Assembly: GCF_009930815.1 (NCBI RefSeq)
Contig: NZ_CP022222.1
Coordinates: 2,522,501-2,586,500 of the forward strand
DNA length: 64,000 nt
Direction of reading: 5' to 3'
Source of the DNA: Bradyrhizobium sp. CCBAU 051011
GTDB taxonomy: Bacteria; Pseudomonadota; Alphaproteobacteria; Rhizobiales; Xanthobacteraceae
Shown in pieces: positions 1 to 64,000 of the stretch. The notes below the pieces were generated by a model that saw only the letters and a list, made by a program, of their open reading frames with translations, did no database searches and was not told where the DNA came from. Each line of letters starts with the position of its first letter. Within the stretch, counting starts at the first letter, position 1. The translations under genes were made by a program, and so were the position numbers.

Positions 1-407
1 TCGCCGCCGCTGGTCCACTGCAGCTTGTTGACGGCAACGTCCAGCGCCTCGTTGACGCTCTCCGGCCAGTCGCCGCCGCCGCGCGCCTTCAATTCGAGCA
101 GGTGGGCGTAGAGATCCTGGATGTCGGTGGTGAGGTCGATCTTTTTGGTGACGTAGTCGTCGCCGATGTCGCGATAGGCGACGAGGCCCATGCGGATGTC
201 GGCGTCGGGATTGGAATCGACGATGGCTGTGGCAATCGACCAGATCTTGCGCTTGGCGCCTTCGATCAGGCCGCCCATCGAGCCGGTGGTATCCAGCACG
301 AAAGCGACTTCGACGGCGGGTTTGGCGATGGCCTGCGACAGGCCGGCAGAGAGAGGGAGGGTGGCGATAGCGAATGCGAGCGAGCGAAGGGTGATGCGTG
401 ACTTCAT
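1..407 (-). CDS. Secreted VWA-domain protein, N-terminal part (runs off the window)
   Basis: The reading frame starts at an ATG at 405-407 and runs leftward off the window, giving about 135 residues. The start is supported by a GGAGGAG ribosome site a few bases upstream. The first about 27 residues look like a Sec signal peptide (KSR, a hydrophobic stretch, then a SQAIA-like end). It is followed by a von Willebrand A fold beginning VAFVLDTTGSM, which carries the DxTGS metal-ion-dependent adhesion motif. Such proteins usually bind partners in the periplasm or at the cell surface. The ligand and any further domains cannot be seen here. It is divergent from mmcB. Confidence 0.8.
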   Translation of the reverse strand, partial: MKSRITLRSLAFAIATLPLSAGLSQAIAKPAVEVAFVLDTTGSMGGLIEGAKRKIWSIATAIVDSNPDADIRMGLVAYRDIGDDYVTKKIDLTTDIQDLYAHLLELKARGGGDWPESVNEALDVAVNKLQWTSGG

Positions 408-563
408 GGATCTCCTCCAGATGTTTCGTCCCCTCGGAACCCAGGTTCCACCGCCTTCGCGGTGGGCTGTGGCCGAAAACAAGGCGGCCGGGGTCGAAAT
501 TGCGGCTGATGGTGCGCTGGTCCGACTGTTGGACGGTCCGAAATCGGTTATGGTTCGAGCGCC

Positions 564-1052
564 ATGGAATCATCACCCGCCCGCCACATCAGCCTCGTGC
601 CCGCGCCGGATCGCCGCCAGTCGGAGACGGCGCTCGCGATCGCGCGCGGCACCGCGCGGCTGTTACGATCGCTGGGATTTTCCTGCATCAGCGAACTGCC
701 GCTGCCGTCGGGCCGGCGCGCCGATCTGGTGGCACTGAACGAGCGCGGCGAAATCTGGATCGTCGAGATCAAGTCGTCGGTGGAAGATCTGCGCGCCGAC
801 CAGAAATGGCAGGACTACCGGATGCATTGCGACCGGCTGTTCTTCGCCTTCACGCAGGACCTGCCTTGCGAGATTTTTCCGGAAGGCACCGGCCTGATCA
901 TCGCCGATGCCTATGGCGCCCATCTGCATTGTGAAGCGCCGGAGCACCGTCTGCCGGCGGCCACGCGCAAATCGATGACGGTGCGGTTTGCAATGGCGGC
1001 AGCCCAACGCATCAACCGCCTGGTCGATCCGCAGGGGCATAGCGAGTTTTAG
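564..1052 (+). CDS. mmcB: MmcB-family DNA repair protein
   Basis: A 162-residue protein of the MmcB (DUF1052) family, known from Caulobacter as a damage-induced DNA repair factor with a restriction-endonuclease-like fold. The central stretch reads ADLVALNERGEIWIVEIKSS, a nuclease-type beta strand with a D...E-x-K arrangement typical of PD-(D/E)xK folds. Its length matches the family. No good ribosome site precedes the ATG at 564, and I did not find a GTTC-N7-GTTC LexA box in the 150 bases upstream, so SOS control is not shown here. It is divergent from the VWA gene and stands alone. Confidence 0.8.
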   Translation: MESSPARHISLVPAPDRRQSETALAIARGTARLLRSLGFSCISELPLPSGRRADLVALNERGEIWIVEIKSSVEDLRADQKWQDYRMHCDRLFFAFTQDLPCEIFPEGTGLIIADAYGAHLHCEAPEHRLPAATRKSMTVRFAMAAAQRINRLVDPQGHSEF

Positions 1053-1220
1053 ACTGCGAAGCGGCCTCGCCGGCGCAAAATCCGCAATCCGAGAGCGTGT
1101 CTGCTGGATTCAGCCAATGGGCGCATGAACTGGTTATCCTATCGCCTCTGGCATGATTCTTACGGTGATCGATGATCCCGGCTGCCGCATCAGCCCTGGC
1201 TTTTCAAGAAGAGCATTTGT

Positions 1221-1245
1221 GGAACCTAACGAAACCTCCGACGTT
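1221..1245 (+). promoter_or_regulatory. Probable sigma-EcfG general-stress promoter
   Basis: GGAAC at 1221-1225 and CGTT at 1242-1245 are separated by exactly 16 bases. This is the alphaproteobacterial EcfG consensus (GGAAC, N16-17, CGTT). It lies about 90 bases before the FBPase start, on the same strand, and is the only such match I found among the intergenic regions of the window. The identification is by pattern only. Confidence 0.7.
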
Positions 1246-1332
1246 CTTTTTCGCGAATGAGCAGCGCCGTCGCCCCGGCGCAGCAAGCGCAGACGCCGAG
1301 GCGCTGCGCTGCGCTGGTCGGAGGAAACGCTC

Positions 1333-2478
1333 ATGAGGCTCACCCTTTCGGTCATCAAGGCTGACATAGGCTCCGTCGGCGGCCATACCAAACCGTCTAC
1401 ACGCATGATGGCGGCTGTCGAGGGCGAGGTCGCGAAGGCGATCTGCGATGGCTTGCTGATCGACGCTTTCGTCTGCCACACCGGCGACGACATTGCGATC
1501 ATCATGACGCACACGCGGGGCGAAGGGAGCTCCGAGGTGCATCAACTTGCCTGGAAGGCGTTCCTCGCGGCCACCTCGGTCGCGAAAACCTCCGGGCTTT
1601 ATGGCGCCGGCCAGGATCTTCTCGTCGACGCACCGTCCGGAAATGTCCGCGGCGCCGGCCCGGGCGTCGCCGAGCTCAGCTTCGACCACAGCCTCTCGGG
1701 CACGAGACCTGCGGAGTCCTTCATGGTGTTCGCCGCCGACAAATGCGGCCCCGGCGCCTACAACCTGCCGCTCTATCTCGCCTTTGCCGATCCCATGTAT
1801 TGCGCCGGGCTGATGCTGCCGCCGATGATCAAGGGGTTCCGTTTCCATGTCATAGACATGGACAACACGGCCGGCGACAGCGTGATCGAACTCGACGCGC
1901 CCGCGGATGGCTACCAGATTGCCGCACTGCTCCGCGACAACGAGCGCTTTGGCATTGATCGCATCGTTTCCCGGACCCATGGCGAGGTCGCCGTCGCCGT
2001 TTCGGCGCAGCGTCTTCACGCGATCGCAGGCAAGTACACCGGCAAGGACGATCCGGTCGCGATCGTCAGGAACCAGGGGATTTTCCCGGCGCCCGAAGAA
2101 GTCGTCTCGCCGTTCGCGAAGGCGCACTTCGTGGGCGGCGATGCGCGCGGCTCGCACGTGATGCCACTCATGCCTGTGCCGCTCAACACACCGGTGACGG
2201 GCATGTACTGCCTGCCGATCGTTTCCTGCGCGGGCTTCTCGATCGACAAGGAAGGCCGATTCGCGGAGTCCTATACCGATTTCTTCGACAACCCGGCGTG
2301 GGACGAGGTCCGCCGGCGCGCCCAGCGCAAGGCCATCGAGATGCGCAGCCAGGGCTGGTCTGGCGCCGCGATGCTGCCCTATTCCGAGCTGGAGTATGGT
2401 GGCTTCCGCGACACCGTGTCCTCACTGCTGAAGCGCTTTGAGGTGCGCAAGGAGCCGAAGCCGGAAGCGGCCGAGTAA
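1333..2478 (+). CDS. fbp: Fructose-1,6-bisphosphatase, class V (archaeal FBP aldolase/phosphatase type)
   Basis: A 381-residue protein of the bifunctional FBP aldolase/phosphatase family typical of archaea and deep-branching bacteria, which makes fructose-6-phosphate from triose phosphates. It shows the N-terminal KADIGSVGGH motif with metal ligands D11 and H18, the D52-D53 pair, and the aldolase pair Y235 and K238 in KYTGKDD, equivalent to the catalytic Tyr and Schiff-base Lys of the archaeal enzymes. Both activities may therefore be retained. A strong GGAGGAAA ribosome site precedes the ATG. It is first in a likely three-gene operon with a phosphofructokinase and an MTH938-like gene, downstream of a probable EcfG promoter. 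Confidence 0.92.
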   Translation: MRLTLSVIKADIGSVGGHTKPSTRMMAAVEGEVAKAICDGLLIDAFVCHTGDDIAIIMTHTRGEGSSEVHQLAWKAFLAATSVAKTSGLYGAGQDLLVDAPSGNVRGAGPGVAELSFDHSLSGTRPAESFMVFAADKCGPGAYNLPLYLAFADPMYCAGLMLPPMIKGFRFHVIDMDNTAGDSVIELDAPADGYQIAALLRDNERFGIDRIVSRTHGEVAVAVSAQRLHAIAGKYTGKDDPVAIVRNQGIFPAPEEVVSPFAKAHFVGGDARGSHVMPLMPVPLNTPVTGMYCLPIVSCAGFSIDKEGRFAESYTDFFDNPAWDEVRRRAQRKAIEMRSQGWSGAAMLPYSELEYGGFRDTVSSLLKRFEVRKEPKPEAAE

Positions 2479-2499
2479 GGGATCGCCTGCGAGGTGGGT

Positions 2500-3687
2500 A
2501 TGGCAAAAAGGCGCATCGGCATTCTCACGGGCGGCGGCGACGTTCCCGGCCTCAACGCTGTCATCAAGAGCGTGACCTATCGCGGCAGCGAGAACGACAT
2601 CGAGGTCGTCGGCCTCCGCCGTGGCTGGGAGGCCCTTACGCATGTGAACCTCGAGGACCCGGCCTCCAGGTCCCACTACATCATCCCGCTGAACCGTGAC
2701 AACACGCGCACCATAGACCGCAGCGGCGGCACCGTGCTGCACTCGAGCCGCACCAATCCGTCCAAGATGAAGAAGCTGCCAGATCATCTCGCAGGCCAGG
2801 ACTTTCCGGCCTCGCTCGGCACCAAGGGCGGCATCGCAACCAGGACGTGGGACGTTACCGACCAGGTGCTGGCTAACCTCTCGGGGCTCGGCATCGAACA
2901 TCTGATCGCCATCGGCGGCGACGACACGCTCAGTTACGCATCCAAGCTCAACGACCTCGGCGTCAAGATCATCGCCATTCCGAAGACCATGGACAATGAC
3001 GTCCGCAACACCGAGTACTGCATCGGCTTCTCGACCGCGATCACCCGCGCCAGCGACGCCATCCAGCGGCAGCGCACCACTGTCGGATCGCACGAGCGCA
3101 TCGGCATCTTCCGCGTCTTTGGCCGCGATGCCGGATTTACGGCGCTCTACACCGCGTACGCCACCTCGATACGGTGCGTCATACCGGAGTACAAGTTCGA
3201 TCTCGACAAGCTGATCCAGTTGCTCGTCGAGGAGAAGCGCGCCAACCCAAGCAACTACGCGCTGGTCGTGCTCAGCGAGGGCGCCGCGTGGCAGGGCTAC
3301 GAGGTGCAGGAATACGGCGAGCCCGATGCCTACGGCCATCGCAAGAAGGCGAGCGTGGCGGAATCGTTCGCCGACGAGATCAAGCGGCGCGTCGGCGAGG
3401 AGACGATCACGTCTGACCTCACCTACGACCTGCGATCTGGCAATCCGGACTTCATAGACAAGCTCGTGGCCCTGACTTTCGGTAACATGGCCTATGATGC
3501 CATCCTGGAAGGCAAGACCGGCCTCATGTCGGCACTGGTGGAGGGGCGCTACGACCTCGTGCCCATCCCTGACGCCAAGCTCGGGCCGCGCAAATTGGAC
3601 GTCGCCAGCACGTACAACACGGAGCGCTACCGCCCGATCTACGGCAATAAGCGAGGGCTGCCGATCTTTCTCAACCGCGCGTCATAG
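2500..3687 (+). CDS. pfp: 6-phosphofructokinase, PPi-dependent type by motif
   Basis: A 395-residue PfkA-superfamily enzyme that interconverts fructose-6-phosphate and fructose-1,6-bisphosphate. Motifs visible are GGGDVPGLN near residue 12, GGDD near 140 and PKTMDND near 162. The second Asp of GGDD and the Lys of PKTxDND are the residues that mark pyrophosphate-dependent members; ATP enzymes have GGDG and PGTxDND. The reaction would then be reversible. I chose the ATG at 2500 because GAGG at 2491-2494 sits 5 bases before it; a GTG at 2494 would add two residues. It begins 21 bases after the FBPase stop and is probably cotranscribed with it. Confidence 0.88.
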   Translation: MAKRRIGILTGGGDVPGLNAVIKSVTYRGSENDIEVVGLRRGWEALTHVNLEDPASRSHYIIPLNRDNTRTIDRSGGTVLHSSRTNPSKMKKLPDHLAGQDFPASLGTKGGIATRTWDVTDQVLANLSGLGIEHLIAIGGDDTLSYASKLNDLGVKIIAIPKTMDNDVRNTEYCIGFSTAITRASDAIQRQRTTVGSHERIGIFRVFGRDAGFTALYTAYATSIRCVIPEYKFDLDKLIQLLVEEKRANPSNYALVVLSEGAAWQGYEVQEYGEPDAYGHRKKASVAESFADEIKRRVGEETITSDLTYDLRSGNPDFIDKLVALTFGNMAYDAILEGKTGLMSALVEGRYDLVPIPDAKLGPRKLDVASTYNTERYRPIYGNKRGLPIFLNRAS

Positions 3688-3807
3688 GTGCAGGTGGTAA
3701 CCAACCAAGAACGTCTCCTGTGGAGGAGTCTCGGAAGTAGCCCTCGGCCAGATGGGGTCTACCGACGCGGAATCAGGGTCTCGTGCCGAGAATGAGGGAG
3801 TCAGGCT

Positions 3808-4164
3808 ATGGAGATCGAACGCACTACATTCGGCACCATCACGATTGATGGAAAGACCTATGAACACGACGTGATCATTCGTCTCTCCGGCGAAGTGGCA
3901 AGGCGGAAGAAGAAGCTGTCGAAGAAGTACTACGGCACCTCGCATGTCCTCTCGAAAGACGAGGCGAAGTTCGTCTACGAGGACGGATGCGAGCAGTTGA
4001 TCCTTGGCTCGGGCCAGATGGGCAATGTGCACCTATCGCCGGAAGCTGAGACGTATTTTGCGAAAAAGGGTTGCACGGTGCTGTTGCAGCCGACGCCTGA
4101 GGCGATTCATACGTTCAACAAATCGCATGCCAAGAAGATCGGCCTCTTCCACATCACCTGCTAG
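3808..4164 (+). CDS. MTH938/NDUFAF3-like domain protein
   Basis: A 118-residue protein resembling the MTH938-like (DUF498) family, a small alpha/beta fold that includes the mitochondrial complex I assembly factor NDUFAF3. The C-terminal half (LILGSGQMGNVHLSPEAE, then CTVLLQPTPEAIHTFN) is the recognisable part. The molecular function in bacteria is unknown. A GAGGGAG ribosome site precedes the start. It lies 120 bases after the phosphofructokinase stop on the same strand, so it could be the third gene of the stress operon or have its own promoter. Confidence 0.8.
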   Translation: MEIERTTFGTITIDGKTYEHDVIIRLSGEVARRKKKLSKKYYGTSHVLSKDEAKFVYEDGCEQLILGSGQMGNVHLSPEAETYFAKKGCTVLLQPTPEAIHTFNKSHAKKIGLFHITC

Positions 4165-4277
4165 ATCGGCCCGGCCGCTCGCATGAGCAAAAGCCCGGGA
4201 GCGCTGTAAACATCGATTGGTCGCGTGGTCGTGCTTGCTGACCGGAAGCTAATCCGCGCGTGCCCGGCATGTCACTC

Positions 4278-5999
4278 CTAGCGTTTGGTTTGGTCTTCCC
4301 AGTCTTCCCACTCTACATCATGGACTTCCAAATAGTGGGAAACGGCTGCGCCGATGGTCGGGAAAAAGCAATTCTCGCCTAGCTGCGCCAATAGTCCGAA
4401 TTGCTTCAGCTTGTCCTTTACGGGATCCTTGAGTTCGGCAAAACAAAGCTCGATACTCTGTGCGTGTAACGCCTCGTCCAATTCGGCGAGTGTATCGCCG
4501 GCAGTGACGTCCACGCTGGTGACCGGCTCGGCGGCAACGACCAGCCAACGTACGGGCGTAGGTGATTTCGCCACCGCGTCCAGCGCGCGCTCCTTGAAAA
4601 ATTCAGCGTTGGCGAAGAACAGGGGCGCATCCCACCGGAATAGAACCAGCCCGGGGATCTGACGTGCATCCGGATATCTCGTAATATCGTGATAACCTTT
4701 CACGCCGTCGGCGCGGCCCAATACGGCGGAGTGCGGGCGCCACCCGTCCCACAGGAACTCGGCAATGGCGATGGCGATTGCCAGACCTATTCCCGGAATC
4801 ACTCCGAGCACGGCGACGCCGACAAGGCAGACGATCGATAGCCAGAACTCCCACCGCTGAATGCGATAGATCCGCTTGAGATCGGTGATCTCGATCAGGC
4901 CGATCGCAGCGGCGATGACGACGGCGGCCAATGCAGCGTTGGGCAAGTGCTGAAGGAGGTTTGGCGCCACCAGCAGAAGGAAGGCGATGGCGAGCGCCCC
5001 AACGACACTGGTCAGCTGGGTGCGGGCGCCGGCGGCTTCGGCAACGGGCGTACGTGAACCGCTGCTGCTGATCGGAAAACCTTGAAAAAGTCCGGTTGCC
5101 AGATTGGCGGCGCCGAGTCCCACCATCTCCTGGTTGGGATCGACCTTATCGCCCAATCGTGCGGCATATGCCCGCGAGAGCACGCTGGTGTCAGCAAAAG
5201 ATACCATGGCGACCGCGCAACCGCCGATCAGCACCGGGATCACGTCGGCGGGGCCGATCCAGGGAACGGCGAGACCCGGCAGACCCGGCGCAAGGGGACC
5301 CAGAACCGTCACGCCGTAACGCGTCGCAAGATCCAGCGCCGCGACGGCGGCCGTTGCCCCGACGACTGCAATCAGGATGACTGGCAGTCGCTTGTATCCC
5401 TGAAGCAGCAGGATAGCCGCCAACGTGCCGAGCCCGATCCCGGCGGCTGCCCAATTGGTCTTTCCATCAAGGATGGCGCGGGCGATCGCCCATAAGCTCC
5501 GCAAAGGTCCGTCGCTCTCGATCGAGAAGCCGAACAGCTTCGGCAGTTGGCTGATCAATACGGTCAACGCAATTCCGTTCATGTAGCCGTAGCGTATCGG
5601 CTTCGAAAGAAGCTCGGTCACAAAGCCCAGGCGCGCGACGCCCGCCAGAATGCATATCGTCCCGGAAACGATTGCCATCATGGCGGCCAAGGTTACGGCG
5701 CGGACGGGATCGCCACCCGACAACGGAACGACAACGCCAAGGATGATAGCTGCAAGCGCCGAGTCCGGTCCCAGGACGAGGATGCGGCTTGGGCCGAACA
5801 ACGCGTAGACAAGGAGCGGTATGATCGTTGCGTACAGACCGTAGATGCCGGGCAAGCCCGAGGCCTCCGCATAGGCAATGCCAACGGGGATCAGCATGGC
5901 TGCGAGCACGAGCCCGGCAAGTACATCGTGCCTAAGCCACGCCGCTTCATATCGACGGAGGGTGTCGAGACCTGGCAACCAGCGCATCCAATGCTTCAT
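4278..5999 (-). CDS. SulP-family anion (sulfate/bicarbonate) transporter with STAS domain
   Basis: A 573-residue inner-membrane protein with the SulP layout. The membrane domain covers about residues 25-430, with the family signature near residues 45-75 (AYAEASGLPGIYGLYA). A cytoplasmic STAS domain covers about 450-560. The segment LVLFRWDAPLFFANAEFFKER is the usual start of STAS. Substrates in the family include sulfate, bicarbonate and other anions; the sequence alone does not choose between them. It is convergent with the MTH938-like gene, and no partner gene is adjacent. Confidence 0.9.
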   Translation of the reverse strand: MKHWMRWLPGLDTLRRYEAAWLRHDVLAGLVLAAMLIPVGIAYAEASGLPGIYGLYATIIPLLVYALFGPSRILVLGPDSALAAIILGVVVPLSGGDPVRAVTLAAMMAIVSGTICILAGVARLGFVTELLSKPIRYGYMNGIALTVLISQLPKLFGFSIESDGPLRSLWAIARAILDGKTNWAAAGIGLGTLAAILLLQGYKRLPVILIAVVGATAAVAALDLATRYGVTVLGPLAPGLPGLAVPWIGPADVIPVLIGGCAVAMVSFADTSVLSRAYAARLGDKVDPNQEMVGLGAANLATGLFQGFPISSSGSRTPVAEAAGARTQLTSVVGALAIAFLLLVAPNLLQHLPNAALAAVVIAAAIGLIEITDLKRIYRIQRWEFWLSIVCLVGVAVLGVIPGIGLAIAIAIAEFLWDGWRPHSAVLGRADGVKGYHDITRYPDARQIPGLVLFRWDAPLFFANAEFFKERALDAVAKSPTPVRWLVVAAEPVTSVDVTAGDTLAELDEALHAQSIELCFAELKDPVKDKLKQFGLLAQLGENCFFPTIGAAVSHYLEVHDVEWEDWEDQTKR

Positions 6000-6193
6000 T
6001 GCCGGTCACTCCGAACCCGGCCGGGCTCGCTAGCTTGGGTAGCGACTGCGATTAGCCCAGCCAGAATACAGTCGAGGCTGTTGCACCCCGCGGCAAGCGA
6101 AAAAATATGATCCGCTAAGGGTCAACCGTTGCCGGCAATGCAATCGGAGGGCCGCCTTTTGCCTGTGGACGATCAGGTGGCGCGCTGACGAAT

Positions 6194-6748
6194 CTACCGC
6201 GGCGCGCGCTTCGCGAGAATCCGCTGCAAGGTGCGGCGGTGCATGTTGAGCCGCCGCGCGGTTTCGGAGACGTTGCGGTTGCACATCTCATAGATGCGCT
6301 GGATGTGCTCCCAGCGCACACGATCGGCCGACATCGGGTTCGACGGTAGTTCGGATTTCTCGGTGCCGCTGGCGAGCAGCGCGGCGACGACGTCGTCGGC
6401 GTCCGCCGGCTTCGAGAGATAATCCACCGCGCCCATCTTCACCGCCGTGACGGCAGTTGCGATGTTGCCGTAGCCGGTCAGCACGATGGTGCGCGCGTCG
6501 GGACGCTTGCGCTTGAGTGCCGACACCACGTCGAGCCCGTTGCCGTCGCCGAGTCGCAGATCCACCACCGCGAAAGCCGGCGCGGCCTTGTTGATCTGCG
6601 CCAACCCGTCGGACACGGTGTCGCAGGACGTCACCGCGAAGCCGCGGGTTTCCATTGCGCGCGACAGGCGCTCCAGAAACGGCTTGTCATCCTCCACGAT
6701 CAACAGCGAGCGGTCGGCGAGATCGTTCAGTTCGGCGATGGCGTTCAA
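6194..6748 (-). CDS. regR: Redox response regulator RegR (RegA/ActR/PrrA family)
   Basis: A 184-residue response regulator with the RegA layout. The receiver domain has the phosphoacceptor D63 in VVDLRLGDG and the Lys of LSKP. A Pro-containing linker joins it to a C-terminal Fis-type helix-turn-helix (NVSETARRLNMHRRTLQRIL). In rhizobia and purple bacteria this family controls redox-linked genes such as nitrogen fixation, carbon fixation and respiration. The start is a TTG at 6746-6748, supported by GGGGGAA upstream; no ATG fits the conserved N-terminus. It lies 108 bases downstream of the kinase gene regS. Confidence 0.93.
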   Translation of the reverse strand: MNAIAELNDLADRSLLIVEDDKPFLERLSRAMETRGFAVTSCDTVSDGLAQINKAAPAFAVVDLRLGDGNGLDVVSALKRKRPDARTIVLTGYGNIATAVTAVKMGAVDYLSKPADADDVVAALLASGTEKSELPSNPMSADRVRWEHIQRIYEMCNRNVSETARRLNMHRRTLQRILAKRAPR

Positions 6749-6856
6749 GTCGGGTTCCCCCGGTTGCGGAGCTTATGAACCATATGGCGTGACAATATAG
6801 CACTGCCAAGGCCCTCCAAAGTCGACCGGTTCGCTTTCCCCATGCTTGGCACGGGC

Positions 6857-8182
6857 CTAATCCGCTGGCCCGGCAGCACTTTCCTCGGTTTCGAAGCGGG
6901 CGCGGGGCCAGGCGATCTGCACCACGGCGCCGTGATCGGGAAAGGTTCGGTTGGAGAAGGAAACCTTGGCGCCGGTCCGTTCCAGCAGCGTGCGGGCGAT
7001 GAACACGCCCAGGCCGAGGCCAGCACGCGCGCTGTGGGTCTCATCGGCACTGCGGCGCCTGGATAAATAGGGTTCCCCGATCCGATTGAGCATATCGGGC
7101 GCGATGCCCGGGCCGTCATCGGATATGATGATTTCGACCGTATCCGCGTTCCACCAGGCGTTAACCTCGACCGTGGTCCGTGCAAAATCGACGGCATTTT
7201 CCAGGATGTTGCCGACACCATAAAGGATCGCCGGGTTCCGGGCGCCGACCGGCTCGCGCGTGGCTGCGACAGCAAGCCGCACCTTGATCGCGACGCCGAA
7301 GTCGCGATGCGGCGCCACCGCTTCCTCGATCAGCGTCGACAGCGGCATCAGGTCGAACGGCGCCCCGGACGAGGAGAGCTGAGTGAGCTTGGCCAGGATG
7401 TCGCGACAGCGTTGCGCCTGCTCGCGCAGGGTCTTGAGGTCGGAGGCGAGCTGGCCGTTGCCCTCGATCGTCTTTTCCAATTCCCGCGAAATCAGAAAAA
7501 TCGTCGACAGGGGCGTGCCGAGTTCGTGCGCGGCGGCAGCCGCGAGCCCGTCGAGCTGGGTCAGATGCTGCTCGCGCGTCAGCACCAGTTCGGTCGCGGC
7601 CAGCGCATCGGAAAGCTTTCGCGCCTCCTCGGCCGCCTGAAACGCATAGAGCGAGGTGACGCCGATCGCGAGCACGATCGAAAGCCAGACACCGAACAGG
7701 TAGATCGGCGGCAGCACCAGCGGATCGTCGCTGTCCCAGGGCAACGGCAGGTGGAAGAACACCAGCGCCGAGGCGCAGGCGACCGCGAGCAGGCCGAGCC
7801 CGATCGTCAGCCGGATCGGCAGCACCGTCGCCGAGATCAGGACCGGCCCGAGGAACAGGAATGAAAACGGGTTCTGCAAGCCACCGGTCAGGAACAAGAG
7901 CGCGGCCAGTTCGACGATATTGAGCGCGAGCAGCGCCGCCGCGTGGAGCGGATCCAGCCGCTGCATCGGGTTGAAGGCCACCTGCAGCGCGAGATTGAGC
8001 AGCGCCGAGACGCCGACAACGGCGACGCAGGCAATGACGGGAAAGTCGAACTCCAGCCCATGCGCCACGATAAAGATCGCGGTGAGCTGGCCGAGCGCCG
8101 CCAGCCAGCGCAGCCGGAGTATCGTATCGAGGCGGACATAGCGGTGCGGCAGGCGGAAGTCGGAGGCTGCAACGTCGGACAT
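6857..8182 (-). CDS. regS: Redox sensor histidine kinase RegS (RegB/ActS/PrrB family)
   Basis: A 441-residue membrane histidine kinase. About six transmembrane helices occupy residues 25-185, with the quinone-sensing motif GGLQNPF at 100-106. The phosphoacceptor is H219 in AAAAHELGTPLSTI. C259 in QAQRCRDIL matches the redox-active cysteine of RegB. An ATPase domain with SDDGPGIAP and GLGLGVFIA motifs follows. Both redox-sensing elements known for RegB are therefore kept. It phosphorylates RegR, encoded just downstream on the same strand. It is divergent from the ABC exporter, with a dispersed repeat between them. Confidence 0.93.
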   Translation of the reverse strand: MSDVAASDFRLPHRYVRLDTILRLRWLAALGQLTAIFIVAHGLEFDFPVIACVAVVGVSALLNLALQVAFNPMQRLDPLHAAALLALNIVELAALLFLTGGLQNPFSFLFLGPVLISATVLPIRLTIGLGLLAVACASALVFFHLPLPWDSDDPLVLPPIYLFGVWLSIVLAIGVTSLYAFQAAEEARKLSDALAATELVLTREQHLTQLDGLAAAAAHELGTPLSTIFLISRELEKTIEGNGQLASDLKTLREQAQRCRDILAKLTQLSSSGAPFDLMPLSTLIEEAVAPHRDFGVAIKVRLAVAATREPVGARNPAILYGVGNILENAVDFARTTVEVNAWWNADTVEIIISDDGPGIAPDMLNRIGEPYLSRRRSADETHSARAGLGLGVFIARTLLERTGAKVSFSNRTFPDHGAVVQIAWPRARFETEESAAGPAD

Positions 8183-8244
8183 GGCTGGAGTTTAGCCGTG
8201 CGGGGCAGCGATCACAAATTGGCGCGTGACCCAATACTCTTTCG

Positions 8245-8411
8245 GTCATGGCCGGGCATAGCCGTCCGAAGAAACGGCGTCGCTACCGCTTGCCTGTGGC
8301 CCGGCCATCCATGCGTGTTTCTTGCGGCGGCACCGGAAAGACGTGGATGCCCGGGAGCGCTGACAAGTTTACGTAGTCTGCGCCAGGCAGACTACTATGC
8401 CTGGGCATGAC
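8245..8411. repeat. Palindromic dispersed repeat, CATGGCCGGGCAT type
   Basis: The ends form an inverted repeat: 8245-8261 (GTCATGGCCGGGCATAG) matches the reverse complement of 8395-8411 at 15 of 17 positions. The interior has further short palindromes (CCCGGCCAT, GGATGCCCGGG). I recall similar elements scattered between genes in Bradyrhizobium. The right end overlaps an ATG at 8407 that would otherwise look like the start of the ABC ATPase gene. Confidence 0.6.
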
Positions 8412-8472
8412 GACCTTATATGACGGGCCTCACTTGCGCTCACTCCCGCAATGGCTCAATGAACGTCCCGTA

Positions 8473-9267
8473 ATGGTCGATAGCGAGACAGTGCCGGCGT
8501 CATCGTCCGCGGCCGGGCCGCAAGGTCCTGCCGCGATCGAGGTCGCGCATCTCATAAAACTCTACAAGACCACCCGGGCGGTGGATGACATCTCGTTCCG
8601 GATCGCGCGCGGCAGCGTTACCGGGCTGCTCGGCGGCAATGGCGCCGGCAAGACCACGACGATCGCGATGATCATGGGGCTGGTGCTGCCGACCTCGGGG
8701 CGCGTCCAGGTGCTGGGACACGCAATGCCGGAGCAAAGCGCCGAGGTGCTCGGCCGCATGAATTTCGAAAGTCCCTATGTCGACATGCCAATGCGGCTCA
8801 CGGTGCGGCAGAACCTCAGCATCTTTGGCCGGCTCTATGCGGTGAAGAATCTCGCCGAGCGCATCGAACAGCTCGCCACCGACCTCGATCTGAAGGATTT
8901 CCTCGATCGCGCCAACGGAAAACTGTCGGCCGGACAGAAGACCCGCGTCGCGCTGGCGAAGGCGCTGATCAACCAGCCGGAGCTGCTGTTGCTTGACGAG
9001 CCGACCGCCTCGCTCGATCCCGACACCGCCGACTGGGTGCGGCAACATTTGCAGAACTATCGCAAGACCCATGACGCCACGATTCTGCTGGCGTCGCACA
9101 ACATGCTGGAAGTGGAGCGGCTGTGCGACCGCGTCATCATCATGAAGCGCGGCCGCATCGAGGATGACGATAGCCCCGACCAGATCATGGCGCGCTACAA
9201 CCGCACCACGCTGGAAGACGTGTTTCTCGACGTCGCGCGCGGCCGGGTGGTGGAGGGAGCGCCATGA
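8473..9267 (+). CDS. ABC-2 type exporter, ATP-binding protein
   Basis: A 264-residue ATPase of the NodI/drug-exporter subfamily. Walker A is GGNGAGKT at about residues 54-61, the signature is LSAGQKTRV, Walker B is LLLLDEPTA, and a switch His lies in LASHNM. It energises the membrane partner encoded next; the substrate is unknown. The frame is open from an ATG at 8407 (22 residues longer), but that ATG is the last part of a dispersed palindromic repeat and has no ribosome site, so I prefer 8473. Neither start has a strong Shine-Dalgarno sequence. The stop overlaps the permease start (ATGA), so the two are translationally coupled. Confidence 0.88.
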   Translation: MVDSETVPASSSAAGPQGPAAIEVAHLIKLYKTTRAVDDISFRIARGSVTGLLGGNGAGKTTTIAMIMGLVLPTSGRVQVLGHAMPEQSAEVLGRMNFESPYVDMPMRLTVRQNLSIFGRLYAVKNLAERIEQLATDLDLKDFLDRANGKLSAGQKTRVALAKALINQPELLLLDEPTASLDPDTADWVRQHLQNYRKTHDATILLASHNMLEVERLCDRVIIMKRGRIEDDDSPDQIMARYNRTTLEDVFLDVARGRVVEGAP

Positions 9268-10082
9268 GCGAGAGCGTCGCCCATTACGGGATCTCCTGGC
9301 ATCGCATCCAGGCGATGGTGCTGCGCTATTGGTATCTCCTGATGTCGTCCTGGCCGCGGCTCTTGGAGCTGATCTACTGGCCGGTGCTGCAGATCATTAC
9401 CTGGGGCTTTCTGCAGAACTACATCTCGCAGAACGACGGTTTCTTTGCGCGCGCCGGCGGCACGCTGATCGGCGCCGTGATCCTGTGGGACATCCTGTTC
9501 CGCGGTCAGCTCGGCTTTTCGATCTCGTTCCTCGAGGAGATGTGGGCGCGCAACATCGGCAATCTGGTGATGAGCCCGCTAAAGCCGATCGAGTTTCTGA
9601 TCTCGCTGATGATCATGAGCCTGGTCCGGCTTGCGATCGGCGTCATTCCGATGACGCTGCTGGCGCTGTTTTTCTTCGACTTCAATTTCTTCGCGATCGG
9701 CCTGCCGCTGATCGCGTTCTTCTGCAATTTGATCTTCACAAGCTGGTCGATTGGGATCTTTGTGTCGGGCCTGGTGCTGCGCAACGGGTTAGGGGCCGAA
9801 AGCATCGTCTGGACGCTGATGTTCGGCCTGATGCCGCTCGCCTGCGTCTATTATCCGGTCTCGGTGCTGCCGGACTGGCTGCAATGGATCGCCTGGACGC
9901 TGCCGCCCACCTATGTGTTCGAGGGCATGCGTGCGCTTCTCATTAATCAAACCTTCAGGAGCGACCTGATGGTCTGGTCGCTTGCCATCAATGCGGTGCT
10001 GTTCATTGCCTCCTTTGCGATCTTTGTTGCCCTTTTGCGCAGTGCCAAACATCACGGATCGCTCCTCGGGGGTGGCGAATAA
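9264..10082 (+). CDS. ABC-2 type exporter, permease protein
   Basis: A 272-residue integral membrane protein with about six predicted helices and the ABC-2 family layout. Its C-terminal half has the typical VYYPVSVLPDWLQWIAWTLP stretch followed by PPTYVFEGMR. It starts inside the last codons of the ATPase gene with a 4-base overlap and together they would form a homodimer-type exporter. Neither neighbour indicates the cargo. The NodIJ-like architecture alone is not enough to call lipo-chitooligosaccharide export. Confidence 0.88.
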   Translation: MSESVAHYGISWHRIQAMVLRYWYLLMSSWPRLLELIYWPVLQIITWGFLQNYISQNDGFFARAGGTLIGAVILWDILFRGQLGFSISFLEEMWARNIGNLVMSPLKPIEFLISLMIMSLVRLAIGVIPMTLLALFFFDFNFFAIGLPLIAFFCNLIFTSWSIGIFVSGLVLRNGLGAESIVWTLMFGLMPLACVYYPVSVLPDWLQWIAWTLPPTYVFEGMRALLINQTFRSDLMVWSLAINAVLFIASFAIFVALLRSAKHHGSLLGGGE

Positions 10083-10170
10083 GTCACTATCCTGGTGGAT
10101 TCCGCGGCTTTTTAGCCTGTGTAGTACGTAGATATACTTATCGATGCATTGACGCTTAATTTCGCATTTG

Positions 10171-10190
10171 GCAGCATGCTGCGGCGCAAA
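10171..10190. promoter_or_regulatory. Palindrome upstream of the PHA depolymerase gene
   Basis: A perfect 12-base palindrome, GCAGCATGCTGC, lies at 10171-10182, about 25 bases before the phaZ start. A second short one, TGCGGCGCA, overlaps its right side. TGC-rich sites are bound by the PHA regulator PhaR in related bacteria, so this may be a PhaR site. That is inference from position and base composition only. Confidence 0.35.
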
Positions 10191-10206
10191 ACAGAGGTCA
10201 GAATAG

Positions 10207-11556
10207 ATGCCGATTGGTGAGTTTGGCGGCGCACCGCCGCTGGTGGCCGAAGGCAGTCCGGCGTTCACAACGCCGATGTACTGGATGTACGAAATGGGCC
10301 ATGCGTCGCTCAACCCGGCGCGCGCCGTGACCGACGCGACCAAGATCCTGTTTCAAAACCCGCTTAATCCCTGGTCGCATACCGAATTCGGCAAATCGAT
10401 CGCCGCCGCCTGCGAATTGTTCGAACGCACCACCCGCCGATACGGCAAGCCCGAATGGGGGCTCGACTTCACCGAGGTCAACGGCGTCCGTACGCCGGTC
10501 GAGGTCCGCTCGATCTGGGAAAAGCCGTTCTGCCGTCTCCTGCATTTCGATCGCAAGCTGACGCGGCCGTTGCGCAACCCCCAGCCGCGCGTACTGATCG
10601 TGGCGCCCATGTCCGGGCATTACGCGACACTGTTGCGCGGCACGGTCGAGGCGTTCCTGCCGACGCATGAAGTCTACATCACCGACTGGACGGATGCGCG
10701 CATGGTTCCTCTCACCGAGGGCCGCTTCGATCTCGACGACTATGTCGATTACGTCATCGAGATGCTGCACGTACTCGGCGGCAACATGCATGTGATCGCG
10801 GTGTGCCAGCCTTCGGTGCCGGTGGTGGCGGCTGTTTCCGTGATGGAAGCGGCGCGCGATCCGTTCGTGCCGCTGTCGATGACCCTGATGGGCGGCCCGA
10901 TCGATACCCGCCGTAACCCGACCTCGGTGAACAACCTCGCGGCCGAGCGCGGCATCGACTGGTTCCGCAACCATGTCATCACCAAGGTGCCGTTCCCGCA
11001 TCCCGGCGTGATGCGCGACGTCTACCCGGGCTTTTTGCAGTTGTCCGGCTTCATCACCATGAATCTCGACCGCCACACCGACGCGCACAAGGCGCTGTTC
11101 AACAACCTGGTGAAGGGCGACGGCGACATGGTCGATAAGCACCGCGAATTCTATGACGAATACCTCGCGGTGATGGATTTGACGGCTGAGTATTACCTGC
11201 AGACCGTCGACGTCGTGTTCGTCAAGCACGCGCTGCCCAAGGGCGAGATGACCCATCGCGGCAAGCCGGTCGATCCGTCGAAGATCCACCGCGTGGCGCT
11301 GATGACGGTGGAAGGCGAGAAAGACGACATCTCCGGCCTCGGTCAGACCGAAGCGACGCACGCGCTGTGCCCCCACATTCCCGATCATCGCCGTGTGCAC
11401 TACGTGCAAAAGGGCGTCGGACATTACGGTGTGTTCAACGGATCGCGATTCCGTTCCGAAATCGTGCCGCGCATCTCCGATTTCATGATGTTGGCGGCGA
11501 ATACCAACGTGTCAGCGGCCACTAAGAAGCCAACACTGGTCCGTGCGGCTGAATAG
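10207..11556 (+). CDS. phaZ: Intracellular polyhydroxyalkanoate depolymerase
   Basis: A 449-residue protein of the cytoplasmic PhaZ family, which breaks down amorphous PHB granules to mobilise stored carbon. The nucleophile region reads IAVCQPSVPV with Cys at about residue 200, as in the Ralstonia-type enzymes that use Cys instead of Ser. The charge-relay Asp lies in GEKDDIS and the His in GVGHYGVFNG. There is no signal peptide, in agreement with an intracellular role. An AGAGGT ribosome site precedes the ATG. It stands alone, with its own likely regulatory palindrome upstream and a hairpin downstream. Confidence 0.92.
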   Translation: MPIGEFGGAPPLVAEGSPAFTTPMYWMYEMGHASLNPARAVTDATKILFQNPLNPWSHTEFGKSIAAACELFERTTRRYGKPEWGLDFTEVNGVRTPVEVRSIWEKPFCRLLHFDRKLTRPLRNPQPRVLIVAPMSGHYATLLRGTVEAFLPTHEVYITDWTDARMVPLTEGRFDLDDYVDYVIEMLHVLGGNMHVIAVCQPSVPVVAAVSVMEAARDPFVPLSMTLMGGPIDTRRNPTSVNNLAAERGIDWFRNHVITKVPFPHPGVMRDVYPGFLQLSGFITMNLDRHTDAHKALFNNLVKGDGDMVDKHREFYDEYLAVMDLTAEYYLQTVDVVFVKHALPKGEMTHRGKPVDPSKIHRVALMTVEGEKDDISGLGQTEATHALCPHIPDHRRVHYVQKGVGHYGVFNGSRFRSEIVPRISDFMMLAANTNVSAATKKPTLVRAAE

Positions 11557-11562
11557 TGTGCC

Positions 11563-11587
11563 CGGCGGCCTCGCTTCCGAGCCGCCG
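11563..11587 (+). terminator. Hairpin after phaZ
   Basis: A perfect 7-bp GC stem (CGGCGGC at 11563-11569, GCCGCCG at 11581-11587) with an 11-base loop begins a few bases after the phaZ stop. There is no clean T run after it, so it is a weak or factor-assisted terminator at best. Confidence 0.4.
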
Positions 11588-11859
11588 ATAAGTTGCTGAT
11601 TAGATTCAAACATTCCAGATTCCGGTCGAATCAAGGGGTGAGTTCAGACTCACTTCTTGAGGCCGTTTCGGACGTCGGTTAGACTCCCGGTTCCATCCAA
11701 AAAATCCGGTTCCAGGCCCATCCTGTAGAGGCTTTTTGGCCCACAGCCCCTGTATATTGGGCAAATGATTTGTTTTTGCGCCGAGCGATTTAGATGAGAT
11801 TCCCTTGGCAGCGGATATGGCAGAATCCGGGCGAACTCCTGCTCCCCGGACTCCAAGAC

Positions 11860-12615
11860 ATGGCTACTCGCGCCCTCCTTTATCGGCGGCCCGCCGAACC
11901 CGCGACCCTTTTGGTCAAACACGGCTCGCAATTCTTTGCGATTCGGCTGCGCCGGCATCGCCGGGCGCGGCGTTACACCTTGCGAATTCATCCGACGGAT
12001 CGCGAAGCGATCCTGACCATGCCGCCGCGTGGCACACTGGTTGAAGCGCGAGACTTCGCGCAGATTCACGGCGGCTGGATCGCCGCCCGTCTCGGTCGTC
12101 TGCCGAAGGCCGCGCCGTTTCAATCCGGCACGATCGTACCGTTGCGTGGCGTTCCGCATCGCCTGGTGCATCGCGCCGGCGAGCGCGGCACGGTATGGAC
12201 CGAAACCCGCGACAGCGGCGAGAAGATTCTATGCGTCGCCGGCGGCTCCGAGCATATGGACCGGCGCGTCCACGACTTTCTCAAGCGCGAGGCGCGCAAG
12301 GACCTCAACAAGGCATCGCTCGCCTATGCAGCGGAACTTGGCGTGCGGGTCAGGCGGGTGTCGATCCGCGATCAGTCGAGCCGTTGGGGCTCGTGCACCT
12401 CAGCCGGGTCGCTGTCGTATTCCTGGCGGCTGATCCTCGCGCCGCCCTACGTGCTGGACTATCTCGCCGCCCATGAGGTCGCGCACCTTGTCGAGATGAA
12501 CCACTCGCCGCGGTTCTGGCGGGTGGTCGGCCGCATCTGCGACCATGTCGACCGCGCCAAGCGCTGGCTCGATACCTACGGCAACGACCTGCACCGTTAC
12601 GGGGTCGAGGATTAG
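11860..12615 (+). CDS. YgjP/SprT-like zinc metallopeptidase (DUF45, M48-like)
   Basis: A 251-residue protein of the YgjP (DUF45) family. The C-terminal domain has RWGSCTSAGSLSYSWRL followed by the zinc site HEVAHLVEMNHSPRFW. The two His of HEVAH and the later His bind zinc, and the Glu is catalytic. The N-terminal half is basic and arginine rich (RLRRHRRARRYTLRIHP), as usual in the family. The physiological substrate is unknown. The frame is open back to an ATG at 11794; I prefer 11860 because the protein then begins close to the family's conserved N-terminus, but no ribosome site decides it. It is convergent with mrcA, with a repeat between. Confidence 0.85.
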   Translation: MATRALLYRRPAEPATLLVKHGSQFFAIRLRRHRRARRYTLRIHPTDREAILTMPPRGTLVEARDFAQIHGGWIAARLGRLPKAAPFQSGTIVPLRGVPHRLVHRAGERGTVWTETRDSGEKILCVAGGSEHMDRRVHDFLKREARKDLNKASLAYAAELGVRVRRVSIRDQSSRWGSCTSAGSLSYSWRLILAPPYVLDYLAAHEVAHLVEMNHSPRFWRVVGRICDHVDRAKRWLDTYGNDLHRYGVED

Positions 12616-12625
12616 GTCATTGAAT

Positions 12626-12750
12626 CGTAGCCCGGGTGGAGCGAAGCGAAACCCGGGTACGGTCTCACTAGCGGATAAACTGTTCCCGGATTGCGCGGAG
12701 CCTGTCATCGGGCGCGCGTTCGCGCGACCCGTTGGCTCCATCCGGGCTAC
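12626..12750. repeat. Palindromic dispersed repeat, GTAGCCCGGG type
   Basis: The left end (from 12627, GTAGCCCGGGTGGAGC) matches the reverse complement of the right end (12734-12750) almost perfectly. The left half also folds on itself (CCCGGGT at 12631-12637 with ACCCGGG). It fills the space between two convergent genes, a typical site for such elements. I recall this sequence type as common in Bradyrhizobium. Confidence 0.65.
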
Positions 12751-12760
12751 AGGCCACGAG

Positions 12761-14974
12761 TCATCTTCCAAACAGCCGATCCACCAGCCAGCCATCCAGT
12801 CCCGCGGCTGCCTCCGGCCGCGCATTTGGATTGGGCGGCGGCGCGGAGCTGCGCGCCGGCGCTGGCCGATACGAACCGCCCTGCGGCGGTGATGGCGGCG
12901 GCGCGGCACTGGTCTGCGACGCGGTCTGGAACAGGCTCGACATGAAGCCGCCGCGTTGCGAACTCGGCAGGCCCGCGACCGGCACGCCCTGGTGCGCTGT
13001 GCGCATGAAGCGGGTCCACACTTCCACCGGCAGGCCGCCGCCGGTCGCTTTCTTGGTCGGCGAGTTGTCGTCGTTGCCGAGCCAGACGCCGGTTACGAGA
13101 TTGGCCGTGTAGCCGATGAACCAGGCGTCGCGGAAATCCTGGCTGGTGCCAGTCTTGCCGGCAGCCATCCAGCCCGGAATCTCGGCCCTGCGCGCGGTGC
13201 CCGACAGCAACGTTTCCTGCATCATCGTATTCATCATCGCGGCATGGCGCGGCTCGATCACCTGGCCGAGCTGGTCAGGCTGTCGCGCATACAGCAGTTT
13301 GCCTTCATTGGTCCGGATCTTGGTCACCACATACGGGGAGATGCCGAGCCCGCCATTGGCGAACGGCGCATAGGCTCCGACCAGCTCGATAACTGAGACT
13401 TCCGAGGTGCCGAGCGCGATCGAGGGATTGGCCTCGAGCTTCGATGAAATACCGAGCCGGTGCGCGGTCCGCACCACGTTCTTCGGCCCGACCTCGAGCC
13501 CCAGCCGCACCGCGACCGTGTTGAGCGACATCGCAAGCGCCTGCGTCAGCGTCACCGCGCCGAAATATTCATGGGTGTAGTTCTCGGGTCGCCAGCCCTT
13601 CAGGTCGAGCGGGGCGTCCTGCCGGATTGTCTCCGGCGTCAGCCCGCCTTCGATCGCGGTCAGATAGATGAACGGCTTGAACGCCGAGCCGGGCTGGCGC
13701 TTGGCCGTGACCGCGCGGTTATACTGGCTCTCGGCATAGTTCCGTCCGCCGACCATGGCGCGCACCGCGCCGTCGGGCGTCATCGCCACCAGCGCACCCT
13801 GCGTGACGTTGAATTTCACGCTCTTGGCCGCCAGTTCGTCGATGATGGCGGCTTCCGCCACACTCTGCAGCTTCGGATCGATCGTGGTCTCGACCACGAT
13901 GCTCTGGTCGATCTGGCCGACGAGGTCGTCGAGCACTTCGCCGATCCAGTCGGCGACGTAGTTGACGGTGCCGGCGCCGGCCGGCTTCACCTTGTAGGAG
14001 GGATGGCCGATCGACGCCTTGGCCTGGGCGTCCGTGATGAATTTGGCCTCCGCCATCGCCGCGAGCACGATGCCGGCCCGCGCTTCCGCGCCTTCCGGGT
14101 TGCGGTTCGGCGCCAGCCGCGATGGCGACTTGACGAGGCCGGCCAGCATCGCGGCTTCCGCGACCGTGACGTTCTTTGCCGACTTGCCGAAATAGCGCTG
14201 CGAAGCGGCTTCCACACCATAGGCGCCGGAGCCGAAATAAACACGGTTGAGGTAGAGTTCGAGAATTTCGTTCTTGGAATGCTTGCGCTCCAGCCATAGC
14301 GCCAGCTCCACTTCCTGCAGCTTGCGCGCCATCGTCCGTTCCTGGGTCAGGAACAGGTTTTTGGCGAGCTGCTGCGTTAGCGTCGAGCCGCCCTGCGAGA
14401 CGCCGCGATGCAGGATGTTGGTGACCGCTGCGCGCGCGATGCCGACGGGATCGATGCCGTAATGCGAATAGAAGCGGCGGTCCTCGATGGCGATGAACGC
14501 TTTCGGCAAAAACGGCGGCAGATCCTTCAGCGCGACATTGGAGCCGGGCGCTTCGCCGCGCGAGGCCAGCACGCTGCCGTCGAGGCCGACGATCTGGATG
14601 GTCGGCGGGCGCTTTGGGATTTCCAGGGACTGGATCGCCGGCAAATGCGCGCCGACCCAGACCACGACGCCGATGATGGCGATCGCCGCCCACAGGCCCA
14701 GCACCGCGCCCCAATAGACCAGCCGGCCGAACCTGAAGCGGCGTTTCGAGCGCCGCTTGGCGCCGCTTTTGGCCGCGCGGGCTTTGCGCTCGCGCGGCGG
14801 CTCGTCGTCGTCCTCGTCGTGCTTGCGCTTCGGCACTGGCTTTTTCGGCTTGTCTTCTTCGTCGGTGGCGTCCGGAATGCGGTCCGCGGGCGACAGACGC
14901 AGGTCCGCGAGCGCTGCCGGAAGCCCGAACAGCGGCTCCTTGCGTCCGCCGCTCTTTTTCCGTCCCCACGCCAT
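12761..14974 (-). CDS. mrcA: Penicillin-binding protein 1A, bifunctional transglycosylase/transpeptidase
   Basis: A 737-residue class A PBP that polymerises and cross-links peptidoglycan at the inner membrane. A charged cytoplasmic tail (about 80 residues, rich in K, R, D and E) leads into one transmembrane helix at about 86-108. The GT51 transglycosylase domain has its catalytic Glu in EDRRFYSHYG near residue 164 and the TQQLAKN motif. The transpeptidase has SAFK (SxxK), SLN (SxN) and KTGTS. A Pro/Ser-rich tail ends the protein. I take the ATG at 14974; an in-frame GTG at 14989 with AGGAC upstream would add five residues. It is divergent from the DUF1330 gene. Confidence 0.93.
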   Translation of the reverse strand: MAWGRKKSGGRKEPLFGLPAALADLRLSPADRIPDATDEEDKPKKPVPKRKHDEDDDEPPRERKARAAKSGAKRRSKRRFRFGRLVYWGAVLGLWAAIAIIGVVVWVGAHLPAIQSLEIPKRPPTIQIVGLDGSVLASRGEAPGSNVALKDLPPFLPKAFIAIEDRRFYSHYGIDPVGIARAAVTNILHRGVSQGGSTLTQQLAKNLFLTQERTMARKLQEVELALWLERKHSKNEILELYLNRVYFGSGAYGVEAASQRYFGKSAKNVTVAEAAMLAGLVKSPSRLAPNRNPEGAEARAGIVLAAMAEAKFITDAQAKASIGHPSYKVKPAGAGTVNYVADWIGEVLDDLVGQIDQSIVVETTIDPKLQSVAEAAIIDELAAKSVKFNVTQGALVAMTPDGAVRAMVGGRNYAESQYNRAVTAKRQPGSAFKPFIYLTAIEGGLTPETIRQDAPLDLKGWRPENYTHEYFGAVTLTQALAMSLNTVAVRLGLEVGPKNVVRTAHRLGISSKLEANPSIALGTSEVSVIELVGAYAPFANGGLGISPYVVTKIRTNEGKLLYARQPDQLGQVIEPRHAAMMNTMMQETLLSGTARRAEIPGWMAAGKTGTSQDFRDAWFIGYTANLVTGVWLGNDDNSPTKKATGGGLPVEVWTRFMRTAHQGVPVAGLPSSQRGGFMSSLFQTASQTSAAPPPSPPQGGSYRPAPARSSAPPPNPNARPEAAAGLDGWLVDRLFGR

Positions 14975-15118
14975 GACAACGCCGTTCACACCCGTCCTGC
15001 TTCACGCTAGCGGTGGCTGTTTAAGGGTCGGTTACGGAAAGGTTAATGCGGGATTAGGAGGTGCGGCGGGACCATACTAGGATCGACGCAAACGACAGTG
15101 TTTTCAGGGGAAATCTGC

Positions 15119-15478
15119 ATGGGCCACATCGATCCCACGAGGGAAGTTTTCGCGCAATTCCGGGCCAACGACCGGCCGGGTCCGATCCACATGCTTAACC
15201 TGGTCCGGCTGCGCGAGCAGGCCGCCTATCCGGACGGCCGCAAGGCGACCGGTGCGGAAGCCTATGCCGCCTATGGCCGGGAAAGCGCCCCGGTGTTCGA
15301 ACGGCTCGGCGGCCGCATCGTGTGGCAGGGTCGGTTCGAGCTGATGCTGATCGGACCCGAGGCCGAGCGTTGGGACCACTGCTTCATCGCCGAATATCCG
15401 AGCGTCGCGGCGTTTGCCGAAATGATCCGCGATCCCGTCTATCGCGAGGCGGTCAAGCACGGGGAGATCCCGGAGTGA
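15119..15478 (+). CDS. DUF1330 family protein
   Basis: A 119-residue protein of the DUF1330 family (ferredoxin-like dimeric alpha-beta barrel). Visible family marks are GPIHMLNLVRLREQA near the start, YGRESAPVFERLGGR and a C-terminal PSVAAFAEMIRDPVYREAVKHG. The function is unknown. The frame opens at a GTG at 15098, but AGGGGA at 15105-15110 is well spaced for the ATG at 15119, which also matches the family N-terminus. It is a single gene, closed by a bidirectional terminator. Confidence 0.85.
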   Translation: MGHIDPTREVFAQFRANDRPGPIHMLNLVRLREQAAYPDGRKATGAEAYAAYGRESAPVFERLGGRIVWQGRFELMLIGPEAERWDHCFIAEYPSVAAFAEMIRDPVYREAVKHGEIPE

Positions 15479-15485
15479 CCCTCTT

Positions 15486-15514
15486 GTCATGGCCGGGTCA
15501 AGCCCGGCAATGAC
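15486..15514. repeat. Short REP-like hairpin
   Basis: GTCATGGCCGGG at 15486-15497 pairs with CCCGGCAATGAC at 15503-15514 (11 of 12) around a 5-base loop. It resembles a compact half of the element at 8245-8411. It lies between the DUF1330 stop and the terminator. Confidence 0.5.
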
Positions 15515-15521
15515 GACGTGC

Positions 15522-15560
15522 AAAAAATCGGCGGCCCCGAGGGGCCGCCGATCGCTTCTT
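15522..15560. terminator. Bidirectional rho-independent terminator
   Basis: A 12-base arm at 15527-15538 (ATCGGCGGCCCC) is perfectly complementary to 15541-15552. Six A residues lie on its left, read as TTTTTT on the minus strand, and TTCTTT lies on its right. It would stop both the DUF1330 transcript and, more strongly, the minus-strand binding-protein gene at 15591. Confidence 0.85.
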
Positions 15561-15590
15561 TCCGCCGATCGTTTCGATTGGGTCGCAAGC

Positions 15591-16817
15591 CTAGCCCGCG
15601 GGACCCTTGTCCTCGAGGATCGGGCCGAACATTTCCCAACGCTCGCCATTGAACCGCATCATCTGCAACTGCTTGTTGACGCGATAATCGTCCGACGACG
15701 TGTTGGCTGTGATGCCTGGCAGCAGGAGATCAAGCTGAACGTTCTTGAGGCTGGTCGCCTGCTTCATGACGTTCTCGCGGGTGAGATTGTCGCCGCACTG
15801 CTTGAGCACGTGAATCAGGAGTTGCGTGGTCATGTAGCCGTAGGAATTGAAGCTCGAATCCTTGTCGCCGTCCGGATAGTACTTCGCCATGAACTCGAAA
15901 TACTTCTTCATACCCGGATCGTCCTTCCAGGTGGGATCGAGCGGGTCCTTGCCGTAGTTGACGCTGATCACGCCCTTGGAGGCTTCAAGCCCTGCCGGCT
16001 TCATGACGGCGCCGACCGAGGTGGCGTTGATGTCGAGGATGTGCACCGGCTTCCAGTTGAGCTCGTAAATCTTCTTGATCGCCTGCGCCGCCTGCTTTGG
16101 CGTGGTCGCCGAGAAGAACAGGTCCGCGCCGGCGTCCTTGATCTTGAGGATCTGCGAATCGATGGTCGGGTCAGAGACTTCGTAGGAAGCTTCCGCCACG
16201 ATCATCTTCGCCGCCTTGTCGCCGAGGCCGGCCTTGATGCCGTTCAAATAATCCTTGCCGAGATCGTCGTTCTGGTAGAGCACGCCGATCTTTGCATTCG
16301 GATGTTCCTTGATGATGTACTGGCCGTAGATGCGACCCTCGACGAAGTAGTTGGGGTTGAAGCCCATGGTCCAGGGAAAGTTCTTCGGGTCGGTGAACTT
16401 CGAGGCGCCGGTGGCGGCGAACAGCTGCGGCACCTTCTTGCTGTTGAGATATTTTTGTACGGCTGCGTTCGAGGGCGTACCGAGCAGCTGGAAGGTAAGC
16501 AGCACTTCGTCGCTTTCCACGAGCTTGCGCACCTGCTCGACCGCTTTCGGCGGCGAGTAGGCGTCGTCATACTGGATCAAATTGATCTTGCGGCCGTTCA
16601 CACCGCCCTGATCGTTGATCATCTTGATATAAGCGGCCTGGGTCTTGCCGATGGTGGCATAGGCGGAGGCCGGTCCGCTGAATGGATTGGTCTGGCCGAT
16701 CTTGATCTCGGTATCGCTCGCGCCGGTGTCGTATTTTTTCTGCGCGGACGCCGCGGAGACCGATAGCGCAAATGCGAGCGCCGTGCCGGTGGCCAGATGG
16801 AAAATACTCTTCTTCAT
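15591..16817 (-). CDS. ABC transporter substrate-binding protein (branched-chain amino acid/aromatic type), copy 1
   Basis: A 408-residue periplasmic binding protein of the LivK-like type I class, which takes amino acids, aromatic acids or amides. Residues 1-25 are a signal peptide ending SAASAQ. The mature start KKYDTGASDTEIKIGQTNPFSGP is typical of this subfamily. It is closely similar along its whole length to the next gene (same 408 length, most residues identical by eye), so the pair is a tandem duplication. No permease or ATPase gene is nearby, so it must share a transporter encoded elsewhere. A strong terminator follows. Confidence 0.9.
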   Translation of the reverse strand: MKKSIFHLATGTALAFALSVSAASAQKKYDTGASDTEIKIGQTNPFSGPASAYATIGKTQAAYIKMINDQGGVNGRKINLIQYDDAYSPPKAVEQVRKLVESDEVLLTFQLLGTPSNAAVQKYLNSKKVPQLFAATGASKFTDPKNFPWTMGFNPNYFVEGRIYGQYIIKEHPNAKIGVLYQNDDLGKDYLNGIKAGLGDKAAKMIVAEASYEVSDPTIDSQILKIKDAGADLFFSATTPKQAAQAIKKIYELNWKPVHILDINATSVGAVMKPAGLEASKGVISVNYGKDPLDPTWKDDPGMKKYFEFMAKYYPDGDKDSSFNSYGYMTTQLLIHVLKQCGDNLTRENVMKQATSLKNVQLDLLLPGITANTSSDDYRVNKQLQMMRFNGERWEMFGPILEDKGPAG

Positions 16818-17043
16818 TATACTGCGTTCCTCGTGTGTTTATGATTGAGCGTGATCTTGCCTTGGGCCTGCTCGGCCGCGCCGCATGTCGTCGCTGCCAC
16901 AATAGTGGCGGATGACATGTTGCAATGCAAGGCATCCAAAAGTGAATGATTCGGTATCGGGTTCCGCCCTGCTCAAAATGAATCCACTATTTGCATCAGC
17001 CGTAAAATGATGCGCCGCGCAGGGGTGAGGGGCGTTACAGGTC

Positions 17044-17082
17044 TCAAAACAAAAGCCGCCGGCGTTGTGACGCCGGCGGCTT
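17044..17082 (-). terminator. Rho-independent terminator after binding-protein copy 2
   Basis: A 13-bp perfect stem (17053-17065 with 17070-17082, core GCCGCCGGCGT) and a 4-base loop. Read on the minus strand it is followed by TTTTGTTTTG. It ends the transcript of the gene at 17105-18331 and separates the two paralogous binding-protein genes into two transcripts. Confidence 0.85.
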
Positions 17083-17104
17083 CTGTTCTGTTCCAGGCAG
17101 TTCG

Positions 17105-18331
17105 CTAGCCGGCAGGGCCGGCATCCTCGATGATCGGGCCGAACAGTTCCCAGCGCTCGCCGTTGAACTTCATCATCTGCATCTGCTTGTTGATGCGATA
17201 GTCGGTCGGCGAGGTGTTGGTGACCATGCCTGGCAGCGACAGGCTGCCGCTGAAGTTCTTCAAGCTGGTCGCCTGCTTCATGATGTTTTCACGCGTGAGG
17301 TTGTCGCCGCATTGCCGCAGGATATGCACCAGCAGTTCCGCAGTCGAATAGCCATACGTGTTGACGGTGTTGAGCTTGTCGCCCTCCGGGTAATATTTAT
17401 CCATGAAGGCGAAATAGGCCTTTATGCCAGGATCATCCTTCCACTGCGGATCGCCGGGGTCCTTGCCGTAGTTGGTCGAGATGATGTCCTTGGAGATGTC
17501 GAGACCGGCAGGCTTGAGCGTCGCCGAGACCGGGCTCGCATTGATGTCGAGGATATGGACCGGCTTCCAGCCGAGGTCGGCGACTTTCTTGATCGCCTGT
17601 GCCGCGAATTTCGGTGTCGAGGCGTCGTAGAGCAGGTCGGCACCTGCAGCCTTCAGCTTGACGATCTGCGAGTCGATGGTCGGGTCGGTCAGTTCATAGG
17701 AGGTTTCGGCGACGATCATGGACGCCGCTTTGGCGCCAAGCGCTTCCTTCAGGCCGGTGAGGTAGTCACGGCCGAGATCGTCATTCTGATAGAGGATGCC
17801 GATCTTGGCGTTGGGATGGTTCTTCAGAATGTACTGGCCGTAGATGCGCCCCTCGGACTGGTAGTTGGGATTGAAGCCCATCGTCCACGGAAAATTCTTC
17901 GGGTCGGTAAACTTCGACGCGCCGGTCGCGGCCAGGAGCTGCGGCACCTTCTTGCCGTTGAGATATTTCTGCACGGCGGCGTTCGAGGGCGTGCCGATGA
18001 TCTGGAAGGTCAGCAGCACCTCGTCGCTTTCGACCAGCTTGCGCACCTGCTCGACCGCCTTGGGCGGTGAATAGGCGTCGTCATACTGGATCAGGTTGAC
18101 CTTGCGGCCGTTGATGCCGCCCTGCTCGTTGATCATCCGCATATAGGCCGCCTGCGTTTTGCCGATGCCGGCATAGGCAGACGCAGGGCCCGAGAACGGA
18201 ACGGTCTGGCCGATCTTGATTTCGGTGTCGGTCGCGCCAGTATCGTATTTCTTCTGCGCGCTTGCAGATGTCGCCGATAGCGCGATCGCAACCGCCGCCC
18301 CTGCAAGCAGGTGAAGAATGCCACTTCTCAT
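17105..18331 (-). CDS. ABC transporter substrate-binding protein (branched-chain amino acid/aromatic type), copy 2
   Basis: A 408-residue paralogue of the protein encoded at 15591-16817. The signal peptide (residues 1-25) ends SATSASAQ and the mature protein again starts KKYDTGATDTEIKIGQT. Segments shared with copy 1 include YDDAYSPPKAVEQVRKLVES and GERWE near the C-terminus. Differences cluster in stretches such as SLSLPGMV versus DLLLPGIT and in the second lobe, which could change ligand choice. It carries its own terminator, so it can be regulated separately from copy 1. No transporter partners lie nearby. Confidence 0.9.
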   Translation of the reverse strand: MRSGILHLLAGAAVAIALSATSASAQKKYDTGATDTEIKIGQTVPFSGPASAYAGIGKTQAAYMRMINEQGGINGRKVNLIQYDDAYSPPKAVEQVRKLVESDEVLLTFQIIGTPSNAAVQKYLNGKKVPQLLAATGASKFTDPKNFPWTMGFNPNYQSEGRIYGQYILKNHPNAKIGILYQNDDLGRDYLTGLKEALGAKAASMIVAETSYELTDPTIDSQIVKLKAAGADLLYDASTPKFAAQAIKKVADLGWKPVHILDINASPVSATLKPAGLDISKDIISTNYGKDPGDPQWKDDPGIKAYFAFMDKYYPEGDKLNTVNTYGYSTAELLVHILRQCGDNLTRENIMKQATSLKNFSGSLSLPGMVTNTSPTDYRINKQMQMMKFNGERWELFGPIIEDAGPAG

Positions 18332-18461
18332 ATCGCTGCCTCCGTTGTGTTGACCGATGATCGTGTCCGGTCATCGGTTCGGATGGCCAGCCGTCATCGT
18401 TACCGGGGAGTGTGGCGGAACGGATTTGGCAACGCAAGGCAGTGACGAAAAGGTGAGCTTC

Positions 18462-18824
18462 TCACGCCAGCCAGAGCAGGACCAGGGCAAGCGCCGCGGG
18501 GGCCGCCTGTACATAGAGGATCCGGCGGCTGACGGTCGCCGCCCCATAGGCGCCGGCCACGATCACGCACAGCAGGAAGAACATCTTGATCTGGAACGCG
18601 AAGGCCGGATTGGGATGAAACAGGCCCCAGACGAGGCCGGCTGCGAGGAAGCCGTTATACAGGCCCTGATTGGCGGCCAGCACCTTGGAGTCCCCAGCCT
18701 TCTCGATTGTGTTGCGGAAGACCTTCAGGCCCAGCGGTTTGTCCCAGAGAAACATCTCCAGCACGAGAAAGAACACATGCAGCGCGGCCACCACCGCGAC
18801 CAGAGCGTTGGCGATGAAGATCAT
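18462..18824 (-). CDS. DUF1304 small membrane protein
   Basis: A 120-residue protein with four hydrophobic helices and the DUF1304 pattern: EMFLWDKPLGLKVF near residue 27, ANQGLYNGFLAAGLVWG in the middle. The function is unknown. The frame opens at a TTG at 18839, but GGGGGA sits about 6 bases before the ATG at 18822-18824, which I take as the start. It is divergent from the methyltransferase gene. Confidence 0.85.
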   Translation of the reverse strand: MIFIANALVAVVAALHVFFLVLEMFLWDKPLGLKVFRNTIEKAGDSKVLAANQGLYNGFLAAGLVWGLFHPNPAFAFQIKMFFLLCVIVAGAYGAATVSRRILYVQAAPAALALVLLWLA

Positions 18825-18921
18825 GTTGCGGTCCCCCAACCGGCAGCGGAATTCGGGTGGACGCTAGCACGCCACGGGTGAAAAATGCGCCATGCCCCGC
18901 GGATATTTTTAGGGAATGATG

Positions 18922-19431
18922 ATGCCCGAGCACTTCAGCCTCGACCACCTGCCGACGCCGATCGGGACCGCGCTGTTGGTCACCGACGCGGATGGCCTGC
19001 TCCGCGCGCTCGATTGGGAAGACTATGAGCCGCGCATGATGCAATTGCTGCGGCTGCATTATGGTGCGGTGAATTTGAACGATGCGCGGGCGCCACGCGA
19101 TCTACGTGCTGCCTTGACCGGCTATTTCAACGGCGACCTTGATCGCCTCGCTGCGATCGAATGGCGCGTTGCCGGCACGCCGTTCCAGCAGAAGATCTGG
19201 CACGCACTGCCGAAGATCGCGGCGGGGACGACGATGAGCTACGGCGCGCTCGCTGCAAAGCTCCGGATGCCGCGCGCCGTCCGCGCCGTCGGCCACGCCA
19301 ACGGTTCGAATCCGATCAGCGTGGTGCTGCCCTGCCACCGCCTGATCGGCGCCAACGGCTCGCTGGTGAAGTACGGCGGCGGGCTCGAGCGCAAGCGCTG
19401 GCTGCTCAAGCATGAGGGCGTGGAGATCTAA
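18922..19431 (+). CDS. ogt: Methylated-DNA-protein cysteine methyltransferase
   Basis: A 169-residue suicide repair protein that takes alkyl groups from O6-alkylguanine. The C-terminal domain has the helix-turn-helix and the acceptor motif PCHRLIG preceded by ISVVL. RAVGHANGSNPI is the arginine-finger region. The N-terminal half is shortened and divergent compared with Ada, as in many Ogt proteins. Three ATG codons are consecutive (18916, 18919, 18922); AGGGA at 18911-18915 is best spaced for the third. It converges on the microprotein operon. Confidence 0.9.
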   Translation: MPEHFSLDHLPTPIGTALLVTDADGLLRALDWEDYEPRMMQLLRLHYGAVNLNDARAPRDLRAALTGYFNGDLDRLAAIEWRVAGTPFQQKIWHALPKIAAGTTMSYGALAAKLRMPRAVRAVGHANGSNPISVVLPCHRLIGANGSLVKYGGGLERKRWLLKHEGVEI

Positions 19432-19501
19432 TGCTCCGGAACAAGAAGGGCGGATCGGCCGGACGCATTGAACTTGCGCTCGGGGGCGTCCGCCGTTCAG
19501 G

Positions 19502-19618
19502 TCAATCGCGCTCACGGGGAGCGTTTCGCATGTCCCGCAAGATATAAATGAACACAATCAGCAGGGGTCCCCAAGCCAGCAGCGCGCCGATCAGCATTGC
19601 ATTCACCGTCGCCAACAT
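19502..19618 (-). CDS. 38-residue single-helix membrane microprotein
   Basis: A very short gene with a strong GGAGGAA site 5 bases before its ATG. The product begins MLATVNAMLIGALLAWGPLL, one hydrophobic helix, and ends in a charged tail (LRDMRNAPRERD). It begins 13 bases after the stop of the 65-residue Cys-rich gene, so it is the third gene of a three-gene operon of small proteins. I do not recognise the family. It is probably an inner-membrane peptide with its charged end in the cytoplasm. Confidence 0.6.
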   Translation of the reverse strand: MLATVNAMLIGALLAWGPLLIVFIYILRDMRNAPRERD

Positions 19619-19631
19619 AGTTCCTCCGCGC

Positions 19632-19829
19632 TTATCGGCTGGAGCAGTAGTCGCTGCGGCCCGCAGGTGCCGGCACCTGGTACAGCCATTTCCAATAGGT
19701 CCGGTTGCGCTCCAGTTGACGCCTGTAGATGTCGCGGCACTTCGCCGAGCAAAACTGCTGGAAGTACCAGCTACGCCGGACCAGCCCGAAGGGGCGCTTG
19801 CATTCCGGATTTCCGCAACAATTACTCAT
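19632..19829 (-). CDS. 65-residue Cys-rich zinc-ribbon-like protein
   Basis: The ATG at 19827-19829 overlaps the stop of the preceding gene (ATGA) and follows GGAGGTCG, so I prefer it to the longer open frame from 19907. The 65-residue product has C4, C5 and C10, then FCSAKCR with C27 and C31, a spacing like small treble-clef zinc ribbons such as YacG (FCSxxC). The remainder is basic and rich in aromatic residues (RTYWKWLYQ). The function is unknown. It is the second gene of the small operon. Confidence 0.65.
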   Translation of the reverse strand: MSNCCGNPECKRPFGLVRRSWYFQQFCSAKCRDIYRRQLERNRTYWKWLYQVPAPAGRSDYCSSR

Positions 19830-19990
19830 GACGCGACCTCCGCATTCGCACGCCGTATCCAGCGGATGAAATTCTCGTGACCTTTGTCGAGACAGAAGCG
19901 TCCGCAATAGCGTTCGCGTCCTGGATTTCGCAAAGCAATGATCTTGGGTTCTTCGCAGTCACATTCGGAGCAACGTGGTTCCATACGCAT
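19826..19990 (-). CDS. 54-residue Cys-rich protein
   Basis: The AAGGAGGT ribosome site 5 bases before the ATG at 19988-19990 is close to ideal and decides the start within a longer open frame. The 54-residue product has CSECDC at residues 7-12, then YCGRFCLDKGH with C29, C33 and H38, enough ligands for one zinc site. The Y/F-C-x3-C ending resembles that of the next protein, so the two may be distant relatives. I do not recognise a named family. It is the first gene of the three-gene operon. Confidence 0.65.
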   Translation of the reverse strand: MRMEPRCSECDCEEPKIIALRNPGRERYCGRFCLDKGHENFIRWIRRANAEVAS

Positions 19991-20165
19991 GGCGACCTCC
20001 TTCTGAGGAATTGCCACTTGCCGAACTAAAATGTGTGATGCTTTGTGTCCTCCGTTCCTCGAAGGACATGCGAAGTCTTGCGCCGTCACTGGATTATCTT
20101 CAATTCGTCTAGATGTTTGGCGCGGTCATCCTTACGTATGAATGGCTCGCGCGCGCAGGGTCCGT

Positions 20166-20552
20166 TCATCTGGTTGCGGACTGGCGGTTTGACGCCAGCG
20201 CGGCTTCGAGGCACTGGATCAGCGTTTCCCCATCGAACGGTTTGCTCAGGAAACAGGTCGCTCCCGCCTTCATGGCGCGGTCGCGGTCGCTTTCGACCGA
20301 AAAGGCCGTGACGAAGATGAACGGAAATTTGCGTCCGGTGGCGAGTAAATGAGCCTGCAGGTCGAGCCCGCTCATGGCGGGCATTCTGATATCCGTTATC
20401 ACGCATGACGTATCATTCAGACGCGGCGATCGCAGGAATTCCTCGGCCGACGCAAATGTATTCACGACGTAGCCGAGCGACCGCACGAGATTGTGGGTCG
20501 CGGCGCGAACCGATCCGTCATCGTCGATGATTGATATGATCGGGTTGGACAA
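20166..20552 (-). CDS. Stand-alone response regulator receiver protein
   Basis: A 128-residue receiver domain with no output domain. It has the acidic pocket IIDDDGS, phosphoacceptor D54 in VITDIRMPAMSG, and the Lys of LSKPF. I place the start at a TTG (20550-20552) because AAAGGA lies 5 bases upstream and the receiver fold begins immediately; the frame is open further, to 20624. It follows the FixJ-like gene by 93 bases on the same strand and most resembles FixJ-type receivers. It may act as a phosphate sink or phosphotransfer partner of the adjacent kinase. Confidence 0.82.
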   Translation of the reverse strand: MSNPIISIIDDDGSVRAATHNLVRSLGYVVNTFASAEEFLRSPRLNDTSCVITDIRMPAMSGLDLQAHLLATGRKFPFIFVTAFSVESDRDRAMKAGATCFLSKPFDGETLIQCLEAALASNRQSATR

Positions 20553-20645
20553 GGCAATCCTTTGCCGAGACGACCAGAGGATGTGTTTTGCTGTGCCGCC
20601 GCGTTGGGGAAGAGTGCGCTGCAAATCAGGGCGGGAAAATCATAC

Positions 20646-21314
20646 TTAGGTTTGCGGCTGGCCGGATGCGGGCCCGATCCCGAGCAGCTCGGCCATCCTC
20701 ACCAGGTCAGGCAGCGATTTCGCCCCCATTTTCCGCATGATGTGCCCGCGATGTATCTTCACGGTGATCTCGGCCAGGCCAATTTCGGCTGCAATTTGCT
20801 TGTTCATGAGCCCCGTCGTAACGAGCGCCATCACCTGCCGCTCCCGGGGAGTGAGGGTCGCGAAGAGCTCCTGCAGGTTTGAGAGAACCTTCGCCTCATC
20901 GCGGCTGTTGCGGTCGCGTTCGATTGCCGCGGTTACGGCATCCAGCATGTCCTGATCGCGGAACGGCTTGGTCAGAAAATCGACGGCCCCGGCCTTCATG
21001 GCGCGGACCGTCATCGGAATATCGCCATGACCCGTCATGAAGATGATCGGGATCTGAATGTCGGCCTTGGCGAGTTCGGCCTGGAAGTCGAGACCGCTCA
21101 GGCGGGGCAGCCTGATATCGAGGATCAGGCAACTGGGGACGTTCGGAAGCTTGCATTGCAGAAACTCGTGAGCCGAGCCGAACGCCTCGACGCGCAATCC
21201 CACTGACCGGAAGAGGCTGCTCAGTGCCTCACGTACCGACGCATCGTCGTCGATGACGAAGACGATCGGCTCCTCGGCGCTTGCGAGGGAAGGCGATGGC
21301 CGGCGTCCGGTCAT
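20646..21314 (-). CDS. FixJ-family two-component response regulator
   Basis: A 222-residue regulator: receiver domain with phosphoacceptor D66 in [12 protein letters not shown] and FLTKPF, then a LuxR/FixJ helix-turn-helix ([26 protein letters not shown]). Its start codon overlaps the stop of the kinase gene (ATGA at 21311-21314), so it is almost certainly the kinase's partner. Target genes are not visible here. It is not FixJ itself on the evidence available, since there is no fixL-like haem-PAS signature in the kinase. Confidence 0.9.
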
Positions 21315-23068
21315 GGCGTACCCTCCTGATCCAGTGGCAGGGTGAAGTGGAATGTCGCGCCAGGGCCGGCATTTCCAGACGCGGACAGCCGTCCGCCGTG
21401 AGCGTCGACGATAGAGCGGCAGATCGACAGGCCCATTCCCATGCCGCCGGATTTGGTGGTGAAGAAGGCGTCGAACAGCCGGTCAGCATTCTCGGTGGCG
21501 AGCCCGACGCCGCAATCCTTCACCGTCACCATGATTTGCCGGCCCTCGCCATGGCATGTCCGGATCACCAGTTCCCGCGGCCGGTCCATTACCGGCTGCA
21601 TTGCCTCGATGCCGTTGATGACCAGGTTCAGGATAACTTGTTGCAACTGGACCCGATCGGCGACGACCAGGGGGAGAGCGGAGGAGAGTTCCAGCCGCAA
21701 CCATATCCGGTGGTTGAGCAGCTCATGCTGCACCAGGCTGATGACCTCGTTGATGACATCGTTGACGTTGAGGGGCGCTTTCTGATCGGGAGCGTTGTTC
21801 ACCAGCGCGCGGACGCGCTGGATCACTTCGCCGGCCCGATTGCCGTCCTTGATGATCGACTCCAGGGTCCCGCGCGCTTCCTTCAGGTCGGGAGGATCGC
21901 GGTCGAGCCAGCGCCGGCATGCCGCAGCATTGGTGACGACGGCGGCGAGCGGCTGGTTCACCTCATGCGCAATCGAGGCGGCAAGTTCGCCGAGAGCCGT
22001 TACGCGCGTGACATGTGCGAGGGTCGCCTGCGCTTCCTGCAATTCCATCTCGGCTCGCTTGCGGGCCGTGACATCGGTCACCGCTCCAACAAATTCCATT
22101 TCGCCCGACGCATCTGTTACGGCATGCGCGGTGGCATGGACATGTTTGACCGAGCCGTCGGGCATCAGCAATCGATATCCGTGCGCAAAGTCCTTTCCGT
22201 CGCGGGACGCGCGGTCGATGGTCTGTTCCACGCGCGCGCGATCGTCTGGATGAACGCGCTGGAAGACGGTGGCGTGCTTGATGGAGGGGGCCTTGTCGTA
22301 GCCGAACATTCGGAATGTTTCTTCCGACCAGATGATTTCGCCGCTGGCGACACGCCAGCCGAAGCTGCCTGTGCGGCTCAATCGCTGGGCTTCGGCCAGA
22401 TACATTTCACTCTGCCGCAAGGCATTTTCAGCCTCCTTGCGTTCGGTGATGTCCTCGCACGCGATCAGCACGATCAGTTGATTGTCGAGCCGCACGGCCT
22501 TGGCGTTTTCACGAACCCAGAGCGACGAGCCGTCCTTGCGAACCTTGCAGATTTCCCAACTGTGGGTCTGGCCGATATTTTCCAGGCATACGGCAACATT
22601 GCTCTGGGCGGCGCGTTGCTCTTCGGCAGGAAAGACCCTCAGTACGGATTTTCCAAGCAATTCGCTGACGGAGTAGCCAAGCTGTGCGGCGCCGAACGTG
22701 TTGACGGACAGCACGGTCCCCGTCGCATCGACCATGAAGTACATCACCGGGTTATGCTCGAAGACCTCCTTCCATTGCGCCTCGCTGTGGCGCAGCGTCT
22801 CGATCGCGTGCGCTTCGGCACTCATTCGGCCCTGAAGCATGGCTTCCATCTTCCGGCGGGTGCGGCCTACCAGGCCCATCATGATCAACGAGGCGGCAAG
22901 CGAAGCGATCAGCAGCACGAGGGCAGCAAAATAAGGGACGGACATCGGGACCGGACCGAGTAGCAGCCAGATACCGGCTACCGTGCCCAACGCCAGCGCC
23001 ATGCTGCCGAGCAGCCATTGCTCGGCCGAGCGCCAGGACTTTATCGTCGGCTTCCGGATCATCAGCAC
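21311..23068 (-). CDS. PAS-domain hybrid-free sensor histidine kinase
   Basis: A 585-residue membrane kinase. Two transmembrane helices lie near residues 18-40 and 45-67, followed by a PAS domain at about 93-210, a second PAS/PAC domain at about 217-338 (the PAS_3 type, with a [12 protein letters not shown] motif), a HisKA domain with H368 in [14 protein letters not shown], and an ATPase domain ([18 protein letters not shown]). The HEVNQPL form places it in the FixL/DctB-like group. The periplasmic loop between the helices is only a few residues, so the signal is probably cytoplasmic or membrane-borne. It is the first gene of the kinase/regulator/receiver unit. Confidence 0.9.
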
Positions 23069-23800
23069 TGACGCTCGGCCTTCCCGAGCGGCGCTGCGTC
23101 GCTAGGTGTTCGCAATCATCAGCGGCGACAACGTCGCCCTCCTAACAGGCCGGATGTTACCAGCTTTTCGGACGTCCGAACGGTAAAATCGGCTGCTCCT
23201 CCGTGCCTTCTCGCCTCCCGACGCGCGATCTTCCGTCGCATGAGGGCCAGGCTGCCTAAACCTCCGTATGATTCGCTCAACCGAAGGGAAAGTTTGGAAT
23301 CAACCTCCGTTCAATGGCCCATTCCTTTTCGATGATTACGCTGACTGGCGAACCGGATGGCGGCGGAGCGCCGGTATTGCCATGCGGGAAAGTGTTACGG
23401 AAACCCATCGATCTGACGTCTTGGCGGTCGCAACCGTCGCTGTTGTCAACCCGCTCGTTCAGGGGATTGCCGACTGAACTCTGGGGACTGATATGCCGAA
23501 AGCGCGCCTGCATCTGATCCGTTGTTCGGGCGACATCGTACCCGAAGCAAAGCAGCGGAGATCCGACCGCAGCTTCCGACCTTCCGTGATTGATGGTGGC
23601 AAGCGGGCAATCGCCGCGCCGGCAGGGAACCCGTGGCAAGGTTTGATCGAACTGTTCGATCTGGGTGTTCTGGTTTCCCAGACAAATTATCTCGCCTTCG
23701 TGGCGGCGAGCCTGGCGGCACTCGAGGCAGCCACACCGCGCCTTCAGTAGCGTGCGCGCCGCGCCGGTCGGCAAGGCGCTGCTGAGGCGGCTGTTCACGC
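23069..23800. other. Intergenic stretch without a supported gene
   Basis: Between the kinase start and the repeat zone I see no reading frame with both a ribosome site and a recognisable product. The longest open frame (23277-23798, minus strand, 173 residues) has an unusual composition and no motif I know; it may be a decayed gene or chance. The kinase promoter should lie near 23070-23200, but I could not assign boxes. Confidence 0.5.
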
Positions 23801-24600
23801 CGTGGCTTCGCGACGTTGTCCTCGCGCGACGGCAAGATAACCCGAGGGCAGATCAATTCGGATATTCCGAAATCGTGTCAAGACCGGAATCAAAAAATAT
23901 TCCGCTTAACAGGTCGGGCAAATCAGTCGCATAACTCCGCCCGTCTTCCGCAGATGAGGGGCGCTCGCGATCGTCACGAACGTGCGGTGAGACGCGATGG
24001 ACGCTGATGGCGCGCTCGACGTACGCGCCGGAGGCGTACGGCGAAGTCGTGTGGTTCGGACGCCGCGGTGCTGGCGTTAAGTTGGCGGTTGCGCATCGAT
24101 CCTATCGGATCGAGCGCGGTATCCCGCCGATGACGGAGGCAAAAGAGCCGTTCTCCGGGAAGAGCACGAAGTAAGCCGTAAAGCCATTGCGCAGGGAAGG
24201 CCGGAGTGTTTCCGCTGTACCTGTATGCTCGTGTGCGTTTTCCTTTATGCGCAACGGCACACGAGACCTCGGGTGCAGCCAGCACCCGGTCTTCCCTGCG
24301 CCCTCCGATTGGAGAGGGCGGGATGTTTACAGCAAACCTCGGACAGCTCATGTCGCGAGAACGTTACCTCACATTCAGTTGTCGTTCCCGCCTTGTGCGC
24401 AATTGCGCACTGGGGCGGGTGACCCGTATTCCAGAGACGTCAGTGATTGAACCGATAGGTCGCGGCGTGCTGGATCGCCGCCTTCGCGAGGATGACGGCG
24501 GAGTATTGCGTCGCTATCTCGCCGTCATCGCGACCCGTTGGTTCGCAATGACGGGGGAGGGAGTGCGCGCATGCCGCGCATCTCGCACCCGCGTGCCACA
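23800..24600. repeat. Long dispersed non-coding repeat zone (Bradyrhizobium type)
   Basis: Several blocks match, from memory, a long element that is repeated in Bradyrhizobium genomes and often mis-called as small proteins. They include the zone around 23940-24090 (GAGGGGCGCTCGCGATCGTC, then GACGCCGCGGTGCTGGCG), 24165-24330 (CCATTGCGCAGGGAAGGC ... AGCACCCGG), and 24400-24520 (GTGACCCGTATTCCAGAGAC). Some parts appear degenerate, for example a broken terminal palindrome near 24480. It fills the gap downstream of glnD and holds no credible gene. Boundaries are approximate. Confidence 0.55.
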
Positions 24601-24603
24601 GAC

Positions 24604-27399
24604 TCACGCCGCCGGCTTGGCGACGTTGTCCTCGCTGGCGAGCAGATGAATCAGTGCGCTCTTGATTGCGGCCTGGCGGGTTGGCGCGGTGATCTGGGCG
24701 CCGAGCAGATCGGTGACGTAGAACACGTCGCGGGCGCGTTCGCCGAAGGTCGCGACATGGGCGGAAGCGATGTTGAGGTTGAGCTTCGAGATCGCCGTGG
24801 TGAGCTGGTACAAGAGGCCGGGGCGGTCGAGGCCGGAGACCTCGATCACGGTGTAGCGGTCCGACCACTGGTTGTTGATGGTGACCTCGGGCTCGACCAC
24901 GAAGGCGCGCACCTTGCCGCGATTGGCGGCCTTGCGCGCCACCACCTCGGGCAGCCGCAATTTGCCTTCGAGCACGTGCTCGATCATCTCGCCGATGCGG
25001 GTGGCGCGCCGTCCCTCGTCCTCGTCGCGATCGTATTCCCTCGATATCGCGATGGTGTCGAGCGCGCGGCCGTCGGTCGTGGTGTAGATCTGGGCGTCGA
25101 CGATGTTGGCGCCGGCGGAGGCGCAGGCGCCGGCGATGATCGACAGCAGCCACGGATGGTCGGTCGCCAGTATCGTCAGCTCGGTGACGCCGCGCGCCTC
25201 GTCGAAACCGACATTGATCGCGAGCTGATGTCCGGCCTGTTCGCTGGCGCGGATGAAGCGCGCCTGGCGGATTTTTCGCTGCAGGTCGACCTTGAGCCAG
25301 TAGGCCGGATAATGCCGGGCGATATAGGCGTTGAGTTCCGCGTCCGGCCATTCGGTGAAGGCAGCGCGGAATTCGGACTGCGCCACCGCGATGCGCTGCG
25401 CACGGTTCACTTCCGAGAAGCCGCCGGTTAACACCGGCTCGGTTTCGTAATACAGCGTGCGCAAGAGCTGCGCCTTCCAGCCGTTCCACACGCCGGGGCC
25501 GACGCCCCTGATGTCGGCGGTGGTCAGGATGGTCAGGAGCTTCATCTGTTCGACGGATTGCACGACGGCGGCAAAATTCTCGATCGTCTTGCGGTCGGAG
25601 AGATCGCGCGACTGCGCCACCGTCGACATCGTCAGATGCTCTTCGATCAGCCAGGCCACGAGCTCGGTGTCGGCGGCGGAAAAGCCGAGCCGCGGGCACA
25701 ATCGCCGCGCCACCCTGGCGCCCGCGATCGAGTGATCCTCCGGGCGTCCCTTGGCGACGTCGTGCAGCAGCGTCGCGATATAGATCACCGCGCGATGCTC
25801 GGGCTGGATCTTGCGGAACAGGTCGCTCGCGACCGTGAATTCGTCGTTGCCGCCGCGCTCGATCTCCTGCAGGAAGCCGATGCAGCGGATCAGATGCTCG
25901 TCCACCGTATAATGGTGGTACATGTTGAACTGCATCATCGACACGATCTTGCCGAAGGCGCGGATGAAGTGGCCGAGCACGCCGGTCTCGTTCATCCGCC
26001 GCAGCACGGTCTCGGCGTCGTTCGAGGTCAGGATCTCCATGAACAGCCGGTTGGCTTCCGGGCTCTCCCGAAGCTGGGTGTTCACCAGTTTCAGCGAGCG
26101 CGTCACCGTCCGCATCGCGTCGGGGTGGAAGGCGAGATTGTTCTTCTGCGCCAGATGGAAGATGCGGATCAGGTTGACTGGATCATGCTTGAAGACGTCG
26201 GGCGCGGCGAGGTTGATACGGTTGTTGTCGATGATGAAGTCGTCGCTGTCGGGCACCCGCCGCCGCTTTGCGCCCGGCCGCAGCCGCGCCACCATGCGGC
26301 TCAGCACCGGCGCGGGCTTGGCCTGCTCGTCCTCCAGCTTGGCGCAGAGGATCGCAGTGAGGTCGCCGACGTCTTTAGCCACCAGGAAGTAGTGCTTCAT
26401 GAAGCGTTCGACATCCTGCATGCCGGGATGCGAGGTATAGCCGAGGCGGACCGCGATCTCGCGCTGCATGTCGAACGACAGCCGCTCCTCGGCGCGCCCC
26501 GAGACGAAATGCAGGTTGCAGCGGACCGACCACAGGAAGTCGGCGCAGCGGCGGAAGGTGCGGTATTCCTGCGCGTCGAATACGCCGCGCTCGACCAGCT
26601 CACCGGTCTCGCGCACGCGGTAGACGTATTTGGCGATCCAGAACAACGTGTGCAGGTCGCGCAAGCCGCCCTTGCCGTCCTTGACGTTGGGCTCGACCAG
26701 ATAGCGCGACTGTCCGGCGCGGCGATGCCGCTCCTCGCGCTCGGCGAGCTTGGCGGTGACGAATTCCGAAGCGGTGCCTTGCACGACGTCCTTGTCGAAC
26801 CGCGCCACCAGCTCGTCATACAGCGGCTGGTCTCCGGTCAGAAAGCGCGTCTCCAGGATCGCGGTGCGGATCGTCATGTCGCCGCGTGCCTGGCGGATAC
26901 ATTCGTCGACCGAGCGCGTGGCGTGGCCGACCTTCAGCCCCATGTCCCACAGGCAATAGAGAATGGCTTCGGCTACCTGCTCGCCCCAGGCGGTCTGCTT
27001 GTAGGGCAGGATGAACAACAGATCGATGTCGGATTCCGGCGCCATCAGGCCGCGGCCGTAGCCGCCGGTGGCGACGACAGCCATGCGCTCGGCGCCGGAG
27101 GGCACGTGCGAGCGATAGAGATGCCGCGTGGCGGCGGAATAGAGGATGCGGATGATTTCGTCCTGCATGAAGCACAGCCGCTCGGCGCAGCGGCGGCCGT
27201 GGCGGTCCTTCAGCAGTATGGCCTGCGCGGTGGCGCGCGCCGCGATCATCTCGGCTTTCAGGAGTTGCGCCAGCGCCGAGCGAAACACGTCCTCGCGGCC
27301 GGCATGCTTTTCGGCGAGGGCATCGACCGCCGCGGTGATCCGCGCGGTATCGAAACGATCATCCTCCCCCGAGGGGGTCTCAATCACGATGCTATCCAT
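24604..27399 (-). CDS. glnD: Bifunctional PII uridylyltransferase / uridylyl-removing enzyme
   Basis: A 931-residue sensor of glutamine that uridylylates and deuridylylates the PII proteins GlnB/GlnK, the top of the nitrogen control cascade. The nucleotidyltransferase domain has GGYGRG at 112-117 and SDIDLLF with D124 and D126. A GlnD linker domain follows, then an HD hydrolase domain (LLHDVAKGRPEDHS near residue 545) and two C-terminal ACT domains that bind glutamine. Length and order are those of alphaproteobacterial GlnD. It is transcribed alone, with the repeat zone downstream and the ssu genes divergent upstream. Confidence 0.96.
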   Translation of the reverse strand: MDSIVIETPSGEDDRFDTARITAAVDALAEKHAGREDVFRSALAQLLKAEMIAARATAQAILLKDRHGRRCAERLCFMQDEIIRILYSAATRHLYRSHVPSGAERMAVVATGGYGRGLMAPESDIDLLFILPYKQTAWGEQVAEAILYCLWDMGLKVGHATRSVDECIRQARGDMTIRTAILETRFLTGDQPLYDELVARFDKDVVQGTASEFVTAKLAEREERHRRAGQSRYLVEPNVKDGKGGLRDLHTLFWIAKYVYRVRETGELVERGVFDAQEYRTFRRCADFLWSVRCNLHFVSGRAEERLSFDMQREIAVRLGYTSHPGMQDVERFMKHYFLVAKDVGDLTAILCAKLEDEQAKPAPVLSRMVARLRPGAKRRRVPDSDDFIIDNNRINLAAPDVFKHDPVNLIRIFHLAQKNNLAFHPDAMRTVTRSLKLVNTQLRESPEANRLFMEILTSNDAETVLRRMNETGVLGHFIRAFGKIVSMMQFNMYHHYTVDEHLIRCIGFLQEIERGGNDEFTVASDLFRKIQPEHRAVIYIATLLHDVAKGRPEDHSIAGARVARRLCPRLGFSAADTELVAWLIEEHLTMSTVAQSRDLSDRKTIENFAAVVQSVEQMKLLTILTTADIRGVGPGVWNGWKAQLLRTLYYETEPVLTGGFSEVNRAQRIAVAQSEFRAAFTEWPDAELNAYIARHYPAYWLKVDLQRKIRQARFIRASEQAGHQLAINVGFDEARGVTELTILATDHPWLLSIIAGACASAGANIVDAQIYTTTDGRALDTIAISREYDRDEDEGRRATRIGEMIEHVLEGKLRLPEVVARKAANRGKVRAFVVEPEVTINNQWSDRYTVIEVSGLDRPGLLYQLTTAISKLNLNIASAHVATFGERARDVFYVTDLLGAQITAPTRQAAIKSALIHLLASEDNVAKPAA

Positions 27400-27591
27400 G
27401 GCTACCCGATAACGGACGGCACAAAGGCTGTCACGGAGGATTGTAAGGCAACAGCAGATCTATGCTCGATTCTGATGCGTTGGGGCAAAGCCGTGCTCGC
27501 ACAGGCGCATTGGCGGCATGTATTTTCCCGTTGCGTAGCGGCATAACATATTGAGAATAATGGTGTTTTCTACAGCATCAGAGGGGCGACA

Positions 27592-28566
27592 ATGTCCAGG
27601 ATTTCACGGCGCGCACTGGCGGCAATCATCGCGGTATCGACCTTGCTGCCCGGGGCGGCGTTTGCTGCCGACGCGCTCAAGGAGATACGCATCGACTGGG
27701 CGACCTACAATCCGGTGTCGATGGTCCTCAAGCAAAAGGGATTGCTGGAAAAGGAATTCGCCAAGGACGGCATCACCATCGTCTGGGTGCAGTCGGCCGG
27801 TTCCAACAAGGCGCTCGAATTCCTCAACGCCGGCTCGATCGACTTCGGTTCGACCGCGGGCTCGGCGGCGCTGGTCGCCAAGATCAACGGCAACCCGATC
27901 AAGTCGATCTATGTCTATTCGCGTCCCGAATGGACCGCGCTGGTGACAGGCAAGGATTCCAAGATCGCCTCCGTCGCGGACCTCAAGGGCAAGCGCGTCG
28001 CGGTGACGCGCGGCACCGATCCGCACATCTTCCTGGTGCGCGCGCTGCTCGGTGCTGGCCTGACCGACAAGGACATCACCCCGGTGCTGCTACAGCACGC
28101 CGACGGCAAGAGCGCGCTGATCCGCGGTGACGTCGATGCCTGGGCCGGCCTCGACCCGATGATGGCGCAGGCCGAAGTCGAGGAGGGCGCAAAGCTGTTC
28201 TTCCGCAAGGCGGACGCCAACACCTGGGGCATCCTCAATGTGCGCGAGCAGTTCTTGAAGGATCATCCCGACGCCGTCCGCCGCGTGCTCGCGGTGTACG
28301 AGGAAGCGCGCAAATATTCGCTGGCCAATTACGACGACCTGAAGAAGACCTTCATCGGCGTGACCAAGCTGCCGGAAGCGGTTGTCGACAAGCAGCTCAA
28401 GGAGCGTACCGAGCTGACCCACAGCCGCATCAGCGTTGCCCAGCGCGAATCCATCCTCGCCGCAGGTCTCGCTTTGCAGCAGGCCGGCGTCGTCGACGCC
28501 AAGGTCGACGTCAAGGCGACGCTGGATGCACTGATCGACGACCAGGTCCCGCTCCCGACGAATTGA
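27592..28566 (+). CDS. ssuA: Sulfonate/aliphatic acid ABC transporter, substrate-binding protein
   Basis: A 324-residue periplasmic protein of the SsuA/TauA/NMT1 class. The signal peptide (residues 1-25) ends GAAFAAD. The mature part opens LKEIRIDWATYNPVSMVLKQKG. The ligand-lobe motif QSAGSNKALEFLNAGSIDFGST is typical of sulfonate-binding members. A GAGGGG ribosome site precedes the start. The permease and ATPase genes follow after a palindromic repeat. No ssuD/ssuE oxygenase genes are in the window, so the true ligand (sulfonate, taurine or another anion) is not fixed. Confidence 0.85.
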   Translation: MSRISRRALAAIIAVSTLLPGAAFAADALKEIRIDWATYNPVSMVLKQKGLLEKEFAKDGITIVWVQSAGSNKALEFLNAGSIDFGSTAGSAALVAKINGNPIKSIYVYSRPEWTALVTGKDSKIASVADLKGKRVAVTRGTDPHIFLVRALLGAGLTDKDITPVLLQHADGKSALIRGDVDAWAGLDPMMAQAEVEEGAKLFFRKADANTWGILNVREQFLKDHPDAVRRVLAVYEEARKYSLANYDDLKKTFIGVTKLPEAVVDKQLKERTELTHSRISVAQRESILAAGLALQQAGVVDAKVDVKATLDALIDDQVPLPTN

Positions 28567-28570
28567 GTCT

Positions 28571-28704
28571 TTCCCCTCTCCCCTTGTGGGAGAGGGGGGC
28601 GCCTCACGTAGTGAGGCGACGGGTGAGGGGTTCGCTCCGCGGAGACAGACCCCTCATCCGGCACGGACTTCGTCCGCGCCACCTTCTCCCACAAGGGGAG
28701 AAGG
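28571..28704. repeat. Palindromic dispersed repeat inside the ssu operon
   Basis: The left end has CCTCTCCCCTTGTGGGAGAG and the right end, finishing at 28704, has its near reverse complement (CTTCTCCCACAAGGGGAGAAG). Inner hairpins include GCCTCACGTAGTGAGGC. It starts 4 bases after the ssuA stop and ends 45 bases before ssuC, so the transcript of the operon must contain a large stem-loop at this point. The sequence type is common between rhizobial genes (recalled). Confidence 0.7.
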
Positions 28705-28749
28705 AAGAATTGTGCCCACCTTGCAATCCCGCGCGAGAAGCGTCTTGCT

Positions 28750-29598
28750 ATGACCATGATCGTCGAAATCCCAGCGCTGGAACGCCGCGACATCGTGACG
28801 GCGCAGTCGCCTTCACGTCTGCGCCGTTATGCGCGGCCGGCGCTTGGGCTGCTACTGCCGGTCGGACTCGCGGTCATCTGGGAAATCTGGGTCTGGCTCG
28901 GCTATTCCAACGGCCGGCTGGTGCCGCCGCCGACCAAGATTTTCGCCACGGTGGTGGAACTGGCGAAGAGCGGCGAGCTGACGCGCCATATCACGGCCAC
29001 CGTGACACGCGTGGCGGCCGGCTTCGGCCTCGGCGTCATCGCCGGAACCATCCTCGGCGCGATCTCGGGCTATTGGGGCCTGGCGCGGCAATTGCTCGAT
29101 CCGACCGTGCAGGCGCTGCGCGCGATTCCCTCGATCGCCTGGGTGCCGCTGTTCATCCTGTGGCTCGGCATTTTCGAAACCTCCAAGATCGCGCTGATCG
29201 CGGTCGGCGTGTTTTTCCCGGTCTATCTCGGCGTGATGGGCGCGATCCTCTCCGTCGACCGCAAGATCGTCGAGGTCGGCCGCATCTTCCGCCTGAGCGG
29301 CCCGGCGATGATCCGCCGCATCCTGCTGCCCGCGGTGCTGCCGGCCTACGTCGTCGCGCTGCGCGTCGGACTTGGCCTGGGATGGATGTTCGTCGTCGCC
29401 GCCGAATTCATGGGCGCCTCCGAAGGGCTCGGCTATCTCCTGATCGACGGCCAGCAGCTCGGCAAGCCGGCGCAGATCGTGGCGGCGATTGTGATCTTTG
29501 CGATCCTCGGCAAGACCACCGACTGGCTGATCGAAATCGCCACCGCGCCATTATTGCGCTGGCAGGATGCGTTCGGCCGCCAAAGCGGAGGGGCCTGA
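28750..29598 (+). CDS. ssuC: Sulfonate/aliphatic acid ABC transporter, permease
   Basis: A 282-residue inner-membrane permease with about six helices. The cytoplasmic coupling loop (EVGRIFRLSGPAMIRRILLPAVLPAYVVALRVGLG) is the EAA motif of the SsuC/TauC group. It starts 183 bases after ssuA, beyond a palindromic repeat. A second ATG two codons on (28756) is equally possible and neither has a strong ribosome site. The stop overlaps the ssuB start by one base (TGATG). Confidence 0.9.
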   Translation: MTMIVEIPALERRDIVTAQSPSRLRRYARPALGLLLPVGLAVIWEIWVWLGYSNGRLVPPPTKIFATVVELAKSGELTRHITATVTRVAAGFGLGVIAGTILGAISGYWGLARQLLDPTVQALRAIPSIAWVPLFILWLGIFETSKIALIAVGVFFPVYLGVMGAILSVDRKIVEVGRIFRLSGPAMIRRILLPAVLPAYVVALRVGLGLGWMFVVAAEFMGASEGLGYLLIDGQQLGKPAQIVAAIVIFAILGKTTDWLIEIATAPLLRWQDAFGRQSGGA

Positions 29599-30383
29599 TG
29601 CTCGCGCTCGACCGGGTCGGCAAAACCTATCCTAACGGCGTCTACGCGCTGGAGCGCTTCTCCGCCAGGATCAAGCCCGGCGAGATTGTCGCCATCATCG
29701 GCGGCTCCGGTTGCGGAAAATCGACGCTGCTGCGGGCCATCGCCGGCCTCGACCGTGCGACCACGGGCACGGTGACGCTGGATGACGCGGCAATCACGGC
29801 GCCGCATGCAAAAATCGGAATCATCTTTCAGGAGCCGCGATTGCTGTCCTGGCTCAGCGTCGCCGACAATATCGGCTTTGGCCTGTCGGAGCTGCCGGCC
29901 GATGTCAGGCGCGAGAAGGTGAACCGCGCGCTGGCGCGGGTTGGCCTTGCCGACAAGGCAAAGGCCTGGCCGCGCGAACTCTCCGGCGGGCAGGCGCAGC
30001 GGGTGGCGATTGCGCGCGCGCTGGTGCCGCAGCCGGAAGTGCTGCTGCTCGACGAGCCGTTCTCAGCGCTCGACGCCTTCACGCGGCGCGACCTGCAGGA
30101 CCATCTGCTCGACCTCTGGAAGGACACGCGGCCGACGCTGATCCTGGTGACGCATGACGTTGACGAGGCCGTGGTGCTGGCGGATCGCGTGCTGGTGATG
30201 CGGCCGCGGCCGGGGCGGCTGTTCGAGGTGATCAATATCAATTTGGCGCGGCCGCGCGACCGCGCTTCGCCCCTGTTTGAGAACTTCAAGCGCCACGTGC
30301 TGACCGCGCTCGATCGCTCGCTCGACCGCAACATACCGGACGCCGATCCAAAATCGATGGCCGGCGAAGCGATGTGGTGGTGA
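29598..30383 (+). CDS. ssuB: Sulfonate/aliphatic acid ABC transporter, ATP-binding protein
   Basis: A 261-residue ATPase: Walker A GGSGCGKST near residue 35, Q-loop FQEPRLLSW, signature LSGGQAQRVAIARAL, Walker B LLLLDEPFSALD, and switch VTHDVDEAV. FQEPRLLPW-like Q-loops mark the SsuB/TauB branch. The ATG at 29598 overlaps the permease stop, so translation is coupled. The much longer open frame upstream (from 28563) runs through ssuC in another phase and is not real. Confidence 0.92.
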   Translation: MLALDRVGKTYPNGVYALERFSARIKPGEIVAIIGGSGCGKSTLLRAIAGLDRATTGTVTLDDAAITAPHAKIGIIFQEPRLLSWLSVADNIGFGLSELPADVRREKVNRALARVGLADKAKAWPRELSGGQAQRVAIARALVPQPEVLLLDEPFSALDAFTRRDLQDHLLDLWKDTRPTLILVTHDVDEAVVLADRVLVMRPRPGRLFEVININLARPRDRASPLFENFKRHVLTALDRSLDRNIPDADPKSMAGEAMWW

Positions 30384-30440
30384 CAGTGGTGCGATTTCGC
30401 TCTAAATCCGGCGTGCCAAAATAAAATCCGGGAGACGAAG

Positions 30441-30950
30441 ATGGACGCCGCCGAACTCCGCGCGATGCAGGCCCCGATCAAGGAACGCTACAAGTCCGAT
30501 CCCTCCGCCGCCGTCATCACCCTCAAGGCCAAAGGCTCGATCGACAATGAAGGCATCGCCTGCAAGGTCGAGACCGGCCGCGCGCTGGCGGTCGCCGGGC
30601 TCCATCCCGCCACCGGCGGCTCGGGGCTAGAGCTCTGCTCCGGCGACATGCTGCTGGAAGCGCTGGTGGCCTGCGCTGGCGTCACGCTGAAGTCGGTTGC
30701 CACCGCCGTCGAAGTGCCGCTGAAGAGCGGCATCGTCATCGCCGAAGGCGACCTCGATTTTCGCGGCACGCTCGGCGTCGACAAGGAGGCCCCGGTCGGG
30801 TTCGAAGAGATCCGCCTGCGCTTCGAGGTCGGAACCGACGCGCCGCAGGACAAGCTCGATCTGCTGCTCAAGCTCACCGAGCGCTACTGCGTGGTCTATC
30901 AGACCATCAGGAACGGCCCAAAAATCTCGGTGTCGATGAAGCGGGTGTGA
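30441..30950 (+). CDS. OsmC-family protein
   Basis: A 169-residue OsmC/Ohr-fold protein. The recognisable core is GGSGLELCSGDMLLEALVACAGVTL, with C66 and C78. OsmC and Ohr proteins reduce organic hydroperoxides with two cysteines, but this subgroup is divergent and the usual peroxidatic spacing is not clear, so the activity is uncertain. A GGGAGACG ribosome site precedes the ATG. It lies 57 bases after ssuB on the same strand and may be read with it. Confidence 0.8.
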   Translation: MDAAELRAMQAPIKERYKSDPSAAVITLKAKGSIDNEGIACKVETGRALAVAGLHPATGGSGLELCSGDMLLEALVACAGVTLKSVATAVEVPLKSGIVIAEGDLDFRGTLGVDKEAPVGFEEIRLRFEVGTDAPQDKLDLLLKLTERYCVVYQTIRNGPKISVSMKRV

Positions 30951-30964
30951 TCGCTTGCTTTCAT

Positions 30965-31121
30965 CCTCCCCTGAAGGGGGAGGGTCGGCTCGCATGAGCG
31001 GAGCGAAATGCGAGACGGGGTGGGGTGATCTCTCCACTCGGGCACTGTTGGAGGTGGAGAGACCGTCACCCCACCCCGCCGCTCCTTCCAGTCGCGTCGA
31101 CCCTCCCCCTCCAGGGGAGGG
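30965..31121. repeat. Palindromic dispersed repeat, CTCCCCTGAAGGGGGAGGG type
   Basis: The two ends (30965 onward, CCTCCCCTGAAGGGGGAGGG; and up to 31121, GACCCTCCCCCTCCAGGGG) are near reverse complements. Inner arms such as GGGGTGGGGTGA and TCACCCCACCCC also pair (31016-31027 with 31069-31080). The whole 157 bases can fold into one long imperfect stem. It lies between the OsmC gene and the membrane protein gene, ending 12 bases before the latter's ATG. Confidence 0.7.
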
Positions 31122-31133
31122 TATAAGGCTATC

Positions 31134-31931
31134 ATGTCCCCCGAACTCACCTTCATCCTCACGCTCGGCCTGCGCATGGCGATCACCGCGGCGTTCGTGG
31201 TGACGGCTTCCATCGTCACCGAACGCTCGGGCCCGGTGATCGGCGCCCTGATCGCGACGCTGCCGATCTCGGCGGGGCCGTCCTACGTCTTCCTCGCGCT
31301 CGATCACGATGCCGCCTTCATCGCCGAAGGTGCGCTGGCGAGCCTGCCGATCAACGCCGCGACGATCTTCCTCGGCCTGACCTACGTCGTGCTGGCGCAG
31401 CGTCACGGCGCGCTGCTCAGCTGCCTCGCGGCGGTGGCGGTGTGGCTCGCGCTCGCCACCGTCATCCGCTCGGTGCAATGGTCGCTGGCCGGTGGGCTGA
31501 TCGCCAATGTCATCGCCTACGCCATCTGCGTCCCGCTGCTCGCCCGCTATCGCCACGCCAAAATGCCGCCGATCAGGCGCCGCTGGTACGACATCCCGCT
31601 GCGCGCCTCGCTGGTCGCGACGCTGGTGGCGACGGTGGTCACGACGTCGAGCTGGGTCGGACCCAAAGTCAGCGGCATGATCGCGCTGTTCCCGATCGTG
31701 TTCACCTCGATGATGTTGATCCTGCATCCCCGCATCGGCGGCCCGCCGACAGCGGCCGTGCTCGCCAATAGCGCCTGGGGCTTGATCGGGCTTGGTATCG
31801 CGATCGCAGTGCTGCACGTCGCGGCGCTGCAGTTCGGTTCGGCGATGGGGCTAAGCCTGGCGCTGGCGACGTGTGTGGGGTGGAATCTCGGCCTATGGTG
31901 GCTCGGGCGGAGGAAGGCATTGCGAACTTAA
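31134..31931 (+). CDS. Polytopic membrane protein of unknown function
   Basis: A 265-residue protein made almost entirely of hydrophobic helices (about eight), with short polar loops such as RYRHAKMPPIRRRWYD in the middle. The two halves have similar openings (ITAAFVVTASIV... and ASLVATLVATVV...), which suggests an internal duplication of four helices each. I do not recognise a named family. The translation start sits right after a dispersed repeat, whose GGGGAGGG end could serve as a ribosome site. The end overlaps the convergent HEAT-like gene by 4 bases. Confidence 0.7.
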   Translation: MSPELTFILTLGLRMAITAAFVVTASIVTERSGPVIGALIATLPISAGPSYVFLALDHDAAFIAEGALASLPINAATIFLGLTYVVLAQRHGALLSCLAAVAVWLALATVIRSVQWSLAGGLIANVIAYAICVPLLARYRHAKMPPIRRRWYDIPLRASLVATLVATVVTTSSWVGPKVSGMIALFPIVFTSMMLILHPRIGGPPTAAVLANSAWGLIGLGIAIAVLHVAALQFGSAMGLSLALATCVGWNLGLWWLGRRKALRT

Positions 31932-33028
31932 TCGTGCTTCGCCTGTGAATTCGATGTCCGCGGATGTCTCAACAGGAAGTCTGCCCTCGATCGCACTAGG
32001 GGACTCTGATCCGTTGACAGATGGGCGATTAGCGATCCCTCGTCAGGTATCTCCGACCGCACGGCGATCATCGCGTCTGCGGCGGCCTTCCTCACGAAGG
32101 GTGACTTGTCGCGGATGCCTGTTTTGACGAAGTCGGCAGAAAGACGATCTCGCTGAATGGTTCGCGTGTGCAGCACCGGCGTACGTCGTCGCAAGCCGTA
32201 TACCTTGTCGATCCACATCCATTCGAAGCCGACGGGCCAGGTCGCTTTGCCGGAAATCAGGCATTTATAGGCGGCGGCTCTGACTGATGGTTGCACGGCG
32301 GCCTTTGCCAGCCGCGGGAGGTGCTGATCCATGCCGGGAAATCGCAAGGCATGGCGAAGACAGGCTGCGAGAGGACCGGTTGACTGCTCCTGCAGGCGGG
32401 TTGCTAGGGCGGCAAGGACGTCATCGCGCGTAAACACTAAGTCGAGGATATTTCCCTCGTCACGCCATCGGCCCCAGACAAAGCGCCGCTCGAGCAGGTA
32501 TACGGCCGCATCGCCCGCAACGGCTGCTGCGATATCAGGCGCAACATGCTTGACGCATCGCTTCGCGGCCTGGCGAACCGGTTCAGCCCAGTCATTCAGT
32601 CGCCACGCCAAAGCCGCAAGGAAGAATGGCGAGGTCGGTGGTGTGGTTATGTGGTAGAGCGCCGCCTCCCTGAGGTAGCCGCTTGGGTGGAACAGGAACA
32701 GCCACGCGAGATCCGCATTTGCGGCGAGCAATTCTCGGTCAGATGGAAAGAGGACAGGTTTCGGCCAAAGCCGGTCCTTGATCCGCTGGAAAGAGAGGCT
32801 TGCTCGGTGAGTTGGGATGACTTGCCGCGGCCGCCGTTCCGGCTGCCACCAGCCGAGACCTGCGCGGGTCGCGATTTCCCCGCTGGCCCGTACGACTAGA
32901 TGCGCCGGCAGCGCCGCGAGTTCGGTAAGGATGTCGTCCAATTCGCGCTTGGTCGCCGGTCGGGTGGCAAGAGCGGCAAGCTTGACCGAAAGCGATGGCG
33001 AGAGAATGGGCCGGGCAGGTGATGACAT
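31928..33028 (-). CDS. HEAT-repeat-like protein of unknown function
   Basis: A 366-residue protein dominated by alpha-helical segments in which short motifs recur (PSGYLREAALYHI, WAEPVRQAAKRCV, QPSVRAAAYKCL, KSPFVRKAAADAM, QSPLVRSRADFLL). They read as HEAT-like repeats, suggesting a protein-binding scaffold. I chose the ATG at 33028, preceded by CTGGGG, over an ATG at 33046. It begins 45 bases after the mutS stop on the same strand, so it is likely cotranscribed with mutS. Any link to mismatch repair is inference. Confidence 0.65.
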   Translation of the reverse strand: MSSPARPILSPSLSVKLAALATRPATKRELDDILTELAALPAHLVVRASGEIATRAGLGWWQPERRPRQVIPTHRASLSFQRIKDRLWPKPVLFPSDRELLAANADLAWLFLFHPSGYLREAALYHITTPPTSPFFLAALAWRLNDWAEPVRQAAKRCVKHVAPDIAAAVAGDAAVYLLERRFVWGRWRDEGNILDLVFTRDDVLAALATRLQEQSTGPLAACLRHALRFPGMDQHLPRLAKAAVQPSVRAAAYKCLISGKATWPVGFEWMWIDKVYGLRRRTPVLHTRTIQRDRLSADFVKTGIRDKSPFVRKAAADAMIAVRSEIPDEGSLIAHLSTDQSPLVRSRADFLLRHPRTSNSQAKHD

Positions 33029-33073
33029 ACCCCAGCTTGGCAGCATTCTCTGGTTGTTGGAAGCCGCGCTAGC

Positions 33074-35806
33074 CTACTTCGGCAATTTCGCCTTCAGCGC
33101 ATACAACGCCTCCAGCGCCTCGCGCGGCGACATCTCGTCGGGATGCAGTGCCTTCACGGCTTCCATCAATAGCTCCGCCTCGCTCGGCGGCGCGGCTTCG
33201 GCGGCGGCGCGGGAGGGGACGGCGAACAGCGGCAGATCGTCGGCGAGTGCACGCGCGGTCTGCCCGCGGTCCTGGGCCTCGAGCTTCGCCAGCACCGACT
33301 TGGCGCGGGCGATGACGGCAGGCGGAAGGCCAGCGAGTTTCGCGACCTGAATGCCGTAGGAGCGGTCGGCCGAGCCGGGCAGCACTTCATGCAGGAACAC
33401 GACGTCGCCCTGCCACTCCTTGACGCGCACCGTGGCGTTGAACATCCGCGCCAGCTTGGCGGAGAGCGCGGTCAGCTCGTGATAATGCGTGGCGAACAGC
33501 GCGCGGCAGCGGTTGGCTTCATGCAGATGCTCGATGGCTGCCCAGGCGATCGACAGGCCGTCAAAGGTTGCGGTGCCGCGGCCGATTTCGTCGAGAATGA
33601 CAAGCGAGCGTTCGCTGGCCTGGTTCAGGATGACGGCAGTCTCGACCATCTCGACCATGAAGGTGGAGCGGCCGCGCGCGAGATCATCGGCCGCGCCGAC
33701 GCGCGAGAACAGGCGATCGACGACGCCGATCCGCGCGCGCGACGCCGGCACGTAGGAGCCGATCTGGGCCATCAGCGCGATCAAGGCGTTCTGGCGCAGG
33801 AAGGTCGATTTACCCGCCATATTGGGACCTGTGATCAACCAGATCTGGCCGGATTTTTGCGTGGGCCCAGGCGAGAGGTCGCAGGCATTGGCGATGAACG
33901 TCTGGCCATCGCGTTTCAGCGCCTGCTCGACCACCGGATGCCGGCCGCCTTCAACGGCGAAACCCAGTGAGCCATCGACCTCGGGCCGCACGTAATTGTC
34001 GTCGACGGCGAGCTTCGCCAGCGCGGTCGCAACGTCGAGCAACGCGAACGCGTGCGCCGCGGCGCGCAAATCGTCGCTGGCGGCGAGCGCCATGGCACAG
34101 AGCCGCTCGAATATTTCCAGCTCCAGATTGAGTGCGCGGTCGCCGGCATTGGCGATCTTGGCCTCGATCTCGCCGAGTTCGGACGTGGTGAAGCGAACTT
34201 GCCCCGCCAGCGTCTGGCGATGGATGAAGGTTGCGTTGAGCGGCGGCGCCATCAGCTTGTCGCCGTGCTGGGCGGTGACCTCGATGAAATAGCCGAGCAC
34301 GTTGTTGTGGCGGATCTTGAGCGCCTTGATGCCGGTGTCCTCGGCGTAGCGCGCCTGCATCGCGGCGACGACAAGACGCGAAGCGTCGCGCAGATTGCGG
34401 CTCTCGTCGAGCGCGGGCTCATAGTTCTCGCGGATGAAGCCGCCGTCGCGCTTGATCAGCGGCAGTTGTTCGGCGAGTGCGCGCTCGAACTCGCGTGCAA
34501 GATCGCGCGAAGGACGGCGCAAGGCTTCCATCACGGTAATGATTTCAGATGGCGGCGCTTCGAGCTGCGCAAGCCGCGCCAGCGCCTGGTCTGCGGCGAG
34601 GATGCCGTCGCGCAGGCCTGCAAGGTCGCGCGGGCCGCCGCGCCCAACCGACAGCCGTGCCAGTGCACGCGACATATCTGGGGCGGCGCGCAGCACGGTG
34701 CGGATATCATCGCGCGCCGCGCTATCGGCGACGAACGCCGCAATCGCATCCAGCCGCCGCGCGATTCCCGCGCTGTCGGTGAGTGGCGCCGCGAGCCGTT
34801 GCGCCAACAGCCGCGAACCGGCGGCCGTAACGGTGCAGTCGATCGCATCGAGCAGCGATCCGCGCCGTTCGCCGGCCAGCGTGCGAGTCAGTTCGAGGTT
34901 TGCGCGGGTGGCGGGATCGATCGCCATCGTGGTGCCGGCGGCCTCGCGTGAGGGCGGCGACAGCGGCGGGCGTTTGCCGACCTGGGTGCGGTCGATATAG
35001 GTGACGGCGGCGGCCGCCGCGGTCGCTTCGAGCCGTGACATCGCCGAGAGGCCGTCCATCGTCGCGACGGCGAAATAATCGCACAGCCGACGCTCGGCAG
35101 TGGCGCCGTCGAAAACGTCGCGGGTCAGCGGCGTCACCGACGGCAGTTCGCGCAGCAGCGGGCCGATGTCGGCATCGCCATAGAGAGCGTCGGTGACGAT
35201 GGCCTCGTTCGGATTGATCCGCGCCAGCGTCGCCGCCAGTTCCGCGGTTAAGCATTCCGTGACCATGAACTCGGACGTGGAAATATCGATCCAGGCAAGC
35301 CCGATGCGGTCGCCGCCGGAGGAAGCGCGCGCACGAGCGATCGCCAGCAGATAATTGTTGGTGCGGGCGTCCAGCAGCGTGTCTTCGGTCAGCGTGCCCG
35401 GCGTCACCAGCCGGACCACGCCGCGGGCCACGACACTCTTGTTGCCACGGGCGCGCGCCGCGGCGGGATTCTCGGTCTGCTCGCACACGGCAACGCGATG
35501 GCCGGCATTGATCAGTCGATGCAGGTAATCCTCGGAGCGCTCCACCGGCACGCCGCACATCGGGATATCCGTGCCTTGGTGCTTGCCGCGTTTGGTCAGC
35601 ACGATGCCGAGCGTTTTGGAGGCGATCTCGGCGTCCTCGAAGAACAGCTCGTAGAAATCGCCCATCCGGTAGAACAGCAGGAGCCCGGGGTGGGCAGCCT
35701 TGATTTCAAGGTATTGTTCCATCATCGGCGTGACGCGCGAAGATGCGTCAGTCGCCGGCGTGGCCTCGGGAGGAGCGGGGGCGGGGATGGATTGCTGGAT
35801 CGTCAT
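33074..35806 (-). CDS. mutS: DNA mismatch repair protein MutS
   Basis: A 910-residue MutS. The mismatch-binding domain has the FYELF wedge motif ([11 protein letters not shown]) near residue 50. The ATPase has Walker [10 protein letters not shown] near residue 660, then [25 protein letters not shown] and the Walker B region [16 protein letters not shown]. It recognises base mismatches and recruits MutL. The ATG at 35806 gives MTIQQSI; a TTG at 35818 would add four residues. The length is normal for alphaproteobacteria. Confidence 0.96.
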
Positions 35807-36037
35807 TGCGGGCGGCAAGCTACAAAATTTCGCCGTCCGGTCCTATTCCCTTACCCCCATTGTCAGAGTTTTCCACGCCCCACGCCGCATAATTGATCAC
35901 GCCCGCATGCCGGGCATCCCGCCAGAGCACGACAGGAGCAGCATGCCTCAATTGACCTGCCGCGGGCACGCTCCTAAAACTCGCCAACAGTTCCGTAGGG
36001 CTCAACGCCTAAAGCACGGCATTCAGGGAGAGATTCT

Positions 36038-37246
36038 ATGCGTGATGTATTCATTTGCGATGCCGTCCGGACCCCGATCGGCCGTTTCGGCGGCTCGCTC
36101 GCCAAGGTGCGCGCCGACGATCTGGCCGCGACCCCGATCAAGGCGTTGATGGCGAAGCATCCCAATCTCGACTGGTCGCAGGTCGATGAGGTGTTTTTCG
36201 GCTGCGCGAACCAGGCCGGTGAGGACAACCGTAACGTTGCAAGGATGGCGCTGTTGCTCGCGGGCATGCCGGAATCGGTTCCCGGCCAGACCCTCAATCG
36301 CCTCTGCGCATCGGGCCTCGACGCGGTCGGCGCCGCGGGCCGGGCGATTCGATCAGGCGAAATCGATTTCGCGATTGCCGGCGGCGTCGAATCCATGACC
36401 CGCGCGCCGTTCGTGATGGGCAAGGCGCCGGAAGCGTTCGCGCGCTCGGCCGACATCTATGACACCACCATCGGCTGGCGCTTCATTAACCCCTTGATGA
36501 AGGCGCAGTATGGCGTCGATGCGATGCCGGAGACCGGCGAGAACGTTGCCGAGGAATTCCAGGTCTCGCGCGCCGATCAGGACGCGATGGCGATCCGCTC
36601 GCAGCAGCGCGCGGGCGCGGCGATCGCGGCGGGCTATTTCGCCGAAGAGATCACGCCGATCCAGGTGCCCGGCGGCAAGGCCGGTCCCATCACCGTCGAC
36701 AAGGACGAGCACCCGCGCCCTGAGACCACGCTCGAAGGTCTGGCCAAATTGAAGCCGATCGTGCGCAATCCCGGCACCGTGACCGCGGGCAATGCATCCG
36801 GCGTCAATGACGGCGCGGCGGCGATGATCCTCGCTTCCGAGGCTGCTGTGAAGAAGCACGGGCTGACGCCGCGGGCGCGCATCCTTGGGTTAGCCTCGGC
36901 CGCGGTGCCGCCGCGCATCATGGGCATCGGGCCGGTGCCGGCGACCAAGAAGCTGATGGAGCGGCTCGGCATCAAGATCTCCGACTTCGATTTGATCGAG
37001 CTCAATGAAGCCTTCGCCTCGCAGGGCATAGCCTGTCTGCGGCAACTCGGCGTCAAGGACGATGCCGACTTCGTCAATCCGCACGGCGGCGCGATCGCGC
37101 TCGGCCACCCGCTTGGCATGAGCGGCGCGCGGCTGGCGCTGACGGCAGTGCACGGCATGGAGAAGCGGGGCGGGAAGCTTGCCTTGGCAACCATGTGCGT
37201 CGGCGTCGGTCAGGGCGTTGCGGTCGCGATCGAAAAGATCAATTAA
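36038..37246 (+). CDS. pcaF: Beta-ketoadipyl-CoA thiolase
   Basis: A 402-residue thiolase that cleaves beta-ketoadipyl-CoA to succinyl-CoA and acetyl-CoA, the last step of protocatechuate catabolism. The nucleophile is C90 in NRLCASGLDAV; the general base lies in GGAIALGHPLGMSGAR and the second Cys in MCVGVGQG. The family cannot be separated from general acetyl-CoA acyltransferases by motif alone; the pcaHG genes directly downstream support the PcaF call. A GGGAGAG ribosome site precedes the ATG. It is the first gene of the long co-directional catabolic block. Confidence 0.88.
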   Translation: MRDVFICDAVRTPIGRFGGSLAKVRADDLAATPIKALMAKHPNLDWSQVDEVFFGCANQAGEDNRNVARMALLLAGMPESVPGQTLNRLCASGLDAVGAAGRAIRSGEIDFAIAGGVESMTRAPFVMGKAPEAFARSADIYDTTIGWRFINPLMKAQYGVDAMPETGENVAEEFQVSRADQDAMAIRSQQRAGAAIAAGYFAEEITPIQVPGGKAGPITVDKDEHPRPETTLEGLAKLKPIVRNPGTVTAGNASGVNDGAAAMILASEAAVKKHGLTPRARILGLASAAVPPRIMGIGPVPATKKLMERLGIKISDFDLIELNEAFASQGIACLRQLGVKDDADFVNPHGGAIALGHPLGMSGARLALTAVHGMEKRGGKLALATMCVGVGQGVAVAIEKIN

Positions 37247-37253
37247 GACAACG

Positions 37254-37304
37254 ATTTGGGAGGGCGAAAAATCGTCCTTTCCCAAATTAGTTATGTCATA
37301 TAAT
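37254..37304 (+). promoter_or_regulatory. Inverted repeat and -10-like box between pcaF and pcaH
   Basis: ATTTGGGA at 37254-37261 and TCCCAAAT at 37280-37287 form a perfect inverted repeat, with part of the 18-base spacer also able to pair. A consensus TATAAT lies at 37299-37304, about 50 bases before pcaH. The arrangement fits an attenuator or terminator for pcaF combined with a promoter for pcaHG, or an operator. No good -35 box is visible. Confidence 0.45.
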
Positions 37305-37352
37305 GATCCTGGCGGCGCGGCTGACCGGCGCAACGCGAGGGAGGAATTCGTC

Positions 37353-38054
37353 ATGACATTGGTCTATCCAGTGCAATCACTCGCAGCGCATCCGCCGCGG
37401 CTGTCTCCCGCCTACAAGAGCACGGTCAAGCGATCGCCCTCCAAGCCGTTGATTCCGATGCGGCACACGCTGTCGGAATTGACCGGGCCGGTCTACGGCC
37501 ACGAGACCGTGCGCGCGAACGATCACGATCTCACCGTTCAGGGCAAGGGTGAGCCGCTCGGCGAGCGCATCATCGTGCACGGCCACGTGCTGGATGAAGA
37601 CGGCCGCGGCGTGCCGAATACGCTGGTCGAACTCTGGCAGGCCAACGCCTGCGGCCGCTACGTCCACGTCGTCGATCAGCACCCGGCGCCGCTCGATCCG
37701 AATTTTACCGGCGCCGGCCGCACGCAGTCCGACGCGGAAGGTTATTACCGCTTCATCACCATCAAGCCCGGTGCCTATCCCTGGGGCAATCACCACAACG
37801 CCTGGCGTCCGGCGCACATCCACTTCTCGGTGTTCGGCCACTCCTTCGTCTCGCGGCTGGTGACGCAGATGTATTTCCCCGGCGATCCCCTGTTTCCGTT
37901 CGATCCGATCTTCAATTCGGTCACTGACGAAAAGGCGCGCAACCGGATGATCTCCGCGTTCGATCTGGAGAATACCAAGCCGGATTGGGCTCTGTGCTAC
38001 CGATTCAACATTGTGCTGCGCGGGCGCAACGCCACGCCGATGGAGAACAAGTAA
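37353..38054 (+). CDS. pcaH: Protocatechuate 3,4-dioxygenase, beta subunit
   Basis: A 233-residue intradiol dioxygenase subunit that carries the catalytic non-haem Fe(III). The four ligands are visible: Y103 in CGRYVH, Y142 in PGAYPW, and H155 and H157 in RPAHIHFS. It opens protocatechuate to 3-carboxy-cis,cis-muconate. The frame is open from 37179 but GGGAGGA just upstream fixes the ATG at 37353. The stop is immediately followed by the GTG of pcaG. No pcaB, pcaC or pcaD is in the window. Confidence 0.95.
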   Translation: MTLVYPVQSLAAHPPRLSPAYKSTVKRSPSKPLIPMRHTLSELTGPVYGHETVRANDHDLTVQGKGEPLGERIIVHGHVLDEDGRGVPNTLVELWQANACGRYVHVVDQHPAPLDPNFTGAGRTQSDAEGYYRFITIKPGAYPWGNHHNAWRPAHIHFSVFGHSFVSRLVTQMYFPGDPLFPFDPIFNSVTDEKARNRMISAFDLENTKPDWALCYRFNIVLRGRNATPMENK

Positions 38055-38660
38055 GTGTCCCAGACCAAGCCAGACGGGGTCACCCCGTCGCAGACCGTCG
38101 GTCCGTATTTCGCCTACGGCCTGACCTCGAACGGCAAGTACGACTGGAACGACGCCTTCAGCAACAACCTCGTCACGCCGGATACGTCGGGCGAACGCAT
38201 TCGTGTCGAGGGGATGGTGTTCGACGGCGACGGCGTGCCGATTGTCGATTGCATGCTGGAGATTTGGCAGGCGGACGCGCAAGGGCGCTTGTCCGATCCG
38301 CAGGACAAGCGGGCACTGCCGAATTCCACCTTCAAGGGGTTTGGCCGCGTCGGCACCGATGCGAAGGGCGCTTACGCCTTCGACACCATCAAGCCGGGCG
38401 TCGTGCCCGATCCCGACGGTAAGCCGCAGGCGCCGCATATCGTGCTCGCAGTGTTTGCGCGCGGCATGCTGCTGCACCTCTACTCCCGGATCTATTTCGA
38501 CGGTGAGGCCGCCAATGCCGCCGATCCGGTGCTGGCGCTGGTGCCGGCCGGTCGCCGCGCGACGCTGATCGCGACGCGGCAGCCGGGCAACGGCAACGCA
38601 GTGTATCGGTTCGACATCCATCTGCAGGGCGACAAAGAGACGGTGTTCTTCGACGTGTAG
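38055..38660 (+). CDS. pcaG: Protocatechuate 3,4-dioxygenase, alpha subunit
   Basis: A 201-residue partner of PcaH with the same fold but without the iron ligands, as normal for the alpha subunit. It shows TPSQTVGPYFAYGL near the N-terminus and PHIVLAVFARGMLLHLYSRIYF in the core. The start is GTG at 38055, touching the pcaH stop with no gap, so translation is coupled. Confidence 0.95.
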   Translation: MSQTKPDGVTPSQTVGPYFAYGLTSNGKYDWNDAFSNNLVTPDTSGERIRVEGMVFDGDGVPIVDCMLEIWQADAQGRLSDPQDKRALPNSTFKGFGRVGTDAKGAYAFDTIKPGVVPDPDGKPQAPHIVLAVFARGMLLHLYSRIYFDGEAANAADPVLALVPAGRRATLIATRQPGNGNAVYRFDIHLQGDKETVFFDV

Positions 38661-38708
38661 CCGCAATCGCATCGCGGACGAGGCTGAGCGACAGGCAAGA
38701 CTTCGCAC

Positions 38709-39653
38709 ATGATGACGCTTCGCCAGGTCGAGGTGATTCGCGCCGTGATGGTCACCGGCACGATCGGCGGCGCGGCGCGGCTTCTGAACGTGTCGGCCCC
38801 CGGCATCAGCCGGCTGGTGAAATATACCGAGAAATCCCTGGGCGTGCGCTTCTTCCAGCGTCAGAACGGGCGCTACTTCCCGACGCCGGAAGCCCGCAAC
38901 ATTTTCGAGCAGATCAACGGCGTCTACGAGAAGATGGATGATCTCACCGAGATCATCTCCAAGATCGGCCGCGGCGATCTGTCCGAACTGCGCATCGGCT
39001 CGGTGCCGAGCATCTCGCAGGTGATGGTGCCGCGCGCGATCGAGCGGGTTCGCCGCCGCTATCCCGAACTGCGGATCGACATCAACATCCTCAAGATCGA
39101 GGAGGCCGTCGACTATCTGTTGCTGGGCCGCGGCGATTGCGTCGCCATGAGCTACCGGCTCGAGCATCCCGGCCTCGATTTCCTGCCGCTGGCATCGGGT
39201 GAATTGTTCTGCATCGTGCCGGCGGGGCATGAACTGGCCGGTTGCAAGCAGGTCTCGGCCAAGGAGATCATCCGCTATCCGCTGATCGGCATCGACCCCA
39301 ACGATCCCTATGGGCGGATCATGGCGGAGATCTTCGCGCGCAACAAACTCGACTACGACATCACCATCCGCGCGCGTTTCGGCACCACGGTGTGCGCACT
39401 GGTCAAGGCGGGCCTTGGCATTGCCGTGATCGACCAGTTCACCGTCGCCCATGGCGGCTATCCCGGCGTCGAACTGTTGAAGATCGTCGAGCCGACCCGG
39501 TTCGACACCTACATCGCGGTGAAACGTGGTGCGCCGCTATCGCTGCACATCGAGCATTTCATCGAGTGCCTGCGCTCGGAAATGCGGGCAGTGGGGCCGG
39601 GCAAGGCGACGCCGCGAAAGGCCGATACCAGGCCCCGCAAAAAAATAACATGA
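38709..39653 (+). CDS. LysR-family transcriptional regulator
   Basis: A 314-residue LysR regulator. The winged helix-turn-helix covers residues 1-62 (GTIGGAARLLNVSAPGISRLVKYTEKSLG). A periplasmic-binding-type effector domain follows, and the C-terminus is basic (PRKADTRPRKK). It starts 48 bases after pcaG in the same direction, which is unusual since LysR genes are commonly divergent from their targets. By position it probably controls the pca and/or quinate genes, with protocatechuate, quinate or shikimate as candidate inducers. Two adjacent ATG codons could serve as start. Confidence 0.88.
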   Translation: MMTLRQVEVIRAVMVTGTIGGAARLLNVSAPGISRLVKYTEKSLGVRFFQRQNGRYFPTPEARNIFEQINGVYEKMDDLTEIISKIGRGDLSELRIGSVPSISQVMVPRAIERVRRRYPELRIDINILKIEEAVDYLLLGRGDCVAMSYRLEHPGLDFLPLASGELFCIVPAGHELAGCKQVSAKEIIRYPLIGIDPNDPYGRIMAEIFARNKLDYDITIRARFGTTVCALVKAGLGIAVIDQFTVAHGGYPGVELLKIVEPTRFDTYIAVKRGAPLSLHIEHFIECLRSEMRAVGPGKATPRKADTRPRKKIT

Positions 39654-39775
39654 CGTTATCTATCCGGCATAAATGGGTAATTGTGTTAGGTCGGCAAAGC
39701 GCTATCGTTCGGCCGGATCGGGGCGTATCCCGGGTCGCCCGCTGCCGTTAATGCATTACGCCCGATGACGAGATC

Positions 39776-40666
39776 ATGAGCCCTGCCGCCCGCCCCATCG
39801 CTCCGGCCGATCGCCGCTTCCTCACCGGCCTGATCGGCGCGCCGATCGCGCATTCGGCGTCGCCGGCAATGCATGAGCGAGCCGCCGAAGCGCTCGGCGC
39901 CCATTGCCACTACCAACTGATCGAGGTCGCAGGCGCCAGCCGCGAAGAGTTGAAGCTGCTGCTCGACGGCATGCGGCGGTTGGGTTTTGCGGGCGTCAAC
40001 GTTACCTTCCCCTACAAGGAAGCGGTGGTTTCCCTGCTCGATGAATTGTCGTCAGGCGCGCGCGCGATCGGCGCGGTCAATACGGTCGTGGTCCAGGACG
40101 GCCGGCTGATCGGACACAACACTGACACGACGGGATTTGCCCGGGCGATCACCGAACTCGTCCGCGATCCCGTGCAGAGCCGCGTTGCCGTGATCGGCGC
40201 GGGCGGTGTCGGCAAGGCGATCGGCTTCGCGTTGGCGGAGACCGGGGTTAGCGAGATCCGGGTCTTCGATACCGACGCCGCCAAGGCAGCGCAACTTGTC
40301 GGCCAGATCGCGAATCGTGGCAGCGTGAGGGTTGCCGGCAGCGTCGAGGAAGCCATGCGCGGCGTCACCGGGGTCGTCAACGGCTCGCCGGTCGGCATGT
40401 TGCCGAACCGCGGCACGCCTGTGCCGGATTCACTGCTGCACAAGGACATGTGGGTAGCGGATGCAGTCTACACGCCGCTCTGGACGCCCCTGTTGAATGC
40501 CGCCAAGGCGAAGGGCGCCGAGGTCATGACGGGGCGAGAGCTCGCGATCTATCAGGCCGCGGACGCCTTCGAGCTGTTTACGGGGCTGAAGCCATCGGCC
40601 GTCGAGATGGGAAATGCATTCGACGCCGTGATGGCCAAACGCTACGCTAAAGTGAACGCAGCTTAA
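39776..40666 (+). CDS. Quinate/shikimate dehydrogenase (AroE superfamily), likely catabolic and NAD-preferring
   Basis: A 296-residue AroE-superfamily enzyme. Substrate-site marks are HSASPAMHE near residue 26, VNVTFPYK with catalytic K81, and NTD with D117. The Rossmann loop is GAGGVGKA at 141-148, and the next strand ends RVFDTD, with Asp where biosynthetic AroE has NRT. That acidic residue favours NAD over NADP. Together with quiC downstream and pca genes upstream it fits oxidation of quinate or shikimate to the 3-dehydro acid. It is probably not the housekeeping aroE. It is 122 bases after lysR. Confidence 0.82.
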   Translation: MSPAARPIAPADRRFLTGLIGAPIAHSASPAMHERAAEALGAHCHYQLIEVAGASREELKLLLDGMRRLGFAGVNVTFPYKEAVVSLLDELSSGARAIGAVNTVVVQDGRLIGHNTDTTGFARAITELVRDPVQSRVAVIGAGGVGKAIGFALAETGVSEIRVFDTDAAKAAQLVGQIANRGSVRVAGSVEEAMRGVTGVVNGSPVGMLPNRGTPVPDSLLHKDMWVADAVYTPLWTPLLNAAKAKGAEVMTGRELAIYQAADAFELFTGLKPSAVEMGNAFDAVMAKRYAKVNAA

Positions 40667-40718
40667 CAACGCGGCCGGTCACAAGGTCGCGCATTGGATC
40701 AAAGAAGAGGGGATGGAA

Positions 40719-41855
40719 ATGAGATCTGGATTTTTCGCAGGACTCCTGCTTGCGACCGTGTCGGCCGCAGCCGCATTCGCGCAAGGCGCACCGATCAAGC
40801 TCGCCAATGTCGCCGAACTGTCCGGCGGCGGCGCCACCGTCGGCAACAACTGGAAAAACGGCATCGACCTCGCGATCGAGGAAATCAATGCCAAGGGCGG
40901 CCTGCTCGGCCGCAAGCTCGAAGTCACGCATGCGGATTCGCAGTCGAATCCCGGCGTGGCGCGCGCGCAGGTGCAAAAGGCGCTCGACAATGAGCCCTAC
41001 GTCCTGCTCGGGCCCGGCTATTCGGGCTCCGTCAAGGTCACCTCGCCGCTCGCTGCTGAAGCCGGTATCGCCCAGATCATGGGCGGCGAAGCTGCCGAAC
41101 TGACGCAAGGCGGCAACAAGTTCCTGTTCCGCACCTCGTTCGGCCAGCAGTCCTCGATGCCGAAGGTCGCCAAATACATCAACGATGAGCTGAAGGCGAA
41201 GTCGGTCGCGGTCGTCTGGGTCAACAACGATTTTGGCAAGGGCGGCCGCGACGTCATCACCAAGGAATTCGCCAAGTACAACATCAAGGTCGCGGCTGAC
41301 CTGTCCACGGAAGCGGGACAGGCCGACTTCGCCGCCGACGTCAGCAAGATCAAGGCCGCGGCGCCCGATGCCGTCTTCATCTACCTCAACGAGGAAGAAA
41401 GCGCGCGGATACTGAAGGAGCTGAAGCGCCAGGCGGTCACCGTGCCGCTGATGGGCGAGACCACGCTGGTCGGCCAGAAGGTTGTCGAACTCGCCGGCGA
41501 TGCCGCCAACGGCGCGCGCGGCCATGTCGGCCTCACCACCGATGCGCCGGTCGATCTGGTCAAGGCCTTCAGGGAGAAGTTCGTCAAGAAGTACAATTAC
41601 GTCCCCGATCATAACGGGCTGAAGGGCTATCTCGCGATCTACATGATCAAGGCGACCACCGATAAAATGGGCAAGGTCGATTCCAAGGCGTTCGCCGACA
41701 CACTTCACGGCCTCACCATCAAGGCTGCGAACGAGCCCGGCATCCTGATGGACGTTACCTTCGACGCGAAGGGCGACATCGACCGCCAGGGATTTTTGGT
41801 CGAGATCGTCGAGGGCAAGCAGGTCGTCAAGCAGGTGCTGCCGAAACTTAATTGA
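40719..41855 (+). CDS. livK: ABC transporter substrate-binding protein (LivK type)
   Basis: A 378-residue periplasmic binding protein of the branched-chain amino acid/aromatic acid class. The signal peptide ends AAAFAQGA near residue 22. The mature part opens IKLANVAELSGGGATVGNNWKNG. GAGGGG at 40707-40712 favours the ATG at 40719 over the one at 40713. It lies about 50 bases after the dehydrogenase gene and before livHMGF. Given the context the ligand is more likely quinate, shikimate, dehydroshikimate or an aromatic acid than leucine. Some such proteins bind aromatic acids in Rhodopseudomonas. Confidence 0.85.
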   Translation: MRSGFFAGLLLATVSAAAAFAQGAPIKLANVAELSGGGATVGNNWKNGIDLAIEEINAKGGLLGRKLEVTHADSQSNPGVARAQVQKALDNEPYVLLGPGYSGSVKVTSPLAAEAGIAQIMGGEAAELTQGGNKFLFRTSFGQQSSMPKVAKYINDELKAKSVAVVWVNNDFGKGGRDVITKEFAKYNIKVAADLSTEAGQADFAADVSKIKAAAPDAVFIYLNEEESARILKELKRQAVTVPLMGETTLVGQKVVELAGDAANGARGHVGLTTDAPVDLVKAFREKFVKKYNYVPDHNGLKGYLAIYMIKATTDKMGKVDSKAFADTLHGLTIKAANEPGILMDVTFDAKGDIDRQGFLVEIVEGKQVVKQVLPKLN

Positions 41856-41862
41856 ACCGCGC

Positions 41863-41890
41863 GGGCGCGTGCGATTGAGCGCGTGCGCCC
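41863..41890 (+). terminator. GC hairpin between livK and livH
   Basis: GGGCGC at 41863-41868 can pair with GCGCCC at 41885-41890, with more GC pairing possible inside. There is no T run. It may act as a transcript stabiliser or partial terminator that keeps the binding protein more abundant than the permeases. The evidence is weak. Confidence 0.3.
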
Positions 41891-41947
41891 CGCTCAGCAT
41901 AACGAAATCATTGGCGCCGTCCGTGCGTGACGGCTGAGGGGAGAAGC

Positions 41948-42823
41948 ATGTCGAATCTGCTCGATCTTCTCGTGGCAGGTCTTGCGACCGGGGCGATCTA
42001 TGCGCTTGTCGCGGTCGGGTTCACGCTGCTGTGGCAGACGTCGCAGACCATCAATTTCGCGCAGGGCGAGTTCGTGATGCTGCCGGCGTTCCTGATGCTG
42101 GCGGTGATGCATGCGGGCGCGCCGTTCTGGCTCGCCATCATTCTCGGCATCCTGCTGTCGCTGTTGCTGCTCGGGCTCGGTTTCAAGCTGCTGCTGGTCG
42201 ATCCGATGCTCCGGCACGGCGTGCTGCCGCTTGCGATTGCGACCATGGCGCTGGCGATCGGCATGAAGGAAGCGGTGAAGCAGTTCTTCAGCGCCGAGGC
42301 CTCGCCATTCCCCTCCATCGTGCCGGCCGGTGACGTCTCGATCCTCGGCCGCGTGGTGTCGCTGCAGAGCCTCGGCGTGCTCGCGCTCGCGATTGCCGTG
42401 GTGATCGGCCTGACCATGCTGCTGAACCGCACGTCGATCGGTCACCAGATGCAGGCGACCGCGCAGAACCCGACGGTTGCCCGCATCATTGGCGTGCCCG
42501 TCGAACGCATGATCCTGCTGACGTTCCTGATCAACGCATTTCTGGTGGCGTTGGCCTCGCTTCTGATCACGCCGATTTATCTCGCAAAATTCTCCTCCGG
42601 CGAGGTGCTGGGGCAGGCGGCGTTCATCGCGGCGATCGTCGGCGGCTTCAACCAGGTGCGCGGCGCGATTGCCGGCGGGCTGCTGATTGGCGTGGTCGAC
42701 AACCTGGCGGCGGCTTATGTGTCGACGCAGTATCGTGCCGCGGTGCCGCTGGTTCTTCTGATCGTCATCATCCTGTTCCGGCCGCAAGGCCTGCTCGGCC
42801 GGCCCGAGGAGCGCACGGTATGA
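41948..42823 (+). CDS. livH: ABC transporter permease (LivH type)
   Basis: A 291-residue inner-membrane permease with about eight helices. Family marks are GAIYALVAVGFTLLWQTSQTINFAQGEF near the N-terminus and the C-terminal GEVLGQAAFIAAIVGGFNQVRGAIAGG. GGGGAGAA upstream fixes the ATG at 41948 inside a slightly longer frame. The stop overlaps the livM start (ATGA). Confidence 0.93.
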   Translation: MSNLLDLLVAGLATGAIYALVAVGFTLLWQTSQTINFAQGEFVMLPAFLMLAVMHAGAPFWLAIILGILLSLLLLGLGFKLLLVDPMLRHGVLPLAIATMALAIGMKEAVKQFFSAEASPFPSIVPAGDVSILGRVVSLQSLGVLALAIAVVIGLTMLLNRTSIGHQMQATAQNPTVARIIGVPVERMILLTFLINAFLVALASLLITPIYLAKFSSGEVLGQAAFIAAIVGGFNQVRGAIAGGLLIGVVDNLAAAYVSTQYRAAVPLVLLIVIILFRPQGLLGRPEERTV

Positions 42824-43818
42824 CCATCAACGGAAAATATCTGCGCATTGCTCTCGGCATCGCCGTTATCGCGGCGCTGATCATCGTGCCGATGAACTTC
42901 AACCGTTACGGCCTCTATATCCTGAGTCAGTGGGCGGTGATGACGATCGCCGCGATGGGGCTCAATCTGACACTCGGATATGCCGGCCAGGTCTCGCTGG
43001 CGCAGGGCGCGTTCGTCGGCATCGGCGCCTATGCGGCGGCGATCATGACCACACAGGGCATGCCGCTGATTGCGGCGCTCGGCGTCGCGATCGTGCTGTG
43101 CTTTGCGATCGGCTGGATCCTCGGCTATCCCGCCCTGCGCGTCCAGCATCACTATCTTGCCTTCGTGACGCTGGCCTTTTCGACGCTCGCGTTCCTGGTG
43201 TTCCGCAACGAGGACTGGCTCACCAAGGGCATCTACGGCATATCAAGTATTCCGCGGCCGAACGTCCTGGGATTCGCCACCAACCGGCCGCTGCCGTTCT
43301 ATTATTTCTGCCTCGGCTCGCTCGGCGTCGTCTCGCTGGCGATGTGGTGGCTGATCCGCTCGCCCTGGGGCCGCGCCTTCGTGGCGCTGCGCGAAAACCC
43401 GGTGCGAGCGCTGTCGCTCGGCATCGACACAAGGCGCTATACGCTGATGGCGTTCGCGATCGGCTCAGCGCTTGGCGGTGTCGCGGGCACGCTCTATGCG
43501 CCGCTGACGCAATATATCGATCCGGTTCCGTTCAATCTCTCGCTATCGCTTGATCTCTTGATGATGGTGATCGTCGGCGGCTCCGGCTTCTTCTTCGGCC
43601 CGTTCCTCGGCGCCATGATCGCCGTGCTGCTGCCCGAATGGCTGCGCTTCACGCAGGGCTATTACCTGATGCTGTACGCGGTCGCCGTCATGCTGCTCCT
43701 GATCTATTCGCCGACCGGCATCCTCGGCATCCTCGACCGCTATCTGGCCGAGCGCCGCACCAAGGCGGCATCGGCACTGCGTGCGGTTACCAAATCCAGA
43801 TTGGAGACGGCGCCATGA
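42820..43818 (+). CDS. livM: ABC transporter permease (LivM type)
   Basis: A 332-residue inner-membrane permease with about nine helices. It has the LivM marks GLNLTLGYAGQVSLAQGAFVGIGAYAAA and, in the coupling loop, SPWGRAFVALRENPVRALSLGID. It pairs with LivH. Both ends overlap their neighbours by 4 bases, so livH, livM and livG are translationally coupled. Confidence 0.93.
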   Translation: MTINGKYLRIALGIAVIAALIIVPMNFNRYGLYILSQWAVMTIAAMGLNLTLGYAGQVSLAQGAFVGIGAYAAAIMTTQGMPLIAALGVAIVLCFAIGWILGYPALRVQHHYLAFVTLAFSTLAFLVFRNEDWLTKGIYGISSIPRPNVLGFATNRPLPFYYFCLGSLGVVSLAMWWLIRSPWGRAFVALRENPVRALSLGIDTRRYTLMAFAIGSALGGVAGTLYAPLTQYIDPVPFNLSLSLDLLMMVIVGGSGFFFGPFLGAMIAVLLPEWLRFTQGYYLMLYAVAVMLLLIYSPTGILGILDRYLAERRTKAASALRAVTKSRLETAP

Positions 43819-44558
43819 CCGCGGTCCTTGAAGTCAGCGATATCAAGAAGAGCTTTGGGGGCATCAAGGCCGTCGATGGCGTCAGCTTCGACGTGCAGGA
43901 GGGCGAGATCCTCGGGCTGATCGGGCCGAACGGCTGCGGCAAGTCCACGCTGTTCAACTGCATCCTCGGCCAATTGGCGCCGACCGGCGGCGAGGTGAGG
44001 GTCGACGGCAAAGTCGTCACCGGGGTGCGGCCATCCGAACTGAATCGTCTCGGCGTCAGCCGCACCTTCCAGCTCCTGCAGGTGTTTCCGAAGCTGTCGG
44101 TGCGGGAGAATCTGATCCTCGCCGGGCAGGAGCATCAGGGCAACATGATGTCGCGGCTGTTCGGCCCGTCGGATGCCGGATTATCAGCGGCAGCCGACCA
44201 GATGATCGGCTTCTTCAAGCTGGATCATCTCGCGACCGAGGCCGCCGGCGGCCTGTCCTATGGCCAGCAAAAGCTGCTCGATGCCGCCATGGCGTTCATG
44301 GGCGGGCCGCGGCTGGTGTTGCTCGACGAACCCGCCGGCGGCGTCAACCTCACCATGCTCGGCGACCTCAAAGAGCGACTGGCGGCGATCAACCGCGAGA
44401 AGCGCGCCACCTTCGTCGTCATCGAGCACAACATGGAATTCGTGATGTCGCTGTGCACGCGCGTGATGGTGATGGCGGAAGGCAAGCTCTTGGCGATGGG
44501 CACACCCGCCGAAGTCCGCGCCAATCCCGCCGTCATCGAAGCCTATCTCGGCCACTAG
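43815..44558 (+). CDS. livG: ABC transporter ATP-binding protein (LivG type)
   Basis: A 247-residue ATPase with Walker A GPNGCGKST near residue 37, signature LSYGQQKLLD, Walker B LVLLDEPAGGVN and switch VIEHNMEFV. The PAGGVN form is typical of LivG. The ATG at 43815 overlaps the livM stop. The frame is open further upstream but that part lies inside livM in another phase. Confidence 0.92.
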   Translation: MTAVLEVSDIKKSFGGIKAVDGVSFDVQEGEILGLIGPNGCGKSTLFNCILGQLAPTGGEVRVDGKVVTGVRPSELNRLGVSRTFQLLQVFPKLSVRENLILAGQEHQGNMMSRLFGPSDAGLSAAADQMIGFFKLDHLATEAAGGLSYGQQKLLDAAMAFMGGPRLVLLDEPAGGVNLTMLGDLKERLAAINREKRATFVVIEHNMEFVMSLCTRVMVMAEGKLLAMGTPAEVRANPAVIEAYLGH

Positions 44559-44570
44559 AGGGATCGACCA

Positions 44571-45308
44571 ATGAGCGATGCCATCCTCGATGTTCAAGGC
44601 CTCGTCGGCGGTTACGGCAAGATGACGATCCTCAACGGCACCAGCTTTTCAGTGCCGGCAGGCTCCATCACCACCGTCATCGGGCCTAACGGCGCGGGAA
44701 AATCCACCGTTTTCAAGGCGATCTTCGGCCTGCTCAAGCTGCGCGAAGGCAAGGTCGTCTTCAAAGGGCGCGACGTCACCGGGCTGAGCCAGCGCGAACT
44801 GCTCAATGCAGGCATCTGCTACGTGCCGCAGGGGCGCAACATCTTCCCCGAGCTGTCGGTGCGCGACAACATCCAGCTCGGCGCCGTCGTTGCGCGTGAC
44901 ATCACCGATCTGCCGGCCAGAATCGAGGCGGCGCTCGATAAATTTCCGGTGCTGCGCAAGAAGGCGACGCAGCAGGCATCCACGCTGTCGGGCGGCGAGC
45001 AGAAGCAGCTCGAAGTCGTCCGCGGCCTCCTGCTCAATCCGCAACTGGTGCTGATCGACGAGCCGTCGATCGGGCTCTCGCCGCTGATGGTGCAGCAGAC
45101 CTTCAACATTCTGAAGAAATTGCGCGACCGCGGCGTGTCGATCCTGATGATCGAGCAGAACGCCCGCTCGGCGCTGGAGATTTCCGACTACGGCATTGTG
45201 CTCGAACTGGGACAGACCCGCCTCGTCGACAAGGCCGACCGCGTGCTGAACGATCCCCGCATCGGGCAATTATTCCTGGGCGGCGCCATGACGGAGACGG
45301 CCGCATGA
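44571..45308 (+). CDS. livF: ABC transporter ATP-binding protein (LivF type)
   Basis: A 245-residue ATPase with Walker A GPNGAGKST near residue 38, the LivF mark YVPQGRNIFPELSV, signature LSGGEQKQLEVVRGL and Walker B LVLIDEPSIGLSP. It begins 12 bases after livG with GAGGGA as ribosome site, and its stop overlaps the quiC start (ATGA). The transporter is thus directly coupled in translation to a quinate-pathway enzyme, which supports a shared substrate. Confidence 0.93.
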   Translation: MSDAILDVQGLVGGYGKMTILNGTSFSVPAGSITTVIGPNGAGKSTVFKAIFGLLKLREGKVVFKGRDVTGLSQRELLNAGICYVPQGRNIFPELSVRDNIQLGAVVARDITDLPARIEAALDKFPVLRKKATQQASTLSGGEQKQLEVVRGLLLNPQLVLIDEPSIGLSPLMVQQTFNILKKLRDRGVSILMIEQNARSALEISDYGIVLELGQTRLVDKADRVLNDPRIGQLFLGGAMTETAA

Positions 45309-47176
45309 ACAAGCGCTCGATCGCAACCGTTTCGCTCAGCGGCGCGCTCGATGAAAAGCTGCGCGCGATCGCCGAAGCCGGGTTCGATGCCGTCGAGATT
45401 TTCGAGAACGATCTGCTGTCGTTCAACGGCAGCCCGCGCGACGTCGGCCGGATGTGCCGGGATCTCGGGCTGTCGATCTGCGCCTTCCAGCCGTTCCGCG
45501 ACTTCGAGGGCATGCCGGAGCCGCAACGCGCCCGCAACTTCGCGCGTGCCGAGCGCAAGTTCGACCTGATGCGAGAATTGCAGACCGATTTGATGCTGAT
45601 TTGCAGCAACATCTCGCCGGCTTCGCTTGGCGGTATCGATCGCGCCGCCGCCGATTTCCACGAGCTGGGCGAGCGGGCCGCCGCGCGGGGCTTGCGCGTC
45701 GGCTATGAGGCGCTCGCCTGGGGGCTTCATGTCAACGACTATCGCGATGCTTGGGAGATCGTGCGGCGCGCCGACCACAAATCGATCGGCGTCATCCTCG
45801 ACAGCTTTCACGCGCTGGCGCCGTCGTTCCCGACGCTGCCGATCCAGTCGATCCCTGCCGACAAGATCTTTCTGGTGCAACTGGCTGATGCGCCGAAACT
45901 CGGCCTCGACGTGCTGTCCTGGAGCCGGCATTTCCGCTGCTTCCCGGGGCAGGGCGATCTGCCGGTCGCGCGTTTCGTGCAAGACGTGCTGGCCACCAGC
46001 TATGCGGGCCCGCTATCGCTGGAAATATTCAACGACCAGTTTCGCGCCGGCTCCGCGGTACGCACCGCGACCGATGGACTGCGCTCGCTGATCCTGCTCG
46101 AGGATGACGTTCGCGCTGCGGCGTCGAGCGGTCCGGCAGGGCCCTTGCCACCGAAAGCACACAGCCGTGGCGTCGGCTTCATCGAGTTCGCCGTCAGCGA
46201 CGAAAAAGCCAAAAGCCTCGCCGCGATGTTCGGCCAGCTCGGCTTCCGCAAGACTGGCGCGCATCGCAGCAAGGACGTCGAACGCTGGTCGCAGGGCCAT
46301 ATTGACCTCGTGATCAATTGCGAACCCGACGGCTTTGCGCATTCGCACTTTGTCGCGCACGGCCCCGGCGTCTGCGCCATCGCTGTTGACGTGGATGATG
46401 CCGGCAGGACCATGGCACGGGCGGAAGCCTTGCAGGCGCGGACCTTCTATCAGCCGGTCGGGCCGGGTGAGCTGGAGATTCCGGCGATCCGCGGCGTCGG
46501 CGGCAGCCTGCTGTATTTCCTCGAAGAAGCCGGCAAGAACTGGGACCTCGATTTCGAATCGCTGCGCAGCGATGCGGCCAGCGACCGGCTCGATGCCGTC
46601 GATCATATCTCGCAGTCGATGCCCTATGACGAGATGCTGTCATGGCTGTTGTTCTACACCGGCATTCTCGATCTGGAGCGCCTGCCGCAGATGGAGATCG
46701 CGGACCCGGTCGGGCTGGTGCAGAGCCAGGCGCTGATCAATGGCAATCGGGGTCTGCGCATGGTGCTCAACGGCTCGTCAGCCACCCGCACGCTGTCGGC
46801 CCGCTTCATCCACGAATTCTTCGGTTCCGGCGTGCAGCATGTCGCGTTCTCCTGCGGCGATATTTTCGCGGCGATCGCCGACATGCGTGCGCGCGGTGCG
46901 GATTTCCTCAAGATCCCTGACAATTACTACGACGACATCGAAGCCAAGTACGGCCTCGATGCCGCCACCATGGCCGCGCTGCGCGACAACCAGATTCTCT
47001 ACGACCGCGAAGGCGACGGCGAATTCTTTCAGGTCTATACCCATGCGTTCGACGAGCGGTTTTTCTTCGAGATCGTCGAGCGCCGCAACTATCACGGCTT
47101 CGGCGCCGCCAACGCCGCGATCAGGCTCGCGGCGCAGACCCGCGAATCGCGGCCGCTGACCATGCCCAAGGCGTGA
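45305..47176 (+). CDS. quiC: 3-dehydroshikimate dehydratase fused to an HPPD-like domain
   Basis: A 623-residue two-domain protein of the QuiC1 type. The N-terminal TIM barrel (about 1-265) has the metal ligands E135, D166, Q192 and E240, with H169 in LDSFHA; it dehydrates 3-dehydroshikimate to protocatechuate. The C-terminal half (about 290-600) is a vicinal-oxygen-chelate fold like 4-hydroxyphenylpyruvate dioxygenase, and keeps His in AVDHI, His in GVQHVAF and Glu in FFFEIVERRN. The iron triad therefore looks intact, but the natural activity of this half is unknown. The start overlaps livF. Confidence 0.92.
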   Translation: MNKRSIATVSLSGALDEKLRAIAEAGFDAVEIFENDLLSFNGSPRDVGRMCRDLGLSICAFQPFRDFEGMPEPQRARNFARAERKFDLMRELQTDLMLICSNISPASLGGIDRAAADFHELGERAAARGLRVGYEALAWGLHVNDYRDAWEIVRRADHKSIGVILDSFHALAPSFPTLPIQSIPADKIFLVQLADAPKLGLDVLSWSRHFRCFPGQGDLPVARFVQDVLATSYAGPLSLEIFNDQFRAGSAVRTATDGLRSLILLEDDVRAAASSGPAGPLPPKAHSRGVGFIEFAVSDEKAKSLAAMFGQLGFRKTGAHRSKDVERWSQGHIDLVINCEPDGFAHSHFVAHGPGVCAIAVDVDDAGRTMARAEALQARTFYQPVGPGELEIPAIRGVGGSLLYFLEEAGKNWDLDFESLRSDAASDRLDAVDHISQSMPYDEMLSWLLFYTGILDLERLPQMEIADPVGLVQSQALINGNRGLRMVLNGSSATRTLSARFIHEFFGSGVQHVAFSCGDIFAAIADMRARGADFLKIPDNYYDDIEAKYGLDAATMAALRDNQILYDREGDGEFFQVYTHAFDERFFFEIVERRNYHGFGAANAAIRLAAQTRESRPLTMPKA

Positions 47177-47218
47177 CTATCGGAATGGAAAACAAGAACA
47201 CTGAGGGGAGGCGAGGCG

Positions 47219-49048
47219 ATGTCGATCATGAAGGGGAAGGTCGTTGGCGCAACATTGCTGCTCGCGGCCTGCGGTTATCTCTCGCCAGCATCGGCCGATA
47301 CGCTTTCCTGCGATGACGGTATCAAGACGGCGTTTCGCCCGGACGCCGACACGAAGGTCGTTGCAGTTCGCCTGGTGAAGAAGGGCGAGGAGCTGAAGGC
47401 AGTTGACGCGCCGCAGCCGATTACGGCTGCCGCTGATCTGTGCCTGGTCAAGCTATTGGTCGGCCCCGGCGCCACGGCGGAGAAGGACAGGAACGCGCGC
47501 TCCTGGTCCGAAGGTATCGGGATCGAGGTCTGGCTGCCGACGCAGGCCAATTGGAATGAGCGTATCCGCAATTACGGCGGCGGCGGATGGGTCGGCGGCG
47601 GTCATCGCTATGCGGACAAGATCGGCAGCAAGGTGCCGGCGATCGTCAATGCCAATATCGGATACGCCTCAGGCACCACGGACGCAGGCCAGCCCTGGTA
47701 TCAGGATGGCTCGTTCGCATTTCTGTCCGACGGCAAGGTCAACGTGGAAGCGCTGCGCGATTTCTCGGTGCGCGCCATGGTGGAGCAGGCCGTCAAGACC
47801 AAGGCGCTGGTCAACCTCTACTACGGCAAGGCGCCGAAATATGCCTACTACGACGGCCATTCGCAGGGTGGCCGGCAAGGCCTGAAACTCGTGCAGGAGT
47901 ATCCCGAGCTTTACGATGGCTACATGATCGCGCAGCCGGCGCTGAATATCGCGAAATTCGGGACGGCAGGGCTCTATCCGCAGATCGTGATGAAAACCGA
48001 ACTCGGCTTCACGTCGGCGGACAAACCGAAGGCCACAGCCTTCGCCGCCAAGGTTGCCGCCGCCAACAAGCGCGCGGTGGCCGCCTGCGATAAGGCCGGC
48101 CTCGGGTTCCTGCTCGATCCCTTTGCCTGCGATTACAATCCCGCACGCGATGCCGACATGCTGTGCGCAGGCGAGGCCGGCGAGGGCGTCACCGGCAATA
48201 ATGCCGATGGTGCGGCCTGCATGAGTCTCAAGGAGGCGAACGCGCTGAACCGGATCTGGTACGGCGCCACCAGCGATGGCAGTTTCGATGCCGCGCCGAG
48301 CGCCGAGGCGCGGTCCGGCAAATCGCTCGGCAAGAACCAGCTCTGGTGGACGTTCACCAAAAGCACCGGCATCGCTAACCTGATCACCAGCGCCTCCTCC
48401 TACGGCGTCGCTCTGGCGCTGCAGGATGTCAGCTACGCTCCTGACGCCAGCACGTCGTCAGGCGAACCCATCACGAACGCCTCGACCAATATGCGCAATA
48501 AATGGCTGGAGCTTGATTACGCCGGGCTCGCCGATGCCGTGAACAAGGGCGTCGCGCTGCAGCCGACGTTGTTCAGCGACCTCATCACCGACAAGGCGGA
48601 CCTCGCGAAACTGCGCGATCTCGGCCGCAAGGTCATCGTCTACACGGGCCTCGTCGACGATGCGATCCCGCCGGCCGGCAACATCAATTATCACGAGCGC
48701 GTGGTGGCGGCGATGGGCGGGCATGCCGAGGTGCAGAAGTTCATGCGGATGTATCTCGTGCCGGGATCGGCGCACTCTTCGCAAGGGAGGGCCTATACCG
48801 TCGGCGGCAAGAACGACAGCGTGCCGTTGCCGAAGCTGCCGGGCAATGCCAATCAGACACCGACACGCGAGCAGGACCAATTCTTCACGGCTCTGATCGA
48901 CTGGGTCGAGAAGGGCACCGCGCCCGGCGAAATCCTGCTGACGTCGCGTGACAACAGCCTGAGCTATCCCGTCTGCGTCTATCCGCTGCGGACGAACTGG
49001 AACGGCAATGGAGATGCAAAGCAGGCCTCGAGTTATAGCTGCCGGTAG
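47219..49048 (+). CDS. Tannase/feruloyl esterase family protein, exported
   Basis: A 609-residue alpha/beta hydrolase of the tannase/feruloyl esterase family, expected to release gallate, hydroxycinnamate or similar acids from plant esters outside the cytoplasm. The N-terminus is a signal sequence with LLAAC (Cys18), which could be a lipobox; cleavage after ASA at residue 26 is the alternative. Catalytic candidates are S215 in GHSQGGRQ, D480 in GLVDDAI and H519 in PGSAHSSQG. The family usually has Cys next to both the Ser and the His, joined by a disulfide; here both are replaced (His and Ser). It is 42 bases after quiC with a strong ribosome site. Confidence 0.88.
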   Translation: MSIMKGKVVGATLLLAACGYLSPASADTLSCDDGIKTAFRPDADTKVVAVRLVKKGEELKAVDAPQPITAAADLCLVKLLVGPGATAEKDRNARSWSEGIGIEVWLPTQANWNERIRNYGGGGWVGGGHRYADKIGSKVPAIVNANIGYASGTTDAGQPWYQDGSFAFLSDGKVNVEALRDFSVRAMVEQAVKTKALVNLYYGKAPKYAYYDGHSQGGRQGLKLVQEYPELYDGYMIAQPALNIAKFGTAGLYPQIVMKTELGFTSADKPKATAFAAKVAAANKRAVAACDKAGLGFLLDPFACDYNPARDADMLCAGEAGEGVTGNNADGAACMSLKEANALNRIWYGATSDGSFDAAPSAEARSGKSLGKNQLWWTFTKSTGIANLITSASSYGVALALQDVSYAPDASTSSGEPITNASTNMRNKWLELDYAGLADAVNKGVALQPTLFSDLITDKADLAKLRDLGRKVIVYTGLVDDAIPPAGNINYHERVVAAMGGHAEVQKFMRMYLVPGSAHSSQGRAYTVGGKNDSVPLPKLPGNANQTPTREQDQFFTALIDWVEKGTAPGEILLTSRDNSLSYPVCVYPLRTNWNGNGDAKQASSYSCR

Positions 49049-49054
49049 CTGCCC

Positions 49055-50767
49055 TTGCGCCGCCCACGATTATCCGAGATCTCGCCCGGGTACGACGTCG
49101 TCGTGATCGGCGCCGGAGCCGCCGGCATGTCGGCTGCGCTTTTTTCCGCCATTCGCGGCGCGAAAACGCTGCTGGTCGAGAAGACCGGCTTTGTCGGCGG
49201 CACCTCCGCATGGTCGGCCGGATCGATCTGGATACCCAATACGCGCCATGCATCGGCCGCCGGCGCGATCGATAGCGTGGCGAACGTCGAAAAATATCTG
49301 CAGCAGATCATTGGAAACCATGCCGACGTTGCGCTGCGCGCCGCCTTCCTGAAGGCGGGTCCCACGGCAGTCGAGGTTCTGGAAAATCATTCCGAAGTGA
49401 AGTTGCGGGCCTATGCTCGTCATCCCGACTATCGCTCCGAGCTTGAGGGCGCGGCGTTCGCCGGGCGCGCGCTGGAGCCGTTGCCATTCGACGGGCGTTT
49501 GCTTGGCGAGGCGTTCCCGCTGGTTCGACCGCCGCTCCCGGAGTTCACGTTGCTTGGCGGAATGATGGTCGACAGGACGGATATCGGTCATCTGTTGTCG
49601 TCAACGAGGTCCGTCAAATCGTTGTGGCACTCTACCAAGCTCTTTGCGCGCTACGCACGCGACAAAGCGAGCCATGGCAGGGGCACACGGCTCGTAATGG
49701 GGAATGCGCTGGTCGGCCGGCTACTGTATTCATTGATGCGTCAGGGTGTAGATATCCTGACAGGCGCATCGCTTGCGAAGATCATCCGGAAACCTGACGG
49801 TGCCGTTACGGCGGCCGGTTTGATCTCGGAGGGAGTATCGCGCGAGATCGTCGTCAACGGCGCGCTGATTCTGGCGGGAGGCGGTTTCAACCGCCATGCC
49901 GAGCGACGCCTCGCCGCGCTTGGAACCGAGTCCGGATGGTCGTCCGTCGCGCCGGGCTCGAGCGGCGATGCGCAGGACAAGGCCCTTGAGATCGGTGCGC
50001 GCCTCAGCGAGCGCGATGTCAGCCCTGCATTCTGGGCGCCCGCATCGATCCGGCGGCGGCGCGACGGATCACAAGCGGTCTTTCCGCACTTCGTGCTCGA
50101 CCGTGCCAAACCGGGGACGCTGGTTGTCGACAGCAACGGGCGTCGGTTCGTCAATGAAGCGATCTCCTATCACCAGTTTGCGCTGGAGATGTTGGCAAAG
50201 GGAAAGTCGGCCATTCCGGCGTTTCTGATCGCGGATGCGGTTTCAGTCCGAAAATATGGTCTTGGCATGGTGCGTCCTAGTGGCTGGGGCGCCAGAGCTG
50301 CTGTCGCCGACGGCTATCTCAGCGTCGCTGACACCATCGAGCAGCTAGCGCTACGACTGCACATCGATCCCGGTCAATTGCGCGCGACGGTCGACAGGAT
50401 GAATCTGCATGCGCAAACCGGTCTTGATCCCGAATTCGGCAGGGGAAGCACGGTGTATCAGAATCACAACGGTGATGCGTCTGCGGGCGGGGCCAATCCC
50501 AACCTTGGCCGCATCGCGTCGGCCCCCTTCTATGCGGTCCGGCTTTATCCTTCCGATATCGGTACCTCCTGCGGACTTGTTACGGACGAGCTTGCCCGCG
50601 TTCTAGATGCCGGCAATCGGCCCATTGCTGGCCTCTACGCTTGCGGAAATGACATGCAGTCGATCATGGGTGGAACCTACCCCGGACCGGGGATCACGCT
50701 CGGGCCAGCGATCGCGTTTGCCTATATCGCGGCGTCGGACGCCGCTCGGCGCTTGGGCGTCGAATGA
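49055..50767 (+). CDS. FAD-dependent oxidoreductase (fumarate reductase/3-ketosteroid dehydrogenase type)
   Basis: A 570-residue flavoprotein. The dinucleotide fold is VVVIGAGAAGMSAALFSA near residues 15-32, followed by LLVEK. Later marks are GGTSAWSAGSIWIPN, GALILAGGGFNRH, and a C-terminal GLYACGNDMQSIMGGTYPGPGITLGPA that closes the flavin site. This resembles the KstD/FCSD-like group that dehydrogenates or reduces C-C bonds. The start must be the TTG at 49055, because no ATG or GTG precedes the flavin motif. It begins 6 bases after the tannase stop, so it probably acts on a product of that esterase. The substrate is unknown. Confidence 0.82.
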   Translation: MRRPRLSEISPGYDVVVIGAGAAGMSAALFSAIRGAKTLLVEKTGFVGGTSAWSAGSIWIPNTRHASAAGAIDSVANVEKYLQQIIGNHADVALRAAFLKAGPTAVEVLENHSEVKLRAYARHPDYRSELEGAAFAGRALEPLPFDGRLLGEAFPLVRPPLPEFTLLGGMMVDRTDIGHLLSSTRSVKSLWHSTKLFARYARDKASHGRGTRLVMGNALVGRLLYSLMRQGVDILTGASLAKIIRKPDGAVTAAGLISEGVSREIVVNGALILAGGGFNRHAERRLAALGTESGWSSVAPGSSGDAQDKALEIGARLSERDVSPAFWAPASIRRRRDGSQAVFPHFVLDRAKPGTLVVDSNGRRFVNEAISYHQFALEMLAKGKSAIPAFLIADAVSVRKYGLGMVRPSGWGARAAVADGYLSVADTIEQLALRLHIDPGQLRATVDRMNLHAQTGLDPEFGRGSTVYQNHNGDASAGGANPNLGRIASAPFYAVRLYPSDIGTSCGLVTDELARVLDAGNRPIAGLYACGNDMQSIMGGTYPGPGITLGPAIAFAYIAASDAARRLGVE

Positions 50768-50795
50768 CGCCGTCGTTTTCGCTTGCCGCGCTTAT

Positions 50796-50926
50796 CGCGC
50801 TCGAACTTGCACCATGCGAATTGATCTGCATCTCCGCCGCAGCTATCCCGTCTCGTCTATCCGCTGCGGACGACGTGGAATGGCAACGGAGATGCAAAGC
50901 AGGTTTCGAGCTATAGCTGCCGGTAG
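50796..50926 (+). pseudogene. Decayed 3' end of a second tannase gene
   Basis: Bases 50841-50926 align to the end of the intact tannase gene (48962-49048) with 79 of 87 positions identical by eye, seven substitutions and one deleted base that breaks the frame. Translated across the break it reads SYPV, then VYPLRTTWNGNGDAKQVSSY and the same SCR end. Upstream, 50796-50830 still reads LELAPCELICIS, similar to VEKGTAPGEILLTS of the intact protein. No other part of a second gene remains between the FAD gene and this fragment. Confidence 0.8.
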
Positions 50927-50978
50927 GCCGGCGGGTTAGGATCGTGTCGTCGGTAGCGGCCTCAGTACCGGATTGAAC

Positions 50979-51902
50979 ATGATCGAACCCAAGGAAAGCG
51001 CGAGCAAAGCGCGCGAAGTGCTGGGCCTGCTCGGCTTCCTGTGTGTGGCCACAGCCCAGGTCTCGAACATGATCCTGGCGCGCGGCGTTGCCGGCAGCGT
51101 ACCGCCGTTCTCGATCGCCTTCTTTCGCTGGAGCATCGTCGCGCTCGGCCTGTTGCCGGCCATCGTGATGGCATTGCGGGAAAGGCCCGGCGTGTTGCAG
51201 GGGCAGACGCTCGGCATCGCGGCGGCGGGCTTTCTCGGCATGTTCGTGTGCGGCGGCCCGGTTTATCTCGCCGGCGTTACGACCTCGGCGATCAACCTGG
51301 CGCTGATCATGGCGCTCGCGCCGCTCGCAGTACTGCTGTTCTCTTTCATGTCCGGCCAGGAACCCATTCATCGAAGCCAGATCATAGGCATGCTGCTCTC
51401 GCTGGCCGGCGCGGCCTTGATCATTACCAAAGGGCAGGCAGCCGTCGGCGCTGGCGTGGTAACCGGCGACCTGCTTGCGCTGATGGCGATGCTGGGTTGG
51501 GCGGGGTACACCCTGCTGCAGAATCGTGTCGGCAGCGGTGTGAGCTTTCTGGCGCGGATCGGCCTGTTCGCGGCAGCGGGCGCGCTGTTCTCGTTGCCCT
51601 TCGCCATCCACGAAATGTGGACCGCGCCGGCCGCCGCGTTCAACGGGCGTGCGGCGCTGGTGTATTTGTTCGCAGGATTGGTCCCCGGGCTTTTTGCCTA
51701 TTCGGCCTATGCCTATCTCGGCGCGAAATTCGGCGCGGTGTCGACTTCCCTGAGCCTTTATCTCGGACCGATCGTCAGCGCGGTGCTGTCGATCCTGTTT
51801 CTCGGGGAGGCGCCTACCATGATCCATCTGATCGGCGGCGCACTGTCGCTCGGCGGCATGTGGTTGAGCCTGCAGGCGAAGCAGAGCGGATCACCATCCT
51901 AA
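50979..51902 (+). CDS. EamA/DMT-family permease
   Basis: A 307-residue inner-membrane protein with ten predicted helices in two EamA repeats (about residues 15-145 and 160-295). Marks are PPFSIAFFRWSIVALGLLP in the first repeat and FLGEAPTMIHLIGGALSLGGMWLS at the end. The family exports amino acids or other small metabolites; the substrate is not visible. I prefer the ATG at 50979 over a TTG at 50973. It follows the tannase remnant and may be a separate transcript. Confidence 0.88.
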   Translation: MIEPKESASKAREVLGLLGFLCVATAQVSNMILARGVAGSVPPFSIAFFRWSIVALGLLPAIVMALRERPGVLQGQTLGIAAAGFLGMFVCGGPVYLAGVTTSAINLALIMALAPLAVLLFSFMSGQEPIHRSQIIGMLLSLAGAALIITKGQAAVGAGVVTGDLLALMAMLGWAGYTLLQNRVGSGVSFLARIGLFAAAGALFSLPFAIHEMWTAPAAAFNGRAALVYLFAGLVPGLFAYSAYAYLGAKFGAVSTSLSLYLGPIVSAVLSILFLGEAPTMIHLIGGALSLGGMWLSLQAKQSGSPS

Positions 51903-52038
51903 CGCGACGTCGGCGGCTGCCCGGAAATTTATCAAGGCATCTTCGCGCTCGATGCGCGTCGCCGATTTCACCTGACGAGTCGCTCTCTTTGTCGCGCCGT
52001 TCCGCGTGGCCGTCATAACGGCGGCCTTTGGCATCGAC

Positions 52039-52080
52039 TTGACAATAAATGATCGGTTATATAACGTATTTGTTATATAG
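52039..52080 (+). promoter_or_regulatory. Promoter and operator of the arsR-type gene
   Basis: TTGACA at 52039-52044 is a perfect -35 box; TATAAC at 52060-52065 is the nearest -10. A perfect 8-base inverted repeat, TATATAAC (52058-52065) and GTTATATA (52072-52079), with a 6-base spacer, covers the -10. It lies about 20 bases before the ArsR start and fits an autoregulatory ArsR operator. The stretch is strikingly AT-rich for this genome. Confidence 0.75.
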
Positions 52081-52097
52081 TAGATTTGAGATGGACG

Positions 52098-52421
52098 ATG
52101 TCAAATCTCGATGCCGCCTTTTCCGCCCTGGCTGACCCAACTCGTCGCGCAATCCTGGCGCGTCTCGCGTTGGGCGAGGCCACCGTCATGGAGCTGGCCG
52201 AGCCGTTCGAGATGACGCAACCCGCCATCTCCCGACATCTCAAGGTGCTCGAGGGTGCAGGCCTCATCCTCCGCCGGGTCGAAGGCACGAAGCGGCCGTG
52301 CCGGCTGGCGCCGACGGCCGTTGCCGAGATCGACCAATGGCTCGGGATGCTGCGCCAGGCCCTGAGCGCGAACTACAACCGGTTGGACGACGTTCTGGCC
52401 GCCATGAAAACCGAAGAGTGA
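52098..52421 (+). CDS. ArsR-family transcriptional repressor (metal-independent, SRPBCC-linked type)
   Basis: A 107-residue winged-helix regulator: ALADPTRRAILARLALGEATVMELAEPFEMTQPAISRHLKVLEGAGLI is the ArsR DNA-binding core. There is no ELCVCDL-type metal-binding cysteine motif, so it is probably not a metal sensor. I prefer the ATG at 52098, next to the conserved N-terminus, over a TTG at 52086. It lies 11 bases before an AHSA1/SRPBCC gene, a pairing seen repeatedly in bacteria. An operator-like palindrome overlaps its promoter. Confidence 0.88.
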   Translation: MSNLDAAFSALADPTRRAILARLALGEATVMELAEPFEMTQPAISRHLKVLEGAGLILRRVEGTKRPCRLAPTAVAEIDQWLGMLRQALSANYNRLDDVLAAMKTEE

Positions 52422-52432
52422 AAGGCAGTCCG

Positions 52433-52912
52433 ATGAGCAAGTTGACGCTGAAGACCGAAGGCGACACCCACGTCGTTGTTACCAGGCATTTCGCCGCCAC
52501 GCCGGAGGCTGTTTATCGCGCGCACACCGAACCCGCGCTGATCCAGAAGTGGCTGCTAGGTCCGGAGGGCTGGACGATGCCGGTCTGCATCAACGAGGCG
52601 CGCCCCGGCGGCAAGATCCGGTACGAATGGAGCGACGGCAAGGGCGGCGGCTTCTATCTGACCGGAGAGTTTATCGAGACCGTGCCGTTCACCCGGCTCG
52701 TGCACGTCGAACGGATGCATCTGCCCGACCCGACACCGGACAATCATGTCGAAACGAATTTTGCCCCCGATGGCACCGGCACATTGATGACCATGCGAAT
52801 GACGCTGCCTGATGCTGCGACGCGCGCCGCGATGCTGGCGACCGGCATGGAAGATGGAATGGAAGCGAGCTACGCGCGGCTTGACGCACTATCTATCCCG
52901 GCGCGGCAATAA
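52433..52912 (+). CDS. SRPBCC (AHSA1-type) domain protein
   Basis: A 159-residue START-like fold protein. Characteristic parts are ATPEAVYRAHTEPALIQKWLLGPEGWTMP, PGGKIRYEWSDGKGGGFYLTGEF, and the C-terminal ATGMEDGMEASYARLD. The fold binds a hydrophobic ligand or acts as an Aha1-like accessory; the role is unknown. The longer frame from 52298 lies inside the arsR gene in another phase. It is cotranscribed with the ArsR gene. Confidence 0.88.
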   Translation: MSKLTLKTEGDTHVVVTRHFAATPEAVYRAHTEPALIQKWLLGPEGWTMPVCINEARPGGKIRYEWSDGKGGGFYLTGEFIETVPFTRLVHVERMHLPDPTPDNHVETNFAPDGTGTLMTMRMTLPDAATRAAMLATGMEDGMEASYARLDALSIPARQ

Positions 52913-52931
52913 CGAAACCGCGCGCGGACGG

Positions 52932-54488
52932 CTACTCCATCGCCGCGTGATCCGGCGCGACCGACTGTTCGCGTAAGGTGGCCTTGGTCGAGCCGATCAT
53001 GATGGCGAGCGGGATGGCGCAGGCGGTGAAGATCATCACGAGCTGGTAGTCGTGGGAGAACGCGATGATCTGCGCCTGCACCTTGACCATCATATCAGCC
53101 ATGGCGCGGCCCTTGTCTGTGGCGAGATCGATCATATCGCGCACGCCCGGCATCTGCAGGGCGTGATTGAACGGATTGATATTCTCCGACAGTACTGCGT
53201 AGGTGTAGCGCGTGCCCTGCGTCAGTTGCGCGATCACCAGCGAGATCCCGATCGAACTGGCGACATTGCGCATCAAGGTCAGCATCGAGGTGCCGTCGGT
53301 GCGCAGATGATTGGGAAGCGTCAGGAACGCCACCGTGGAAAGCGGCACGAACACCAGGCCGAAGCCAAAACCCTGGACCACGCTGATGATCACGATCTCG
53401 GTCGCGCCGGTCTGGTCGGTCCAACCCGTCATGTAGAACAGCGACAGGCAGGTGATGCCGAGGCCGGAGACGATCAGCGTTCGCGCCTCGATATGGTTCA
53501 TCATGCGGCCGACCAGCATCATCGCCACGAACGTGCCGCAGCCGCGGCTCGCCAGCAGAAGCCCGGCGGTGATGATGGGATAGCCGATCACATTCTGCAG
53601 GAACGGCGAGGAAAGGGCCATGGTGGAAAACAGCACCAGCCCCATCACGGCCATGAATACGCAACCGGCGACGAAATTCTTGTCCTTGAACAGCGCGAAC
53701 TGGATGAACGGATGTTGCGTCGTCAGCGAATGCGCCAGGAAATAATAGAAGCCGATGGCGGCGACGATGAATTCGGCGATGATCTCGTTGGACTCCAGCC
53801 AGCCGAGCTGCTCGCCGCGGTCGAGCGCGAGCTGCAGTGCGCCGATGGCGACCGCCAGTGCGGTGAAGCCGAACCAGTCGAACCGCAGCTCGAGGTCCTT
53901 CCTGGTCTCGTCCATGAAGATCACAAGGCCGAGCACGGTGATGACGCCGAACGGCAGGTTGACGAAGAACACCCAATGCCAGGAATAGGTCTCGGTCAGC
54001 CAGGCGCCGAGCGAGGGACCCATGATCGGCCCCATCATCACGCCCATGCCCCAGATCGCCATTGCTTTGGCGCGTTCGTGCAATGCGTAGGAATCGAGCA
54101 TCACCGCCTGGGACAGCGGCACCAGCGCTGCGCCGAACACGCCCTGCAGCAGGCGGAATACCACCATCTGGGTGATGTCCTGCGCCAGCCCGCACATCAC
54201 TGAGGCGACGGTGAAGCCGGCCGAGCAGACGATGAAGATGCGCTTGCGGCCGAAGCGGTTGGCGATCCACCCGACCGGCGCGGTCATGATCGCGGCGGCG
54301 ACGATGTAGGAGGTCAGGACCCAGTTGATCTGGTCCTGCGAGGCCGACAGCGTGCCCTGCATGTAGGGCAGCGCGACGTTGGCGATGGTCGTGTCCAGCG
54401 CCTGCATGATGGTCGCTGTCATAGCGCAGATCGTCACCATGTTCCGGCGCAGGCCGGGAACGGCAGCCGATGGTGCGCCCGTCGTCAT
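52932..54488 (-). CDS. emrB: MFS multidrug efflux transporter, EmrB/DHA2 family
   Basis: A 518-residue inner-membrane transporter with 14 predicted helices. DHA2 marks are ALDTTIANVALPYMQGTLSASQDQINWVLTSY in the first helices (motif D region) and the antiporter motif near GMGVMMGPIMGPSLGAWLTE. With the EmrA-type adaptor encoded just upstream it would pump hydrophobic drugs or phenolics across both membranes through an outer-membrane channel encoded elsewhere. Only 4 bases separate it from emrA. Confidence 0.92.
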   Translation of the reverse strand: MTTGAPSAAVPGLRRNMVTICAMTATIMQALDTTIANVALPYMQGTLSASQDQINWVLTSYIVAAAIMTAPVGWIANRFGRKRIFIVCSAGFTVASVMCGLAQDITQMVVFRLLQGVFGAALVPLSQAVMLDSYALHERAKAMAIWGMGVMMGPIMGPSLGAWLTETYSWHWVFFVNLPFGVITVLGLVIFMDETRKDLELRFDWFGFTALAVAIGALQLALDRGEQLGWLESNEIIAEFIVAAIGFYYFLAHSLTTQHPFIQFALFKDKNFVAGCVFMAVMGLVLFSTMALSSPFLQNVIGYPIITAGLLLASRGCGTFVAMMLVGRMMNHIEARTLIVSGLGITCLSLFYMTGWTDQTGATEIVIISVVQGFGFGLVFVPLSTVAFLTLPNHLRTDGTSMLTLMRNVASSIGISLVIAQLTQGTRYTYAVLSENINPFNHALQMPGVRDMIDLATDKGRAMADMMVKVQAQIIAFSHDYQLVMIFTACAIPLAIMIGSTKATLREQSVAPDHAAME

Positions 54489-54492
54489 GGCG

Positions 54493-55659
54493 TTATTCGG
54501 GGTCCTGGTTCGCCACCGCCGGCGACATGCCGAGCAGGGCGGGCAACGAACGGCGATGGTTGGTGTCGATCGTGGCGTAGACGCTCATGCCGGCCTTCAG
54601 CTTGCGGACGAACTTGTCGTTCTTGTCGAAATAGATCCGCACCGGCACGCGCTGCACCACCTTGACGAAGTTGCCTGACGCGTTCTGCGGCGGCAGGATC
54701 GCGAATTGCGCCCCGGTGCCGGGCGAGAGCGACCCGACCGTGCCCTTGAACGGGTGATTGGGGAACGCATCGACCTCGAGCTTAACGGACTGGCCGACCG
54801 CGACATGGGTGAAATCGGATTCCTTCGGGTTGGCGTCGACCCAGGGGTTCGACGTGTCGATGATGCTGAACACGGGTGTGCCAGCGGTAACGAAGCGGCC
54901 GAGCTGAATCTGCTCGACCTGGGTGGCGATACCGGCCATCGGCGCGCGCATCACGGTATGATCGAGATTGCGCTGGGCCTGGTCGAGCGCCGCCTTGGCC
55001 TGGGCATAGGGCGGGAATTCGCCGAGCGGCAGGTCTGGATTGCCGAGCAACTGCGCTTTTGCGGTCGCGATCTTCTGCTGCAGCAACTGATATTGCGCGC
55101 TCGCGGTAACAAGGGCGGTCGATGCATTGTCGAGGTCGAGCTGCGAGCCGAAATTATTCTTCACCAGCGCCGACTTGCGTTCGACGTCGCGCCGCTTCAG
55201 GTCCATGCCCTGCTGCGACAGCTCGCTCATCTGGCCGTAGATCTTGAGGTCGGCGATCAGATTATCGTAGGTGACGTTCGCCTGCGCGAGGTTGGCCTTG
55301 GCCTGCGCGACGGCGAGGCGGAACGGGACGGGATCGATCTCGAACAGCACGTCGCCCGGACCAACCTGCTGGCCCTCCTTCACCACGACCTTTTCGATCT
55401 TGCCGGAGATGTCGGGCGTGATCAGGACCTTTTGCGCACCGACATAGGCATCGTCGGTGGTCACGTAGCGGCCGCCGTTGAGATAGAACGTCACTCCGGC
55501 CACCAGCGCGACCAGCGGCAGCACGACGAGCAGCAGGAAGCGGCGATAGCGACGCAGGCCGGCCAACAGGCGGCGGCGCGGCTCGGCGGCAAGTTTGGTT
55601 CGCGGCGATGCCGGACTGTTCTTCAGCTCGGGCGGGAATTTGAGCACGGGATCAGCCAT
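54493..55659 (-). CDS. emrA: Membrane fusion adaptor, EmrA/HlyD family
   Basis: A 388-residue periplasmic adaptor: basic cytoplasmic tail, one transmembrane helix at about 38-60, lipoyl half-motifs (GRYVTTDDAYVGAQKVLITPDISGKIEKVVVKEGQQVGPGDVLFEID), a coiled-coil hairpin at about 115-220, and a beta-barrel domain. It links EmrB to an outer-membrane channel. Its start overlaps the marR stop by 8 bases and its stop lies 4 bases before emrB. Confidence 0.92.
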   Translation of the reverse strand: MADPVLKFPPELKNSPASPRTKLAAEPRRRLLAGLRRYRRFLLLVVLPLVALVAGVTFYLNGGRYVTTDDAYVGAQKVLITPDISGKIEKVVVKEGQQVGPGDVLFEIDPVPFRLAVAQAKANLAQANVTYDNLIADLKIYGQMSELSQQGMDLKRRDVERKSALVKNNFGSQLDLDNASTALVTASAQYQLLQQKIATAKAQLLGNPDLPLGEFPPYAQAKAALDQAQRNLDHTVMRAPMAGIATQVEQIQLGRFVTAGTPVFSIIDTSNPWVDANPKESDFTHVAVGQSVKLEVDAFPNHPFKGTVGSLSPGTGAQFAILPPQNASGNFVKVVQRVPVRIYFDKNDKFVRKLKAGMSVYATIDTNHRRSLPALLGMSPAVANQDPE

Positions 55660-56131
55660 AACGCTGCTCCTTTCGTGGAGATTCGTTCGCAGGATTCTGG
55701 ATCGCGTTGCGAACGTTCTCCTTGATCAGGTCGAGTTGGTCGAGCAGGCGGTGCGCATCGGCAGGGTTGATGCCATCGAGCGCGGTCGCCGTCAGTTCGG
55801 AGCGCAGCCCGGCAAGCTTGCCGAGTAACGGACGCGCGGCCTTGCGCAGATAGAGACGGTTGACGCGGCGGTCGTTCTCGTCACCGCGGCGCTCAATCCA
55901 GCCATTGTCGCAGAGCTTGTCGATCAGCCGCGTCAGCGTGATCGGCTGCATCTCCATCTGTTCGGCGAGTTCTGATTGCTTCAGGCCCTCGGTCCGTTCG
56001 ACCTTGGCCAGAACAGCCCATTGCGCGCGGGTGATGCCGTAGCGCGCCGCCTGCCGGTCAGCATAGGCGCGCATCATCCGCTGCACCTCGCCGAGCGTAA
56101 ACAGGAAATTCATGTCCACCGAACCGCGCAT
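55652..56131 (-). CDS. MarR-family regulator of the emrAB operon
   Basis: A 159-residue MarR-type regulator with the winged helix-turn-helix LKQSELAEQMEMQPITLTRLIDKLCDNGWIERRGDENDRRVNRLYL. Such repressors release DNA on binding phenolic or other aromatic compounds. It is the first gene of marR-emrA-emrB and is translationally linked to emrA. GGAGG precedes the ATG at 56131; an ATG six codons on is possible. A palindromic operator lies about 30 bases upstream. Confidence 0.9.
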   Translation of the reverse strand: MRGSVDMNFLFTLGEVQRMMRAYADRQAARYGITRAQWAVLAKVERTEGLKQSELAEQMEMQPITLTRLIDKLCDNGWIERRGDENDRRVNRLYLRKAARPLLGKLAGLRSELTATALDGINPADAHRLLDQLDLIKENVRNAIQNPANESPRKEQRYG

Positions 56132-56160
56132 CGCCCTCAGCCTCCTAAGCTAGCGATATA

Positions 56161-56174
56161 ATAAGCTTGCTTAT
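56161..56174 (-). promoter_or_regulatory. MarR-type operator palindrome
   Basis: ATAAGC, TT, GCTTAT form a perfect 14-base inverted repeat in a short AT-rich segment just upstream of the marR gene. Read on the minus strand it is followed by TTATTATAT, a likely -10 region. Position and symmetry fit autorepression by the MarR protein. Confidence 0.65.
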
Positions 56175-56285
56175 GAATTCCGCATGCCGAGTTAACAATG
56201 GCCTGATCCGCTTCCAGCACATGGCTGGGAACCAGCGGAAGCCGGGCTTTGGGATTGGCCGTCAGAAGTGCTACAAAAGGTTGAG

Positions 56286-56771
56286 ATGAGCCTGACAAAG
56301 CCAACGTTTCCCGCGCCCGATCACGATCACGGCCGCTGCACTGCGGAAGCGATCGCCCATGCCGAACAGGTTTGCGCGCGCCGGGCACAGAAATTCACGC
56401 CGATCCGGCGCCAGGTGCTGCAGGCGCTATTGTCGAGCCACCGCCCGCTCGGCGCCTATGAGGTGATCGACGAACTCGCCAAATCGATGCCGCGCCCGGC
56501 GCCGATCACGGTGTACCGCGCGCTCGATTTTCTGATGGAAAACGGCCTCGTCCACCGCATCGAAAGCCGCAACGCGTTCCTCGCCTGTGCGCATGACCAT
56601 GACGAGACCTCGATGGTAGCATTCTTGATCTGCGAGCTCTGCGGCTCCGTCGGTGAAATTCCAGCGGCCCCGGTCGCGCAAAGCGTCAACGCGGCGGCGC
56701 GCGCCTCGGGTTTCGCGCCAAAGCTCTCCGTCGTCGAGATCGCCGGCACCTGCGCCCATTGCCAGAAATAA
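56286..56771 (+). CDS. zur: Zinc uptake regulator Zur (Fur family)
   Basis: A 161-residue Fur-family repressor. The recognition region is FTPIRRQVLQALLSSHRPLGAYEVIDEL followed by PITVYRALDFL. Structural zinc cysteines are C116, C119, C156 and C159. H90, C101 and the DHDHD-adjacent H103/H105 correspond to the regulatory zinc site of Zur, and the FLACAHDHD stretch sets it apart from Fur. AAAAGG precedes the ATG at 56286. It normally represses zinc importers when zinc is plentiful. It is divergent from marR and 32 bases upstream of an EamA permease gene. Confidence 0.88.
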   Translation: MSLTKPTFPAPDHDHGRCTAEAIAHAEQVCARRAQKFTPIRRQVLQALLSSHRPLGAYEVIDELAKSMPRPAPITVYRALDFLMENGLVHRIESRNAFLACAHDHDETSMVAFLICELCGSVGEIPAAPVAQSVNAAARASGFAPKLSVVEIAGTCAHCQK

Positions 56772-56803
56772 AGAACACGGCGCCAAGCCGGTCACGAGGA
56801 TAA

Positions 56804-57742
56804 ATGTCGTCCAAGCCATTAGAACCTTCCGCCGGGCGTGCGCTCACCCCGGGCGCCATCGCCTTGATGCTGATGCTGTGCCTGAGCTGGGGGTTCAACC
56901 AGATCGCGGTGAAGCTTGCGCTGCCCGATGTCCCGCCGATGCTGCAGGCCTTGATACGTTCCGCCGGTGCGCTGCCGGTGATGCTGTTCGCCGGATGGCT
57001 GCGTGGCGTGAAATTCTTCGAGCGCGACGGTTCGCTGGGCCCCGGCCTGCTGGCCGGCACGCTGTTCGGAATCGAGTTCGTGCTGATCTTCACCGGGCTG
57101 GTGTTTACCTCAGCATCGCGCGCGGCGGTGTTTCTCTACACCGCACCGTTCTTCGTTGCGCTCGGCTCCTACCAGTTTCTCGGCGAGCGTTTGAGCATGC
57201 TGCAATGGAGCGGGCTGGGCCTCAGTTTTGCGGGCGTAGCGCTGGCGATCGGCGTGCCGCAGGCCAACGTCGACGCGAAAGTATTGCTGGGCGATTTGCT
57301 GGTGGTCGGCGGCGGCGCGCTATGGGGCGCGACCACGCTGATCGCCAAGGGCACTAAGCTTCGGAACGCCGCGCCGGAAAAAGCGCTCGGCTACCAGGTC
57401 GCGGTGTCGATCCCGATCCTGGGCGCCGCGTCGCTCCTGTTCGGCGAAAAGATCACCCACATGCCGAGCGCGCTGTCGATCTCGCTGCTGGCCTATCAGG
57501 CGATCTGGGTAGTTGGCTGCACCTTCGTGCTGTGGTTTGCGCTGGTGAAGACCTACTCGGCGAGCAAGCTCTCGTCGTTCACCTTCTTTACGCCATTGTT
57601 CGGCGTCGTCGCCGCCTATTTCATCCTGCACGATACGCTGACGATTGCGTTCGGCGTCGCGGCGCTGCTGGTCATCGCGGGGCTTTATCTCGTGAACAAG
57701 CCGGATCCGAAGGTGGTGCCGGATCCGAACGTGCCGGCGTAG
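56804..57742 (+). CDS. EamA/DMT-family permease (downstream of zur)
   Basis: A 312-residue protein with ten predicted helices in two EamA repeats. Marks are LMLCLSWGFNQIAVKLALPDVPPMLQALIRSAGALPVM at the start and VFTSASRAAVFLYTAPFFVALGSYQFLGERLS in the first repeat. It follows zur by 32 bases and is probably cotranscribed with it. No histidine-rich metal-binding loop is visible, so transport of zinc is not supported by the sequence. Confidence 0.88.
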   Translation: MSSKPLEPSAGRALTPGAIALMLMLCLSWGFNQIAVKLALPDVPPMLQALIRSAGALPVMLFAGWLRGVKFFERDGSLGPGLLAGTLFGIEFVLIFTGLVFTSASRAAVFLYTAPFFVALGSYQFLGERLSMLQWSGLGLSFAGVALAIGVPQANVDAKVLLGDLLVVGGGALWGATTLIAKGTKLRNAAPEKALGYQVAVSIPILGAASLLFGEKITHMPSALSISLLAYQAIWVVGCTFVLWFALVKTYSASKLSSFTFFTPLFGVVAAYFILHDTLTIAFGVAALLVIAGLYLVNKPDPKVVPDPNVPA

Positions 57743-57776
57743 CCGTTGTCGTATCGAACGCCTCTCGGGATTTTCG

Positions 57777-58440
57777 CTAGACGTTACGGAGAATTGTTTG
57801 AGCCCGTTCAAGAGCTGTATTTGCGATCGATTTGTATGGGTCCTTGATTGCCATGTCGGCAATCGCGCCATTGACAAAGTCGGGGTTCAGCTTGTCTAGA
57901 GTAAGGAGTGTCCTTGCTACCTTGTCCCGGTAGGAACGCAAACGCTTCAACAATCGCGTCTGTATGCTTCTCCGCCGCCGCCGCGATATCGAAAATATCG
58001 CGCGGTCTTATGCTCGCTCCTCGATGGTAGATTTTCTTGGTGATTATTTCTGGGACATTTTCCAGTTCGACGGATTCACCTTCAATTGTGCGTCGGATTG
58101 TCGGCGACGACGTCATTGAGGAACCGACGATGAAGTCGATTTGGCCAATGTCTTTGAAAGCCAGTTTCAAGAATCTTGTGCCGTCTCCTTCGTACTCGGT
58201 CGGGGCAACCTCGAGTTTGAAGTCGCGTTTTTGGGGATCGAGGAGTGGCAGGAGCTGAGGATCGGGCAGAAAGATATCTATGTCATGACTCTCGCGGTGA
58301 TCAATTTGCAGCATCATTGCCGTGCCGCCACCGAACGTCCAATGAGTGATGACGGCCTGCTCGGCATTTGCCTGACGGATAACGGCGCAAGCTATCCGGA
58401 ATAGCTGCGCCCAGTCAGGCGAATGTTTGGGTGCGCTCAC
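57777..58440 (-). pseudogene. AbiEii-type nucleotidyltransferase, frameshifted
   Basis: The N-terminal three quarters reads as a nucleotidyltransferase of the AbiEii/AbiGii toxin class: FGGGTAMML, then SHDIDIFLPD, the usual GG(G)T...DxD active site. After IVEA the open frame continues into an unlikely tail. Skipping one base in the AAA run at 57940-57942 gives a natural continuation, LRSYRDKVARTLLTLDKLNP and further, to a stop at 57777-57779, about 220 residues in all. So the gene carries a one-base insertion near its end. The active-site part is intact. It overlaps the upstream small gene by 4 bases (ATGA). Confidence 0.75.
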
Positions 58441-58697
58441 GCGGCGAGCGGATAGGACTCGCCAGAATAAATGGCAAAGGCCTTGGCTGCGGTTGCAAGC
58501 TGTTGCTCGGTAATATTGTAAGAGCAGGCAAACTCGATTTGCAGCTCTGGACTGACTTCGCCAAAAAACGAAGACATATGCCCGGGTGCTGCTTTAGCGG
58601 CTTCAGGATGAAGGAGACAATAGGCAAGCGCCTGCGCGTCCAGCTGTTTGCTGTACGGCGCATTGACAGTAGTTAACACCAGAGCGGCGCTCGTCAT
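58437..58697 (-). CDS. Small partner protein of the AbiEii-type nucleotidyltransferase
   Basis: An 86-residue acidic-to-neutral, mainly helical protein (TSAALVLTTVNAPYSKQLDAQALAY is at the N-terminus; QLATAAKAFAIYSGESYPLAA at the end). AGGTGA lies 6 bases before the ATG at 58695-58697. Its stop overlaps the nucleotidyltransferase start, an arrangement typical of toxin-antitoxin operons with the antitoxin first. I do not recognise its family; it lacks the winged-helix of AbiEi antitoxins, so its role as an antitoxin is inference from position. Confidence 0.65.
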   Translation of the reverse strand: MTSAALVLTTVNAPYSKQLDAQALAYCLLHPEAAKAAPGHMSSFFGEVSPELQIEFACSYNITEQQLATAAKAFAIYSGESYPLAA

Positions 58698-58784
58698 CTT
58701 TATCACCTAGAGCTATTAGATTGGTCCGGTGGTACCCCTTGTCAACGGAATTAAGGCGCATTCCGTCAACGAACCTTAAACGAT

Positions 58785-59660
58785 TTACCCCGTCTCGATC
58801 GGCAAGGATGCATCCTTGGCCCATTCGCCCATCGAGCCGTCGTAGAGGGTGAGGTTTCCGTAGCCGAGCCGGTGCAGCAGGAACAGGTCGACGGTGGCCG
58901 AGATGCCGCCGCCGCAATAGGCGACGACACGCTTGTCCTTGGTGATGCCCTGCGCCTTGAACTTGGCTTCGGCTTCCGCGAGCGGCACGAAGGCCTTGGT
59001 CTTGGGATCGAGCAGTGTCGCGGCCGAGACGTTGCAACTGCCGGGCACGCGGCCGGGCCGGCCATAGCGGCTGGGCTCCAGTCCCCTGTGAAACTGCGGG
59101 CCGAGGGCGTTGACGACGACGGTGTTGCGTTCGGCGGTGGCGGCCAGCGTCTGATGCTTGTCGATGAAAAATCCGTCCTTCGGTTCGGCGACGAACGTCG
59201 CCGGTGGATACCCCTTCGCAGGCCCGGTTTCGAGCGGACGTCCCTCGAACTTCCATTTGTCGAGCCCGCCGTCGAGCACAGATACCGTCTCGAAGCCCAG
59301 CGACGTGAGCATCCACCAGAACCGCGTCGCCCACATCGGGGTGCCGATGCTGTACAGCACCACCCGGCTGTCATTGGATACGCCATGACGTCCGAACGCG
59401 GCCTCGAGCTGCGCCACCTCCGGCATCATGAAGCGAAGCTCGGTAGCGGCATCGGAGAACTCGCCCTGCAGATCGAGAAAGTCCGCGCCCGGAATGTGGC
59501 CGGCTTCGAAGCTGTGCCGCCCGGGCACGGTGAGATAGGGCTGGCTGGAGCCTTCGGGTGCGGGTTCTAGGTAGGTGGTGCAGTCGAACAGGCGCAAAAT
59601 GGGCTGATCCAGGAGATCAGCGAGTTCCGCCGTAGAGATGAGCCCGTTATGCCCCGACAT
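58785..59660 (-). CDS. sseA: 3-mercaptopyruvate/thiosulfate sulfurtransferase
   Basis: A 291-residue protein with two rhodanese domains. The first (about 10-140) has WSTRFWWMLTS-like structure without a catalytic Cys. The second carries C249 in VVAYCGGGISAT. The CGGGxSA loop is closer to mercaptopyruvate sulfurtransferases (CGSGVTA) than to thiosulfate enzymes (CRxGxT). GGGAGG precedes the ATG at 59658-59660; the open frame extends upstream to 59702. It handles sulfur transfer from cysteine breakdown. It is divergent from ispG. Confidence 0.88.
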   Translation of the reverse strand: MSGHNGLISTAELADLLDQPILRLFDCTTYLEPAPEGSSQPYLTVPGRHSFEAGHIPGADFLDLQGEFSDAATELRFMMPEVAQLEAAFGRHGVSNDSRVVLYSIGTPMWATRFWWMLTSLGFETVSVLDGGLDKWKFEGRPLETGPAKGYPPATFVAEPKDGFFIDKHQTLAATAERNTVVVNALGPQFHRGLEPSRYGRPGRVPGSCNVSAATLLDPKTKAFVPLAEAEAKFKAQGITKDKRVVAYCGGGISATVDLFLLHRLGYGNLTLYDGSMGEWAKDASLPIETG

Positions 59661-59925
59661 TGATGGCCTCCCGTTATTTTGGGCCAATGCTAAAGCCCGC
59701 ATCGGGCCATGAAAAGGCGGCCGGGAAGTGCGCTCGCCCTTTCAATTCGGCGATTCCTGTCCAATATAGCGGTTAACGGAAGCCGCGGTATTTTCGCCCG
59801 GCTTCCGGCGCCGTTAACGGAATAAGCTGTTGAATATACAATGCAAAATCCGAAGAGTGACGGGGCGCACAGACCTTTCGCCACCCCCTTGGTGATTGTC
59901 ACCAAAACCTGATATTCGAGGCCCC

Positions 59926-61209
59926 ATGAACAAGCCCGAAATAATCCCGCAAGACGACGTCGCAGGCCCCAGGGCCCGGCACAAAACCACCCAGGTCATG
60001 GTCGGCAATGTTGCCGTCGGCGGGGGTGCGCCGATCGTCGTGCAGTCGATGACCAACACCGACACCGCCGATATCGAAGGTACGATTGCGCAGGTAGCGG
60101 CGCTGACCCGCGCCGGCTCCGAAATGGTTCGCATCACCGTTGATCGCGAGGAGGCGGCTGCCGCCGTTCCGCATATCCGTGACGGCCTGCGCAAGCGCGG
60201 CATCACCACGCCCCTGATCGGCGACTTCCACTATATCGGCCACAAGCTACTCGCCGAATACCCTGATTGCGCCGAGGCGCTCGACAAATACCGCATCAAT
60301 CCCGGCAATGTCGGCTTCAAGAACAAGCGCGACACGCAGTTCGCCGACATCATCGAGATTGCCAACAAGAACAACAAGCCGGTCCGCATCGGCGCCAATT
60401 GGGGCTCGCTCGACCAGGAACTGCTGACCAAGCTGATGGACGAGAATACGGCCTCGCCGAACCCGCGCGATGCGCGCGCTGTGACCCGCGAGGCCATGGT
60501 GCAGTCAGCGCTGTTGTCGGCCGCCCGCGCCCAAGAGCTCGGCATGCCCAAGAACCGCATGATCCTGTCGGCGAAAGTTTCCGCCGTGCAGGACCTGATC
60601 GCGGTCTATCAGACGCTCGCCTCGCGTTCCGACTACGCCATCCATCTCGGCCTCACTGAAGCCGGCATGGGATCGAAGGGCATCGTCGCCTCGTCGGCTG
60701 CGCTCGGCATCCTGCTTCAGGACGGCATCGGCGATACCATCCGTATCTCGCTGACGCCCGAGCCCGGCGGCGATCGTACCCTTGAGGTGCAGGTCGCGCA
60801 GGAACTGTTGCAGACCATGGGCTTCCGCACCTTCGTGCCGCTGGTCGCGGCATGCCCGGGCTGCGGCCGCACCACCTCCACCACGTTCCAGGAGCTGGCG
60901 CGCTCGATCCAGGATTTCATCCGCGACGAGATGCCGACCTGGAAGACGCAATATCCCGGCGTCGAGCAGCTCAACGTCGCTGTGATGGGCTGCATCGTCA
61001 ACGGCCCCGGCGAATCCAAGCACGCCAATATCGGCATCTCCCTGCCCGGCACCGGCGAAGCGCCGGCGGCTCCCGTGTTCGTCGACGGCAAGAAGTTCCG
61101 CACCCTGCGTGGGCCGACGATTGCCGCCGACTTCAAGGCGCTGGTGATCGATTATATCGATCAGCGTTATGGCAGTGGTGCCAAGGCGCCGGTGACCGCG
61201 GCGGAATAA
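59926..61209 (+). CDS. ispG: 4-hydroxy-3-methylbut-2-en-1-yl diphosphate synthase
   Basis: A 427-residue MEP-pathway enzyme (GcpE), making HMBPP for isoprenoids. The N-terminal TIM barrel opens with [24 protein letters not shown]. The C-terminal [4Fe-4S] site has CPGCGR and [16 protein letters not shown] site lies 5 bases before the ATG at 59926; a TTG at 59896 is less likely. It is followed by a dispersed repeat. Confidence 0.96.
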
Positions 61210-61230
61210 CGCCCGCCAAACAGCTGCATT

Positions 61231-61312
61231 GTAGGGCGGATTAGCGTTAGCGTAATCCGCCTTATTTTTTGCCCGCAGGAGTGGCGGGTTACGCTTCGCG
61301 AACCCACCCTAC
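61231..61312. repeat. Palindromic repeat, GTAGGGCGGATTAGCG type, left copy
   Basis: The ends are inverted (GTAGGG at 61231, CCCTAC ending at 61312). It contains two hairpins: GGCGGATTAGCG...CGTAATCCGCC and GGCGGGTTACGC...GAACCCACC. It is the same family as the repeat at 62255-62331; the two lie on either side of the TauD-family gene. A T-rich stretch (TTATTTTTT) after the first hairpin could also end ispG transcription. Confidence 0.75.
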
Positions 61313-61356
61313 ATTGCTACCATGCCTTCCAATCAAGAACGGTTGGGAGAACGCCC

Positions 61357-62250
61357 ATGAGCTCACTGTCCGGCAAGCAAGGACCTCGTTACAGGCACGC
61401 CGCCGACGAGAGCGAACCCTACGAAACCATCGCCGTCGAAAAGCTGACACCGATCATCGGCGCGGAAATTTCCGGCGTCGATATCGGCAAGCTCGTCTCG
61501 GACGACGCACGCTCCAACCGGACGATGGACGAGATCCATCGCGCGCTCGCCGAAAATCTTGTGATCTTCTTTCGCGACCAGCACATCAGCCCCGACCAAC
61601 ACCTCGCCTTCGGCCGCAAGTTCGGCGAATTGCATGTGCATCCGGCCGCACCCAACGAGGGCGATCCGGCGCTGATGAAGATCTACGCCGACAAGGATTC
61701 GCCGCGCGCCAATGGCGAGGGCTGGCACTCGGACGTGTCCTGCGACGTCGAGCCGCCGATGGGATCGATCCTCTACATCAAGCAATGCCCGCCGCATGGC
61801 GGCGATACACTGTTCGCCAATATGTACGCGGCTTACGAGGCGCTGTCGGACCGCATGAAGGCCTATCTCGACGGGCTGACCGCGCTTCATGACGGCGAGC
61901 AGACCTATCGCGGGCTCTACGCCAATTACGGCGTCGCCGACCGCCCGGAATATCCGCGCGCCGAGCATCCGGTAGTCCGCACGCATCCGGTCACTGGCAA
62001 GAAGGCACTTTACGTCAATCGCGGCTTCACCCGACACATCATCGGCATCCCCCGCGACGAAAGCGACGCGATGCTGGCCTATCTCTACCAGCACGCGGAA
62101 AACCCGTTATTCCAGTGCCGCTTCCGCTGGACCGAAAACGCCATCGCCTTCTGGGACAACCGCTGCGCCCAGCACCGCGCGATGTGGGATTACTGGCCGC
62201 ATACGCGATCAGGCACGCGGGTGACGGTGAAGGGAGAAAGGCCGGTCTAA
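61357..62250 (+). CDS. TauD/TfdA-family Fe(II)/2-oxoglutarate dioxygenase
   Basis: A 297-residue non-haem iron dioxygenase. The facial triad is H124 and D126 in GWHSDVS and H273 in CAQHRAMWDYW; the 2-oxoglutarate anchor is an Arg about 11-15 residues later (R284/R288). GGGAGA precedes the ATG. Substrates in the family include taurine, sulfonates and aryloxyalkanoates. No sulfonate genes adjoin it; the Rieske oxygenase gene downstream hints at an aromatic compound. It is bracketed by two copies of one palindromic repeat. Confidence 0.88.
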   Translation: MSSLSGKQGPRYRHAADESEPYETIAVEKLTPIIGAEISGVDIGKLVSDDARSNRTMDEIHRALAENLVIFFRDQHISPDQHLAFGRKFGELHVHPAAPNEGDPALMKIYADKDSPRANGEGWHSDVSCDVEPPMGSILYIKQCPPHGGDTLFANMYAAYEALSDRMKAYLDGLTALHDGEQTYRGLYANYGVADRPEYPRAEHPVVRTHPVTGKKALYVNRGFTRHIIGIPRDESDAMLAYLYQHAENPLFQCRFRWTENAIAFWDNRCAQHRAMWDYWPHTRSGTRVTVKGERPV

Positions 62251-62254
62251 TTTC

Positions 62255-62331
62255 GCAGGGCGGATTAGCGAAGCGTAATCCGCCCTTCTTCGCTTGATCG
62301 GTGGGTTACGCCTTCGGCTAACCCACCCTAC
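62255..62331. repeat. Palindromic repeat, GTAGGGCGGATTAGCG type, right copy
   Basis: It holds the same two hairpins as the copy at 61231-61312: GGGCGGATTAGCG...CGTAATCCGCCC and GGTGGGTTACGCC...GGCTAACCCACC. The order and orientation are the same. It begins 4 bases after the TauD-family stop and could fold in the transcript. Confidence 0.75.
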
Positions 62332-62417
62332 GATGCGATCATGCCGCATTCGCGTTGACGCATCGCCCGGCCTGCGTCAATCTCGGTCAAAAGCAATAAC
62401 AATCCGGAGGACGCCGC

Positions 62418-63758
62418 ATGCTCCGCGCAGAAGACAACAAATTCCTCACCGAAAGCGGTGCAGGCACCGGCATGGGCGAATTACTGCGCCGCTTCTGGAT
62501 TCCGGTGCTGTTGTCGAAAGAACTGCCCGAGCCCGACGGTACGCCCAAGAAGATCGTCGTCATGGGTGAGGAGCTGCTCGCCTTCCGCGACAGTCGCGGC
62601 GTGGTCGGCGTCATCGATCAGTATTGCCCGCATCGCGGTGCTAATCTCTGGCTCGGGCGCAACGAGGAATGCGGCATCCGCTGCGTCTATCACGGCTGGA
62701 AATTCGATACCGACGGCCGCTGTGTCGACATGCCGACGTCCTATCCCGACCTCAACGCAAAGGATCTGATCCGCATCAAGTCCTATCCGGTGCGCGAATG
62801 GGGCGACATGATCTGGGCCTATATGGGACCGGCGGATCAGATGCCGGAATTGCCTGATCTGGAGATGGCGCTGGTGCCGCCCTCGCACCGTTACGTCACC
62901 AAGAAATGGCAGGACTGCAACTGGGTGCAGGCGCTGGAAGGCTCGATCGACACCGCGCATTTCACCTTCGCGCATCTCTCCTTCGAAAAGGAAGAAAACG
63001 AGATTCTCGACATCAAGAAGCACTTTGTGAATCCGCTTGTACGGGTGGCGACCGACCACATGCGCTGGATCGCTGAAGACCCGCGCCCCGTGATCAAGAT
63101 CAATCCGCACGAGGCTGGTCTCACGGTCGCGGGCGGGCGGCTGACCGGATCAGACAATATCTACTGGCGTATCGCCCAGTTCCTGATGCCGGTGCATGCC
63201 TATGCGCCAAGCTCGATGCCCGGCGAGAACATCTTCGGTCAGAGCTTTGTGCCGGTGACGGATACAAATTGCTGGATCTACACCTATGCATGGAATCCGG
63301 ATCGTCCGCTGACGCAGGCCGAACGCGACGGTTACGATCGCGGCAACGGCGTGATGGCCGTGGTCGACGAGAATTATGTCCCGCTGCGCAACAAGTCGAA
63401 CGACTATCTGATCGATCGCAAGCTGCAGAAGACCAGCAGCTACACCGGCATCAAGGGCGTGTCCGAGCAGGACGCCGCCGTGCAGGACAGCCAGGGCCCG
63501 ATCGCCGACCGTACCCGCGAACATCTCGGCCCGACCGATCTCGGCATCATGCATTTCCGCAAGCTGGTCATGGATGCCGCCCGCGCGCTGCAGAAGGGCG
63601 AGGCGCCGCCGCACCTGAAGCATCAGGACCGCTACGCCGTGCGCTCCGGCGCCTGCGTCACCAGCAAGGCCAAGGATCTCACCGCTGTCATGATCGAGCG
63701 GTTCGGCGATGCGGCCGGCTATGTCGGCGGTCCCGGCAGGAACGCGGCGGCGGAGTAG
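62418..63758 (+). CDS. Rieske aromatic ring-hydroxylating oxygenase (phthalate 4,5-dioxygenase type)
   Basis: A 446-residue oxygenase alpha subunit of the phthalate/vanillate-type single-component oxygenases. The Rieske [2Fe-2S] ligands are in CPHRGANLWLG and CVYHGWKF (near residues 70-92). The mononuclear iron site has the two His of EGSIDTAHFTFAH near 175-187. CGGAGG lies 7 bases before the ATG. A reductase partner is not in the window. The substrate, probably an aromatic acid or ether, cannot be named from sequence. Confidence 0.88.
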   Translation: MLRAEDNKFLTESGAGTGMGELLRRFWIPVLLSKELPEPDGTPKKIVVMGEELLAFRDSRGVVGVIDQYCPHRGANLWLGRNEECGIRCVYHGWKFDTDGRCVDMPTSYPDLNAKDLIRIKSYPVREWGDMIWAYMGPADQMPELPDLEMALVPPSHRYVTKKWQDCNWVQALEGSIDTAHFTFAHLSFEKEENEILDIKKHFVNPLVRVATDHMRWIAEDPRPVIKINPHEAGLTVAGGRLTGSDNIYWRIAQFLMPVHAYAPSSMPGENIFGQSFVPVTDTNCWIYTYAWNPDRPLTQAERDGYDRGNGVMAVVDENYVPLRNKSNDYLIDRKLQKTSSYTGIKGVSEQDAAVQDSQGPIADRTREHLGPTDLGIMHFRKLVMDAARALQKGEAPPHLKHQDRYAVRSGACVTSKAKDLTAVMIERFGDAAGYVGGPGRNAAAE

Positions 63759-63780
63759 GGAGCGCGAAGGCGTGAGCGGA

Positions 63781-64000
63781 TTACTCGCGCAGATCGTAGC
63801 GGTAGGATTTCGAGACGATCTTCCAGCCGTCGTGCAGCTTCATTGCCACCAGATAATCGGTGAAGTAGCGCGGCGGCAACTGGCAGCGCACCTTGATGAA
63901 GGCGGTCTGGTCATCGGAGCGGTCGATCGTGACGATGAAATCGTCGCGCGGCTTGCCCTCGGCTTTCGCCGAAGGCTGCTTCTTCATCCAGTCCAGCCAA
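63781..64000 (-). CDS. NTF2-like/lumazine-binding-type protein, C-terminal part (runs off the window)
   Basis: The frame ends at a TAA at 63781-63783 and remains open to the window's right edge, so at least 73 residues are present. The readable part (IKVRCQLPPRYFTDYLVAMKLHDGWKIVSKSY) has the closing strands of the NTF2-like fold, as in SnoaL, DUF4440 or lumazine-binding-2 proteins. An ATG near 63987 is in frame but, as residues upstream continue the fold (WLDWMKK), it is probably internal. It is convergent with the Rieske gene. Confidence 0.65.
   Translation of the reverse strand, partial: WLDWMKKQPSAKAEGKPRDDFIVTIDRSDDQTAFIKVRCQLPPRYFTDYLVAMKLHDGWKIVSKSYRYDLRE

What the first reader, a model, noticed from the sequence alone, without database searches (positions are those of the whole stretch)
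36038..50767. Co-directional plant polyphenol and quinate catabolic island with a built-in ABC importer
Seen: pcaF, pcaHG, lysR, a quinate/shikimate dehydrogenase with an NAD-type loop, livKHMGF, quiC, tannase and an FAD enzyme, all on one strand over 15 kb; livF and quiC overlap by ATGA. Known: these enzymes connect quinate/shikimate to protocatechuate and ring cleavage. Inference: the Liv-type transporter imports quinate, shikimate or an ester-released acid, not amino acids, and the tannase feeds it. This gives a full route from plant ester to ring fission, suited to a soil or plant-associated rhizobium.
Basis: partly seen in the sequence, partly recalled or inferred. Interest (0 to 1): 0.75.

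Follow-up and report, generated by a model that had tools for sequence, protein, structure and literature searches.

The report
Bacterial quinate/shikimate uptake and breakdown island
A soil Bradyrhizobium carries a gene island that probably imports plant shikimate or quinate with its own ATP-driven pump and turns it into protocatechuate; relatives of the pump often sit beside shikimate-type enzyme genes in other bacteria, but what it carries has not been tested.

Summary
In detail: thirteen co-directional genes at 36038-50767, livF/quiC sharing ATGA. Comparative evidence favours the central inference. The LivK-type protein falls in its own supported group, apart from a LivK-type protein of the same genome (28%) and the probable S. 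meliloti PcaM (24%). Genes for shikimate dehydrogenase, QuiC, dehydroquinate dehydratase or the flavoenzyme lie within 10.5 kb of it in 24/24 close, 26/40 intermediate and 0/21 distant relatives. Best reading: an ABC importer of shikimate and/or quinate, coupled to an NAD-type dehydrogenase and QuiC, giving protocatechuate. Ligand binding is untested.

The "single complete route" is not supported. Two transcription units are likely. pcaBCD, pcaI-like genes and dehydroquinate dehydratases lie megabases away. Esterase and flavoenzyme are variable cargo: 10/16 and 4/16 close relatives. The esterase lacks the family's paired cysteines and no LigB-family gene was found, so gallotannin use is unlikely.

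The flavoenzyme is the most novel lead. It keeps four ketosteroid-dehydrogenase catalytic residues, and many but not all relatives examined lie near shikimate-dehydrogenase or dehydroquinase genes. It may desaturate a shikimate-derived ketone.

The parts
36038..37246 (+). pcaF, 3-oxoadipyl-CoA thiolase
   Evidence: TIGR02430 693.6 bits, cut-off 597
35952..35980 (+). probable pcaF promoter: TTGACC, 17 nt, TAAAAC
   Evidence: both hexamers identical in 11 of 11 aligned sequences, the window and 10 of 12 relatives; not listed by the consensus scan
37353..38054 (+). pcaH, protocatechuate 3,4-dioxygenase beta (start inferred from the domain match; longest frame opens earlier)
   Evidence: TIGR02422 378.5 bits, cut-off 296.4
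38055..38660 (+). pcaG, protocatechuate 3,4-dioxygenase alpha
   Evidence: TIGR02423 266.1 bits, cut-off 126.25
38709..39653 (+). LysR-type regulator, not PcaQ by cut-off
   Evidence: PF00126 and PF03466; TIGR02424 62.8 bits against 303.8
39678..39688 (+). conserved palindromic site TAATTGTGTTA, candidate LysR box of the sdh-liv-quiC operon
   Evidence: 25 of 26 aligned lysR-sdh gaps; 19 of 19 further genus loci with the gap in view; one match in the window at up to 3 mismatches of a 15-base version
39776..40666 (+). NAD-type shikimate (quinate) dehydrogenase
   Evidence: NF001319 394.9 bits, cut-off 252; best PDB 3jyo; NAD-type loop
40713..41855 (+). livK-like solute-binding protein, proposed shikimate/quinate binder
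   Evidence: PF13458; own group 97/96 in the tree; context statistics
41927..42823 (+). livH-like permease (start probably 41948)
   Evidence: PF02653
42820..43818 (+). livM-like permease
   Evidence: PF02653
43815..44558 (+). livG-like ATPase (inferred start; the longest frame opens at 43638)
   Evidence: PF00005 and PF12399
44571..45308 (+). livF-like ATPase, overlaps quiC by ATGA
   Evidence: PF00005
45305..47176 (+). quiC, two-domain 3-dehydroshikimate dehydratase
   Evidence: NF042435 713 bits, cut-off 1200; 10/10 active-site residues; the only full-length match in the genome
47219..49048 (+). tannase/feruloyl-esterase-family hydrolase, probably exported, accessory gene
   Evidence: PF07519 224.6 bits; triad-like motifs GHSQGG, VDD, GSAHS; signal-like N-terminus; the Cys beside Ser and His is absent
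49055..50767 (+). KstD-like FAD dehydrogenase, accessory gene
   Evidence: NF009477 812.9 bits, cut-off 758; Y126, Y372, Y542, G546 match the KstD1 catalytic set
50973..51902 (+). EamA-type transporter downstream (borderline part of the island)
   Evidence: PF00892 101.4 bits; 81% identical to the gene after the esterase in L009

Best explanation
A Bradyrhizobium hydroaromatic-acid utilisation locus. Core module: a LysR regulator probably acting at the TAATTGTGTTA site, an NAD-type shikimate/quinate dehydrogenase, a dedicated LivKHMGF-type ABC importer and QuiC. Proposed mechanism: the periplasmic LivK-like protein binds shikimate and/or quinate (inferred); the ABC complex imports it (inferred); the dehydrogenase oxidises shikimate to 3-dehydroshikimate (family-level assignment); QuiC dehydrates that to protocatechuate (active site intact, activity not shown); PcaHG next door cleaves the ring and PcaF does the last thiolysis (family-level assignment), with PcaB, C, D and I encoded elsewhere. 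Quinate would additionally need a dehydroquinate dehydratase from elsewhere in the genome. The esterase perhaps releases quinate or shikimate from plant esters outside the cytoplasm; the FAD enzyme perhaps desaturates a ketone made from them (both inferred, lower confidence).
For: Gene content. SBP context: shikimate-dehydrogenase, QuiC, AroQ or FAD genes near 24/24, 26/40 and 0/21 relatives by falling identity, Fisher 1.9e-7 for the last two groups. Operon lysR-livKHMGF-SDH-quiC without pca genes beside it in S. americanum; SDH-liv or SDH-liv-quiC arrangements in Rhizobium. SBP group support 97/96, apart from LivK and PcaM. SBP at E <= 1e-100 in 93 of 146 genus genomes. Conserved site in the lysR-sdh gap. 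The own genome has two PF08501 (shikimate dehydrogenase) genes; one is this gene, ending 46 bp before livK.
Against: No binding or growth data. 14 of 40 intermediate relatives showed none of the four marker genes: 5 of those contigs are under 11 kb, but nine are longer, among them Bosea (L041, L063), Paenochrobactrum (L052), Falsochrobactrum (L055), Microvirga (L053) and L034. One of the 14 (L002) instead has pcaHG, and 5 of the 40 have pcaH nearby, so some members may carry protocatechuate. The distant group comes mostly from unrelated phyla and is an imperfect control; the close group is mostly one genus and not independent. QuiC and the transporter proteins fall below NCBIfam equivalog cut-offs. 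One of the four LIVBP ligand positions compared, Ser79 (recalled), is conserved, and the best PDB sequence hits are amino-acid binders.
Confidence: 0.65

Rival explanations
1. The importer carries protocatechuate or 4-hydroxybenzoate, the products feeding PcaHG, like the PcaMNVWX system of Sinorhizobium.
For: pcaHG lie next to the module in the window and in 12 of 12 close relatives with that side in view; five of 40 intermediate relatives lie near pcaH; PcaM is also of the HAAT type (PMC4495286, passages).
Against: SBP is 24% identical to the probable PcaM of L176. In 0 of 24 close relatives from genome contigs was pcaH found within 10.5 kb, while 24 of 24 had the dehydrogenase. No pca gene is annotated beside the operon of L001.
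Confidence: 0.13
2. The importer carries the intact ester (for example chlorogenate or another quinate/shikimate conjugate) or another polyhydroxylated alicyclic acid, not the free acids.
For: Some members lie beside KstD-like FAD enzymes, SDR-type enzymes and NIPSNAP proteins rather than QuiC, suggesting substrates beyond shikimate and quinate.
Against: The esterase appears exported (signal-like N-terminus), so hydrolysis would precede uptake; an esterase hit was seen near 2 of 24 close relatives, one of them weak (25% identity, L020).
Confidence: 0.14
3. An ordinary branched-chain or other amino-acid importer that happens to sit among aromatic genes.
For: Family-level similarity; best PDB sequence hits are amino-acid binders; LIVBP Ser79 (recalled) is conserved as Ser104.
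Against: Scores far below LivK-type and LivH cut-offs (126.5/477, 104.7/379). Three other LIVBP ligand positions (recalled: Thr102, Tyr202, Glu226) align with Glu126, Asn226, Thr250. The genome has a separate operon of the LivHMGF-LivK kind. Group-specific context.
Confidence: 0.05

Closest known systems
LivJ/LivK-LivHMGF (HAAT) amino-acid ABC importers
   Same: Five-component architecture and Pfam families
   Different: SBP 28% identical to a LivK-type protein of the same genome; below the Liv equivalog/subfamily cut-offs; linked to shikimate-dehydrogenase and QuiC genes
PcaMNVWX protocatechuate importer of Sinorhizobium/Rhizobium (PMC4495286, passages read)
   Same: HAAT-type ABC importer in rhizobia for a plant-derived ring acid, under a LysR regulator
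   Different: 24% SBP identity; proposed substrate is upstream of protocatechuate; regulator not PcaQ by cut-off
CouPSTU of Rhodopseudomonas palustris (PMC3610893, search listing only)
   Same: Bacterial uptake system for plant-derived aromatic acids
   Different: Substrates are phenylpropenoids; no homology comparison made here
Quinate/shikimate operons such as C. glutamicum qsuABCD, and P. putida QuiC1 (PMC7442255, passages)
   Same: Two-domain 3-dehydroshikimate dehydratase of quinate/shikimate use
   Different: An ABC importer sits in the operon here, and no dehydroquinate dehydratase is in it (composition of qsuABCD recalled)
3-ketosteroid delta1-dehydrogenases and ChcC1/ChcC2 (NCBIfam NF053676, NF053677)
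   Same: FAD_binding_2 fold; the KstD1 catalytic Tyr/Tyr/Tyr/Gly set is conserved
   Different: Below their equivalog cut-offs; many relatives lie near shikimate/quinate genes

Membership tests
HAAT-type ABC importer | Peripla_BP_6 SBP, two BPD_transp_2 permeases, two ATPases, one with the BCA_ABC_TP_C tail | tested here: met
LivK/LivH branched-chain amino-acid importer | NCBIfam scores above cut-off | tested here: not met
   126.5/477 and 104.7/379
PcaMNVWX | SBP orthologous to PcaM | tested here: not met
   23.6% identity, outside the group in the tree (long branch, place unsure); PcaM identified by position on pSymB, not by a label
PcaMNVWX | PcaQ-type regulator | tested here: not met
   TIGR02424 62.8/303.8
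Protocatechuate 3,4-dioxygenase | PcaH and PcaG above cut-off | tested here: met
NAD+ quinate/shikimate dehydrogenase (NF010631) | score above cut-off | tested here: not met
   221.3/515; general shikimate dehydrogenase NF001319 met
NAD+ quinate/shikimate dehydrogenase (NF010631) | acidic NAD-type loop after the second strand | tested here: met
   VFDTD aligned to VADLD, against VNRT in the second AroE
QuiC (NF042435) | score above cut-off | tested here: not met
   713/1200
QuiC (NF042435) | two domains and dehydratase active site | tested here: met
Tannase/feruloyl esterase | PF07519 above cut-off | tested here: met
   224.6/29.8
Tannase/feruloyl esterase | Cys pair next to catalytic Ser and His (CS-D-HC, name recalled) | tested here: not met
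   GHSQGG and GSAHSS against GCSTGG and GMAHCS in 6g21
KstD/ChcC2 | catalytic Tyr119, Tyr318, Tyr487, Gly491 (numbers recalled; a 20-residue offset to the 4c3x chain inferred) | tested here: met
   alignment to 4c3x, positions
KstD/ChcC2 | equivalog cut-offs | tested here: not met
   418.5/789 (NF009478), 397.4/900 (NF053677)
Shikimate/quinate importer | binds and transports shikimate or quinate | not testable with these tools
   needs binding and uptake assays

The most novel reading that the evidence does not exclude
Two linked novelties. (1) A group of HAAT-type ABC importers dedicated to shikimate/quinate, present in 93 of 146 sampled genomes of the genus and with relatives in Alpha- and Betaproteobacteria. 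(2) A KstD-like FAD dehydrogenase family that desaturates shikimate/quinate-derived ring ketones, a flavin-dependent aromatising branch of hydroaromatic catabolism beside or instead of QuiC: in eight of eight Bradyrhizobium loci with the enzyme at 53-56% identity the set is Liv-type ABC genes, shikimate-dehydrogenase-like gene, two KstD-like enzymes, NIPSNAP and TIM barrel, with no clear QuiC gene (one weak 30% match in L142).
Probability: 0.3. Interest if true: 0.72.

Novelty: new variant of a known kind. Interest (0 to 1): 0.5.

Why it matters
Quinate and shikimate are common plant acids (general knowledge). Among the titles and abstract starts listed by my searches (30 of 95 papers shown, 17), the transporters for them were mostly fungal permeases or shikimate transporters in engineered strains, and none named an ABC importer. 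A binding-protein-dependent importer would let soil and root bacteria use traces of these acids and would give a testable substrate for a widespread group whose permeases are annotated as branched-chain amino-acid transporters (for example). The flavoenzyme context could reveal an unrecognised route from alicyclic acids to aromatics.

Tried and rejected
Tried: (1) that the island is one operon; unlikely, because pcaF and sdh have separate conserved upstream elements. (2) That the Liv operon beside pcaBCD in the own genome (L148) is the PcaM system; rejected, its better relatives that I opened are LivK-type proteins in LivHMGF operons (H76 and H81) or beside acyl-CoA genes (H90), not pca loci. 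(3) That the FAD enzyme makes gallate for a LigB-type dioxygenase; weakened, no PF02900 match in the genome. (4) That the FAD-context link is universal; it is not: 0 of 4 genus loci at 47-52% identity (L144-L147) and L118, L121, L122 at 46-47% show no shikimate-type gene. (5) Solved relatives of the SBP: distant only. (6) Papers: ten searches, one largely off-topic. Structure prediction was not run. In one search one locus of 86 (L026, about 77%) fell between identity bins and was dropped; it has sdh and quiC. The script that picked SBP frames for one search failed because the annotated gap in L175 has no single open frame there.

The esterase search across the genus did not complete and not repeated. 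A consensus promoter scan did not list the pcaF promoter and found no excess of promoters (3 found, 3.5 expected).

Full report
WHAT IS THERE. The window lies in a single 9.10 Mb contig. Thirteen co-directional genes run from 36038 to 50767: pcaF, pcaH, pcaG, lysR, shikimate dehydrogenase, livK, livH, livM, livG, livF, quiC, tannase-family esterase, FAD dehydrogenase. Divergent mutS lies upstream. An EamA-type transporter and an EmrAB-type efflux pair lie downstream. The base composition does not stand out: 0.63-0.64 G+C against 0.58-0.67 across the window. No tRNA was found.

ENZYMES. PcaF, PcaH, PcaG and the dehydrogenase pass curated cut-offs. The dehydrogenase has an NAD-type loop where the genome's only other PF08501 protein has a VNRT loop. 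QuiC keeps 10 of 10 active-site residues listed for QuiC1/QsuB in PMC7442255 (passages read; checked, offset +1), although it scores under the NCBIfam cut-off. It is the only full-length match in the genome. The core enzymes suffice for shikimate to protocatechuate. Quinate needs dehydroquinate dehydratase, for which the window showed no match; two type II copies lie at 6.65 and 8.84 Mb. pcaB, pcaC and pcaD lie together at 5.88 Mb (PcaC just under its cut-off, 152.1/155.7) and pcaI-like genes at 3.39 and 7.59 Mb.

THE IMPORTER. The best-scoring of the 36 other SBP matches in its own genome is 29% identical; a 56-residue fragment reaches 41%. All solved relatives are distant. In a tree of 36 rows it groups with 24 relatives (97/96), apart from a LivK-type protein of the same genome, the probable PcaM and nine distant SBPs (the long PcaM branch makes its place unsure). 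I counted marker genes within 10.5 kb of the SBP in 85 of 86 loci; one fell between identity bins. At least one of SDH, QuiC, AroQ or FAD was found in 24 of 24 at 77% identity or more, 26 of 40 at 39-65%, and 0 of 21 at 31% or less; SDH alone in 24, 23 and 0. The 24 are nearly all Bradyrhizobium by title, so they are not independent. The 40 span Alpha- and Betaproteobacteria. The 21 are mostly from other phyla, which makes them a weak control. Other operon forms include lysR-livKHMGF-SDH-quiC on an S. americanum plasmid, lysR-SDH-liv with quiC about 1 kb on in Rhizobium, and FAD, SDH and liv genes together in Rhizobium sp. ACO-34A. A Massilia SBP has no permeases nearby.

REGULATION. The lysR-sdh gap holds TAATTGTGTTA (39678-39688). 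It is exact in 25 of 26 aligned gaps, although most of the gap is poorly conserved, and in 19 of 19 further genus loci where the gap is in view (some may be the same strains). It occurs once in the window. pcaF has its own conserved TTGACC-17-TAAAAC element in 11 of 11 aligned sequences. I infer two units: pcaFHG (perhaps with lysR), and sdh-liv-quiC with any downstream cargo.

ISLAND BUILD-UP. The SBP was found in 93 of 146 genus genomes at E <= 1e-100, 16 of them besides the window at 94% identity or more. I read all 16. Twelve (L152-L163) have pcaFHG, lysR, sdh, liv and quiC together, 12 of 12; the esterase is in 6 of these 12 and the FAD enzyme in none. The other four (L128-L131) have sdh, liv, quiC, esterase, FAD enzyme and a TIM-barrel gene, with the pca side out of view. 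So the esterase is in 10 of 16 and the FAD enzyme in 4 of 16. In the window the only TIM-barrel match is the QuiC N-terminus. At 91-92% SBP identity (L164-L166) the esterase follows livF directly and no quiC was seen. pcaFHG is not seen near the 24 close genome-contig loci (0 of 24 for pcaH), so it belongs to the window's own subgroup; esterase and FAD enzyme are variable cargo.

ESTERASE. It has a signal-like N-terminus, triad-like motifs and no cysteines beside Ser and His. The genome's other PF07519 gene scores far higher (548.7 against 224.8 bits). No PF02900 gene was found (the control rang in 4 of 14 genomes). Gallotannin use is therefore unlikely; release of quinate or shikimate from plant esters is the best guess, from context alone.

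FAD ENZYME. It passes NF009477 (an unnamed FAD oxidoreductase) and not the ketosteroid or ChcC models, yet all four KstD1 catalytic positions (recalled numbers) are conserved: Y126, Y372, Y542, G546. Of 27 genus genomes with a match I read 20 regions. L128-L131 are window-type. L132-L135 have pcaF, fad, aroQ, a 219-aa-type protein and an intradiol-dioxygenase match (catechol type by Pfam in L132, the one scanned). L136-L143 (8 of 8) have Liv-type ABC genes, an SDH-like gene, fad, a second KstD-like gene, NIPSNAP and TIM barrel. L144-L147 (0 of 4) have none of the shikimate-type genes. Of 20 listed plasmid hits I opened 11, leaving out near-duplicates, one seen already (L005) and the three lowest. 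The five at 47.6% or more (L097-L101) all lie near SDH or aroQ; of six at 45-48%, two have SDH, one has only a TIM barrel and a weak match, three have none. KstD chemistry applied to 3-dehydroshikimate would give gallate; that is chemistry reasoning, and the missing LigB-type gene speaks against gallate as a growth intermediate here.

LITERATURE. PMC4495286 (passages) describes rhizobial PcaMNVWX. PMC3223731 (passages) had quinic and shikimic acid in an R. palustris SBP ligand library and says they are reported not to support its growth; the passages seen name no binder for them. PMC4318275 (passages) says, citing Parke 1985, that quinate and shikimate support rhizobial growth. No title or abstract start on an ABC importer for quinate or shikimate appeared in the listings of searches, which cover only open-licence PMC papers; the listing showed no flavin route from dehydroshikimate.

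VERDICT. A real, conserved catabolic locus. The complete-route and tannase claims are too strong. New variant of a known kind; the flavoenzyme is the most novel lead.

Noticed in passing
   Followed up: partly
L132-L135: mutS-pcaF-fad-aroQ-219-aa-type protein-intradiol-dioxygenase match in about 4.4-5.3 Mb genomes of the same genus: the mutS/pcaF side recurs as a site for hydroaromatic genes.
   Followed up: partly
L164-L166: Module with aroQ, a 219-aa-type protein and a TIM-barrel gene (dctP in two of the three) but no quiC seen: the single-domain TIM barrel might replace QuiC.
   Followed up: no
G000 8843174-8844320 (L104 8172-9319): Second dehydroquinate dehydratase followed by a 219-aa protein without any Pfam match; homologues of this pair recur beside quinate-type genes in other loci.
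   Followed up: partly
G000 1730302-1736336: The genome's other, higher-scoring tannase-family gene lies about 4 kb from another LivK-type SBP match.
   Followed up: no
62418-63758 +: Rieske oxygenase with a LigXa-type C-terminal domain at the window edge.
   Followed up: no
27592-30383 +: NMT1-type binding protein followed by a protein with an ABC ATPase domain, a different importer type.
   Followed up: no
L176 11733-13622: S. meliloti p_2 has a TIM-barrel gene of QuiC length (annotated 'TIM barrel protein') next to pcaQ-pcaDCHG; no SDH is annotated directly beside it.
   Followed up: no
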